Both the position numbers and the translations under genes were made by a program. The notes below the pieces were generated by a model that had not been told where the DNA came from, ran no database searches, and was given only the letters and a program-made list of their open reading frames with translations. Below are positions 1 to 64,000 of a stretch of DNA of 64,000 nucleotides, one piece after another; the stretch's first letter is position 1, and each line of letters begins with the position of its first letter. Source of the DNA: Bolinopsis microptera (Eukaryota > Ctenophora > Tentaculata > Lobata > Bolinopsidae); contig NC_087075.1 of assembly GCF_026151205.1 (NCBI RefSeq), forward strand, positions 618,501 through 682,500, given 5' to 3'.

Positions 1-439
1 CTATTTGATTTACGATCGCTTACATATTAAAACACTACTACAATACTTTCACAAAACAAAACGACGGGACACAGAAAGGAGAAGGACACCACACACACGG
101 AGAACTGGCTTGCTGTAGATTGAGAATCTGAATTATATTTAATTATGATCTTTGTTCAATTAAAAAGGTGTGATCATACTACTAGAGTATATTGGGCTGT
201 CACAGTTGCTGCAAGGTTTAACATTGGGGTCCAAAACGTAGAGTGTTGAGTACAACTTATAATTTTCGCTGTTTTTACTAGTAAGAGATACAAAATAAAA
301 AATATAAAGAATATAAATACTGCAAGTTTACGGATATAGCGCGAGCGAGCGGCGCCATTTCATAATTCTGGCGCTGGTAAATCACGCTGGGTAATGAAAT
401 GAAAAAGTTATACAATGTTTAAGTTTTTGGCGCGCTATA

Positions 440-600
440 CCTTGATTGACAAAGTCAATCCGACCAGAATCGTTTGCTCTGCGAAGCAGAGCAACGTCGA
501 CGCGACGCCGAACGTACGACGCATGACTCCATCGAAGATGCGAAGCAAGAATGCTAAGTTCGCTGCGGCGCAGTCGAAGCGGCGAGACCTCCAACACTAT
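440..600. repeat. Cluster of short perfect hairpins (unit A)
   Basis: A GC-richer stretch contains successive short inverted repeats with three-base loops: GATTGAC-AAA-GTCAATC at 444-460 and TTGCTCTGC-GAA-GCAGAGCAA at 474-494. A third, GCATC-GAA-GATGC, is clear in units B and C and partly damaged in A. The pattern recurs in all three copies, so it is real sequence. It lies 5' of a possible small secreted-protein ORF. Its function is unknown; a structured RNA or a mobile-element end are possibilities. Confidence 0.55.
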
Positions 601-682
601 ACCAAAAATTCAGAGTCCCATATCTCTTCATTAAGCCGTCGATAAAACAATTGCAATATAATAATTTAACATAACAATCAAA

Positions 683-960
683 ATGCACGTCTACCTCGAA
701 TAAAAGTGTTTTTCGGATTTTTTCTTTTAGTTTACCCCTTATTTTAACATGGCAGCAGTCACTAGCGCTTTGCACGCCGCTTTTTTCAAGCTTCATGAAC
801 GTCGCGTACAGAAGAAAAATACGATGAGAGGATCACACAAGGAACATCAAGCTAGGAAAATGTCAAAGCACAATCCCAAACTTTTCAATTGTTAATGAAA
901 TGCAACCCACCGCTTTTGCGCTTTAGTAAAACAAAGTAATTTTTAGTAAAACAAAGTATT
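683..960 (+). CDS. Possible small secreted protein, unit A copy (frameshifted)
   Basis: The ATG at 683 starts the same reading as the 107-codon ORF at 36,464-36,787 in unit C, but one-base indels break the frame inside the hydrophobic stretch. See the unit C entry for the protein features. No family is recognised. The repeated AGTAAAACAAAGTA near 925-960 marks the 3' part. Confidence 0.25.
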
Positions 961-969
961 TTTATTTAT

Positions 970-2140
970 TAGCATGCAATCGATTCATAAGAAATAATTA
1001 TAAGAATATAATAGTAATTCACACCATATAACTGATACGTTTCGAGTAGTCGTGCCATGGCTAAATTTAACTAGGACCAGTGGTGTCGATTAACAATTTT
1101 AAAAAGGTGCTTCTAAAGTGACACAAATGGAAAATTTTAAGAAAAGACGGATCAAAAACACAGATCCAAGGACAAAGGAGACCCCACTGCAGGACCATAC
1201 ATGCTATTGGCTTGTGCATGGCCCAAAAGGTTCGAGTTGTCCAGGAAACTTAACGAAGCAGGTCACCTAGTTTTGAATTCAGACTAGGCTTGATGCGTCT
1301 GGGGTTTCTAGGGGTGGGGAGTAGGATTTAGGATGTGCCAGGTTTGTTTCAGGCGGACATGGAAATAAGCGAGGTAATATAAATGTATATAAAAATCATA
1401 TCCAATAAAAAATAGATCCAAAAATAGATCCAAAGAATTCACACGGCAGTCAGGTAACATTCAGACAGGGATGCTTTTGAAACAGGTCTAATAAGCGCTT
1501 TTGTAATTTAGATGTATGCAAGGGAAGGGATGCTGATAGACAAAGCTGGTTACAATTCCAGCAATTAGGAGGGAGCCACTCAATTTCACTGGACGCCCAT
1601 GTTGTCAATTAGCTGGGTTTTCACGTAAGAGCTTTTTGATACGGCTCTTTGAAATTGAGTGGGGGGAAGAAAGGTCGGAAAATTATACTAGAGCAGGGAC
1701 CATGACATTGTTTTCAGGTGATATCAAAAGGAAGCAAGCGTGCGCATCCATCGAAGAAATTTAGACGAGTATAATTTGCAAATCCCAAACTGTAAAGCAT
1801 TGCAATTTTTGGTAGGTTTATAAACCTACAAAAACGCGAGCGGACTCGTCGACGGTCTTTAGAGACAAAATTTTAACCAGTAACATCACCCGTCAATGAC
1901 GGTTGTTCGCCTCGTACGCTGCGCACATTCCATGTGCAATTAGGACACACTTTATTTCGTAAAAAGCAATGTAACAAGCATTGAATAAGTTACACAATTT
2001 GCGGCCATTCGCGTATTTGCCAAAAATTTTAAATCGAGCGCTATCGATTCGTACCATTTTATGAACGGGTGAGGTTTTTTTAGGCCTGGCGGAAAAGACA
2101 TATTCACACAACGGTTGTTATATGTTTCAAGTATAGTACC
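970..2140. other. No gene recognised (unit A; also ~18,970-20,080 and ~36,800-37,880)
   Basis: I see no credible exon in this stretch. It holds a perfect 18-bp palindrome (GTAGGTTTATAAACCTAC, 1,812-1,829; imperfect in B near 19,790 and in C near 37,577) and short repeats of ATAGATCCAAA. Open frames here differ between copies and are not supported. Confidence 0.5.
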
Positions 2141-2148
2141 TGGTTCAC

Positions 2149-2305
2149 AGGGTCGCTCACATAATTACGTACTCACCGAGGGAGGAAGGTTTTCCAAAAT
2201 AACGATAGGTAATTTGACACAATACTTTGTGGAAATCTGATACGGAGGGGAAAGGGGGGTTAAAAAATGTTCCAAAAACTGATTACGTATTATGTGAACA
2301 CCCCC
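2149..2305. mobile_element. MITE with ~26-bp terminal inverted repeats (unit A)
   Basis: The left end reads AGGGTCGCTCACATAATTAC and the right end GATTACGTATTATGTGAAC followed by a C run, giving inverted termini of about 26 bases around a ~110-base core that contains GGAAGGTTTTCC and GTTAAAAAATG. With units B and C as guides the terminus reads GGGGTCGTTCACATA. It has no coding capacity, as expected for a non-autonomous DNA transposon. No clear target-site duplication is readable through the noise, so the superfamily is not assigned. Confidence 0.7.
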
Positions 2306-2402
2306 AATAGCTGATTTTGAGTCGCTTTGTACCTAACAGGAACTTCCTTATTTCGCGTGTGGTCACCCTGCAAATGTGCTTTGTCTGTTTTCTTTTCCTC
2401 AG

Positions 2403-2468
2403 TAGTATATCTAAAAGAATGTTGTTGACACTGTGTACTGACCTCACAACATCGACATCTTGCACAAG
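2403..2468 (+). CDS. Coding-like internal exon, unit A
   Basis: A pyrimidine-rich acceptor (TTTTCTTTTCCTCAG) precedes a short open stretch. Compared across the three copies it reads VYLKDVVDTVLDLTKSD, then a donor-like CAAG/GTAA-type end. The reading is consistent in units A, B and C after allowing for single-base indels, which favours a real exon. I do not recognise the protein and did not find its other exons with confidence. Confidence 0.33.
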
Positions 2469-2519
2469 TAACTACTACCAGATTGCTTCCCAGGAGCTAT
2501 TTAGAGATTACTTATGATT

Positions 2520-5462
2520 TGGGTCCAGTCCAACAGTTTTGTGATTTGAGATTGCATAGAAAATGAAGTCACATAGTAAACGCGTTAATCTCAAATTATA
2601 TACATTCAATACTTTAAATTTACTCATTATTTGTTTTCACACCAATATATAAAATCTTAAATGAAGTTGTTTATAAATTACCATTTTTTAGCATAACTCT
2701 ATTTAGAGATAAGAGGTGGTTATTGTGTTAAGCTACATAAAACCAGTAATAATACTTATGTAATATTATAAAAAGTAAACTGTTGTACTGAAAACACCAT
2801 TCTCTCAGATTAGAGTTTTTTATATATCAGAAATTGGACACAATTGCAAGTTACAACTATTTTATATGTAAATGGTGATATATTTAATTCATCGACCATT
2901 ACATATGTTAAATAAGTCAGTAAATCAGTATCTGTGGTCCATGTAAAGATTCCATCTATCTAACCAATGACGCTTTAAGCTTACACAAACAGATGACATA
3001 CTTCATACCAAAAATTCCCTGAATTAGATAGTTCATTAAAACTTACTTTTCGGGAAATATTCCTGTTGCTACTTCGTACTACGGCATATGTCCCAACGAA
3101 GAAAATAACAAGAGGAACATATGGGGCTGAAAATGAGAGAATATTTCTACACCATGTTTCTTGTCTTTTGCCAGTGCATCATCAATGCTATGTCGCCAAA
3201 GGTATGGTACTACTTAATCATGTCTAAAATACCATGTGACCTATAACAAACCATTGTGACAAATATAATTGGCTATTTTTTTAGAAGCCAAATAGTGATC
3301 AGTACCTGAAGTGGTCTTACATTGTGTCTGTAAATACCCATTTAATTACAGGAATACTTCCTGGTGACAGACACGCCTCCGGACAAAACACATCATACCT
3401 AGATATATCAGCGGAGTTACTTACGTTGGAGCCCATGTTGGCCTCCATGCCTCCCTTAAAAGGCCAACTATCCGAACGCAAGTGTTGACAAGAGTTGTAA
3501 ACCCATTCCCGTGAGCTGCTTGAGTGATATTAGCTGGTACGTATAAACAAAAGCAGTTGTCTGGGTTTTATATGATGTTGAAATTGAACAGGAGAAGCTT
3601 TTGCTCCATGTATCACAATGTGAGTTAATTGAAAAAAACAGTGACCTTAATGTTAAGTACGATAACTTTGGTTTATTTTTATCAAATTAACTCAGAAAAA
3701 GGTATAATAGATGTCAAGACCTGTCGTGAGTTGATAGTAGTTGGAGATGCTCTGTGCATGTATAAAGAACGGTAAATCGACGGCTCTGGATTTACGATTG
3801 TTCAGTTGAAATTGTTACTTTCACACATCCTTTGACACTTGGTGGGTACAGACGACAAATATAACTAACTTCTTATTCGGAATCATTTAGCTTGTTTTGA
3901 AGCTATGTGATTGACTTAACATTTTGACAATCTGTATAATCTGCACAATTGCCGTCGTTTTACCTTATAATAAAACCGATTTGATAAAAGGTTAAAACTT
4001 TGACCATAAAATACATAGCCAAGTAAGTACAATAACTTCTCATCGCTGAACAATATAGCCTGCTCCTTGCATGCTAGTTCCATGTCGGAAGTCGTACTCA
4101 CGAATATCACTAATTAAAATTATCACTTACAAGACGTCCAAACTGAGAGCTCAAAGAAAAAGAGACACGGAAAGAAGCTCACTACATGATGTTAATGATG
4201 AACCCCGTCAGCAATGTAAATATTTCAAAACTTATATAAATCCTAGCTGTGAGTGTATCTCTAATCATTGCTATTGGTTAGTTAATTGCATCACCGTCCA
4301 TAAATTAACTTCTCCCGTGGCTTCTTAGTTTATAAATAAAGAGAGATGTATAATTGCAAAATCAATTATGACAATATATTTCAGGTTGATCATGACGATA
4401 TCTCTTTTGCCACTGGAGAGATCTGGGAAGCCACACATTCTTGCACAAAACACCCGCGAAGTCGTTCCGACATCTCACATTCGGAGTTGCCAGTGCCACG
4501 GTCAAACTTCATCTTCACACCGTGTCTAGTTCGGGCCCCTGATGTGCTCCAACTGACCCCAACCCGTAAGTAACTTTAACATCCTGAGGATACTGTCGAT
4601 ATTGTTTGTAATGCCCTGGCAACCCGACAGTGGATGGACAGCAGATTGTCTTTGCGGGACTAGTCTGACCGATAGGTTTGGTAAAACTGTCAAGGTTGAG
4701 ACACCTGAAACATTTAACTTTAGGTGTTGAAATGGGAATAAATTATTCTGGGTCACCACAGTAACTGATATAATTCTCGTTTATTTACATAAAAAATTGC
4801 ACCAGTTTTAGACTGTAATATTACTTTAAATACCCTTAAATTTCATCTTAAAAAAAACCAAAAGTTTTTGCTAGACAGTTTATCTGATAATCAAATTTTA
4901 ATCTATTCATAACGTTTTAATTGATTATTACATATATTGAAGATAGTTTAATAACAGTTAAGTTTAGTTTCAAAGATCTCTTTTGTTGTACCTTTTAGCT
5001 CACAGGTCTGTATTAAGGGATTAAATATTAAACAATTCAAAATTTCACCTTGGACCCCCTAGACTTTTTAGTTAAATTCTCCGACTGTATTTCAAAATAT
5101 TTATTAGAGTGAGTTAATACATTTCTTTTTCAAGAACATGCTACATAACCGACTACGAAAATGATGATTTGGTACCGATAAGAAAGTATATGTGATGTTA
5201 GTATAGCTATGACCAACTAAGCTCTTAATATTAGTATCCTGTTTATATTTCGCTGACTAATGATCAGAATCGCGTTTACGACTACATAAAGTTGGCCATT
5301 ATTCAAGATATTCAAAGCTCGTTATGGTTTAATTTGCCACGATACATTCTATTATGTAAAGCTCTATGTTTTCGTTCCTGGAATTGTTTAAATCATCATC
5401 CTACAGACACTAAACCATCTAAAATAACCATTGTTTATACAATATCCCACCCTGTAGCGAAA
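2520..5462 (+). other. Intron or intergenic stretch with two weak exon candidates (unit A; B counterpart ~20,460-23,439)
   Basis: Most of this is AT-rich with no recognisable gene. There are two exon-like islands between splice-like signals. One is at about 4,131-4,215 after an acceptor TTACAAG/TTACAG, containing HDVNDEP. The other is about 4,385-4,566 after TATTTCAG, ending before GTAAGTAAC. In unit B they fall at about 22,091-22,188 and 22,364-22,560. Their predicted residues disagree between copies, so neither is called as a gene. They might be 5' exons of the RP9 homolog or of a separate gene. Confidence 0.3.
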
Positions 5463-5490
5463 ATGTCGGAAGGGTTCATTATCCCCCCGA

Positions 5491-5553
<63 letters not shown>

Positions 5554-6757
5554 AGCTCGAGATCGCCTGGCTCCAAAACTCCGAGAAAAGAAGCCAACAA
5601 GTTAACACAAACTGACTTGTTCTACCAAGATCCATTAGAAATGGTCACGTAGCAGATCTGAAGCAGAAACCCGAGACTTGTGAGCCGCCTGCCGGATGAA
5701 CAGCGAGGTGAAAACGTGTAAATTTGTTTATAACAAACAAGTGTACAATATGTTTATAACGTTTTAAAATACGTCTTTTGATAATTTTATATTCGTGGCT
5801 ATGCAGGTACGATATTTCGATAAAATGTTTTCGAAGGGAATAAGTTAGGCACATAATGTATGTTTATCGTTTGCAGTGCGAGAAAATTCTGAAGTCTGCC
5901 CCAACAAAAGGGCTGTGGATGCCACTAGGGAAGGAGGTAAAAGTGATGCAATGTTGGCGATGCACACAGTATGGTCACCGAAACAGGAATAAAGAGTGAA
6001 CATTAGCCTCTAAAGGGAACCTCAAACGAACAGCTTCGTAAGATTCACGAGGATCAATGTATCACATGATGCGGCAGAAGGTAGGTAAATTGAGCCTTTG
6101 AGCTAGAGATCCTTCGTTGGTCTACGTTGTAATTGCTATGTTTTAGAAGTGTCGTTTAAAATTGTATCGACCGATTTGCCCATCAGTAATGAACGATCAG
6201 TATACTTTGATTCAGCTTACACATTTATTTTTGAAAATCCAATCAAGCAATAAAATTGATGTATATTACAAATATCAATTAATAAATTGATGAATGATGA
6301 AGCAAGCTTCCTTAATTCGGGATAGCCTGTGGCAGACAACGCCGATCTAATGCTACTACAACCTACACAAGTGCAAGTAAGTAGTAAAATATTTCATGCT
6401 AGGCATGGCAATTAATATAATAAATAATTAAAATAATTCCTCAGCAAACGATGACCAGGATGAGGATGGCAACACCAAAAAGAGTTGAGGGATAGCTCAG
6501 ATGAAAAGCAAAGTGGAGAAGATACTAGTGGTGGCAGTGATGAAGACTCCGAAAAAGAAAAGAAGAAGACGAAAGAAGAAGAGGCAATAAGAAGAAAAGA
6601 AAAAGTCAATCAATCCACGAGGGAGAAAGATACAGATCATGGAAAAAAGAGGAGTTCAGAAAAGAAAAATAAAAAGAAGAAAAAAAGGAGACACAACCCG
6701 TCGGACATGAGGATTCAAAAGAATGATCATGAGTTTTCTGAGATTCAGAGTTTCTGA
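5463..6757 (+). CDS. RP9: RP9 (PAP-1) homolog, unit A
   Basis: RP9 is a nuclear Pim-1-associated protein with one CCHC zinc knuckle, linked to pre-mRNA splicing. Four exons are visible. E1 (5,463-~5,701) starts ATGTCGG and holds LDLFYKDPLE and KQKPETCEP. E2 (5,877-6,080) holds TKGLWMPLGKEVKVMQCWRC and YGHRTG..EC (the knuckle), then IHEDPMY and a GTAGGT donor. E3 (~6,320-6,374) holds DNARI..LLQTLHKC. E4 (~6,445-6,757) is an acidic-serine then lysine-rich tail (DSSDE, SDEDSEKEKKK), typical of the family. A 58-G run at 5,494-5,551 interrupts E1 and indels break the frame several times. Unit B lacks the G run. Family assignment is very sure; exact start and stop are not. Confidence 0.88.
5494..5551 (+). 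repeat. 58-base G homopolymer inside RP9 exon 1 (unit A only)
   Basis: The run sits between ATCCCCCCGAATT and CAAGCTCGAG. At the same place unit B reads ATCCCCCCAAGCTCGAG with no run. Its presence in one copy only, inside a conserved exon, points to a sequencing or consensus artefact. Confidence 0.9.
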
Positions 6758-7257
6758 ACTACGATTTAATCATAAAATACTGAAAAAGTATTTCAATACA
6801 GTACGTCAACTAGAATGTTATCGGGATTACAAAATACACATGATATGGACTAAAAGGTATTAACTCTTGAATTAACCCCAGTTATATTTTCTACAAACTC
6901 TCAAACAGACTACTAGTTTTTTTGACACACAACGACGGAAATACAGTTTTGACAAATATTATTGACTTTAACGTCTACCACAGCCATATTACCTATTTAT
7001 TGTGAGTTATAAAGTACGAACTGATTTTTATAATGTTAAGAAGATACGAACAAGATGTAATTTTTCACTGTGTTTTATTGAAGGCAAAAATTCGAATCAT
7101 ATCATACACTGTTGCAATGTTTGCTTTTGGAGTGCATAAATCACGATACCAGCATTATATCCGGACCGTTATTAATAAAGTGATCTACAGATAGCATGCA
7201 GTAGATTGTAGACAACAAGTAATTAAGAACACAAAGCACAATGAAGAAGCCCAAAAG

Positions 7258-8508
7258 ATGTCTCGCAAATAAACAGCCTTCCCGTTCGACATCATCCCCA
7301 CCGACCCAGACCTCACAGCAGTCAGCACCATCGAGAGTGAGATCGTCTATCTGTCCCTGCAAGATATATCTCCCAAAATATATACTGGTCAAACACACGG
7401 ACTCTTGTCGCGTATTTTGTTTTCAGGCACTTCACTCCTGTCCATTTCAAGTGACAATCATTTGTGTGAGATATATTGAGACTAGGAAGAACCGCATAGG
7501 TATCAATGCCCTCACGATAATCCGCTGTATGCACTGTAGAAGTCAGGGATGGGAAGTATTCGCCTACTGGGGATGACGAAGGGGTAAGTTTGTTTTATAC
7601 TTCTTTAGTTTTTAAGCTCAGTTATTTTAAGGAATGTTTTTGTGAGGTTAGTAATAATTCCTGAAAATATCTTTGCTGATTCCCTCCCTCAAAAAGTCAA
7701 AATACATTCAAATCCTTTCCTAATTAAGAGCCTTGTGCATATAACAAACTTTACTAATTGTCTTTTCAAATATTACAGGTTATAAATTGTGGGAACTGAC
7801 AAAAGAGAACCCATCGTGATGATACAACCAAGCACGACACTTCATCGCCGCCTTCTCAGTCGATATCCACAGGATCCACCCGTGGTACTGCATCTGGAGA
7901 TGGCGCCTCTCTAGTCTGGAACCAAGACACAAAGCAAACTCATAGCACGTTCTGACGAATGAGACAGTGAGCTGTTAACATGTGACTGGAGCGAACCAAC
8001 GTAAGTTGTTTGCGGGGACGGAGAGGGTGTTGAACATATTTCCGTGGGACAACTGGGGGGAATATCAGACAGGATACCCTTTCGGAGGAAGTGAGCGTGG
8101 AATACGTGGTTGTGTTATTCTTATGATATTCTAGTTTTAGGATGTATGGACGGTGTTATCCGAGCTACCTCCATCCACCCTCTTTCCCTCACAAACCCCT
8201 GACGCCACATTGGGATCACTCTGATAACTCTATAAGGGCCTGTAGTTTGTCGCATGATGAAGAGAGATCATGACAATAGAATGATTAATTTGTTAGGGCA
8301 GTGGTCCCGTTGAAAACAGGATGAGGATATTAAAAACATTCTGTTGAGGGACAGTGATAAGGATAGTGGTGATTCAGAGGATAATGATGATGAAGAGTCA
8401 GAATCGTCAGAAGATGAGCAACCTAAGAAAAAGAAAATTAAACATATTAGTTCGAAGGAAATTAAGTACGAACGAGACTGCGGATTTATTTCCAGCAACT
8501 TAGCTTAG
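7258..8508 (+). CDS. WDR55: WDR55 homolog (WD40 protein), unit A
   Basis: WDR55 is a nucleolar WD40 beta-propeller protein involved in rRNA production. The reading, pooled from units A and B, starts at ATGTCTCAAAC (7,258 here) with PFDII..PTQDLTAVITIEGE. It continues with a WD repeat (SISSDKSFVCDIETRK; HDNPLEALCEVRDGEVFATG, 7,430-7,575), an exon with IKLWDLRKREPIVMIQPEHD and SGDGASLVWND (~7,780-7,960), and GVLNIFPWDNWGNISDRYPF (~8,020-8,100). Then come MDGVIRATSIHPL and SLSHDERFLVSIGHDY, followed by an acidic-serine tail with KKKKIKH and ADFFSDLA before TAG at 8,506. The order matches human WDR55. It ends 211 bases before the OSGEP ATG on the same strand. Frameshifts from indels are scattered throughout. 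Confidence 0.87.
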
Positions 8509-8719
8509 TCTTACTATAGTGAACGGTTAAAGAGAAGTATAGACTACCGTTGACTTTTTATATTAACTATTTCTATTTACCGTAAAATTGACCATAGTAT
8601 GGTATTTAACCTGCCTAATTAACTGTTCTCAATCAATTTGATTATATATACTAAATAAATAGTACGAATAGTACGCAACAATCAACACAATAATTTCCAT
8701 CTTAAAGTTAGCTGAAACA

Positions 8720-9322
8720 ATGGTACTCTCAATCGGTTTGAAGGAAGATGCAAACAAGTAAAAAGGAGTAGGGATTTGAGCGGATGGTGGAAGTATTGTC
8801 CAACCCCCGACCACCCTACTGTGCACCCCCGGTCAACGGTCTTACCAACGTCACACCGCGCAACATCACCGAGACAATATCCTCAAACTATTCAAACAGG
8901 CTATCGATTAAGTATGCTGTTTTAAAACTTAACATACTCAATCTATGGACTTTCACCGAGCCATACTTGAAACTTGATGTGTAGTTTTGTATGGAAAAAC
9001 GAGCGCTTAACACCGTATCTCTTCTTTTCAGGAACAGGTGGTCTATCAATAACCGATATAGACTGTGTGAGTTATACTAAAGACCGGATGGGAGCGCCGG
9101 CTATGTCCAGCACTGCCGTGTAGCGCGCGCACCTCTCTCTGGAGCAACCTGGAACATTCCACTCAATGCCTTTTAACCAATGTATCGTCTCATTTTGAGA
9201 ATGGGTGAGACAGGTCTGTATTACATGTTGTTGTGAATTTAATCTTTATTTTCTTCAATGATATTCTCAGTTTTGGTGAAAACAGATTTCAATCCATTTT
9301 TTTTTTTTTTTTTTTTTTTTTT

Positions 9323-9365
<43 letters not shown>

Positions 9366-10790
9366 CCCCCCCCTTTCCCTCAGTTGAATTGAGTTACAGC
9401 CTTGACTTATTTTGTTTAATCTACGAAGGAAAAGATATTTTTACAATACTTCTGCCAAGGATAAGGAAATCAATACGTGGGTAAAATATTCCGAAAAACA
9501 AAATAATAAATAGTTTAAAATGATTATAATGCAGATTGATGTGTAATAAGAAGGAAAATCAATACATATAATCATCAGATGTATACAGAATACAATAAAG
9601 CATAGGTGTAGTGTATACTGACCAGGAACAGGTTGCAATAACCCCACAGTACTCTACGAGTCGGAGGCCATACACAGGTTGATCAATTACATGAAACAGA
9701 GATACATGATAACGTTGAAACCCTGGATACTAGCAGTCGTCAAAGCACTTGGAACGGTTTTAGTTTAAACGTTTAATCAAATTATTTAAAAGAGTAAATC
9801 TCCGCTTTCTATTTCGTAAAAACTATTTTGTATAGCCAAACTTAGTATCTTTGGTATTTCAACATTGGATTCTGGCCGAATTAATTCCAAAATAAGACGC
9901 CTACATGCAGGTTAGCCAGAGTGATGAAGTAAGTAACGACCCCTGTCCCAGGATACAACATGTGAGCACTTGCTAAACAGGGAAAAAAGTTTTATTGAGC
10001 TACCTTAACTGAGTCAAAGGAAAGGATGGTCATCTTTTCCTTGGTTTGGTCAAAGAATGTTTATTCTAGCAGGAACCCCGTCTAACACTAAAGTGGTTTT
10101 AAGACACGATAGACAAAAAGTGATTATTCCCTATTTAATTCGCGTTTTTTGACAACCACTTGGAGTACCCCAAAAAAAAATTTTTTATTATTTTATTGGG
10201 CACTAAATTAATATTCCTTGGCCATTTTTTATTTTATTTTTTTCAGTGCTGATTTGAAGCCATTAAAGCATTGACCCAGTCAAAAAAAGTTTCAGTTGTA
10301 TAACTTATAACGGTTTTTGCGGAAAGATGCGTTAAAGTTGATGCCGTGGAGTCAGTAAAAGGGCACGGATATATACATACAAATATATCGTCTCGCGTTT
10401 ATATATAGTAAAGATAAGCTCGGATATTGTATCATGTAATATCTTCTTTCATATACAATATACATCCCATTCTCTAACATTCAATTGGCGTCACCCTGCA
10501 ATTTCCAGACTGTTATCGCACATTGAAGGACTGCTGTAAAGATGCCTTGCGGCAGGAGACTGCCCTAAAGCGATCTTTGTTATTCTTTACAGGGTTAAGC
10601 AAAACAAAATCATCTTCTGTGCGTAAAATTAACATGGGTTCACTTATTAAACGTCACCCATTACTAACTTTCAGTTTGTTGAAACTTGGCCGGATAATGC
10701 ATTTATCTGTTGATTAAACATAATAATACTGTAATTTCCAGAAACAGTGTTCGCGATGCAGTGGAGATAACCGAACGAGCGATCTATCTC
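8720..10790 (+). CDS. OSGEP: OSGEP/Kae1 tRNA threonylcarbamoyladenosine transferase, unit A (3' exons not found)
   Basis: OSGEP is the catalytic subunit of the KEOPS complex, adding threonylcarbamoyl to A37 of ANN-decoding tRNAs. E1 (8,720-~8,909) starts MVLSIGLEGSANKIGVGI and ends with the metal-binding HHRD helix. E2 (9,032-9,213) has [23 protein letters not shown] and VNHCI..HIEMGR. E3 (~9,625-9,750) has NPTVLYVSGGNTQVI and [17 protein letters not shown]4 (~9,905-10,082) has KLSNDPVPGYNIEQ and VKGMDVTFSG. E5 (~10,509-10,591) reads LSHIEGLLKDALAAE..DLCYSLQ. E6 (from ~10,741) has ETVFAMLVEITERAI. The expected GGVGCN and DNGAMIA exons are not recognisable downstream. Motifs were read by comparing A and B, because each alone is frameshifted. 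Confidence 0.93.
9299..9365 (+). repeat. T homopolymer in an OSGEP intron (unit A only)
   Basis: About 66 T with a single A, followed by eight C. In unit B the same intron reads CAATCCATTTCTCTCAGTTG with no such run. It is probably an artefact of the unpolished sequence. Confidence 0.85.
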
Positions 10791-10799
10791 CCAACAGAC

Positions 10800-11600
10800 G
10801 ACAATTCCTCAGATAATCCATCAACTGTTCTGCATAAAATGCTAAGCACCTTCCTATCAAAGACCACCATTAAACCACTTTTAATTATTGACCTATTATA
10901 CTTAGTTGGTAGTTTTTATAGGACCACATTAATTTATTAACATATCATACTTAGTAAATTTTTATTTTGTGTGACTGTATCACCCAGTTTTAACATTTGA
11001 TAATGTACAGTATATTGAACAACCCAATTTGACTGAATGATATTTATATTCTAATAAAATTCTAGATATTTTATATAATATTACAACAGACGACAACTTC
11101 CTGTTTTTTCTTCTATATTAGTTTTACTCAAATCTCATGTACAGACTTTTTTACAAGGACATGACAAATGATACTCACATTAGGCATACATTAATTGCAT
11201 CTAAATATTTCACTTGCATTATAGGCTTAGAATTTATTCTCTAGGTCAAGCAGTATTTAAAATGTTTTAATTCATTTGTAGTATGACAATGTAAGGTATA
11301 TAAGAAGTTATTTAAATTTTGCTTGGGCTATTATATTGACTAGGTATTGAGGTTTAATGAGGAATATGGAATTGAATTCTATATAAATTTACACTATGTG
11401 GTTGGGGGCATTTTGCATATTCAATATGGTACTAACTCATCTATAATCATCTATTTGATTGGTATTCCGTTTTCTGTTAATTTCTCATGAAATAGATTAT
11501 TATATCTAAATTGGCTTTAGTCGGGTGCCCCGCCTAAAAGAACTGGAATCTACCAGGAAGCATCCGTCACGAGCTTGGTCTACATAAAATTAAATTAATA
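10800..11600. other. No gene recognised (unit A; B counterpart ~28,640-29,440)
   Basis: AT-rich sequence with no exon supported in both copies. This is where the missing OSGEP 3' exons would be expected; I searched for the GGVGCN and DNGAMI codons and did not find them. Confidence 0.45.
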
Positions 11601-12800
11601 ACCATTCATTCATGTATGTGCACGAAATTTATTTCAATCAAAACAGAGGAAAAACCTGTGGTAGACACCGTGAATAATTCAACGACAGTGGAATGCAGAA
11701 TCAGACCTTCTCCAATACTGCGAATCTCTTCAGTTCAGTTCGGAGAATGGGCTTCAGTATTTACCTTTTGCGAGAGGTACAAGTATAGCGATCCAGAGAT
11801 GAGAATAAGAAAACCGTGAGATCCCTGATAAAATTGCTTACACTTGTCCTAAAATCAATAGGAGTTCTGTCAGAAGGAAACCCTGTAAATAACATCGGAG
11901 TTGAATCACAACCGCTGCTGAAGAAGGCAGGGTATCTGCCTGAACAATACAGACTAAGAAACGGTGATACAACCAGAGTCTAGCATATATGACATCATTT
12001 CCCATTGAGTGATGCAAATCTCTTCACTGAAATGAAACAACCCAGTTCACACGCACAAGTGTACTCCAAGATCTTTACAGGATGACCAGAAGGAGCAGCT
12101 CACTACAAGCACTCTATCCAGAAGGGGTCAGTCACTGGTGCAGTACGATATAGTTCCACCTTCAGATCATAGATGGAAAGAATCGTGCCATACTTGTATC
12201 TTCTTCTGATTCAAATGGAGCAGGTATGAAATTTGGAGAGGAACACAAAAGGGAGCTTTGGTAAGTGGCTGCCTGTCGGATGTTTGGACTCCTACAATAG
12301 ATTGAACATTAACCCTTATCCTTGCATGTGATACAAGAACATTGTTATTAAGTGTGGTGTATAAATGATGATAGAAGACCATCTGTTTAAATATCTCAGC
12401 GTGCAATTTTTTGCTATAATTAGTCATCTAGAATTCAAGATTGACAAATGCAAGAGGCCAATCCAACCGCCAAGTTATTTCTTGTCCCTCTTTTAACCAA
12501 CTCGAAATGCTGTTTAAATAGGAAAGATCTTACATTTATAGAACTTATTCGCGTGAGCTACTCCCCAAAAACTTTGGTGTTCCAGATTCGTTGATGCTTT
12601 GATGACTTCCTGACAATAAACACTGGCTTACTTTGCCTAACCATGTCCAGGGAAGTTGACAGATAAGGCCGAACGTGATTACCTGCACCTCAAATGGAAA
12701 GGGAGTGGCCAAACTCTACTTTAAATCCGTAATACTTCCATGTTAGGATGCATGGAGGGACTGATAGAGGAAGAGGTGGAGGAGGACGGTAAGGTAGGTT
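11600..12800 (+). CDS. Unassigned coding-like region, unit A
   Basis: Comparing units A and B gives stretches that stay open: SIKTEEK..VEDTVEEFIDSD, RPSPILRE.SSSEFRQENG, then KTVEIPDKIATLVPENQWEF and LQKETLNEQ. An island further on contains SSSDSNGAGMKFGEDHTRSF and a donor GTAAGTGG. A last island near 12,745-12,791 ends GGACG/GTAAGG. The first part is acidic and serine-rich, like a disordered region. No family is recognised, and the exon borders are guesses. Confidence 0.35.
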
Positions 12801-13159
12801 CAACACTTTATTCTCATCCGCCGTGAGGACAGCCGTCAATGTTGAAGGCTATCAGCCTCCAACACGAAAGTTCTTAAAAAAGAGGTTGTCCCACAGTTAA
12901 AAAAGTATTTACTTAGGTCAATCTAAAATTGAATGGCAACCACTGTAAATTGTCCATTCACTCTAGATGTTTTAACACCAGTACAAACAAAATAAAAAAG
13001 TTTACTTGTACTGCAATAATTGTATCCCACCTAGCAGTAAACCGTTATAACCCATTTAAGCTTCTGAATGAGACAATGAAGACAACACTGATCAGATGAA
13101 TGTAATACGTAAAATCTCTGAGTTACTTTGAAAGCTGTGACTCATATTCAGTAACAGAC

Positions 13160-16100
13160 ATATACCGCACCTTTGCTAACGAATTACAAGTGCAAAACTC
13201 ACTAATATTTCAAAATCTTGATGGCAACAAATCAAACTTTTGACTCGCTGGCAATTGAAATCGCTAGGTTTACTAACAAATTCTCATGTAATTGGGTCTT
13301 GCGAAACAATGTAGGCCCTGAAATGAAAAACTAGTACGAACACACAAAGGCTATGAGAGGCTTCTATCAAGATACCTACGACTCGAAAGAAAAAGGCTCA
13401 GGAGTAGCTCCTATTCCGAACACTTCAAATGCTGTCCCCAAAAAACAACTCTTTCATCAAGTAACAGAAAATCTAGAAACCCCTTTGGTAACAATAGGAA
13501 GTTCACTAGGAATTCTACTTCTATAGGAGTAGTATACCGCCCTCCAAGTGGCAATGCAGAGGCAAGCTCTCCAAGAACAGACGTCAATACTTGATAAAGC
13601 ACCAAAACATACACACAATTTATTTTTTTTTTTTATGGCAGGAGTCGATGATTTAACATTAATCTCCATAGTAACCACAGTAGCATTATTGCACAGTATG
13701 AAGATGTACCTATTTAGTAGTAGGCCTTCTTCCATTGATAATCATTAGCAACTCCATGAAAAGCCTGGATGTAATGCCTCAGTGCATCGACAACATCATT
13801 ACAAAAGACCTAGACTCTGATACTGCTCTGAGACATAACTGAACACATATCTCATCACCTCCCTAATTACAATATTTGACTGGAAATTAGCAAGACCAAA
13901 AATTATGACACAAGCACACTCATTATATGACTATAGTAAATCAAACCACTGATACATTTGCTGAAGTCTTGGGTAACAAACTAGACCACTGAACCAATTA
14001 TAGATTTTACTACTTCATGATATCTTTAAAAACAGCAATTGACGAAACTGCAAACTAGCTGGTACCAAAACCACTAAGCGCACTATCCAGAACAACCATG
14101 GATTACTGGCGGGATATAGCCCTCATAACCACAGCCATGGGCTTATATGACTGGGGCGAAAGTCAGGAAAAGTTAAGTGTAACCAGGCGAAACAGACACA
14201 AAAGGGGCCATGCCTGTGTTCAAATCTGCTGTAATAAAAGAAACCGTTATGATGACTACAAAGCATATAGAAAGTCTACTAAAAAAGGTTCGTAATCAAA
14301 AGCTGTATCTTGATATTATTCTGACAAGTAATTTACTTGGAAACTCAGGGAAATCCAAGTAAAACCAGGGCACTGATAAATAAAAATTCGTGCAACCGAA
14401 ACCGTGATATCAGACCTATATTTTACCAAAGACAATGAAAAGATAACTGATTCGCAGAGTTTATCGCTAATGAATTCATAAGTATTTTGTACCCTAGCAT
14501 CTAACTAATGCAGCCATACACAGAACTAGGAAGCTTACAAATAATCAGCTTCCAAGTTCCTGTGACTTCTTACTAAATCGAATACAGCAAATATATAGCT
14601 ACATGATGCTCACCTGATGAGGTGGCTAAGAACATATCGGGAACTTAAGAATGGCAAGGCTAGCGACATACCAGTACATAAGTAAAAGGCAGAATCAGTC
14701 AAAATGTAGCACCACAACAAATCGTTATTGTACTACGAAAGTTGCAACAGTGACTTTTTCGAGACCTAAAAGTAGGTAAAATAAGTCCAAAACTCAGAAA
14801 GAAAATGCTGTAGCTTCTAGAAAATTACAGCCTATCTCAATCATAGCAATATTCGGTAAAAATACATGAAATAAATCAAATTCTCCAGGCTTAACAGTTT
14901 CTTACAGTCGCAGGATTATTATATGAACATCAATATGCTTAAGAAAAAATCACTCGACAACCATGCACTCAACATCTTGCGACAACATTGAAAAATTCTT
15001 AAAGAGATAAAAAACACGTACTAGGCAACTTCCATTGATTTAAGAAAAGCAATTGACACAATCTGTCATGATAAACTGACTTAAAAACAGTGAATGATAA
15101 TGGAATTCGGGGGACGGGCAAATAAATATGATAGCCAGTTACCTTACTAATAGACAGCAAAATGTATTCAGTACTGGAGAAGATCCGAAACTGCTGTAAT
15201 ATTTGGAGTACCTCAGGGGTATATTAGGTCCCTTGCATTTCTTAATCAACATCATGAAATATACAGATTATCAGACCTAGGTAAGTTTATACTTTTTTGC
15301 CGATTACAACCAACATATTTGTTGTAGATAAATGTATAAAAACACTTTTAACTGCAAAGCAAATAAAAATACTTACACATGTCATCCAGTATATGAATAG
15401 TAACTTGCTGCAAAATCAACATAAAGAAATGTTAGTTAAAATCCACTTTAAAGCCCGAACTGTAGAAATGAACCAGATTCAAACACAAATGTAATTAGAA
15501 CTGACACTAAATAAAATATTAAATAAAAAGGTGGAGGGAAAACTAAGTTTCTGGAGTCCAGTATTGAACAAAAACTGAACTTGGATGCTCCTTTAAGAGC
15601 GTTAAACCGTAAATTGGAAATGTTAGATAGGTATACTATGTGGAACTTAAGACTGCTGAGTACCTAAAAAACTATATAAGGGACCTGTACCTCCACCCAT
15701 TTTAATCACACCTATGTTATTGAATATCTGTTTGGGGAGGAGTAACACATAAAAACTAGAAGCCATATTTAAAACACAAAAGAAATCATAGATTATCTCC
15801 TTGGTGATAATGATTACATACTTCAATAAATCAAACAAGTGCCAGAGTAAGGCCTATCACTCGGAAAAGACCGAAAGTACATCAAGCAGATGTTAGGCAA
15901 AGAATTCTGACTAGACTCACAGTAAAACAATGCTGTACCTAGTTAACATTCTGACAGTTCCACACAATCTTCATAAGTTCACTGATAAATGGAAATGATA
16001 AATTAATAAGTTCCAATCACCAGTCTCAAGTTCTCATTATTCAACAGTCACCAAGACGAGACAACTACTTCATCCCAACCACTCCATCCATCACTATTTC

Positions 16101-16290
16101 ATCTATCAAATCAACTAGTATTTGGAAATTCACTGACCGAAGTCAACAAGTATAAATAGACTTTCTCTCACTCCCATCAGTAAAATCAAGAATTAATTCA
16201 TAAGAAATCTAATGTTAGAACAATAAATCTAAATATGCACCGACAGCTTTGGTGCAGTTACAACTTTGATGCAAATGAATTATCATTGAA
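13160..16290 (+). mobile_element. Non-LTR retrotransposon (LINE) with APE endonuclease and RT, unit A
   Basis: Residues read from units A and B follow the Jockey/CR1-type ORF2 order. The endonuclease part (from ~13,160) has FDSLAIEIA, GLCETK, GVALYV, VYRPPSGNAEA (~13,530), GDFNINL, CIDNIIT and a HHLPIF-like motif (~13,855). A linker with KRNRYDDYK follows (~14,240). The RT has NYRPISI (~14,825), LYEHQYGFRKN, SIDLRKAFDTICHDK (~15,035), GVPQGSVLGPL (~15,210), FADDTNIFVVDK (~15,295) and FLGVLIDQKL (~15,550). The C-terminal end is of the WNSLP..FK..LK type (~16,125-16,215). Numerous frameshifts are mostly sequencing noise, so activity cannot be judged. Target-site duplications were not identified. 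Confidence 0.9.
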
Positions 16291-16299
16291 ATAGGTTGG

Positions 16300-17985
16300 C
16301 ATTTAGTAAACATAGATCATATAGTAAACCACGGTGTATTGCAAAATAAAAAAAACCATGACAAGTTATCAGCCTATATTTAACCTAAGAGACGACAAAA
16401 AACGAATCATCAACAACAAAGTTATAAAATCCTGCGGCCCCAGGATCCTGGTTGTTTTCCTACTCTATCTAACCTCACCCGAACCCCCACACACCTTCAC
16501 TTCCTCTCTTTCAGGTATTATTATTCTTCAATTTATTTTAAAAATTAGATACAGATTATATTTTCTTTTAAATGAGTAATGTCATTGAACATTGTTAGTT
16601 ATCGTATGTATGTTGTGTATAGTGTTTGCTGACTGTAAATGCTATAGATATTTTGAGCTCACTACGTCTCGCCGTCCATGGGTGAGGAGTTGTAGCTGAA
16701 GTAAGTGTTCAAATCACCTAAACTTCGTATGGTGAAACACTGAAAGGGTTTTGCCTTAGCCTTTGGGTGGAGTGTTTGCCCACCGGGATGCCAATATATG
16801 ATAACAGGACATTACTTTGACACATAAACAAATCAAACGACTTTAATTATCCAGAAAATTTACTAACTGCATTAAGCTTAGTTCATAGATAAATACACAC
16901 GATCTGCAGAATAGAGGATCACGAATTGGGGTTCCTGTTCTGCGACTGTGGTTTCCTCGTGGGCCGATCAGGTTTTTGTTGTGTATAGTGCTGGGGAAAA
17001 AAAACGCTTTAACAATACAATGAGTCCCATGAGAGAACAAATTTTAAATTCTTGACTTAGTGCCACAGTATTTCTTTGGTAAAAACCAAATTTATAGTTA
17101 AACGTGATATATTGTAGGAAGGGCATGATTTACTCACATCACTAGCACTGGATGGATCATTATCACACAAAGAAAAACTGACCCATTAAACATGAACCAC
17201 CACTATACCACGTACCCTAGCACCGAAATAAATACATTGCTCTACATATAACATCTGGCCTGATCCCAGCACATTGTGGGCCCCAGGGGTTCTGTAAAGC
17301 CCTTACAGGCACTGGGTCCTTTTACCAGCCACAACAAAATTGATCATGCCAGTACTGTCATAGAACTGTAACCAACTATTTAAAAATTAGATATCTTATG
17401 CTAAAATATAAATTTTAAGTCATATGAGCAATCTTCTCAATTTTAAAAAATTTTTAAGAATTAAATTTTAACCCTAACAATGAGGGTGGCATTTCATACA
17501 TTAACTAAATTCAACTTTGAAAGTACATAGATTATTAGTGAACACAAAATCAAGTTTTTATTAAGACATCCATTTTCGCATTGTGTTGCCAATCTTAGAA
17601 TTTATGATAAGTATTGATGTGAATAATGGTAATAAATTTAACTTTGATTTATTACTTTTGTATTATTATATGGCAAAAAGGACCCAGTTGGCTGCAGAGT
17701 CTTTACCTAGCACCCGATTTACCACTTTTGGAGCACAAACCTCAAACCTAAAACCGGCCAAGCACAAAAGTATGTTATCGCCACGATTGGGTGGGATTGA
17801 ATCCCAAATATATATCAGCACGCGGCACTAATAAATATGAAGTTCATTATCGAAATTTTAGATAAGCCATCGATCGTTTAACTCATATATAAAAGGTAAT
17901 AAATAAATTAATGTTTGGATGTTGGTTATATATCGATATTAATCAATTAATTTAAAATAAGTATGGTGTTTGTTATTATTAACCT
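16300..17985. other. No gene recognised (unit A; B counterpart ~34,120-35,780)
   Basis: AT-rich sequence downstream of the LINE. A pyrimidine tract ending TTTCAG at about 16,515 looks like an acceptor but no convincing exon follows. No tRNA or rRNA is seen. Confidence 0.45.
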
Positions 17986-18404
17986 ATTGAGTTACGTATT
18001 CGATTTAAAATATTAAAACACTCCTACAAAACAATTCACAAAACAAAACGGACGGGACACAGAAAAGAGAAGGACAAAACCCATCACAGCACTGACGGAA
18101 ACTGCTGCTGTTGATGAGTTTCGATAATATTAATTTGGATCTCCCTTGTTCATTAAATAGTGTGAACATACTTCTAGAAGTATATTGGCGGACAGTTGCT
18201 GAAGGTTAACATTGGGGTCCCAAACCGGGAGTGGTGATACAACTTATTTCGCGTTACTTATAAGAGATACAAAATAAAAATATAAGATATAATGACTGCA
18301 AGTTTAACGGATATAGCGCGGGCCATTTCATTATACTGGCGCGGTAAATCACGCTGGTGTAATGAAATATAAGTTTATACAATGTTTAAGAAGTTTTGCG
18401 CGCT

Positions 18405-18560
18405 ATACCAAAATGAACATGCAATCCGTCAGATCAGTTGCTCTGCGAAGCCTAGCAACGATCGACGACGACGAACGACGACGACGATGACGCGCATCGA
18501 AGATGCGAAAGCAAGAATGCCTAGTATTCGCTGCGGGCGCGTCGAAAGCGGCTGCGAAGT
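18405..18560. repeat. Hairpin cluster (unit B copy)
   Basis: This is the unit B copy of the cluster at 440-600. The GCTCTGC-GAA hairpin is damaged by one or two changes here, while GCATC-GAA-GATGC is intact at about 18,493-18,505. Confidence 0.5.
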
Positions 18561-18657
18561 CCCTCCAACACTATAACCAACAAAATTCAGTCCCCATATC
18601 TCATCATTAAGCCTTACGAAACACTAAGTGCGAATATAAAATTTAATCTCAAACAAA

Positions 18658-18960
18658 ATGCACGGTCTACCTCGAATAAAAGTGTTTTTTCGTGATTATT
18701 CTTTATAGTTTTTTACTTATTTATTACATGCCGCCAGTCACTAAGCGCTTTGCACGCGTGCGGCTTTTTAATCAAGCTTCATGAAAGCGTCGACGTAACA
18801 GGAAGAAAAATACGTGAGAGAGGAGCAACAAGGAACTATCAGACTAGTAAATGTCAAAGCACAATCCCATAACTTTACATTTGTTTAATGATATGCAGTA
18901 CCGACAGCCGCTGCTCTTTAGTAAAACAAATTATTTTTAGTAAAACAAAGTATTTTAATT
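18658..18960 (+). CDS. Possible small secreted protein, unit B copy (frameshifted)
   Basis: The ATG at 18,658 is followed by the same coding stretch as at 36,464, broken by several one-base insertions, for example in the T runs of the signal-peptide core. It supports the underlying sequence being the same but gives no intact frame. Confidence 0.25.
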
Positions 18961-20089
18961 TATTATCATTGCAATCGATTCATATGAAATAATTATAGAA
19001 TATAAAATATGTCACACCTATTGAACTGTTTCGTTCGAGTAGTCGAGCCCATGGCTAAATTTTAACTAGGACCAGTGGTGTCGAATTAACATATTAAAAA
19101 GGTGATTCTAAGTACAAAATGGAAATTTTATAAGAGAAAAAAGACGGATCAAAACACCAGATCCAAGGACAAGGAGACCCCACTGCAGACCATACATGCT
19201 ATTGCTTGTGCATGGCCCAAAGGTTCCCATTGTTCCAGAAACTGGTACGAGCTGGTCAACTAGTTTTGATTCAGACTAGGCTTGATGAGTTCTGGGGTAT
19301 CTAGAGTAGGATTTGAGGGTGCCAGGTTTTCAGGCGGACATGGAAAATATTATGCGGAGGAATATAAAGGTATATACAATACATATCAATATAAAAATAG
19401 ATCCAAAAATAGCTCCAAAGATTATCACACGGCAGTCAGGGACTTCCAGACAGGATGCCTTTTTGAAACAGGTATAATTAGCGCTTTTGTAATTAGTTGT
19501 ATGCAAGGGATGGATAGCTGAATGACTACGCTGGTTAAAGCCCCCAGCTATTTAGGGGAGCCACTCAATTTCACGCCCATGTGTTGTCAATTGCTGGTAT
19601 CAAGTGAAGAGCTTTTTTGAGACGGCTCTTGATGAATTGAGATGGGGGAAGAAAGGTCGGAAAATTTACTAGAGTCAGGACCATGACATGATTTGCTGGG
19701 GAATCAAAAGGAAGCAGCGTGCGCTACTTCGAAGAAATCTTAGACGAGTATAATTTGTCAAATCCCAAACTGTATGCTTTGCAATTTTTGTAGGTTTATA
19801 ACCTACAAAAACGTCTGTGGCGGACCTCGTCACGGACTTGGAACAAATATTTTACCAGTATCACCCGTCAAGGACTTTGTCGCCTCCGTACGCTCGCCTC
19901 ATTACATGTGCAATTAGAAACACTTATTCGTTTATAAGCAATGATAACAAGGCATTGAATAATTACTCAAGGACCATCGCGTATTTTGACCAAATATATT
20001 TAAATCGACGCTATCGCTCGTACAATTTTTTATGAAAATATTCACACAACGGTTTGTTATATGTTTCATAGTATAGTACCTGTACTCCA

Positions 20090-20247
20090 GGGGTCCGCTC
20101 ACATATTACATAATCAGCCTAGGGATGAAGTTTCCAAATGATAACGATAGTGTAATTTTGACACAAAGCTTTGTGAAAACTGATTACGTAGGGGAAGGGG
20201 GTTTAAAAATTGTCCAAAAACTGATACGTATTATGTGAACGACCCCT
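20090..20247. mobile_element. MITE (unit B copy)
   Basis: This is the same element as at 2,149-2,305, with termini GGGGTCCGCTCACATATTAC and GATACGTATTATGTGAACGA. Confidence 0.68.
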
Positions 20248-20339
20248 AATAGCTTGATTTGATCGCTTGTACCTAACAGGAACCCTTTTTCGGCGTGTGT
20301 ACCACTGCAATTGCTTTGTCGTTTTCTTTCCTCTGTAGT

Positions 20340-20402
20340 ATATATAAAAGATGTGTTGACACTGTACTACCTCACAAATTCTGACAAACTTTGCACAAGA
20401 AC
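20340..20402 (+). CDS. Coding-like internal exon, unit B copy
   Basis: Same stretch as 2,403-2,468. The reading is YIKDVVDTVLDLT..SD after allowing for single-base losses. Confidence 0.3.
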
Positions 20403-23400
20403 TACTAACAAGATTGCTATCCCAGGAGCCATTTCAGATTACCTTTATGTTTTGTGTCCAGTCAAAACAGATGTAGAATTGAAGCTTGCATGAAAAAATA
20501 AGTCACCATAGTAAACGCTGTTAGGCTCAAATTATATCATTCATTACTTAAATTTATCAATATTCTTGTTTCACACCAATATATAAAATCTAAATGCAGT
20601 TGTAATAATTTACCAGTTTTTTAGCATTACTCTTATTTAAGATAAAGAGGGTGGTGTTTTGGGTTAAGCAACAAAAACAGAGGTTATAATACTTGTAATA
20701 TTAACAAGTTATACTGTTTTGTTCTGAGAACACCAAACTCTCATATTAAGAGTTTTATATCATGAAATAGGAACACAATGCCAAGTTACTACTATGTTGT
20801 TATAGGTAAGATGGTGAATATTTAATTCAATCGACCATTACATATGTTAAAAATATGATAGCAGTAAATCAGTATCTGGTTCCATGTTTAAGATTTCCAT
20901 CTATCTAACCAATTGAGCGCTTTAATATTGCTTACTCAAACAGATACATGACTTCATAACAAAAATTCCTGAATTAGATATTCATTTAAAACTTCTTTTC
21001 AGGAATATTCTGTGCTTACTTCTACTACAGCATAGACCCCACGAGAAAATAACACGAGGAAACATATGGGGCTGAAAAGAGAGATATTTCTACACCATGT
21101 TTCTTTGTCTTTTGCCAGTGCATCAACAATGCTATGTTCGCCAAAGGAATGGACGACTTAACATGTCCTAAAATCCCATGTGACTACAAAACCATGGACT
21201 ATTCTAAATGGCTATTATTTTGAAGCCCAAATAGTGATCATGTACCTGAAAGTGGTCTTACCTGCGGATCTGTAAATACCCATTTAATCACAGTAAAACT
21301 TCTGGTGACAAGACTCGCCATCGACAAGGACACCACATAGACCTGATTTTATCTGCGGAGTACTTACGTTGGGAGCCATGTTGGCATCCAATGCCTCCCT
21401 TAAAATGGGTCAAAACTATCCGACTCAAGTGTTGGGGAAAGAGTTGAAACCCATTCCCGTATGCTTGCTTTTGGAGTGATATTATGCTGGTTACGTTAAA
21501 ACAAAGCAGATGACTGGGTTATATGATGTTAAATTTTGAACAGGAGAAGCTATTGCTTACCATGTATCACATTGTGAGATTAAATTGAAAAAAACATAAA
21601 CACTAATGTTAAGTGACGATAACTTTGGTTTTTATTATTTTCAAATTAACTCAGTAAAAAAGGTATAATATTGTCAAGTACCTGTCGGTGATGTTGATAG
21701 TAGTTGAGTTGCTCGTTCATGTATAAAGACGGTAAATCTGGACGGCTCTGTATGTACGATGTCTGGTTGAAATGTTAGCATCTCACCTCCTTGACACTTG
21801 GTGGGTACACGGACAAATATAACTAACTTCTCACGTATCAGTTTAGCATTTTGATTATGTGATTGACTTAACATTTTGATCCAATCTGAGTTTATGTATT
21901 TTAAATCTGCATAGGATTGTCCGTCGTTTTACTATAATAAAAACGATTTGTGATAAAAATGTTAGAAATACTATGACCATAAAATACTTGCCCAAGTGTA
22001 CAGACTTCTCATCGCTGACAATACCTCTCCTTGCATGGTATGTTTCCATGTCGTTACTCACGAATTTCCACTAATTAATAATCACTTACAGACGGTCTTA
22101 ACTGGTGTGGATCATATAAGAGAAAATGAGAGGACACGGATAAGCACACTACAAGATGTTAATGATGAACCTGTCAGCATTGGTAAGGATATTTACAAAC
22201 TTTATATAAAATCCTAGCTGTGAGTGTGTTATCTCTGAACATTGCAATTGGTAGATTAATTGGCTGACCACGTGTCCATAAATTAACTATCCCGTGGCTT
22301 CTTAAGATTTATAAATAAAAGAGAGAATTCTATTGCCATAAATCATATAGACAATATATTTCAGTTGTTCATGACGATAATCTCAGTTGGCCACTGGATA
22401 GATTCTGGGGAAGCCGCTCACATTCTGCAACAAAACACCCCGAAGTCGTTCCCGAAATCATCACTTTCGATTTGCCAGTTGCTCTCATGGTCAAAACTTC
22501 ATCTTCATCACCGTGTCTGAGTTCGGGCCCCATGATGTGCTCCTCATGACCCTTACCCTTCAGTTCTATACAATCCTGGGATCTTCGTTTTTGTTATTGG
22601 TAATGCACTGCCACCCTCAGTGGATAGTACTGCGTTGTCTTTGCGGGACTAGTCTAACGCTAGGTATTGGTAAAACTGTCAAGGTTGAGAAAACTCTGAA
22701 ACATTTAATTTAGGGTTAAATGGGTATTTAAATTTTCTGTCTCCACAGCTGATAAAATTCTCGTTTATTCATAAAAAATAGCAACCAGTTAGCTGTATCT
22801 TACTTTTAAATTCCCTTAAATATCATCTAACCTTACCAAAAGTTTTTGCTGACAGTTTCAGATAATCAGATTTATCTAATCATAACGTTATTTGATTATT
22901 AATTATATTTAAAGTAGTTTTAATAACAATATAAGTTTAGTTTCAGATGTCTTTTGTTTGTACCTTTTAGCTCAATCGGTTCTGTTTAGGATTTAATATT
23001 TACCTATTCAAAATTTCACCTTGACCGGGCCCTAGACTTTTTAGTTATATCTCGACTGGATTCAAATAATTAATTAGAGTTGATGTTTACATTTAATTAT
23101 TCAAGAACATGCTACAAACCGACTACGTAAAATGAATGATTATGGGTCAAACCGATATATAAGACTTAGTGGATGTTAGTATAACGTATGACCAACTAAG
23201 CTCTTAATTTTTAGTTCATGTTTATTATATCGCTGATTAATGATCAGAACGAGTATTTACTGACTACATAAAGTTTGGCATATTCTAATTAATCAAATCT
23301 TTTGTTATTTTGCACGATTCATTCTATTAAGTGAAAGCTTCTAAGTTTCGTTCCTGAATTGATTAATTCATCTTCCTACAGAGACTCTAAACCATCTAAA

Positions 23401-23439
23401 AAATCCATTGTTTTACAATCATCCCACCCTGTAGCAGAA

Positions 23440-24680
23440 ATGTCGAAGGGTTCAGTATCCCCCCAAGCTCGAGAACGCCTGGCTCCAACTCGAGATAAAG
23501 AGCAACAAGTTAAAACAACTGGACTTGTTCTACAAAGATCCATTAGAAGATGGTCACGGAGGCAGGTCTGAGCAGAAACCCGAGACTTGTGCCCGAACCA
23601 GCCGGAGAACAGCGAGGTGAAGAACGTGTACAAGTTGGTTTACTAAACAAACAAGTGTATCAAGTATGATTTATAAACTTTTAAATACGTCTTTATGATT
23701 AATTTTATATCGAGGCTATTCTGGTACTAGTAATTTCGAGTAAAAAGTTTCGAGGGATAAGTTATGGGCACATAATGGTAAGTTTTTCGTTGCAGTGCGA
23801 GAATTTTCTGAAGTCTGCCCCAACAAAGGGCTTGTGAGTTCCACTAGGGAAGGAGGTACAAGTGAAGCAATAGTTGGGCGATGCAAACAGTATGTTCACC
23901 GAACAGAGATACAGAGTGTACTTAGCCTCTAAAGGGAACCTTCAGAAACGAACAGTTCCTGTAAGATGCACGAGGATCCAGAATGTTATCACATGATGCG
24001 GCAGAAGGTATGAATTGCTTGTGCCTAGAGATCCTTCGTTGGTCTACGTGAAATTGCTATTTTAGAGTGTCGTTAAAATTGTAATCGACCGATTTGCCAT
24101 CAGTAATGAACGATCAAATTCTTTGATTCCGCATACACATTTATTTTTGAAAATCCAATCAAGCAATAAAAATTGATGTTATACAATTATCACTTAATAA
24201 TTGATGAATGAATGCAAGCAAGCTTCTAATCGGGATAGCGTGGCAGACAACGCCCGAATCATGCTTCTACAGACGCTACACAAGTGCCAAGTAAGTAGGA
24301 AATATTTTCAAGCTAGGCATGTGGCAATTTATCTAATTAATAATTAGAAATAATTAAAATAATTCCTCAGCACGATACCCAGGATATGGAGGCACACCAA
24401 AAAGAGTTGGAGGATAGCTCAGATGAAAGCAATGTTGGATGGAAGATACTAGTGGTGGCAGTGATTAAGACGTCCGAAAAAGAAAAGAAGAATAGAAGAA
24501 GAAAGAGCAAGAAGAATAAAAAGAAAAGGAAAAAGTCAGTCAATCCACGGAGGAGCAAGATACAGATCAAGGTAAAAAAAAGAGTAGTTCAGAAAGAACA
24601 AAAAAAAGAAAAAAGGAGACAACATCCGTCGGACATTGAGGATACAAAGATTGATCATGAGTTTCTGATTTCTGAGTTAT
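23440..24680 (+). CDS. RP9: RP9 (PAP-1) homolog, unit B
   Basis: Second copy of the RP9 homolog. E1 starts at 23,440 (ATGTCGAAGGG) and contains KEQQVK and FYKDPLE after correction for one-base errors. E2 (23,796-24,007) carries the same knuckle exon between TTGCAG and GTATGA. E3 is about 24,229-24,292 with a GTAAGT donor. E4 (~24,371-24,680) has KELEDSSDESN and a long lysine/arginine-rich tail with KKKRKKS blocks. No G run interrupts E1 here. Indels still break the frame, so the protein cannot be read through without the other copy. Confidence 0.88.
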
Positions 24681-25194
24681 CTGAACTACGAAATTTTAAT
24701 CTTAAAATACTGAAAAAGATTTCAATAAAGTACAGTCAACTAGAATGTTATCGGATTACAAGAATACACAATGAATATGATATAAAGATAATTAACTCGA
24801 GAATTAAACAGTTTATTGTTGCTACAAAATCTCAAACAGGCTACTGTTTTTTGTGACCACAACTACACGGAATTACAGTTTGACAAATATATTTTGACTT
24901 TAACGACTACCACAGCATATTTAAATATTTGATTTGCGTTATTTAAAGTACTGACTGATTTTATAATGTTAAGAAGAACGAATCAAAGACAGATGTAATT
25001 TTCTGTGTTTTATGAAGGCAAAAATTAGAAGTCATTCATTACACTGTTTGTCAATGTTGCTTTTGAGTGCATAATCACGATACCAAGCTTTATATCCCGG
25101 ACCGTTATTATAATAATGATCTACAGATAGCAACTGTAGAGGTGGTAGACAACAATTTATTAAAAACACAAAGCACAATGAAGAAGCCCAAAAG

Positions 25195-26460
25195 ATGTCT
25201 CAAACTAAAAAAAAAACCAGAGCCCCTTTTCCCCTTCGACATCATCTCCCATCCGACCCAAGACCTCACAGCAGTCATCACCATCCGAGGGCGAGATCGT
25301 CTTCCTGTCCCTGCAAAGATGATGATCTCCAAAAAAGATACTGATTCTACACACGCGGACCTCTTGTCGGCGTATTTTTGATTTTCCAGGCAACTTCACA
25401 CCCACTGTCCATTTCAAGTGACTAATCATTTTCTGTGTGTGATATTGAGACTAGGAAGTACAGCATAGGTATCAAATGCTCACGATAATCCGCTGGAGGC
25501 ACTGTGTGAAGTCAGGGATGGGAAGGTATTCGCAACTGGGGAGACGAAGGGGTAAGTTGTATTTACTTTCTTTAGTTTTAATGCTCATTATATATATTGA
25601 ATGTTTTTGTGAGTGTGAGTAATAATTCTGATCTCTTGCTGAATTCTCCTCAAAAAGGTCAAAATATCATTCAAATCTTTCCAAATTATAGCCATGTGCA
25701 TTTAACAAACTTTCCATAATGCTTTTTCCAATTTACAGGTTATAAAATTGTGGGATCTGTAGAAAAGAAGAACCCATCGATGAAACAACCAGAGCACGAC
25801 AATTCACTCCACCTTCCAGTTCGGATTCCACAGGATCCACCCAGGTACTGCATCTGAGATGGGTCGCCTCTCTGTCAGAACTCACGACAACCAAACACCA
25901 ATCACGATCTGACGGAATGTACAGTGAGCATTATAACATGTGACGTGGGTTGCGTACCAACAGTAAAGTGTGTGCGGGACGGAGAGGGGGTGTTGAACAT
26001 ATTTATGTGGGAACAACTGGGGGGATATATCAGACAGGAATACCCGTTTTCAGGAGGAAGTGAGCGTGATACTGTGTTGTTAATTCCTGAGAATTCTAGT
26101 TTTAGGATGTTAGGACGGTGTTATCCGAGCTACTCCCTCTATTCCTCACAAACCCCCTGACCCCATTGGGGATCACTCTGATAAACTCTATAGAGAGCCT
26201 TGTGTTTGCGCATGATGAGAGGAGATCTTGTCAATAGACATGATTATGTTTGTTCGGGCGTGGTCACGTTAGAGAAACTGATTATGATATTAAGAAAACT
26301 TTCTGTAAGGCACAGTGATCAGGATAGTGGTGAATCAGAGAAAATGATGATAATGGTCAGATCGTCAGAGATGAGCCTAAGAAAAAAAATTAAACATATT
26401 ATAGATTCGAAGGAAATTAAGTCGAACGAGACTGCTGATTTTTTCAGCGACTTAGCTTAG
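25195..26460 (+). CDS. WDR55: WDR55 homolog (WD40 protein), unit B
   Basis: Second copy, from ATG at 25,195 to TAG at 26,458. It shows PFDII, HADLLS-type WD residues, DIETRKYSI, the GDGEVFATGG-like turn, IKLWDL, VRDGEGVLNIF, and the tail KKIKH..SKEIKSNETADFFSDLA with the same stop. Intron boundaries agree with unit A, for example GGGG/TAAGTTG near 25,553 and ATTTACAG near 25,738. The stop codon and last 15 residues are intact here. Frame breaks elsewhere are at different positions from unit A, as expected of random error. Confidence 0.87.
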
Positions 26461-26672
26461 CTTACATTGTGAACGTTTAAGAAATATGACTACCGTTACT
26501 TTTTTATTTAACTTATTTCATTTACCGTAACATTCCTATAGTATGGTATATTACTGCCTAATTTACTGTCTCAATCAATTTGATTTTATATACTGTATTA
26601 ATTAGAACAAAGAATAGTAAGCAACCATTTTTTCAGCACAATTAATTTCCATCTTTATAGTTAGCTGAAACA

Positions 26673-28630
26673 ATGGTTATCTCAATCGGTTGGAAGGAAG
26701 TGCAAACACGATAGGATAGGACTGTGCGGATCTTGAAGAAATTGTCCCAACACCCCGACGCACCTACCTGTGCCACCACGGGGTCACGTTTCTACCACGT
26801 CACAACACCGCGCAACATCACCGAGACAATATCCTCAAACTAGTCAAACAGGCTTATCGATGTAAGTTGCTGTTTTAAAACTTAACAAACTCATCCTGTG
26901 ACTTTCACCGAGCCATACTGAAACTTGTATGTGTAGTTTACTTGTAAAGGAAAAACGTGCAGCGTAAGCACTATCCTCTTCTTTTCAGGAAGCAGGTGTA
27001 TCAATTATCCGATATAGACTGTGTGAGTTATACTAAAGGACCGGGCATGGGAGCGCCGCTAGTCAGCACTGCAGTTGTAGCGCGCACTCTGGCGCAACTC
27101 TGGAACATTCCACTCATGCCTGTTAACCATTGTATCGCCTCATGTTAGAGATGGGGAGACAGGTTCTGTATACTAATTTGTTTTGTGAATTAATCGTTTA
27201 TTTTCTTCAGAATGATAGTTCTCGTAGTTTTGGTGAAAACAGATTTCAATCCATTTCTCTCAGTTGATTGAGTTACAGCTTGATTTATTTTGTTTTAATC
27301 TTACAAAGGAAAAGATATTTTACATACATCTGGCACATGGATAAGGAAATCTATGAACAGTGACATTATTCAGATATCAAACTAATTAAATGTTTAAAAT
27401 TGATATAATGCATGATTGATGTGTATACAAGGGAATACAAAACAATCAAAACATCTGAGTATCTGAATACAATATAATCATGTGTAATGTATACTGACAG
27501 TACAGGTTGCAGATACCCACAGTACTCCTAACGATGTCGGAGGCAATACACAGGTATCATTACATGAACAAGCTACATGATATTCGAGAAACCCTGGATA
27601 TAGCAGTCGGCAATGCTCTGGACAGGTTTAGTTAAACGTTTAAATCAAATTTAAAAGAATGTAAATCTCCCTTTTGTAATTTTGCGTAAACAAGTTTATG
27701 TTACCAAACTTTGTAATATTGTATTTCAACATTAGGATACCTGGCCGAACTTATCCAAATAAGACGCTTTTCAATGCCGTTTGCCAAGTGTTAAGTTAAA
27801 GTAACGACCCTGTCCTGGATACAACTTTGAGCAGCTTGCAAAACAGGGAAAAAAGTTTATTGAGCTACATACTGTCTCAAAGGATGATGTCACATTTTCT
27901 GGTTTGTCCAGAGGAATTATTCTAGCAGTTGAACCCGTCTAACCCAAAAGTGGTTTTAAAGACTCGAGAGACAAAAAAGATAATTACCCTATATAATTCG
28001 CGTTTTTGACACCACTTGGAGCCAAATTTGTGCACTAAAATTATTAATCTTGGCCAATTTTTTATTTTTTCATGCTGATTTGAAGGCCATTAAAGCATTT
28101 GACCCAGTCAAAAAAGTTTCAGATGTATATCTTTTAAACGGTTATTGCGGAAAGTTGCGTTAAAGTTGATGCCCGTGTGTTCAGTAAAATGGCGGGGGGG
28201 GGAGCGGATATATACATACAAATAATCGTCTCGCTTATATATATATTAAGATAACTCGGTATTGTGACATGTAATATCTTCTTTCATATACAATATACAC
28301 CCATTCTCCGAGCATCAATTGGCGTCACCCTGCGATTTTCCAGACATCTTATCGCACATTTGAAGGGACTGCTGAAAAGATGCTTGCGGCAGAGACTGCA
28401 CTAAAGCGGATCTTTATTATTCTTTACAGTAAATGGCCAAAACAAAATCATCTGTGCGTAAAAATAAACATGGGTTTCACTTATTAAACGTCACCAGTTC
28501 AAACTTTCAGTTTTTGTTGAAACTTGGCCGGATAATGCATTTATCTGTTTGATTAAACATAATAATACTTTTTAATTTCAGGAAACAGTGGTTCGCGATG
28601 CTGTGAGATAACCGAACGAGCGATCAATCT
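26673..28630 (+). CDS. OSGEP: OSGEP/Kae1, unit B (3' exons not found)
   Basis: Second copy. E1 is 26,673-26,861 with a GTAAGT donor. E2 (26,989-27,162) is nearly intact: [19 protein letters not shown], then [10 protein letters not shown] and VNHCI. E3 is ~27,501-27,629 and ends before TTTAGTT. E4 is ~27,785-27,945, E5 ~28,345-28,429, and E6 starts near 28,583 after TTTCAG. After ITERA the sequence diverges into non-homologous residues, as in unit A. The metal- and nucleotide-binding C-terminal half-domain is therefore missing or lies beyond the unit. Confidence 0.93.
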
Positions 28631-29439
28631 TCCAAACAGACGACAATTCCTCATGATCAGCCCATCATCTGGTTCTGCATTAAATGAAAAGCACCTTCTA
28701 ATCCAAGACCACCTTTAAACCACTTTTATTTATTGACCTATTATACTTAGTGTAGTTTTTTATAGCCCACATTTAATTTATAAACTTATCATACTTAGTA
28801 TTTTTTTTTGGTGACTGTATCACCCAGTTTTAACATTTGATAATCGTAACAGTTTATTGACGACACATTGACTGAATGATATTTTAAAATCTAATTTAAT
28901 CTAGATATATTATTTATTTACAACAACGACAACTTCCTTTTTTTCTTCTATATTAAGTTACTCATATCTCTTGTACAGACTTTTTTTTACAAGGACATTG
29001 ACAAATGATACTCACATTAGGCATTCATTATAGCCATCTAAATTATTTCACTTGCATTCGGCTTAGAAAATTATTCACTGGTCAACAGATTCCAAATGTT
29101 TAATTAATTTTGTATTAATACAGTAAGGTATATAAGAAAGTTATTTAATTTTGCTTGGCATTAAATTGACTAGGTATTGAGGTTTAATGATGAAGATGGA
29201 AATTGAATTCTATATAAAAATTTACACTATTGTTGGTTGGGGCATTATTGCATAGTAAATATGGTACTACTCATATATATCATATTATTTGATGGTATTC
29301 GATATCTGATTATTTCTCTAGAATATGATTATTATAATCTCAATTTGGCTTTAGTAGGGTGCCCCGCATAAAAGAACTGGATTCTTCCAGGAATCATCCC
29401 GAACACAGAGCAATGGTCCAACATCTATATTAAATTATT

Positions 29440-30660
29440 AACCATTCATTCTGTATGTATTGCACGAAAATTATTTCAATCAAAACATGAGGAGAAAACT
29501 GTGGAAGACACCGTTGAAGAATTCATCGACAGTGATGCTGATTCAAGACCTTCTCCAATACTGCGAGTTATCATCTTCAGAGTTCAGACAGGAGAATGGG
29601 CATTCAGTATGAATCTTTGGAGAGAGTACAAGTAAAAGCGGATCCAGAGATGAGAATAAGAAAACCGTGGAGATCCCGATAAAATTGCTACACTTGTACC
29701 TGAAAATCAATGGGAGTTCTTGCAGAAGGAAACCCTGTAATGAACAAGCGTGTTGATCAACCGCTATGAAGAAGGCGAGGGTATCTGGCCTGAACATTCA
29801 GGAACAATGAACCGGTATACATCCAGAGTCTAGCATATTGACTCTTTCCATGAGGTGAATGCAAAGTCCTCATCACTGAAAAGAACAACCCAGTTCCACG
29901 CACAAGTAGTTACTCCAAGATCATTTTACAGATACCAGAAGGAGTCATGCTCACTACAAGCACTCTATCCAGAATGGGTCAGTCACTGGTGCAGTACGAT
30001 ATAGTTTTCACCTTCCAGATCAATAGATGGAAAGAAATCGGACATTACTTGTATCTTCTCTGATTCAAATGGAGCAGGTATGAAATTTTGGAGAGAGGAT
30101 CACACAAGGAGCTTTGTAAGTGGCTCTGCCTGGTCGGAATGTTTGGACTCCTACAATAGATGACAATAACCATAACTTGCATTGAGACAAGAACATTGTA
30201 TATTAAGTGTGGTAAATGATGTTGAAGACCATCTGTTAAATCTCAGCGTGAAATTCTTTGCTAATATTAGTCATCTAGTAGTCAAAGATTGACAAATTTC
30301 AAGAGGCCAATCCAACTGGCCCAAGTATTTCTATGTCCTCTTTTTACCAACTCGAAATGCTGATAAAATAGGAAAGTCTTCCTTTATAGAAACTTATTCG
30401 TCGTGATGTACTCCCCAAAAACTTTGGTGGTCCATTCTGTATGATGGCTTTGATGACTTCCTAGCCAATAAACACTGGATAACCTGTGCCTAACCTGTCC
30501 AGGGAGATTGACAGATAAGGGCCGAACGGATTACCTGCAAAAAATTCAATATGAAGGGAGTGGCCAAACTAGCTACTTTAAACCGTAATACAGTCCTAGT
30601 TAGGATGCAATGGAGGGACGTGATAGGAGGAGAGGGGGAGGAGGGACGGTAAGGTTAGGT
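29440..30660 (+). CDS. Unassigned coding-like region, unit B
   Basis: Second copy of the region at 11,600-12,800. VEEFIDSDADSRPSPILR and the ENQWEF segment are clearest here. Function unknown. Confidence 0.35.
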
Positions 30661-30999
30661 TCAACACTTTATGCTCCATGCCGCCGGAGGACACCTCATT
30701 GTTTGAAGGCTAATCAGCCCTCCAACATGAATGTTCTTAAATAAGAGGTCCTGTTGCCCACTGTTTAAAAAGTATTTACTTAGGTCAATCTAATAAATGA
30801 ATGCTACCACTGTACTTGTCCCAGTCACTCTAATTTTATAACACCATGACAAACAAAATAAAAAAGTATGACTGTACAGCAATAAAAATGTATCCACCTA
30901 CAGTAACACCTTTATAACCCATTTAAGCTTCTGAAAGATGACAATGATGACAACACTGATCAGATGCTGTCATACGTAAATCTCTGATGGTACTTGAAA

Positions 31000-33900
31000 G
31001 CTGTGACTCATTATTCTGTAAAAAGACATAAACCCGCACTTTGCTAACGAATTAACAGTGCAAAACACACTAATATTTTTCACAAACTTGATGGCAACAA
31101 ATCAAACTTTGACTCGCTGGCAAATGGAAATAGCTAAGTGTTTACTAACAATTCTCTGTAATTGTTCTCTGAAACGAAATGTAGGCCTGAAATGAAAAAC
31201 TTGTACGAACTCACTAGTCTATGAGAGCTTCTATCAGATACTTCGCCTCGAAAGTAAAAGGCTCAGGAGTAGCTCAATATGTCCTAGAACTCCTTCAATG
31301 CTGTCAAAAATAACAACTCTTTCACAATAACAGAAAATCTAGAAACCCTCTTTGTAACAATAGGTAGTCTAGGAAATCTACTTCTATAGGTGAGTAATAA
31401 AACCGCCCATCCCAAGGTGGGCAATGCAGAGGCAAGCTCTCCCAAGAACTGTCCGTCAATACTGATAAGCACCAAAACAACACATAGCAGGTGATTTTAA
31501 ACATAATCTCCATAGTAACACAGTAGCATTATTGCACAGTATGAAGATTCCCTATTTAGTAAAGGCTTTCTTTCATGATATCATTACAACTCAAGAAAAG
31601 CCTGGGTGTAATGCCTCGTGCCTCGACAACAACATTACAAATAGACCTTAGACCTGTTACTTCTGACTCTGAGAGTCATAAATGATCACTATCCATCACC
31701 TCCCTATATTTACAATATTTGACTGGCATTAGAATGACCCAAAAATATTCACAAGCACACTCAATATTATGACTATTGTAAATCAAACACTGATAAATTT
31801 GCTGAAGTGTCCTTGGTAACAAACTAGAACAATGAACCAATTTATCGATTTTACTAACTTTCATTATATTCTTTAAAAACAGCATAGACGAAACCTTGCA
31901 AACTACCGTACCCAAAACCACTAAGCGCACTATCCAAACAACATGGATTATTGCGGGATTATAGCCTCAGTAAACCACTGCCATGGCTTTATGATGACTG
32001 GGCGAAAGTCAGGAAAGTTAAGTGGTAAACAAGTCGAAACTGACACAAAAGGGGCAACATGCTGTGTTCTATCGCTGTAATAAAAGAAACCGATATGATG
32101 AATACAAAGAACAAATACAGGCTCTAAAAAAGGGGTTCGTAAAAAAGCTGTATCTGAAATATTATTCAGACAGTTTCATGAAACTCAGGAAATTCCAAGA
32201 AAACCTGGGAACTGATAAAATAAAATCGGGCAAACAAGAAACAGTATATCAGACCTATATTAACCATGAGACAATGAAAAGATAACTGATCGCAGAGTTA
32301 TAGCTATGCATTCAATAATATTTTGTATCCCTAGCAATCTAACCTTAATGCAGCGCTACAACCGAACTAGGAGAGATACAAATAAATCAGCTCAAGTTTC
32401 TTGAGACTTCTTACCTAAATCGATACAGCTAATATAAATCTACATGACTTCTCACCTGAGGAGGTGGCTAGATCATATCGAACTTAAGATGGCAAGGCAG
32501 CGTACATACCAGTACATATAGTAAAGCAGTATCAGGCAAAAATAACCACTACTATCGGGTATTGTACAACGAATGATGCCAACAGGGACTTTTTCCGACG
32601 ACCTAAAAGTATGTAAAAATAAGTCCAAATTTAAGAAAGCAAATGCCTGAAGCTTCTTGAAATTACAGGCCTATCTCCACCTAAGCAATATTTCGTGTAA
32701 AAATACTTGAAAAAATCATATTCTGTCCAGGGCTTTAACAGTTTCTTCAGTCGCAAGGATTATTATATGAAAATCAATATGGCTTAGAAAAAATCACGAC
32801 AAGCCATGCACTCAACTTCATCTGTCGACTACATTGAAACATCTAAAGAGATAAAAAAATCACGTACAAGGCATTACATTGTTTAATAAAGCTTTGACAC
32901 AATCTGTCATTGATAAACTGCTTAAAAAACGGAAAATGATTATTGAATTCGGGGGACTGCAAATAAATTGATAGCCAGCTGACCTTCTAATAGTCAGCAA
33001 TATGTTCATGTACTTGAGAAGAATCCGAACAACGTCTGTAATATTTTGTGTTCCTCAGGGTCAGTATTAGGTCCGCTTGCTTTTTCATTACTACATCAAT
33101 GAAATATACAGAGTAACAGACCTAGGTAAGTTTATAACATTCTTTGCCGATGACACCAACATATTTGTTGTAGATAAATGTATAAAACACTTTACTGCAA
33201 AGCTAAAAAAATTCTTAAACTTGTTCATCATATATGAAGAAGTAACTTGCTGCAAATCAAACAATAAAGAAATCTAGCTAAATCCACTTTAACGAACTGA
33301 AGAAATGAACCAGATTCAAACACCAATGAATTAAGTAACTGACACAAATAATATAGATAATAAAAGGTGAGGAAACTAAGTTTCTTGGAGTCTTATTGAC
33401 CAAAAACTGAACTGGGATGCTCACATAAGAGCGTTTAACCGTAAAATTGAAATGTGAGATAGGTAGACTAGTGGAAATAGACGCTGTGTAACTAAAAACT
33501 ATATAAGGACCTGTAACCACACACACCCTTTTTGAATCACACCTATGTTATGGAATATCTGTTTGGGAGGTGTATCAAATAATCAACTAGAAGCCAAATT
33601 TAAAACACAAAAGAATGCAAAGAATACTCTTTGTGATAATGATGCATACTTCAATAAGTTTCCAAAACATGATGCCCAGTAAGGCTATCACTGGGATAAG
33701 ACCGTTTAAGTTATCAAGCAGATGTTAGGCAAAGATTTCTTTGACTAGAACCCAGTAAAAACCAATCTTAACGAGTATAACTTCCTGACAGTCCACAATC
33801 TTCAATATTGCACTGTTTACAGGAAAATTTTTAAAATTAATAAGTTCCAATGCACCAGTCCAATAGTTCTCTTTATCAACAGGTCACAAAAGAAGAGACA

Positions 33901-34115
33901 ACTACTTTCATCACCACCCACTCCATCTCATATTCATTCTATCAATCAACTAGTATTAGAATACTGCCGTAAGCAACAATTGAAATAGACTCTCACCTCC
34001 CCACAGTATATTCAAGAATAAACTTAAGAAATCTTTGATAGCATCAACAATCTAAAATGACCGACAGCTTTGGTGCAGTTACATTTACAACTTTGATGCA
34101 AATGAATTCATTGAA
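31000..34115 (+). mobile_element. Non-LTR retrotransposon (LINE), unit B copy
   Basis: Same element at the same position in the unit. The clearest parts are NFDSLA (~31,105), GVVYRPP-equivalent codons near 31,385, KRNRYDEYKEQIQALKKGF (~32,080-32,135), and the RT catalytic box at 33,077-33,240 reading LGKFITFFADDTNIFVVDKC. LNWDAHIRA follows near 33,410. Because it occupies the same place in both units, it is part of the unit and not an independent insertion. Confidence 0.9.
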
Positions 34116-36214
34116 ATAGATGATTAGTAACCATAATCATAGAGTAACCACGGTGTTTAGTTGCAAAAACCATGACAAGGTATCCAACATTATATTAATT
34201 AAGAACGGACAAAAAACGAATCATCATACAACAAAATTTTAAAATCCTGCGGCACCAGGATCCTGTGTTTTCCTACTCTACTCTCCCAAACCCCTCTCTC
34301 CTTCTCCTCTCTTCAGCGTTTATCTTCAATATTTTTAAAATTAGATAGCAGATATATTTTCTTTTAAATGAAAGTAATGGCATTATACCTATTGTTTTTT
34401 TACGTATGTATGTGTGTATAGTGTTTGGCTGACTGGTAAATGCAATATAATTTTGAGGCTCACGGACGTCTCGTCCCATTGGTGGAGTTGTAGGCTGAGT
34501 ATGAGTTCAAATCTCCTTACTTCGTATGGTGAAACCAGAAAAGGTTGCCTTAGCTTGGTCGAGTGTTTGCCCACCGGGGATCAAATATATAGATTATCAA
34601 TGACATTACTTTGACACATAAAACTACTCAAACGACTTTACAGAATTCCAGAAAAATTTAACTAACTGCATTTAGCTAGTTTTATAGTAAATACACACAT
34701 CGCAGAATAGAGGAGCACACTGGGTTCCTGGTTTCTGCGGACTGTGTTTCCTCGGTGGGCCGACAGGTTTTGTTTGTGTAGTAGTGCTGGGAAAAAAAAA
34801 CGCTTAAACTATAATGAGTTCAATGAGAGTAACAAATTTTAATAAATCCTATGACCTTAGTGCCACAGTTTCTTGTGGTAAAAACAAATTTAAAAAGTTA
34901 AACGGTGATATATTGTAGAAGGCACTGATTTACTCACATCACTAAGCATCTGAAGGAAATTAGCACACAAAGATAAACTGACCATTAAACATGACCACCA
35001 GCTATACCACTAACCATAGCTCCGAAATAAATAAATTGCTCTACATAGAAACATCAGCGCCTGAATCCAACACATTTGTGGTCCCCAGGGTTCGGTAAAG
35101 CCCTTACAAGCACTGTGTCCTTGTACCAGCCACAATCAAATTGATCATGCCAGTACTGTCATAAACTGTACCAACTATTTAAAAAATAGATATTCTTTTG
35201 CTAAATTTTAAATTTTAAGTCAAAGAAGCTACTTCTCAATTTTAAAATTTTTAAAGAAATTATATTTTACCCTAACTATGATGTGGTGGCATTTCATACT
35301 TAACTAAATTTTCAACTTGAAAGTAAATAGATTATTAAGGTGAAAACAAAATTATAGTTTAAGACATCCATTCCCTGCATTGATTTTCCAATATTAGAAT
35401 TTATGATATGTTAGATTGAATAATTGTTATAAATTTACTTTTGTTTTATTAACATTTGTTTTATTATTTGGCAAAAGGAGCCATTGCTGCAAGAGCTTAT
35501 ACTAGCACCTCGATTTAACCACTTTGGAGCACAAACTCAAAGCCTAAAACCGTGCCAAGCACAAAAGTATGTTATCGCACATTGTGGATTGATTCCAAAA
35601 TATTAAACAGCACGCGGCACTAATAATATGAAGTTCATTATCGAATTTTAGGATATGCCATCGATCTTTAAACACTATATAAAAGGGTTAATTATATGAA
35701 AAATTAAGTTTGGTTGTTGTAATAGTCGATCTTAATCAAATAAATTGAAAAATAGTAATTTGTTGTTTGTTATTAATTAACTATTGAGTTACGTTCGATT
35801 TAAATAATAAAACACTACTACAATACATTTCACAAAACAAACGACGGGTACACAGAAAGGAGAAGGACAACACATCACACGGACGAAACTGCTGGCTGTT
35901 TTGAAAGTATCTGAATATAAAAAAATTATGATCTCTTGTTCAATAAAATAGGGTGTGATCAATACTTCTCGAGTATATTGGGCTGGCACAGTTGGCTGCA
36001 GAGGCTAACATTGGGTCCCAAAACCGGAGTGGAAACACTTATTTTCGCGTTACGTTAGAAAGCATACAAAATATAAAATATAAGATATAAATGACTGCAA
36101 GTTATAACGGATATAGTTGCGGCGCCATTTTCCCCAATTTATTCTGCGCGAAAATCAACACACGCTGGGTACTGAAATGAAAAAGTTATAACAATGTGTA
36201 TATTAAGATTGCGT

Positions 36215-36375
36215 CGCTATACCTTGATGACAATGACAATCCTTCCAAACGTTTGCTACTGGCGAAGCAGAGCAACGATCGACGCGACGATCGACGACGA
36301 CGATGACGGCGCATCGAAGATGCTGAAGCAAGAAAGCTAGTTCGCGCGGCGCGTCGACGCGCCGAAGTACCCCAC
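36215..36375. repeat. Hairpin cluster (unit C copy)
   Basis: This is the third copy of the cluster. The GCAGAGCAA arm and the GCATC-GAA-GATGC hairpin are visible; the TTGCTCTGC arm carries insertions. Confidence 0.5.
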
Positions 36376-36463
36376 CAACACTATAACCAAAAATTCAGTC
36401 CCATATCTCTTCAGTAAGCTATCGAAGAAACAAGTGCGAATATAATAATTTAATAAAATCAAA

Positions 36464-36787
36464 ATGCACGACTACCTCAATAAAAGTGTTTTTTTCGTGA
36501 TTTTCCTTTTAGTTTTTACTTATTTACATGGCACGCCAGTCACTAGCGCTTTGCACGGCTCTTTATTTTCAAGCATCATGAACGTCGCGAACAGAAAGAA
36601 AATACGTGAGAGGAGCATACTAGGAACAAACAAGCTAGGTAGAATGTCCAAATCACAATCCCAAAACATTTCAATTGATAATGAAATGCAGACCCAGCCG
36701 CTTGCCTCTTTAGTAAAACAAAGTATTTTTAGTAAAACAAAGTATATTTTTTTATGTAGCAGGTGCAAATCGATTCATATGAAATAA
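36464..36787 (+). CDS. Possible small secreted protein with signal peptide
   Basis: This 107-codon ORF begins MHDYLNKS, followed by a hydrophobic core (VFFVIFLLVFTYL, residues 9-21) and a polar stretch, like a cleaved signal peptide with a site near residues 25-32. The rest is basic and serine-rich (NRKKIRERS, KLGRMSKSQSQ). The same start and core are recognisable, though frameshifted, in units A and B, so the signal-peptide part is probably real. The C-terminal part after the AGTAAAACAAAGTA repeats is uncertain. No family is recognised; a secreted peptide precursor is a guess. It could also be the first exon of a longer gene. Confidence 0.38.
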   Translation: MHDYLNKSVFFVIFLLVFTYLHGTPVTSALHGSLFSSIMNVANRKKIRERSILGTNKLGRMSKSQSQNISIDNEMQTQPLASLVKQSIFSKTKYIFLCSRCKSIHMK

Positions 36788-37887
36788 TTATAAAGAATAT
36801 AATAGTATGTCACCCTATTTAACAGTTCCGTTTCGAGTAGTCGTGCCATTGCTAAATTTAACTAGGGACAGTTGTGTCGATTAACATTTTAAAAGTGATT
36901 CTAAGAGCACAAATGGAAAATTTAAGAAAAGCGATCAACACACAGAACCAAGGACAAGGAGACCCCACTGCAGACCATATACATGGCAATTGCTTGTGCA
37001 TGGCCCAAAAGTGTTTCCAGTTGTCCAGGAAACTGTACGTAGCTGGTTCAACAAGTTTTGAATTCGGACTAAGGCTTGATGAGTTCAGGGGTTTCTAGAG
37101 TAGGATTTGATGGTGCCAGGTTTGAATCAGGCGGGACATGGAAATTAGGCGAGGAAAATAATAGGAAATAAAAAATCATATAATATAAAAATAGATCCAA
37201 AAAATAGATCAAAGATTCACACGGCAGTCAGAACTTCCAGACAGAGATGCTTTTGAAACAGGTATAATTAGCGCTTTGTATAGTTGTATGCAAGGGATGT
37301 GATGCTGATTGACTAACTGGTTCCAATGCCCCAGTCTATTTAGGGGGGAGCCACTCAATTTCACGCCCAGGTAGTTTGACAAATGCTGGTTTTCAAGTAC
37401 GAGCTTTTTGATACGGCTCATGATAAATGAGATGGGGAAGAAAGGTCGGAAATTTACTAAGCCAGGGACCCTGACATTGTTTTCTGGTGGAGAACAAAAG
37501 GAAGCAGCGTGCGCTACTTCGAAGAATTTAGACGAGTATAATTTTGCAAATCCCAAACTGTATGCACTGCAAATTTGTAGAGTATATAACCTACAAAAAC
37601 GCGTGGGCGGACATCGTCCGACGGTCTTGGAACAAATAGTTTACCAGTAATCACCCGTCAAGGCTTGTCGCCTCGTACGCTGCGCAAACATTCATGTGCA
37701 ATTAGGAAACACTTTATGTCGTTTATAAGCATTGATAGATACAAGCATTGAATATGTTACGAACACAATGGACCATCGCGTATTTTGCCAAAAATTTTAT
37801 TAAACGAGCGTCTATGATCGTACAATTTTTATGAAAATTATTCACACAACGGATTGTTAATGTTTCATAGTATAGTACCTGGTACTC

Positions 37888-38047
37888 AGGGGTCGACACA
37901 TATTTACGTAATCCCCGAGGGGGAGAAGGTTTCCAAATGATCCCGTAGTGTAATTTGACACAATAGCTATGTGATAAAACTGATTACGGAGGGGAAGGGG
38001 GGAAAAAAAATTGTCCAAAAACTGATTACGTATATTGAACGACCCCT
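37888..38047. mobile_element. MITE (unit C copy)
   Basis: This is the third copy, with termini GGGGTCGACACATATTTACG and TGAACGACCCC. It lies 650 bases before the junction with the inverted repeat. Confidence 0.65.
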
Positions 38048-38148
38048 AATAGCTTGAGTTTGGAGTCCTGTACCTAACAGGAACACCTATCTTCGGCGTG
38101 TGTGGTAACCCTGCAATGTGCTTTGTCTGTATTTTCATTTCATCTTAA

Positions 38149-38212
38149 GTATAAATAAAGATGTTGTTGACACTGTACTTGACCTCACAAAATCCGACAA
38201 TCTTTGCACAAG
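38149..38212 (+). CDS. Coding-like internal exon, unit C copy
   Basis: Same stretch as 2,403-2,468; KDVVDTVLDLTKSD is intact here. Confidence 0.3.
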
Positions 38213-38698
38213 TACACACAAGATTGCTTCCCAGAGCTATTTAAGATTAATTTTGATTTGTGTCCAGTCAAACATTGTGATTTGAATTGCATGAGAAAAT
38301 TAAGTCACATAGTAAACCAGTTATCTCAAAATAATAGTCATTCATTACTTTAATTTATCATTATTTGTTTTCATCCATTATATTAAATCTTAAATGAAGT
38401 ATGTTTTATTATAAATTACCAGTTTTTAAGCTTACTCTTATTTAAGATATAGAGGGGTGTTTGGGTATAAGCTACTAAACCAGTTTATAATACTTGGTAA
38501 TATTGAAAAAGTTTAACTGTTGTTCTGATAACACATTCTCTCAATTTAGAGTTTTAAATCATGAAATTGGGACACAATGCAAGTTACTACTATGTTTTTA
38601 TAGGTATGATGGTGATAATATTTATTTCAAGTCGACCGTTTAATTTGTTTTTTATTTTGTTTTTTTTTTTTGTACTTATGTTAAAATATGTTTTCAGT

Positions 38699-38735
<37 letters not shown>

Positions 38736-39709
38736 GACGACTGCCCCCCCCCTAGGTTGGCCCCCTTAGGAGACCCCCCCCCCCCCCCCCCCATGACACC
38801 CCGCCCCCCCCCAGGTGGCCCCTTTTTGGAACACCCCCCCCCCCTTGAAAGAACCCGGGGCCCCCCCCCTAGTGGGCCTTTTAAGGAGAACCCCCCCAAA
38901 GAAAAACTGCCCCCCCCCCTAGGTGGCCCCCTTGGGAAAAAACCCCCCCCCCCCTGACGCTGCCCCCCCCCCAGGTGGCCCCCGTTGGAAAAAAACCCCC
39001 CCCCCCCCCCCCCCCTAAAAGAACCCCACCCCCCCCCCCCACCCGGTTTGGCCCCCCTTTTGGAAAACCCCCCCCCCCCCCCTAAAAAACGACCCCGCCC
39101 CCACTAGGGGGCCCCCTTAGGGGAACCCCCCCCCTATGACCCCCTGCCCCCCCCCAAAAGGGGGGGGGGGTTAGGGAAAAACCCCCCCCCCCCCCCCCCC
39201 CCCCCCTGACGAGGCCCCCCCAGGTGGGGCCCCCTCCCGGGGAAAACCCCCCCCCCCAAAGAAAAAGACCTGGGCCCCCCCCCCCCTAGGTGGCCCCCTT
39301 TTAGGGGGGAAAAAAACCCCCCCCCCCCCCCCCCCCATGACGAAAAATGCCCCCCCACAAGGGGGCCGTTAGGAAAGCCCCCCCCCCCCCCCCTTGAAAA
39401 GAAAAACCTGGGGGGCCCCCCCCCCCCAAAAAGGTTTTCCGTTGGGCCCCCCCCCCCCCCCCCCCCCCATGAAAGACTGCCCCCACTAGGGGGCTCTGTA
39501 GAGAGACACCCCCCCCCCCCCCCATGACGACCTGCCCCCACTAGGTGGCCGTAGGAACCCACCCCCACCCCCTATGACGACTGCCCCCACTAGGTGGCCG
39601 TTAGGAGACACCCCCCCCCCCCCCCCCCCCCCCCCCTGACGACTGCCCCCACTAGATGGCCGTTAGGAGACATCCCCCCCCCCCCCCCCATGACGCCTGC
39701 CCCCACTAG
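38699..39709 (+). repeat. C-rich minisatellite, left arm (noisy)
   Basis: Degraded version of the array at 62,985-63,834. The recognisable core is ATGACGACTGCCCCCACTAG followed by GTGGCCGTTAGGAGACACC, with long C runs. Core units become cleaner towards 39,700. The last unit's ACTAG serves as the acceptor of the GPCR ECL1/TM3 exon. Apparent proline-rich or glycine-rich ORFs here are homopolymer readings. Confidence 0.9.
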
Positions 39710-42700
39710 TGCCGTTAGGGAGACACCACCTGTTATATGTCTGGTATTCTGATCTACTTGCCCTCTGGTTGCTGACATCACTTCATCATGGCCCTTTCTC
39801 TTCATCGTTTCCTCTTCTGCTCTTCTCCTCACCGGTAAGCATTATACTATTCAGCACTATACTATTCAGCACTATACTATTCTCATTATACTATTCAGCA
39901 CATACTATTCTCATTATACTATTCAGCACTATACTATTCTCATTATACTAATCAGCACTATACTATTCAGCACTATACTATTCAGCACTATACTATTCAG
40001 CACTATACTATTCTCATTATATATAATATAGATATCATGGGAAACTGCTTATTCACAAACGTTTGTGGAGTAGCAGAAAAGCATTGTATTGTTCAGGTAC
40101 GGGATACTGGTAACTAGAAAGTAAGCATTGTATTGTTCAGGTACGGGATGCTGGTAACTAGAAAGTAAGCTTTGTATTGTTCAGGTACGGGATACTGGTA
40201 ACTAGAAAGTAAGCATTGTATTGTTCAGGTACGGGATACTGGTACTAGAAAGTAAGCATTGTATTGTTCAGGTACGAGATACTGGTAACTAGAAAGTAAG
40301 CATTGTATTGTTCAGGGTACGGGATACTGGTAACTAGAAAGTAAGCATTGTATTGTTCGGGTACGGGATACTGGTAACTAGAAAGTAAGCATTGTATTGT
40401 TCAGGTACGGGATACTGGTAACTAGAAAGTAAGCAGTGTATTGTTCAGGTACGGGATACTGGTAACTAGAAAGTAAGCATTGTATTGTTCAGGTACAGGA
40501 TGCTGGTAACTAGAAAGTAAGCATTGTATTGTTCAGGTACGGGATACTGGTAACTAGAAAGTAAGCATTGTATCGTTCAGGTACGGGATACTGGTAACTA
40601 GAAAGTAAGCATTGTATTGTTCAGGTACAGGATAATGGTAACTAGAAAGTAAGCATTGTATTGTTCAGGTACGGGATACTGGTAACTAGAAAGTAAGCAT
40701 TCTATTGTTCAGGTACCGGATACTGGTAACTAGAAAGTAAGCATTGTATTGTTCAGGTACGGGATACTGGTAACTAGAAAGTAAGCATTGTATTGTTCAG
40801 GTACGGGATACTGGTAACTAGAAAGTAAGCATTGTATTGTTCAGGTACGGGATACTGGTAACTAGAAAGTAAGCATTGTATTGTTCAGGTACGGGATACT
40901 GGTAACTAGAAAGTAAGCATTGTATTGTTCAGGTACGGGATACTGGTAACTAGAAAATAAGCATTGTATTGTTCAGGTACGGGATACTGGTAACTAGAAA
41001 GTAAGCATTGTATTGTTCAGGTACGGGATACTGGTAACTAGAAAGTAAGCATTTTATTGTTCAGGTACGGGATACTGGTAACTAGAAAGTAAGCATTGTA
41101 TCGTTCAGGTACGGGATACTGGTAACTAGAAAGTAATCATTCTATTGTTCAGATACGGGATACTGGTAACTAGAAAGTAAGCATTGCATTGTTCAGGTAC
41201 GGGATACTGGTAACTAGAAAGAGAGCATTCTATTGTTCAGGTACGGGATACTGGTAACTAGAAAGTAAGCATTCTATTGTTCAGATACGGGATACTGGTA
41301 ACTAGAAAGTAAGCATTGTATTGTTCAGGCACGGGATACTGGTAACTAGAAAGTAAGCATTGTATTGTTCAGGTACGGGATACTGGTAACTAGAAAGTAA
41401 GCATTGTATTGTTCAGGTACGGGATACTGGTAACTAGAAAGTAAGCATTGTATTGTTCAGGTACGGGATGCTGGTAACTAGAAAGTAAGCATTGTATTGT
41501 TCAGGTACAGGATAATGGTAACTAGAAAGTAAGCATTGTATTGTTCAGGTACGGGATACTGGTAACTGTAAGCATTGTATTGTTCAGGTACGGGATACTG
41601 GTAACTAGAAAGTAAGCATTGTATTGTTCAGGTACGGGATACTGGTAACTAGAAAGTAAGCATTGTATTGTTTAGGTACGGGATGCTGGTAACTAGAAAG
41701 CAAGCATTGTATTGTTCAGGTACGGGATGCTGGTAACTAGAAAGTAAGCATTGTATTGTTCAGGTACGGGATACTGGTAACTAGAAAGTAAGCATTGTAT
41801 CGTTCAGGTACGGGATACTGGTAACTAGAAAGTAAGCAGTGTATTGTTCAGGTACGGGATGCTGGTAACTAGAAAGTAAGCATTGTATTGTTCAGGTACG
41901 GGATACTGGTAACTAGAAAGTAAGCATTGTATTGTTCAGGTACGGGATACTGGTAACTAGAAAGTAAGCATTGTATCGTTCAGGTACGGGATACTGGTAA
42001 CTAGAAAGTAAGCATTGTATTGTTCAGGTACGGGATACTGGTAACTAGAAAGTAAGCATTGTATTGTTCAGGTACGGGATACTGGTAACTGTAAGCATTG
42101 TATTGCTCAGGTACGGGATACTGGTAACTAGAAAGTAAGCATTGTATTGTTCAGGTACGGGATGCTGGTAACTAGAAAGTAAGCATTGTATTGTTCAGGT
42201 ACGGGATACTGGTAACTGTAAGCATTGTATTGCTCAGGTACGGGATACTGGTAACTAGAAAGTAAGCATTGTATTGTTCAGGTACGGGATACTGGTAACT
42301 AGAAAGTAAGCATTGTATTGTTCAGGTACGGGATACTGGTAACTGTAAGCATTGTATCGTTCAGGTACGGGATACTGGTAACTAGAAAGTAAGCATTGTA
42401 TTGTTCAGGTACGGGATACTGGTAACTAGAAAGTAAGCATTGTATTGTTCAGGTACGGGATACTGGTAACTAGAAAGTAAGCATTGTATTGTTCAGGTAC
42501 GGGATACTGGTAACTAGAAAGTAAGCATTGTATTGTTCAGGTACGAGATACTGGTAACTAGAAAGTAAGAATTGTATTGTTCAGGTACGGGATACTGGTA
42601 ACTAGAAAGTAAGCATTGTATTGTTCAGGTACGGGATACTGGTAACTAGAAAGTAAGCATTGTATTGTTCAGGTACGGGATGCTGGTAACTAGAAGTAAG

Positions 42701-45700
42701 CATTGTATTGTTCAGGTACGGGATACTGGTAACTAGAAAGTAAGCATTGTATTGTTCAGGTACGGGATACTGGTAACTAGAAAGTAAGCATTGTATTGTT
42801 CAGGTACGGGATGCTGGTAACTAGAAAGTAAGCATTGTATTGTTCAGGTACGGGATACTGGTAACTAGAAAGTAAGCATTGTATTGTTCAGGTACGGGAT
42901 ACTGGTAACTAGAAAGTAAGCATTGTATTGTTCAGGTACGGGAAACTGGTAACTAGAAAGTAAGCATTGTATTGTTCAGGTACGGGATACTGGTAACTAG
43001 AAAGTAAGCATTGTGTTGTTCAGGTACGGGATACTGGTAACTAGAAAGTAAGCATCGTATTGTTCAGGTACGGGATACTGGTAACTAGAAAGTAAGCATT
43101 GTATTGTTCAGGTACGGGATACTGGTAACTAGAAAGTAAGCATTGTATTGTTCAGGTACGGGATACTGGTAACTAGAAAGTAAGCATTGTATTGTTCAGG
43201 TACGGGATACTGGTAACTAGAAAGTAAGCATTGTATTGTTCAGGTACGGGATACTGGTAACTAGAAAGTAAGCATCGTATTGTTCAGGTACGGGATACTG
43301 GTAACTAGAAAGTAAGCATTGTATCGTTCAGGTACAGGATACTGGTAACTAGAAAGTAAGCATTGTATTGTTCAGGTACGGGATACTGGTAACTAGAAAG
43401 TAAGCATTGTATTGTTCAGGTACGGGATACTGGTAAACTAGAAAGTAAACATTGTATTGTTCAGGTACGGGATACTGGTAACTAGAAAGAGAGCTCATTT
43501 TACTGTGGCATTTATTTGGGTATATTCCAGCTGCTGTTCCGTCATCACAGCCTTCAGCAAGGGAGAGGTCCACTTCTTTCCGGGTTAGTAGTGTACTGAT
43601 GTAGACAAAACTCTTGATTTAAATCGTTATCCTTATCTCTAGAGTAAGTCATCTCACTATTTCAGATAGTGCTATGTGTAGAGTAAGTCACCTCACTATT
43701 TCAGATAGTGCTATGTGTAGAGTAAGTCACCTCACTATTTCAGATAGTGCTATGTGTAGAGTAAGTCACCTCACTATTTTAGATGGTGCTATGTGTAGAG
43801 TAAGTCACCTCACTATTTCAGATGGTGCTATGTGTAGAGTAAGTCACCTCACTATTTCAGATAGTGCTATGTGTAGAGTAAGTCACCTCACTATTTCAGA
43901 TAGTGCTATGTGTAGAGTAAGTCACCTCACTATTTCAGATAGTGCTATGTGTAGAGTAAGTCACCTCACTATTTCAGATGGTGCTATGTGTAGAGTAAGT
44001 CACCTCACTATTTCAGATGGTGCTATGTGTAGAGTAAGTCACCTCACTATTTCAGATAGTGCTATGTGTAGAGTAAGTCACCTCACTATTTCAGATAGTG
44101 CTATGTGTAGAGTAAGTCACCTCACTATTTCAGATAGTGTTATGTGTAGAGTAAGTCACCTCACTATTTCAGATAGTGCTATGTGTAGAGTAAGTCACCT
44201 CACTATTTCAGATAGTGCTATGTGTAGAGTAAGTCACCTCACTATTTCAGATAGTGCTATGTGTAGAGTAAGTCACCTCACTATTTCAGATGGTGCTATG
44301 TGTAGAGTAAGTCACCTCACTATTTCAGATGGTGCTATGTGTAGAGTAAGTCACCTCACTATTTCAGATAGTGCTATGTGTAGAGTAAGTCACCTCACTA
44401 TTTCAGATAGTGCTATGTGTAGAGTAAGTCACCTCACTATTTCAGATAGTGCTATGTGTAGAGTAAGTCACCTCACTATTTCAGATAGTGCTATGTGTAG
44501 AGTAAGTCACCTCACTATTTCAGATAGTGCTATGTGTAGAGTAAGTCACCTCACTATTTCAGATAGTGCTATGTGTAGAGTAAGTCACCTCACTATTTCA
44601 GATAGTGCTATGTGTAGAGTAAGTCACCTCACTATTTCAGATAGTGCTATGTGTAGAGTAAGTCACCTCACTATTTCAGATAGTGCTATGTGTAGAGTAA
44701 GTCACCTCACTATTTCAGATAGTGCTATGTGTAGAGTAAGTCACCTCACTATTTCAGATAGTGCTATGTGTAGAGTAAGTCACCTCACTATTTCAGATAG
44801 TGCTATGTGTAGAGTAAGTCACCTCACTATTTCAGATAGTGCTATGTGTAGAGTAAGTCACCTCACTATTTCAGATAGTGCTATGTGTAGAGTAAGTCAC
44901 CTCACTATTTCAGATAGTGCTATGTGTAGAGTAAGTCACCTGAACTCACCCTTGAGACGCCTGCTTCTCTCTACCCTTCTAGGTAAACGCTTACTTAAAC
45001 TTCTAAAATCACATTTTTCTAAAATCACGTGACACAAATAAACCAATAAGAACACAGTTTTAACACTACTCGATTTCTAAATTAAGCGCAGTTTTGTCGA
45101 TTTTTAAAGATCCCGTTAACCAAAATGTGTCGAGAGACAAACTATTTAAGATAAATTGATGGTTAAAAAATAAGAAGAGCACCGTAAAATAAACTGCACG
45201 CCGCAGTTTATTCGATATTTTGCAATAATAAATCTTCAAGAAATGAACTCAGAAGCTTATGAGTATTAGTACAGTGAACCCCTCCCTGCTACTGGAGTAG
45301 TATTAGTACCTACACTTTGTGTCATAGTTTTTATTAGAGTGCTAATAATAGCAGGGGTATACGAACCCCTGTACACCCCTGAATAATAGTATCTACTTGA
45401 AATTATCTAGATAAGTAAATAAAGAAATTACGGGTTTTATCTAGATAATCCTATCTAAATATTATCTAGATGCCAACCCTGCTCAAAGTTAAATATATAT
45501 TATATATTATATAAATATAAATATAAATCATTAATTAAAATTTAAAATTTACATTTCGCAGGAGTAGTGCCCTTTGTACTGGTAATCTCTACAAATATCT
45601 GTCTCTGCGTTCTTGCTAGAATAAAAATAATGCAAGAAAACGAGGTTAGTTTCATAATAATATTACTAATAATGATATAAAAATTTCTTTAGTCATATAG

Positions 45701-48700
45701 GTTAATTATAATTTTACTAAGTATCGCACTAAATCGTCTTAAATAAAATCAACCCTTCGAAGTTGGATGATTGAAATCTTCCTTCCATTTTCATGATCAG
45801 TTTACTTTTAATTTTATTGGTGAGTATAGTTTACCGGCTTATGCGATTATTCCATGGTTTACACTACTGTAACCATAATTACATTAGGTAACCATAATTA
45901 CATTAGGTAACCATAGTAACATTATGTAACCATAATTACATTAGGTAACCATAATTACATTAGGTAACCATAGTAACATTAGGTAACCATAATTACATTA
46001 GGTAACCATAGTAACATTAGGTCGTAGTGGCACTTAACAGAAGAATGTCTGAAGGAGTAGCAAAGTGCTCAGTTTCACGCAAACCTCCCAGCACAGCTAT
46101 AAAAGGTAAAAATACAATAAAGCTCTAGACTCTAATGTATAAACTCCAAGCACAGCTATAAAAGGCCGCACATAAGTTCGGCCATATTTTGCGAAAAGTG
46201 CGATCCCAGCTGATTCTGCCTAAAATTGCTTGATATGCAGCTAGTGTGCGGCACTATTAGTGCGGCTAGTGTGCGGCGAATATTTGAGAAATGTGGCAAA
46301 CATGCGGCGAAAAGTTAAACAATACTACATGGGGTTAGTTTAATAATTCTTTCTATAAGAAAAAATGAGTATTGCACGATTTACAAAACAATTTTCTTCT
46401 ACTGATAGTGATAAAGGTAACAACTTAATTCCTAAGTTCTCAATGCATTATGTTACTGGGCCGCGCTCCAGGTAATGCATTATGCAGCCGACATGGTAAT
46501 GAGTTGTATCACCTCGTGACCCCCATTGTCGTTTCACTACGATACATGACAGGGGGAGCCGCGCACTCGTGCGCGGCGGATCATACAACGTATGACAAGT
46601 AATGAGTACCAACTAAGCCCAATTTTTAGCTGTATTTACCCTAATTTGCAACTGAACTCGCTGCAATATTTCTGAACTCCAAACTTTACGATAAATTGTT
46701 GCTTTTTATACCTGAAATTATAAAAAATTGTACGGGAAGTTCCAAATAATTGTGCGAAAAAGTGCGGAATATAGTTAAACGAACTCGTCGCATGTTGCCT
46801 CTGTAAGAATACAGTAAAGCAAAGGCGGCTCGTGAGACCTGGCTGGCGGTTTACTTGGGTGTCTGGTCGACGGAATGATAAATTACTGATTACACGCGCG
46901 GCAAACCTGACACCTTATGTTACACGGCACACGCCCATATTTTTTGACAAATTACACGCATGTCGCAGCAAACTTAAAACGGAATCGGAAGAAATGTCGA
47001 TACAACCAAAGAACTCGTACTGTAGTACAAAACGATCGACACGTGCAGTGTGAGCGTGAGACCTGAGACGCGCAGGCCATAGTTTTAAAATTAACTATCA
47101 AGGTCATGGGGGGTGATTCGGAATCAGCGTCCAAAAATACACCGATTCAGATCAATTTCATACCCAAAGGGCCTTTTCACAAGAATTTTCTTAAAATTTG
47201 AGCGAGCGATTTAGTAGGAGCGGTGTCCTAAACCCTAAAAACCATTTAATTAACGATGTCAATTCTTCGCAGCTCGGAGAGGCCCAGTTAAGTAGCGCAT
47301 TTTGCTGATCTAACGAAGCGAGAAGCATAATTGAGTGCGCGGCGCGGCCTAGTATGCAGTAACACATCCCGCTACAATATAAAAACCATCAATTTATACA
47401 GCAATACGAGCGCTGATATGCTTTGTACTTGTAGTGTTTTCAATTAACTATGTGTTAAATTTCGATCTGCAAGTTATCCAAATATGAAATAAGTTTTGGA
47501 CACCTTGAAATTGAAATTCGTTAGGAGCAGACTGCTGACTGCTCTTAAAGAATTTCGACTGAGTCACGTGCGCGTGAACTCGAACGTGAACTCGAACGTT
47601 TGCGCAGTAAAATTGCAGATTTAAAAAAATAAAATATAATTGATAATTGCGCGGCTTATTGGTAAAATGAAAAAAAATAATATTTGCGCGCGCAAATAAT
47701 TAAGAAATAAATTAATAAGTAATTTAATAAATAAATAAGTCACTATCTTTACAGGTATCCTTACAGTTGTAGGGCTATGCTCGGTTGCTATAGTAACGTG
47801 GACACCCAGTATTGCTACTCACTTGTTTACTTACATCAACAAAGTTGATCGTGGCCCGGTCTGGCTGGAACGAGTTAGAATCTGTGCTTACTTTCTCGGA
47901 TCATTTGGTAATTTATAAAGGAGCAGCTGAGTGTAGTTTGGTAATTTACTAAAGTAGCAGAGTGTAGTTTGGTAATTTACTAAAGTAGCAGAGTGTAGTT
48001 TGGTTATTTACTAAAGTAGCAGAGTGTAGTTTGGTAATTTACTAAAGTAGCAGAGTGTAGTTTGGCCTTGGTAATTTACTAAAATAGCAGAGTGTAGTTT
48101 GGTAATTTACTAAAGTAGCAGAGTGTAGTTTGATGATTTACTAAAGTAGCAGAGTGTAGTTTGGTAATTTACTAAAGTAGCAGAGTGTAGTTTGGTAATT
48201 TACTAAAGTAGCAGAGTGTAGTTTGGTAATTTACTAGAGTAGCAGAGTGTAGTTTGGTAATTTACTAGAGCAGCAGAGTGTAGTTTAGTAATTTACTAGA
48301 GTAGCAGAGTGTAGTTTGGTAATTTACTAGAGTAGCAGAGTGTAGTTTGGTAATTTACTAAAGTAGCAGAGTGTAGTTTGGTAATTTACTAGAGCAGCAG
48401 AGTGTAGTTTGGTAATTTACTAGAGTAGCAGAGTGTAGTTTGGTAACTTACTAAAGTAGCAGAGTGTAGTTTGGTAATTTACTAAAGTAGCAGAGTGTAG
48501 TTTAGTAACTATTATTAATTAATTTCTCAGATTATTAATTCCCGAACAAGCGATGTTTTATAACGTGACTATAAATTTCAGCTAACCCAGTGCTGTACAT
48601 GGTGGTTAATAGAGATTTCGTGGCATATCTCCGGATACTAGCAGCACGACGGAGGTGCAAGGACTCCCTCCCTCCGCCCAGACACAACACAGCTCACGTT

Positions 48701-48868
48701 GCAGTAGTGAGAACCTTTAGGAAGTGTAAAATGGAACGCCTTCGGAGAATCAAGGAAAACACTCATGGTTGTCATGGTAGTAGCCTGGCAATGAAGACTC
48801 CGTCTGTTATGTTCGAAGAAATGCGGTCACACGAAAATATTATCAGAGTAGTAGATACTGCTTTATAG
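39710..48868 (+). CDS. Class A GPCR gene, left arm (TM1, TM2 and TM4 exons not found)
   Basis: Exons with matching phases: a 39,710-39,834 (WPLGDTTC, the ECL1 W-x-x-G-x-x-x-C motif, then TM3 ILIYVPLVADIHFIMALSL and HRF in place of DRY); b 43,531-43,583 (VITAFSKGEVHFFP); c 44,914-44,982 (Cys, then SPLRRLLLSTLL, start of TM5); d 45,562-45,644 (VVPFVLVISTNICLCVLARI, TM5 with its Pro); e 46,021-46,105 (basic ICL3, NRRMSEG, SRKPPSTAIK); f 47,755-47,907 (TM6 with TWTP, ECL3, start of TM7); g 48,582-48,868 (NPVLYMVVNRDF, i.e. NPxxY, then a basic C-tail and TAG). Position 7.43 is Phe, so it is not an opsin. Exon a is noisy here; read it in the right arm. Exons b and c are less certain. Ligand unknown. 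Confidence 0.84.
39835..40020 (+). repeat. 15/29-bp minisatellite at the donor of GPCR exon a, left arm
   Basis: The intron opens GTAAGCATTATACTATTCAG and continues with tandem CACTATACTATTCAG and CACTATACTATTCTCATT-type units. Each unit ending TATTCAG resembles an acceptor. Confidence 0.85.
40079..43491 (+). repeat. 44-bp minisatellite (~77 copies), left arm
   Basis: The monomer is GTAAGCATTGTATTGTTCAG followed by GTACGGGATACTGGTAACTAGAAA. A few monomers lack AGAAA and are 39 bp (AACTGTAAGC). The first 20 bases have a donor-like GTAAGC and an acceptor-like TTGTTCAG. The array fills most of the intron between GPCR exons a and b. Copies differ by scattered single substitutions. Confidence 0.97.
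43642..44940 (+). repeat. 39-bp minisatellite (~33 copies), left arm
   Basis: Each monomer runs GTAAGTCACC...CTATTTCAG (22 bases, with donor and acceptor consensus) and then ATAGTGCTATGTGTAGA (17 bases). Because 39 is divisible by three, a 452-codon ORF (43,674-45,032) runs through, repeating MCRVSHLTISDSA. The last monomer's TTTCAG at 44,913 is in phase to act as the acceptor of GPCR exon c. Variants are GATGGTGC and ATAGTGTT. Confidence 0.97.
44983..45561. other. GPCR intron with a possible DNA-transposon terminus (mirror ~57,132-57,710)
   Basis: AT-rich intron. ATTATCTAGAT occurs repeatedly in both orientations at 45,402-45,470, and TCTAGATGCCAACCCTG at 45,465-45,481 resembles, in reverse (CAGGGTTGGCATCTAGA), hAT-type termini starting CAGGGTTGGC. 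A matching partner end and target duplication were not found. Confidence 0.3.
45869..46020 (+). repeat. 19-bp GT...AG minisatellite (8 copies) abutting exon e, left arm
   Basis: Units are GTAACCATAATTACATTAG or GTAACCATAGTAACATTAG. Every complete unit begins GTAACC and ends ATTAG (one ends ATTAT), so each looks like a 19-base intron. The last unit's AG is immediately followed by GPCR exon e at 46,021. Confidence 0.97.
46365..47632 (+). mobile_element. Possible internally deleted transposon in the GPCR intron, left arm
   Basis: Two short coding-like islands in one orientation lie about 1.2 kb apart. At 46,365, MSIARFTKQFSSTDSDK ends at a GTAACA donor-like site. At 47,561-47,632, SRARELERELERLRSKIAD ends in a stop and looks like a coiled-coil terminus. 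Between them are GTGCGGCGAATAT-like repeats and a perfect 9-bp hairpin. This resembles the retained two ends of a transposase gene, but no terminal repeats were identified. It could equally be unrelated intron sequence. Confidence 0.25.
46558..46577. repeat. Perfect 9-bp hairpin (mirror 56,116-56,135)
   Basis: GCCGCGCAC, two bases, GTGCGCGGC: a GC-rich inverted repeat in an AT-rich intron. Confidence 0.8.
47908..48508 (+). repeat. 31-bp minisatellite (~19 copies) starting at the exon f donor, left arm
   Basis: The unit is GTAATTTACTAAAGTAGCAG followed by AGTGTAGTTTG. The first unit begins exactly at the donor of exon f (ATTTG/GTAATTTATAAAG), so every unit carries TTTG/GTAATT. TTTACTAAAG resembles a branch-point sequence and GTAGCAG an acceptor. 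Variants have CTAGAG for CTAAAG. Exon g begins 73 bases after the array. Confidence 0.96.
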
Positions 48869-48873
48869 GAGGC

Positions 48874-48879
48874 AATAAA
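48874..48879 (+). promoter_or_regulatory. Candidate polyadenylation signal of the GPCR gene (left)
   Basis: AATAAA lies five bases after the TAG of exon g. Such a short distance makes it tentative; the mirror lies at about 53,815-53,820. Confidence 0.4.
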
Positions 48880-49030
48880 AGGTAGACTGTAGTGTTGTTA
48901 CACTACAGTATACTAATGCTATTAGTTTTAATTAGTATAATTAGTATTTTAGTCTGAATTGAGTGTTTTAAACTAATTACAACACTACAAATCTATTACA
49001 TTTATTGAGCTATTTAAGAATTTATTTTGA

Positions 49031-49072
49031 CATTTCGTCCCTGATAAAGGCGTGTAGCCGAAACGTCGACAT
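49031..49072 (+). ncRNA. Hammerhead-like core motif (mirror ~53,622-53,663)
   Basis: CTGATAAAGGCGTGTAGCC followed by GAAACGTCGAC. GGC and GCC can pair as stem II between a CTGAtaA box and GAAA. The canonical box is CUGAUGA, so one core base is altered, and stem III cannot be drawn convincingly. Similar CTGATGAAGG...CCGAAACGT motifs occur in Penelope-like and other retroelement remnants. It is more likely a relic than an active ribozyme. Confidence 0.3.
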
Positions 49073-49610
49073 TATTTTGTTTATTACACTGAGTGGAGAC
49101 TCTCACTTCGTCCCAACAATCAAATATGATCAAGTATCAACCCACTCACAAGAACGAAAAATATACATGTTTTCAGAATCCCCTGTAAAAGGAACCTTTT
49201 TCATATTTCTACATTTTCGTAGATTCAGCAAATGCAATAAAACAAACATATTAGCGTTTTTTAATGCAGGTTACATTTTTAATAATATAAAAATAAAATA
49301 TAGAATTGCACATCAGTGGAAGGTTACAGTGATTTTTAGGATCGTAAAAATATATTTTCAAACATCGTAATTAAAATTACAAGAACAGTCAGTTTTTCAT
49401 GCCGTATTAATATCTTTTTTGTTTGTTCCACAGTCCCAATGTTAGTGTTACTGTGGCAACCGCTCCGATTTTACCATTTCAAGACTTCAAACTGAGAAAT
49501 TAAGTTTTATTTAGCTGACAATACATGGTAACATTTAACATTTTGTAAGATCTACAATATAAACGGTTTCGTTTTAAACTCTAAAATCATATCAACATCA
49601 TCTTGTCATA

Positions 49611-49884
49611 ACCAAGTCACTCTTACCACAGTTTAGTAGTAGAAGAGCTCAATAGCACCAAGTCACTCTTACCACAGTTTAGTAGTAGAAGAGCTCAATA
49701 GCAGTCTTACCACAGTTTAGTAGTAGAAGAGCTCAATAGCACCAAGTCACTCTTACCACAGTTTAGTAGTAGAAGAGCTCAATAGCACCAAGTCACTCTT
49801 ACCACAGTTTAGTAGTAGAAGAGCTCAATAGCACTCTTACCACAGTTTAGTAGTAGAAGAGCTCAATAGCACTCTTACCACAGT
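49611..49884 (-). repeat. FYY/stop-codon minisatellite downstream of the oxygenase, left arm
   Basis: Six further copies of the oxygenase's last codons (CTATTGAGCTCTTCTACTAC, then TAAACTGTGGTAAGA) in 38- and 46-bp units follow the real stop. Two short units here read GTAAGAGTG where the right arm reads GTAAGACTG, so the arms are not identical. Confidence 0.95.
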
Positions 49885-51059
49885 TTAGTAGTAGAAGAGC
49901 TCAATAGCACCAAGGTAGTCCTTGATCCATTCTCCGAAAACTTTGTATTTGAGTCCGGCTTGGGTGATAGCTCCACTCATACTACGGCTGATATCGGCAT
50001 CAAATCTGAAGATTTATTTACGAAATAGCGGCTAGTTGAACATTCAGTAGATTACAGGTAAGCAGTATATAACAGTTAATTGGCTGTTTAAAGTTACTTT
50101 TTAAATTTAATTTCTTACTTCTTCAATACAAAAACTCAATACACAAACTCACTGGGGTCCCAGGAAGTAGGTGATAGAGTATCTATCAAAGTCAACTTCA
50201 GCAACTCTGTGTCTGACTGAGGGCACCTTGTTGTCGATGAGGTCATCTACCAGTTTACCGATGTTGACGAGGAAAGCATTGTCTCCTGTCACGGGGGCGG
50301 GTCTGTACTGGTTCTTGTGTAGGATCTGACAATGATTTGAAACTTTTATCAAATAATACAGATTTATACAGCAATAAACGTATATAAAAACAATGGCGAT
50401 AAAGAATGTTTTACGATTTACTTAATCGTAAAATTTTAATATTCTGAGAATAATGAGAAATATTGAGATTGTTTATTTTGATCAGTAGAGGTTTATTTTA
50501 CCTCAAGACCACCGTTGTTGAAGGTGGAGAGGACGGTGACGGTAGAGTCAAATGTGTTCTAGCTCTCTCAGGAGAGTTCCGTCAAAGTCAGAGTACATGT
50601 TGCTGTTGATCCTGGAAGAATTTATTATTTATAATCATAGGGACTGCCAAACACAAGGATTTTTTAAAGGAATATCAAGTACCCATCATATATAGCTGAG
50701 GTGGAATGTAACTCACTGTCTTCGGATGGGGTATTTTCTGAGTCCCATAGCAGAGAACTCGTCCTCAGAAAAGAGAGCGGGCAGGTTAGGGTACTCCATA
50801 GATCGAGCAATGCTCCTGATGAAGGCTCGTCCAATGTTCCTTCTGATTTCAAATCCAGTCTGGAAGGTCTCCTTGAATCCTTTGTCGAAGGTGCAGTTTC
50901 CAGTCTCGGGCCACACGTTGGGTTCCTGGCAGTCGTATCTGAGTTTCTCGAGGATGTCGTCACTCTCGAAGCTTGCAGCTCGGGTCTCGTGGGGTCCAAT
51001 GTTGTAGAGGTTCTTGTATTGAAGGGTGTTCTCAACATCGTCAAGTCCGGGGCAGTATC
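49885..51059 (-). CDS. FYY-terminated oxygenase, left arm (5'-truncated, one frameshift)
   Basis: Mirror copy: exons A 50,717-51,059, B 50,502-50,611, C 50,153-50,325, D 49,885-50,005, reading leftwards. Exons A, C and D encode the same residues as the right arm. Exon B has one extra A on the + strand at about 50,550-50,552, so the coding strand reads CACATTTGAC where the right arm reads CACATTGAC. This puts TGA directly after the His-Ile of the metal-binding His-x-Asp. Either this copy is broken or the base is a homopolymer error. The N-terminal exons are again absent because the axis cuts the gene. Confidence 0.9.
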
Positions 51060-51239
51060 CTGGATATTAGTAATTTTAGATCATTTTAATCATATGAGCT
51101 GCGTCTTACTAGGGGGTAAGTTCTACAAATGGATAGATAATTAGTTGCCACTATCAATTAATTAAGATAATTAGTTGCCAAAGGGCACCACTCACCTCAA
51201 TGAAAAGAGCAAGGAAGTATAAAACAATAATTCCCCTGG

Positions 51240-51455
51240 AAGACTAAAGTAAGTTATTTATCTTTAGATGATACAATTAAGATACAACCATTTGTCGGAA
51301 TTAGACAGTAAAAAAAAAAATAAACAATAACAATAAAAATAATCTCTAGTATAGCAAATAATTTTTATTGATTATGTTTTTATTTACTGACTAATTCGCA
51401 CATGTTTTATCTCATTGTAATCCATCTAAAGTTAAATAACCTTACTTTAGTCTTC
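51240..51455. other. Palindrome axis with poorly matching flanks
   Basis: The arms are nearly identical up to GGAAGACTAAAGTAA, then agree only loosely for about 100 bases on each side of a central CTAG (51,346-51,349). The A and AT runs here differ in length between arms. No N-terminal oxygenase exon is recognisable. An acceptor- and donor-bounded stretch at about 51,460-51,496 (TTCCAG...ATTGAG/GTGAGT) is out of phase with exon A, so it is not called. Confidence 0.8.
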
Positions 51456-51634
51456 CAGGGGAATTATTGTTTTATACTTCCTTGCTCTTTTCATTGAGGT
51501 GAGTGGTGCCCTTTGGCAACTAATTATCTTAATTAATTGATAGTGGCAACTAATTATCTATCCATTTGTAGAACTTACCCCCTAGTAAGACGCAGCTCAT
51601 ATGATTAAAATGATCTAAAATTACTAATATCCAG

Positions 51635-52808
51635 GATACTGCCCCGGACTTGACGATGTTGAGAACACCCTTCAATACAAGAACCTCTACAACATTGGAC
51701 CCCACGAGACCCGAGCTGCAAGCTTCGAGAGTGACGACATCCTCGAGAAACTCAGATACGACTGCCAGGAACCCAACGTGTGGCCCGAGACTGGAAACTG
51801 CACCTTCGACAAAGGATTCAAGGAGACCTTCCAGACTGGATTTGAAATCAGAAGGAACATTGGACGAGCCTTCATCAGGAGCATTGCTCGATCTATGGAG
51901 TACCCTAACCTGCCCGCTCTCTTTTCTGAGGACGAGTTCTCTGCTATGGGACTCAGAAAATACCCCATCCGAAGACAGTGAGTTACATTCCACCTCAGCT
52001 ATATATGATGGGTACTTGATATTCCTTTAAAAAATCCTTGTGTTTGGCAGTCCCTATGATTATAAATAATAAATTCTTCCAGGATCAACAGCAACATGTA
52101 CTCTGACTTTGACGGAACTCTCCTGAGAGAGCTAGAACACATTGACTCTACCGTCACCGTCCTCTCCACCTTCAACAACGGTGGTCTTGAGGTAAAATAA
52201 ACCTCTACTGATCAAAATAAACAATCTCAATATTTCTCATTATTCTCAGAATATTAAAATTTTACGATTAAGTAAATCGTAAAACATTCTTTATCGCCAT
52301 TGTTTTTATATACGTTTATTGCTGTATAAATCTGTATTATTTGATAAAAGTTTCAAATCATTGTCAGATCCTACACAAGAACCAGTACAGACCCGCCCCC
52401 GTGACAGGAGACAATGCTTTCCTCGTCAACATCGGTAAACTGGTAGATGACCTCATCGACAACAAGGTGCCCTCAGTCAGACACAGAGTTGCTGAAGTTG
52501 ACTTTGATAGATACTCTATCACCTACTTCCTGGGACCCCAGTGAGTTTGTGTATTGAGTTTTTGTATTGAAGAAGTAAGAAATTAAATTTAAAAAGTAAC
52601 TTTAAACAGCCAATTAACTGTTATATACTGCTTACCTGTAATCTACTGAATGTTCAACTAGCCGCTATTTCGTAAATAAATCTTCAGATTTGATGCCGAT
52701 ATCAGCCGTAGTATGAGTGGAGCTATCACCCAAGCCGGACTCAAATACAAAGTTTTCGGAGAATGGATCAAGGACTACCTTGGTGCTATTGAGCTCTTCT
52801 ACTACTAA
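51635..52808 (+). CDS. FYY-terminated isopenicillin-N-synthase-like 2OG/Fe(II) oxygenase, right arm (5'-truncated)
   Basis: Four exons in phase: A 51,635-51,977, B 52,083-52,191, C 52,368-52,540, D 52,688-52,808; all introns are GT...AG. They encode 248 residues against about 330-350 for the family, so roughly 90-100 N-terminal residues are missing at the palindrome axis. Exon A opens GYCPGLDDVE if the previous exon ends in G, and has NVWPETGN and the helix GRAFIRSIARSMEY. Exon B carries the metal site His-x-Asp in LEHIDSTVTVLS and GGLE. Exon C has VNIGKLVDDL, the distal His in VRHRV, and the 2OG/substrate-binding Arg-x-Ser in RYSI. The triad is complete. The protein ends IELFYY. FYY-ended homologs are known from luminous ctenophores and have been proposed, not proven, to act in coelenterazine synthesis. 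Confidence 0.93.
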
Positions 52809-53082
52809 ACTGTGGTAAGACTGCTATTGAGCTCTTCTACTACTAAACTGTGGTAAGACTGCTATTGAGCTCTTCTACTACTAAACTGTGGTAAGAGTGA
52901 CTTGGTGCTATTGAGCTCTTCTACTACTAAACTGTGGTAAGAGTGACTTGGTGCTATTGAGCTCTTCTACTACTAAACTGTGGTAAGACTGCTATTGAGC
53001 TCTTCTACTACTAAACTGTGGTAAGAGTGACTTGGTGCTATTGAGCTCTTCTACTACTAAACTGTGGTAAGAGTGACTTGGT
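52809..53082 (+). repeat. FYY/stop-codon minisatellite downstream of the oxygenase, right arm
   Basis: After the real stop at 52,806-52,808 the last coding segment recurs six times (seven FYY-stop strings in all), at spacings of 38, 38, 46, 46, 38 and 46 bp. The long unit adds GTGACTTG. Every unit spells Ala-Ile-Glu-Leu-Phe-Tyr-Tyr-stop in one frame and carries GTGGTAAGA, a donor-like string. The array would sit in the 3' UTR if the AATAAA at 53,182 is used. Confidence 0.96.
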
Positions 53083-53181
53083 TATGACAAGATGATGTTG
53101 ATATGATTTTAGAGTTTAAAACGAAACCGTTTATATTGTAGATCTTACAAAATGTTAAATGTTACCATTTATTGTCAGCTA

Positions 53182-53187
53182 AATAAA
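53182..53187 (+). promoter_or_regulatory. Candidate polyadenylation signal of the oxygenase gene (right)
   Basis: AATAAA, 374 bases after the stop and about 100 bases beyond the FYY array. It is the first such hexamer downstream. Mirror at 49,506-49,511. Confidence 0.5.
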
Positions 53188-53825
53188 ACTTAATTTCTCA
53201 GTTTGAAGTCTTGAAATGGTAAAATCGGAGCGGTTGCCACAGTAACACTAACATTGGGACTGTGGAACAAACAAAAAAGATATTAATACGGCATGAAAAA
53301 CTGACTGTTCTTGTAATTTTAATTACGATGTTTGAAAATATATTTTTACGATCCTAAAAATCACTGTAACCTTCCACTGATGTGCAATTCTATATTTTAT
53401 TTTTATATTATTAAAAATGTAACCTGCATTAAAAAACGCTAATATGTTTGTTTTATTGCATTTGCTGAATCTACGAAAATGTAGAAATATGAAAAAGGTT
53501 CCTTTTACAGGGGATTCTGAAAACATGTATATTTTTCGTTCTTGTGAGTGGGTTGATACTTGATCATATTTGATTGTTGGGGACGAAGTGAGAGTCTCCA
53601 CTCAGTGTAATAAACAAAATAATGTCGACGTTTCGGCTACACGCCTTTATCAGGGACGAAATGTCAAAATAAATTCTTAAATAGCTCAATAAATGTAATA
53701 GATTTGTAGTGTTGTAATTAGTTTAAAACACTCAATTCAGACTAAAATACTAATTATACTAATTAAAACTAATAGCATTAGTATACTGTAGTGTAACAAC
53801 ACTACAGTCTACCTTTTATTGCCTC

Positions 53826-56800
53826 CTATAAAGCAGTATCTACTACTCTGATAATATTTTCGTGTGACCGCATTTCTTCGAACATAACAGACGGAGTCTT
53901 CATTGCCAGGCTACTACCATGACAACCATGAGTGTTTTCCTTGATTCTCCGAAGGCGTTCCATTTTACACTTCCTAAAGGTTCTCACTACTGCAACGTGA
54001 GCTGTGTTGTGTCTGGGCGGAGGGAGGGAGTCCTTGCACCTCCGTCGTGCTGCTAGTATCCGGAGATATGCCACGAAATCTCTATTAACCACCATGTACA
54101 GCACTGGGTTAGCTGAAATTTATAGTCACGTTATAAAACATCGCTTGTTCGGGAATTAATAATCTGAGAAATTAATTAATAATAGTTACTAAACTACACT
54201 CTGCTACTTTAGTAAATTACCAAACTACACTCTGCTACTTTAGTAAGTTACCAAACTACACTCTGCTACTCTAGTAAATTACCAAACTACACTCTGCTGC
54301 TCTAGTAAATTACCAAACTACACTCTGCTACTTTAGTAAATTACCAAACTACACTCTGCTACTCTAGTAAATTACCAAACTACACTCTGCTACTCTAGTA
54401 AATTACTAAACTACACTCTGCTGCTCTAGTAAATTACCAAACTACACTCTGCTACTCTAGTAAATTACCAAACTACACTCTGCTACTTTAGTAAATTACC
54501 AAACTACACTCTGCTACTTTAGTAAATTACCAAACTACACTCTGCTACTTTAGTAAATCATCAAACTACACTCTGCTACTTTAGTAAATTACCAAACTAC
54601 ACTCTGCTATTTTAGTAAATTACCAAGGCCAAACTACACTCTGCTACTTTAGTAAATTACCAAACTACACTCTGCTACTTTAGTAAATAACCAAACTACA
54701 CTCTGCTACTTTAGTAAATTACCAAACTACACTCTGCTACTTTAGTAAATTACCAAACTACACTCAGCTGCTCCTTTATAAATTACCAAATGATCCGAGA
54801 AAGTAAGCACAGATTCTAACTCGTTCCAGCCAGACCGGGCCACGATCAACTTTGTTGATGTAAGTAAACAAGTGAGTAGCAATACTGGGTGTCCACGTTA
54901 CTATAGCAACCGAGCATAGCCCTACAACTGTAAGGATACCTGTAAAGATAGTGACTTATTTATTTATTAAATTACTTATTAATTTATTTCTTAATTATTT
55001 GCGCGCGCAAATATTATTTTTTTTCATTTTACCAATAAGCCGCGCAATTATCAATTATATTTTATTTTTTAAATCTGCAATTTTACTGCGCAAACGTTCG
55101 AGTTCACGTTCGAGTTCACGCGCACGTGACTCAGTCGAAATTCTTTAAGAGCAGTCAGCAGTCTGCTCCTAACGAATTTCAATTTCAAGGTGTCCAAAAC
55201 TTATTTCATATTTGGATAACTTGCAGATCGAAATTTAACACATAGTTAATTGAAAACACTACAAGTACAAAGCATATCAGCGCTCGTATTGCTGTATAAA
55301 TTGATGGTTTTTATATTGTAGCGGGATGTGTTACTGCATACTAGGCCGCGCCGCGCACTCAATTATGCTTCTCGCTTCGTTAGATCAGCAAAATGCGCTA
55401 CTTAACTGGGCCTCTCCGAGCTGCGAAGAATTGACATCGTTAATTAAATGGTTTTTAGGGTTTAGGACACCGCTCCTACTAAATCGCTCGCTCAAATTTT
55501 AAGAAAATTCTTGTGAAAAGGCCCTTTGGGTATGAAATTGATCTGAATCGGTGTATTTTTGGACGCTGATTCCGAATCACCCCCCATGACCTTGATAGTT
55601 AATTTTAAAACTATGGCCTGCGCGTCTCAGGTCTCACGCTCACACTGCACGTGTCGATCGTTTTGTACTACAGTACGAGTTCTTTGGTTGTATCGACATT
55701 TCTTCCGATTCCGTTTTAAGTTTGCTGCGACATGCGTGTAATTTGTCAAAAAATATGGGCGTGTGCCGTGTAACATAAGGTGTCAGGTTTGCCGCGCGTG
55801 TAATCAGTAATTTATCATTCCGTCGACCAGACACCCAAGTAAACCGCCAGCCAGGTCTCACGAGCCGCCTTTGCTTTACTGTATTCTTACAGAGGCAACA
55901 TGCGACGAGTTCGTTTAACTATATTCCGCACTTTTTCGCACAATTATTTGGAACTTCCCGTACAATTTTTTATAATTTCAGGTATAAAAAGCAACAATTT
56001 ATCGTAAAGTTTGGAGTTCAGAAATATTGCAGCGAGTTCAGTTGCAAATTAGGGTAAATACAGCTAAAAATTGGGCTTAGTTGGTACTCATTACTTGTCA
56101 TACGTTGTATGATCCGCCGCGCACGAGTGCGCGGCTCCCCCTGTCATGTATCGTAGTGAAACGACAATGGGGGTCACGAGGTGATACAACTCATTACCAT
56201 GTCGGCTGCATAATGCATTACCTGGAGCGCGGCCCAGTAACATAATGCATTGAGAACTTAGGAATTAAGTTGTTACCTTTATCACTATCAGTAGAAGAAA
56301 ATTGTTTTGTAAATCGTGCAATACTCATTTTTTCTTATAGAAAGAATTATTAAACTAACCCCATGTAGTATTGTTTAACTTTTCGCCGCATGTTTGCCAC
56401 ATTTCTCAAATATTCGCCGCACACTAGCCGCACTAATAGTGCCGCACACTAGCTGCATATCAAGCAATTTTAGGCAGAATCAGCTGGGATCGCACTTTTC
56501 GCAAAATATGGCCGAACTTATGTGCGGCCTTTTATAGCTGTGCTTGGAGTTTATACATTAGAGTCTAGAGCTTTATTGTATTTTTACCTTTTATAGCTGT
56601 GCTGGGAGGTTTGCGTGAAACTGAGCACTTTGCTACTCCTTCAGACATTCTTCTGTTAAGTGCCACTACGACCTAATGTTACTATGGTTACCTAATGTAA
56701 TTATGGTTACCTAATGTTACTATGGTTACCTAATGTAATTATGGTTACCTAATGTAATTATGGTTACATAATGTTACTATGGTTACCTAATGTAATTATG

Positions 56801-59800
56801 GTTACCTAATGTAATTATGGTTACAGTAGTGTAAACCATGGAATAATCGCATAAGCCGGTAAACTATACTCACCAATAAAATTAAAAGTAAACTGATCAT
56901 GAAAATGGAAGGAAGATTTCAATCATCCAACTTCGAAGGGTTGATTTTATTTAAGACGATTTAGTGCGATACTTAGTAAAATTATAATTAACCTATATGA
57001 CTAAAGAAATTTTTATATCATTATTAGTAATATTATTATGAAACTAACCTCGTTTTCTTGCATTATTTTTATTCTAGCAAGAACGCAGAGACAGATATTT
57101 GTAGAGATTACCAGTACAAAGGGCACTACTCCTGCGAAATGTAAATTTTAAATTTTAATTAATGATTTATATTTATATTTATATAATATATAATATATAT
57201 TTAACTTTGAGCAGGGTTGGCATCTAGATAATATTTAGATAGGATTATCTAGATAAAACCCGTAATTTCTTTATTTACTTATCTAGATAATTTCAAGTAG
57301 ATACTATTATTCAGGGGTGTACAGGGGTTCGTATACCCCTGCTATTATTAGCACTCTAATAAAAACTATGACACAAAGTGTAGGTACTAATACTACTCCA
57401 GTAGCAGGGAGGGGTTCACTGTACTAATACTCATAAGCTTCTGAGTTCATTTCTTGAAGATTTATTATTGCAAAATATCGAATAAACTGCGGCGTGCAGT
57501 TTATTTTACGGTGCTCTTCTTATTTTTTAACCATCAATTTATCTTAAATAGTTTGTCTCTCGACACATTTTGGTTAACGGGATCTTTAAAAATCGACAAA
57601 ACTGCGCTTAATTTAGAAATCGAGTAGTGTTAAAACTGTGTTCTTATTGGTTTATTTGTGTCACGTGATTTTAGAAAAATGTGATTTTAGAAGTTTAAGT
57701 AAGCGTTTACCTAGAAGGGTAGAGAGAAGCAGGCGTCTCAAGGGTGAGTTCAGGTGACTTACTCTACACATAGCACTATCTGAAATAGTGAGGTGACTTA
57801 CTCTACACATAGCACTATCTGAAATAGTGAGGTGACTTACTCTACACATAGCACTATCTGAAATAGTGAGGTGACTTACTCTACACATAGCACTATCTGA
57901 AATAGTGAGGTGACTTACTCTACACATAGCACTATCTGAAATAGTGAGGTGACTTACTCTACACATAGCACTATCTGAAATAGTGAGGTGACTTACTCTA
58001 CACATAGCACTATCTGAAATAGTGAGGTGACTTACTCTACACATAGCACTATCTGAAATAGTGAGGTGACTTACTCTACACATAGCACTATCTGAAATAG
58101 TGAGGTGACTTACTCTACACATAGCACTATCTGAAATAGTGAGGTGACTTACTCTACACATAGCACTATCTGAAATAGTGAGGTGACTTACTCTACACAT
58201 AGCACTATCTGAAATAGTGAGGTGACTTACTCTACACATAGCACTATCTGAAATAGTGAGGTGACTTACTCTACACATAGCACTATCTGAAATAGTGAGG
58301 TGACTTACTCTACACATAGCACTATCTGAAATAGTGAGGTGACTTACTCTACACATAGCACCATCTGAAATAGTGAGGTGACTTACTCTACACATAGCAC
58401 CATCTGAAATAGTGAGGTGACTTACTCTACACATAGCACTATCTGAAATAGTGAGGTGACTTACTCTACACATAGCACTATCTGAAATAGTGAGGTGACT
58501 TACTCTACACATAGCACTATCTGAAATAGTGAGGTGACTTACTCTACACATAACACTATCTGAAATAGTGAGGTGACTTACTCTACACATAGCACTATCT
58601 GAAATAGTGAGGTGACTTACTCTACACATAGCACTATCTGAAATAGTGAGGTGACTTACTCTACACATAGCACCATCTGAAATAGTGAGGTGACTTACTC
58701 TACACATAGCACCATCTGAAATAGTGAGGTGACTTACTCTACACATAGCACTATCTGAAATAGTGAGGTGACTTACTCTACACATAGCACTATCTGAAAT
58801 AGTGAGGTGACTTACTCTACACATAGCACTATCTGAAATAGTGAGGTGACTTACTCTACACATAGCACCATCTGAAATAGTGAGGTGACTTACTCTACAC
58901 ATAGCACCATCTAAAATAGTGAGGTGACTTACTCTACACATAGCACTATCTGAAATAGTGAGGTGACTTACTCTACACATAGCACTATCTGAAATAGTGA
59001 GGTGACTTACTCTACACATAGCACTATCTGAAATAGTGAGATGACTTACTCTAGAGATAAGGATAACGATTTAAATCAAGAGTTTTGTCTACATCAGTAC
59101 ACTACTAACCCGGAAAGAAGTGGACCTCTCCCTTGCTGAAGGCTGTGATGACGGAACAGCAGCTGGAATATACCCAAATAAATGCCACAGTAAAATGAGC
59201 TCTCTTTCTAGTTACCAGTATCCCGTACCTGAACAATACAATGTTTACTTTCTAGTTTACCAGTATCCCGTACCTGAACAATACAATGCTTACTTTCTAG
59301 TTACCAGTATCCCGTACCTGAACAATACAATGCTTACTTTCTAGTTACCAGTATCCTGTACCTGAACGATACAATGCTTACTTTCTAGTTACCAGTATCC
59401 CGTACCTGAACAATACGATGCTTACTTTCTAGTTACCAGTATCCCGTACCTGAACAATACAATGCTTACTTTCTAGTTACCAGTATCCCGTACCTGAACA
59501 ATACAATGCTTACTTTCTAGTTACCAGTATCCCGTACCTGAACAATACAATGCTTACTTTCTAGTTACCAGTATCCCGTACCTGAACAATACAATGCTTA
59601 CTTTCTAGTTACCAGTATCCCGTACCTGAACAATACGATGCTTACTTTCTAGTTACCAGTATCCCGTACCTGAACAACACAATGCTTACTTTCTAGTTAC
59701 CAGTATCCCGTACCTGAACAATACAATGCTTACTTTCTAGTTACCAGTTTCCCGTACCTGAACAATACAATGCTTACTTTCTAGTTACCAGTATCCCGTA

Positions 59801-62800
59801 CCTGAACAATACAATGCTTACTTTCTAGTTACCAGTATCCCGTACCTGAACAATACAATGCTTACTTTCTAGTTACCAGCATCCCGTACCTGAACAATAC
59901 AATGCTTACTTTCTAGTTACCAGTATCCCGTACCTGAACAATACAATGCTTACTTTCTAGTTACCAGTATCCCGTACCTGAACAATACAATGCTTACTTT
60001 CTAGTTACCAGCATCCCGTACCTGAACAATACAATGCTTACTTTCTAGTTACCAGTATCCCGTACCTGAACAATACAATGCTTACTTTCTAGTTACCAGT
60101 ATCCCGTACCTGAACAATACAATTCTTACTTTCTAGTTACCAGTATCTCGTACCTGAACAATACAATGCTTACTTTCTAGTTACCAGTATCCCGTACCTG
60201 AACAATACAATGCTTACTTTCTAGTTACCAGTATCCCGTACCTGAACAATACAATGCTTACTTTCTAGTTACCAGTATCCCGTACCTGAACAATACAATG
60301 CTTACTTTCTAGTTACCAGTATCCCGTACCTGAACGATACAATGCTTACAGTTACCAGTATCCCGTACCTGAACAATACAATGCTTACTTTCTAGTTACC
60401 AGTATCCCGTACCTGAACAATACAATGCTTACTTTCTAGTTACCAGTATCCCGTACCTGAGCAATACAATGCTTACAGTTACCAGTATCCCGTACCTGAA
60501 CAATACAATGCTTACTTTCTAGTTACCAGCATCCCGTACCTGAACAATACAATGCTTACTTTCTAGTTACCAGTATCCCGTACCTGAGCAATACAATGCT
60601 TACAGTTACCAGTATCCCGTACCTGAACAATACAATGCTTACTTTCTAGTTACCAGTATCCCGTACCTGAACAATACAATGCTTACTTTCTAGTTACCAG
60701 TATCCCGTACCTGAACGATACAATGCTTACTTTCTAGTTACCAGTATCCCGTACCTGAACAATACAATGCTTACTTTCTAGTTACCAGTATCCCGTACCT
60801 GAACAATACAATGCTTACTTTCTAGTTACCAGCATCCCGTACCTGAACAATACACTGCTTACTTTCTAGTTACCAGTATCCCGTACCTGAACGATACAAT
60901 GCTTACTTTCTAGTTACCAGTATCCCGTACCTGAACAATACAATGCTTACTTTCTAGTTACCAGCATCCCGTACCTGAACAATACAATGCTTGCTTTCTA
61001 GTTACCAGCATCCCGTACCTAAACAATACAATGCTTACTTTCTAGTTACCAGTATCCCGTACCTGAACAATACAATGCTTACTTTCTAGTTACCAGTATC
61101 CCGTACCTGAACAATACAATGCTTACAGTTACCAGTATCCCGTACCTGAACAATACAATGCTTACTTTCTAGTTACCATTATCCTGTACCTGAACAATAC
61201 AATGCTTACTTTCTAGTTACCAGCATCCCGTACCTGAACAATACAATGCTTACTTTCTAGTTACCAGTATCCCGTACCTGAACAATACAATGCTTACTTT
61301 CTAGTTACCAGTATCCCGTACCTGAACAATACAATGCTTACTTTCTAGTTACCAGTATCCCGTGCCTGAACAATACAATGCTTACTTTCTAGTTACCAGT
61401 ATCCCGTATCTGAACAATAGAATGCTTACTTTCTAGTTACCAGTATCCCGTACCTGAACAATAGAATGCTCTCTTTCTAGTTACCAGTATCCCGTACCTG
61501 AACAATGCAATGCTTACTTTCTAGTTACCAGTATCCCGTATCTGAACAATAGAATGATTACTTTCTAGTTACCAGTATCCCGTACCTGAACGATACAATG
61601 CTTACTTTCTAGTTACCAGTATCCCGTACCTGAACAATAAAATGCTTACTTTCTAGTTACCAGTATCCCGTACCTGAACAATACAATGCTTACTTTCTAG
61701 TTACCAGTATCCCGTACCTGAACAATACAATGCTTATTTTCTAGTTACCAGTATCCCGTACCTGAACAATACAATGCTTACTTTCTAGTTACCAGTATCC
61801 CGTACCTGAACAATACAATGCTTACTTTCTAGTTACCAGTATCCCGTACCTGAACAATACAATGCTTACTTTCTAGTTACCAGTATCCCGTACCTGAACA
61901 ATACAATGCTTACTTTCTAGTTACCAGTATCCCGTACCTGAACAATACAATGCTTACTTTCTAGTTACCAGTATCCGGTACCTGAACAATAGAATGCTTA
62001 CTTTCTAGTTACCAGTATCCCGTACCTGAACAATACAATGCTTACTTTCTAGTTACCATTATCCTGTACCTGAACAATACAATGCTTACTTTCTAGTTAC
62101 CAGTATCCCGTACCTGAACGATACAATGCTTACTTTCTAGTTACCAGTATCCCGTACCTGAACAATACAATGCTTACTTTCTAGTTACCAGCATCCTGTA
62201 CCTGAACAATACAATGCTTACTTTCTAGTTACCAGTATCCCGTACCTGAACAATACACTGCTTACTTTCTAGTTACCAGTATCCCGTACCTGAACAATAC
62301 AATGCTTACTTTCTAGTTACCAGTATCCCGTACCCGAACAATACAATGCTTACTTTCTAGTTACCAGTATCCCGTACCTGAACAATACAATGCTTACTTT
62401 CTAGTTACCAGTATCTCGTACCTGAACAATACAATGCTTACTTTCTAGTTACCAGTATCCCGTACCTGAACAATACAATGCTTACTTTCTAGTTACCAGT
62501 ATCCCGTACCTGAACAATACAATGCTTACTTTCTAGTTACCAGCATCCCGTACCTGAACAATACAATGCTTACTTTCTAGTTACCAGTATCCCGTACCTG
62601 AACAATACAATGCTTTCTGCTACTCCACAAACGTTTGTGATAAGCAGTTTCCCATGATATCTATATTATATATAATGAGAATAGTATAGTGCTGAATAGT
62701 ATAGTGCTGAATAGTATAGTGCTGAATAGTATAGTGCTGAATAGTATAATGAGAATAGTATAGTGCTGAATAGTATAATGAGAATAGTATAGTGCTGAAT

Positions 62801-62984
62801 AGTATAATGAGAATAGTATAGTGCTGAATAGTATAGTGCTGAATAGTATAATGCTTACCGGAGAGGAGAAGAGCAGAAGAGGAAACGATGAAGAGAAAGG
62901 GCCATGATGAAGTGGATGTCAGCAACCAAGGGCACGTAGATCAGAATACCAGACATATAACAGGTGGTGTCTCCTAACGGCCAC
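53826..62984 (-). CDS. Class A GPCR gene, right arm (mirror copy)
   Basis: Mirror of the gene at 39,710-48,868, reading leftwards. Exons: a 62,859-62,984, b 59,110-59,162, c 57,711-57,779, d 57,049-57,131, e 56,588-56,672, f 54,787-54,939, g 53,826-54,112. Exon a is clean here: WPLGDTTCYMSGILIYVP, then ADIHFIMALSLHRFLFC and SSPLR before GTAAGC. TM1 and TM2 exons would lie beyond 63,834 and are not in the window. No TM4 exon is seen between a and b. The gene converges on the FYY oxygenase, with ~1 kb between the two stop codons. Confidence 0.84.
54186..54786 (-). repeat. 31-bp minisatellite, right arm mirror
   Basis: Mirror of 47,908-48,508, beginning at the donor of exon f on the minus strand. 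Confidence 0.96.
55062..56328 (-). mobile_element. Possible internally deleted transposon, right arm mirror
   Basis: Mirror of 46,365-47,632. The A run before the coiled-coil stop is one base shorter here (six instead of seven), which changes the last residues. Confidence 0.25.
56673..56824 (-). repeat. 19-bp GT...AG minisatellite, right arm mirror
   Basis: Mirror of 45,869-46,020, eight units, abutting exon e of the minus-strand GPCR copy. Confidence 0.97.
57753..59051 (-). repeat. 39-bp minisatellite, right arm mirror
   Basis: Mirror of 43,642-44,940, including the pattern of GATGGTGC variants. The mirrored repeat ORF is at 57,661-59,019 on the minus strand. Confidence 0.97.
59204..62615 (-). 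repeat. 44-bp minisatellite, right arm mirror
   Basis: Mirror of 40,079-43,491, with the same order of variant monomers as far as I followed it, for example the 39-bp variants near 60,350, 60,475 and 61,130. Confidence 0.97.
62672..62858 (-). repeat. 15/29-bp minisatellite, right arm mirror
   Basis: Mirror of 39,835-40,020, cleaner. Units read CACTATACTATTCAG on the minus strand, starting directly at the donor of exon a. Confidence 0.88.
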
Positions 62985-63834
62985 CTAGTGGGGGCAGTCG
63001 TCATGGGGGGGGGGGGGGGGTGTCTCCTAACGGCCATCTAGTGGGGGCAGTCGTCATGGGGGGGGGGGGGGGGGGGGGGTGTCTCCTAACGGCCACCTAG
63101 TGGGGGCAGTCGTCATAGGGGGGGGGGGGTGGTGTCTCCTAACGGCCACCTAGTGGGGGCAGTCGTCATGGGGGGGGGGGGGGGTGTCTCCTAACGGCCA
63201 CCTAGTGGGGGCAGTCGTCATGGGGGGGGGGGGGGGGGTGTCTCCTAACGGCCACCTAGTGGGGGCAGTCGTCATAGGGGGGGGGGGGGTGTCTCCTAAC
63301 GGCCACCTAGTGGGGGCAGTCGTCATGGGGGGGGGGGGGGGGTGTCTCCTAACGGCCACCTAGTGGGGGCAGTCGTCATAGGGGGGGTGTCTCCTGACGG
63401 CCACCTAGTGGGGGCAGTCGTCATGGGGGGGGGGGGGGGGTGTCTCCTAACGGCCACCTAGTGGGGGCAGTCGTCATAGGGGGGGTGTCTCCTAACGGCC
63501 ACCTAGTGGGGGCAGTCGTCATAGGGGGGAGGGGGGTGTCTCCTAACGGCCACCTAGTGGGGGCAGTCGTCATAGGGGGGGGGGGGGGGGTGTCTCCTAA
63601 CGGCCACCTAGTGGGGGCAGTCGTCATGGGGGGGGGGTGTCTCCTAACGGCCACCTAGTGGGGGCAGTCGTCATAGGGGGGGTGTCTCCTAACGGCCACC
63701 TAGTGGGGGCAGTCGTCATAGGGGGGGTGTCTCCTAACGGCCACCTAGTGGGGGCAGTCGTCATGGGGGGGGGGGGGGGTGTCTCCTAACGGCCACCTAG
63801 TGGGGGCCAGTCGTCATGGGGGGGGGGGGGGGGG
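62985..63834 (-). repeat. G/C-rich minisatellite (~17 copies), right arm
   Basis: On the minus strand each unit reads GTGGCCGTTAGGAGACACC, a run of 5 to about 21 C (sometimes with interruptions), then ATGACGACTGCCCCCACTAG. The unit is the acceptor plus the first 19 bases of GPCR exon a repeated upstream of that exon. The + strand G runs could form quadruplexes. The array marks the outer end of the right arm. Confidence 0.96.
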
Positions 63835-64000
63835 GCTGTTTTAGGAAGAGGGAATGTTGGGGTCCGGAATTGTTGGTGTGAGACAAATCCCACACTGTTT
63901 CACGCCAACGAGTACCGAACCCGAATTTTATTAAAAAAATAATAATTGCAACAAGTGTACATTATACATAGTACATTATACATTGCACATTGTACATAGA
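63835..64000. other. Unique flank beyond the inverted repeat
   Basis: AT-rich sequence not matching the left flank at 38,640-38,698. On the minus strand CCTAAAACAG precedes the array, consistent with an intron upstream of GPCR exon a. There is a short ACATTATACAT-type repeat at the end. No exon is seen. Confidence 0.5.

What the first reader, a model, noticed from the sequence alone, without database searches (positions are those of the whole stretch)
51635..52808. FYY-ended IPNS-like oxygenase: candidate coelenterazine-pathway gene
Directly visible: a complete 2OG/Fe(II) metal triad (His-x-Asp in LEHIDS, distal His in VRHRV, Arg-x-Ser in RYSI) and a C-terminus IELFYY-stop. Coelenterazine is built from Phe-Tyr-Tyr, and FYY-ended homologs in luminous ctenophores have been hypothesised to be precursor, enzyme, or both. 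Here the full intron structure of the C-terminal 248 residues and the neighbouring genes are readable, which transcript data do not give. A role in luminescence is inference.
Basis: partly seen in the sequence, partly recalled or inferred. Interest (0 to 1): 0.9.

Follow-up and report, generated by a model that had tools for sequence, protein, structure and literature searches.

The report
Truncated light-gene copy, mirrored by misassembly
The stretch holds the back two thirds of a comb-jelly gene proposed in 2015 to help make the light-emitting molecule coelenterazine, but this copy lacks its start and sits in a mirror-image duplication that is most likely a genome-assembly error; complete copies lie elsewhere in the same genome.

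Summary
The gene belongs to the "FYY" IPNS-like oxygenases reported in luminous ctenophores in 2015 (PMC4488382).

The locus is not what it seems. It is one arm of a 23.8-kb inverted repeat (39452-63238). The mirror copy on the minus strand has a 1-nt frameshift. Both copies lack exons 1-2, i.e. residues 1-115 of 363.

The palindrome is most likely an assembly artefact. Its centre is an internal repeat fragment seen twice with different, read-error-like changes. Its left flank is error-rich sequence whose 2001-base probe recurs letter for letter on two other chromosomes.

An intact gene lies at C4:133650-135661. Exons 3-6 differ from the window copy by 7 synonymous and 0 nonsynonymous changes, so the window probably holds its other allele. 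Six FYY genes stand in tandem on C6 (one with a stop codon) and one near C4:15.87 Mb.

A role in coelenterazine synthesis remains a published hypothesis that nothing here tests; the FYY tail as self-substrate is unlikely but not excluded.

The parts
51635..51977 (+). Exon 3 of the FYY oxygenase (first exon present); residues 116 onward of the 363-residue intact protein
   Evidence: GT/AG borders and alignment to the intact copy
52083..52191 (+). Exon 4, with His-Ile-Asp (metal ligands)
   Evidence: IPNS alignment
52368..52540 (+). Exon 5, with VRHRV (third ligand) and RYS
   Evidence: IPNS alignment
52688..52808 (+). Exon 6, ending GAIELFYY-stop
49885..51059 (-). Mirror copy of exons 3-6, with a 1-nt frameshift in exon 4 (near 50552)
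39452..63238 (.). Inverted repeat (palindrome), 99.46% self-identity; judged a fold-back assembly artefact
51255..51438 (.). Centre of the palindrome: internal fragment of a high-copy repeat, read in both directions with different error-like changes in each half
1..38699 (+). Error-rich left block with ~18-kb direct repeats; probes 28000-30000 and 37000-38699 recur at 100% identity on C5 (the first also on C1)
52779..53082 (+). Minisatellite that repeats the ELFYY-stop codons (7 exact units, the coding one included)
49611..49914 (-). Mirror copy of the same minisatellite (7 exact units)

Best explanation
This is exons 3-6 (of 6) of one allele of an FYY-family IPNS-like Fe(II) oxygenase gene of a lobate ctenophore, most probably Bolinopsis microptera. 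A fold-back long read at a contig tip most likely made the assembler walk back over the same DNA. That would give a false mirror copy, lose exons 1-2, and leave a tip that was later joined to a gap fill of unpolished sequence. SHOWN: truncation, mirror copy, recurrent left block, intact relatives, no amino-acid change in exons 3-6 against the intact gene. INFERRED: that the palindrome is technical, that the copy is allelic, and the species. How the intact protein most likely works (inferred): a leader-bearing, probably secretory-pathway protein folds like IPNS, binds Fe(II) by His249/Asp251/His305, holds a carboxylate with Arg314/Ser316, and closes its active site with its C-terminal tail. By residue count FYY falls among the last six residues that seal the IPNS pocket. 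If it acts in coelenterazine synthesis (my estimate about 0.35), it more likely oxidises or cyclises a separate Phe/Tyr-derived peptide than its own tail.
For: Arms differ by 3 substitutions and 3 single-base indels over right-arm positions 51441-58713 and carry equal VNTR copy numbers (78.0/78.0, 33.4/33.4, 19.3/19.3). The centre is an internal repeat fragment: 15 compared copies differ from their majority by 0-2 of 104 bases, while the two halves show 8 substitutions + 6 indel runs and 3 + 6; one substitution is shared by both halves, as expected of one repeat copy read twice. Left block: 2001/2001 bases identical on C4, C5 and C1, the other 41 of 44 listed matches at 88-95%; identical on C5 up to window 38699; equal coordinate offsets for the listed matches between C4 and C1 (C4:601898-648500) and between C4 and C5 (C4:601898-657199). 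The right side is anchored, collinear and inverted with C4:95-135 kb. 7 synonymous, 0 nonsynonymous changes against the intact gene. The B. microptera assembly used CLR reads, wtdbg, TGS-GapCloser and pilon (PMC10232365 section 12).
Against: No reads were available. A real palindrome whose arms are kept alike by gene conversion while the centre drifts would also give alike arms and a divergent centre. The 15 repeat copies are the best-scoring ones; more divergent copies exist, so the centre could come from an old copy. The paper on fold-back artefacts found almost none in its three PacBio sets (PMC12870357 passages). Equal VNTR lengths also fit a very recent true duplication. Scaffold counts differ: 232 contigs here, 346 in a published table for B. 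microptera.
Confidence: 0.8

Rival explanations
1. The palindrome is real: a break inside a repeat folded back and copied ~12 kb into an inverted duplication, leaving two 5'-truncated FYY copies whose arms are kept alike by gene conversion.
For: Both arms meet the repeat fragment at the same intron-2 position within one base; centre halves diverge while arms do not.
Against: The left arm has no independent flank: it ends beside a block that recurs on other chromosomes. None of 15 other repeat loci fetched (1.5 kb each side) has arms centred on the repeat. No nonsynonymous change has accumulated.
Confidence: 0.15
2. The window copy is a paralogue from a recent inverted segmental duplication of C4:95-135 kb, not an allele.
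For: Both stretches are placed on one chromosome arm, ~0.55 Mb apart, at 90-99% identity; C4:140 kb has a further near copy at C4:237.7 kb.
Against: Such redundancy near a repeat-filled gap is also what retained haplotypes give; exon 2 of this type occurs once in the assembly.
Confidence: 0.25
3. The FYY oxygenases have nothing to do with luminescence; FYY is an incidental C-terminus of a conserved secretory-pathway oxygenase.
For: About 0.6-0.9 FYY-ended proteins are expected by chance in 16,543 with my assumed residue frequencies. Homologues without FYY exist in this genome (C12, C6:13.9M) and in non-luminous ctenophores (PMC4488382).
Against: PMC4488382 found FYY proteins in nearly all luminous ctenophores examined and in neither non-luminous one, with strong conservation. 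The last 17 residues are identical in all 9 copies compared here in frame.
Confidence: 0.5

Closest known systems
FYY proteins of luminous ctenophores (PMC4488382; Mnemiopsis ML199826a, ML032920_35201, MLRB263543, MLRB263549)
   Same: IPNS-like domain, triad and R-x-S, RELEHXD and GAIELFYY motifs, leader peptide in intact copies, close paralogues, a tandem pair reported in Mnemiopsis
   Different: The window copy lacks residues 1-115; this genome has a tandem array of six on C6 and a minisatellite of the coding end behind the C4 gene
Isopenicillin N synthase (PDB 1bk0)
   Same: Closest solved protein (E 1.5e-7 single sequence; 1.4e-17 profile); triad and R-x-S positions
   Different: Ends FYY instead of Gln-Thr; the tail itself did not align (the profile match stops at IPNS residue 292)
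Fold-back artefacts of long-read sequencing (PMC12870357, passages)
   Same: Near-perfect mirror symmetry about one point, no unique spacer, read-error-like differences at the turn
   Different: Seen here in a finished assembly, not in reads; that paper saw almost none in its three PacBio sets

Membership tests
FYY proteins (PMC4488382) | C-terminal GAIELFYY | tested here: met
FYY proteins (PMC4488382) | Iron-binding H-x-D...H and R-x-S, motif RELEHXD | tested here: met
   alignment to IPNS; sequence
FYY proteins (PMC4488382) | Full length with leader peptide | tested here: not met
   exons 1-2 absent from both window copies; present in 8 of 10 FYY-type copies of the genome, one of these with a stop codon in exon 2. 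So the window holds a fragment of such a gene
FYY proteins (PMC4488382) | Found in luminous but not in non-luminous ctenophores | not tested
   no ctenophore collection on hand
FYY proteins (PMC4488382) | Any role in coelenterazine synthesis | not testable with these tools
   hypothesis of the 2015 paper
Isopenicillin N synthase proper | Penultimate Gln330 that binds the metal without substrate | tested here: not met
   tail is IELFYY; role of Gln330 from passages of PMC5637899
Isopenicillin N synthase proper | Turns ACV into isopenicillin N | not testable with these tools
   needs an assay
Fold-back assembly artefact | Mirror symmetry about a point without a unique spacer | tested here: met
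Fold-back assembly artefact | One arm without an independent genomic flank | tested here: met
   left block recurs letter for letter elsewhere (two probes); right flank anchored
Fold-back assembly artefact | Only symmetric reads over the centre, half depth on the arms | not testable with these tools
   no reads held
Insertion of a transposon by its ends | Repeat terminus at the junction with the gene | tested here: not met
   the junction lies about 120 bases inside the repeat as aligned over 15 copies

The most novel reading that the evidence does not exclude
The FYY oxygenase is both ribosomal precursor and enzyme: its lid-like FYY tail enters the iron site of its own or a neighbouring chain, is oxidised and cyclised, and is released as the coelenterazine core. 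The genome would then hold a multi-copy supply of single-turnover precursors (a six-gene array plus single genes).
Probability: 0.05. Interest if true: 0.95.

Novelty: new member of a known kind. Interest (0 to 1): 0.3.

Why it matters
Coelenterazine synthesis was unsolved in the papers I saw, and FYY proteins are a published candidate. For anyone about to clone or knock out these genes in this assembly, the window copy is a fragment in a probable false mirror; the copies to use are C4:133650-135661, C4:15867414-15869195 and the array at C6:20510082-20523986. So many near-identical copies also mean that a single knockout may show nothing. Synteny, copy-number or palindrome claims in this region should not be trusted before reads are checked.

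Tried and rejected
Real palindrome from a transposon: first favoured when the centre proved to be a repeat, then disfavoured because the junction is internal to the repeat and each half of the centre carries its own changes. Palindromes on other copies of the repeat: one search listed 79 matches and gave 16 loci; the 15 that are not the window showed no arms centred on the repeat within 1.5 kb, only other local inverted repeats or none. The minimum identity ignores one 3-base insertion in L016. A second full allele: exon 2 of this exact type occurs once (C4:135211-135477); the other 9 of 10 exon-2 matches are C4:15.87M, six on C6 and two non-FYY homologues. C4:228.5-238.5 kb as the missing 5' part: homology starts only at C4:139.8 kb, 0 matches to the window. 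Tail alignment to IPNS: the profile match stops at residue 292, so only residue counts place FYY. In one search the exact 18-base unit cannot match the C6 and C4:15.87M genes (one synonymous base differs), so its 0 there means nothing; that those genes lack extra units rests, which lists none at its cut-off. One tail print for the minus copy was out of frame by my slip and is not used. dN and dS were computed for 8 of 36 pairs. Structure prediction was not used: the protein is spliced and the rule asks for letter-for-letter translation. Later FYY work was looked for (listings); I make no claim that none exists. PMC4488382 was read in parts 1-4 of 6 plus the Discussion; PMC10232365 in section 12 and passages; PMC11797021, PMC5637899, PMC12870357 and PMC12221973 in passages (the last gave nothing used); PMC7476103 and PMC6218980 only as listings. 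That missed adapters in CLR reads give fold-backs is recalled.

Full report
WHAT IS THERE. Four exons at 51635-51977, 52083-52191, 52368-52540 and 52688-52808 on the plus strand join to 248 residues ending GAIELFYY-stop, with GT/AG borders. Pfam finds 2OG-FeII_Oxy (E 4.9e-10). The closest solved proteins are isopenicillin N synthases (1bk0, E 1.5e-7 with the intact protein; 1.4e-17 with a four-sequence profile). HID, the H of VRHRV and RYS fall on His214/Asp216, His270 and Arg279/Ser281 of IPNS.

THE GENE IS CUT. The whole genome (G000, 264.65 Mb; the window is C4:618501-682500) has 10 places with exon 3 of the FYY type and two more distant homologues. Eight of the 10 have exons 1 and 2; the two window copies do not. 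The intact gene C4:133650-135661 has six exons and 363 residues with a hydrophobic leader. Pfam finds DIOX_N at residues 51-167 of the intact protein (E 1.6e-7) but not in the window fragment. In the window, homology to the intact gene ends at the first bases of intron 2, so residues 1-115 are missing.

THE PALINDROME. Window 39452-63238 is its own reverse complement at 99.46%. Over right-arm positions 51441-58713 the arms differ by 3 substitutions and 3 single-base indels; one indel breaks exon 4 of the minus copy. Further out, in the 44-base satellite and the G-rich minisatellite, they differ more. Three VNTR arrays have equal copy numbers in both arms: 78.0, 33.4 and 19.3. The centre, 51255-51438, is an internal piece of a high-copy repeat. 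The 15 best-scoring other copies differ from their majority by 0-2 of 104 bases; the two halves of the centre show 8 substitutions plus 6 indel runs, and 3 plus 6. One substitution is common to both halves and to L006; the rest differ between the halves. That is what one repeat copy read twice with errors would give, though an old true palindrome could drift so too. More divergent copies of the repeat exist.

THE FLANKS. To the right, arm and flank run collinear and inverted with C4:95-135 kb at 90-99%. To the left lies an error-rich block with ~18-kb direct repeats: units are 82-83% alike, with 848 mismatches and 1049 gap openings in one 12-kb match. It holds runs of 58 G, 69 T and 34 C. A 2001-base probe from it is 100% identical on C4, C5 and C1; the other 41 of 44 listed matches reach 88-95%. 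A second probe, 37000-39600, is identical on C5 up to window position 38699 and is not listed at 100% on C1. The coordinates of the listed matches keep equal offsets between C4 and C1 over C4:601898-648500, and between C4 and C5 over C4:601898-657199. The simplest reading is one unpolished sequence pasted into three gaps. I tested two probes, not the whole block.

SOURCE AND RECIPE. Genome size (265 Mb in a published table, PMC11797021 passages), a first contig of at least 26.0 Mb (largest chromosome 26.2 Mb in that table) and the FYY genes point to Bolinopsis microptera. This is inference, and the scaffold counts differ (346 there, 232 contigs here). That assembly used PacBio CLR reads, wtdbg 2.4, HiRise, TGS-GapCloser, Purge Haplotigs and pilon (PMC10232365 section 12). 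Fold-back reads are a documented artefact that can tangle assemblies, but the paper I saw found almost none in its three PacBio sets (PMC12870357 passages); that CLR reads with missed adapters fold back is recalled.

WHY PROBABLY ALLELIC. Exons 3-6 of the window copy and of the intact gene differ by 7 synonymous and 0 nonsynonymous changes (dS 0.045, dN 0). If neutral, seven of seven synonymous has a probability of about 2e-5, or 2e-4 if 30% of changes were synonymous. So this is not an old pseudogene. The likeliest reading is the second haplotype of the intact gene with its 5' end lost in assembly; a very recent true duplication is not excluded. C4:140 kb has another near copy at C4:237.7 kb, so the first 0.7 Mb of C4 is redundant in more than one way.

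THE FAMILY IN THIS GENOME. Six tandem genes lie at C6:20510082-20523986, spaced 2.3-2.7 kb; one has a TGA in exon 2. One gene lies at C4:15867414-15869195, in a fetched 10 kb with 4,071 N. The C6 type and the C4:133650-135661 type differ at dS 0.26 and dN 0.042. The nine copies compared in frame end FGEWIKDYLGAIELFYY; the minus copy has the same exon 6. Behind the C4 gene a minisatellite repeats the ELFYY-stop codons: 7 exact units in each window arm and 25 in the intact gene, the coding one included. Each unit ends in a stop, so I take it as a local DNA repeat, not extra coding.

MECHANISM. In IPNS the last residues, with penultimate Gln330, touch the metal without substrate and then close over the substrate (PMC5637899 passages). 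After the R-x-S serine there are 47 residues here and 50 in IPNS, so FYY falls among the last six IPNS residues by count; the tails did not align by sequence. I therefore favour FYY as part of a lid. A role in coelenterazine synthesis on a separate peptide gets about 0.35, self-processing of the tail about 0.05; both are judgement. The idea of a cleaved and cyclised own tail is in print since 2015 (PMC4488382 Discussion).

VERDICT. A real member of a known, interesting family, seen here as a truncated copy in a region most likely misassembled. Interest 0.3.

Noticed in passing
window 1-38699; C5:23348212-23358911; C1:16425246-16427246: Error-rich block with ~18-kb direct repeats whose probes recur at 100% identity on two other chromosomes: probably the same unpolished sequence used to fill three gaps.
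   Followed up: partly
L003/L004, C6:20510082-20523986: Tandem array of six FYY genes with six exons each; the copy at the low-coordinate end has a TGA in exon 2.
   Followed up: partly
window 52779-53082 and 49611-49914; L001 behind the gene's stop codon: Minisatellite that repeats the last codons and stop of the FYY gene: 7 exact units in each window arm, 25 in the intact gene.
   Followed up: partly
C4:95-142 kb, C4:237-240 kb, C4:670-702 kb: Stretches in the first 0.7 Mb of C4 are near copies of each other in direct or inverted order, as retained haplotypes or segmental duplications would be.
   Followed up: partly
L024, C12:9882000-9891999 (reverse strand): Non-FYY homologue in which exons 2 and 3 match as adjoining stretches with no intron 2.
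   Followed up: no
window 57661-59070 (-): A 39-base VNTR stays open for 469 codons because its unit length is a multiple of three; probably not a gene.
   Followed up: no
L023 3-191 (-); window 53826-54119 (-): A 63-residue frame matches 7tm_1 below Pfam's cut-off (E 0.0015); a second frame looks by eye like a receptor's last helix but has no Pfam match. Possible GPCR exons tail to tail with the FYY gene.
   Followed up: partly
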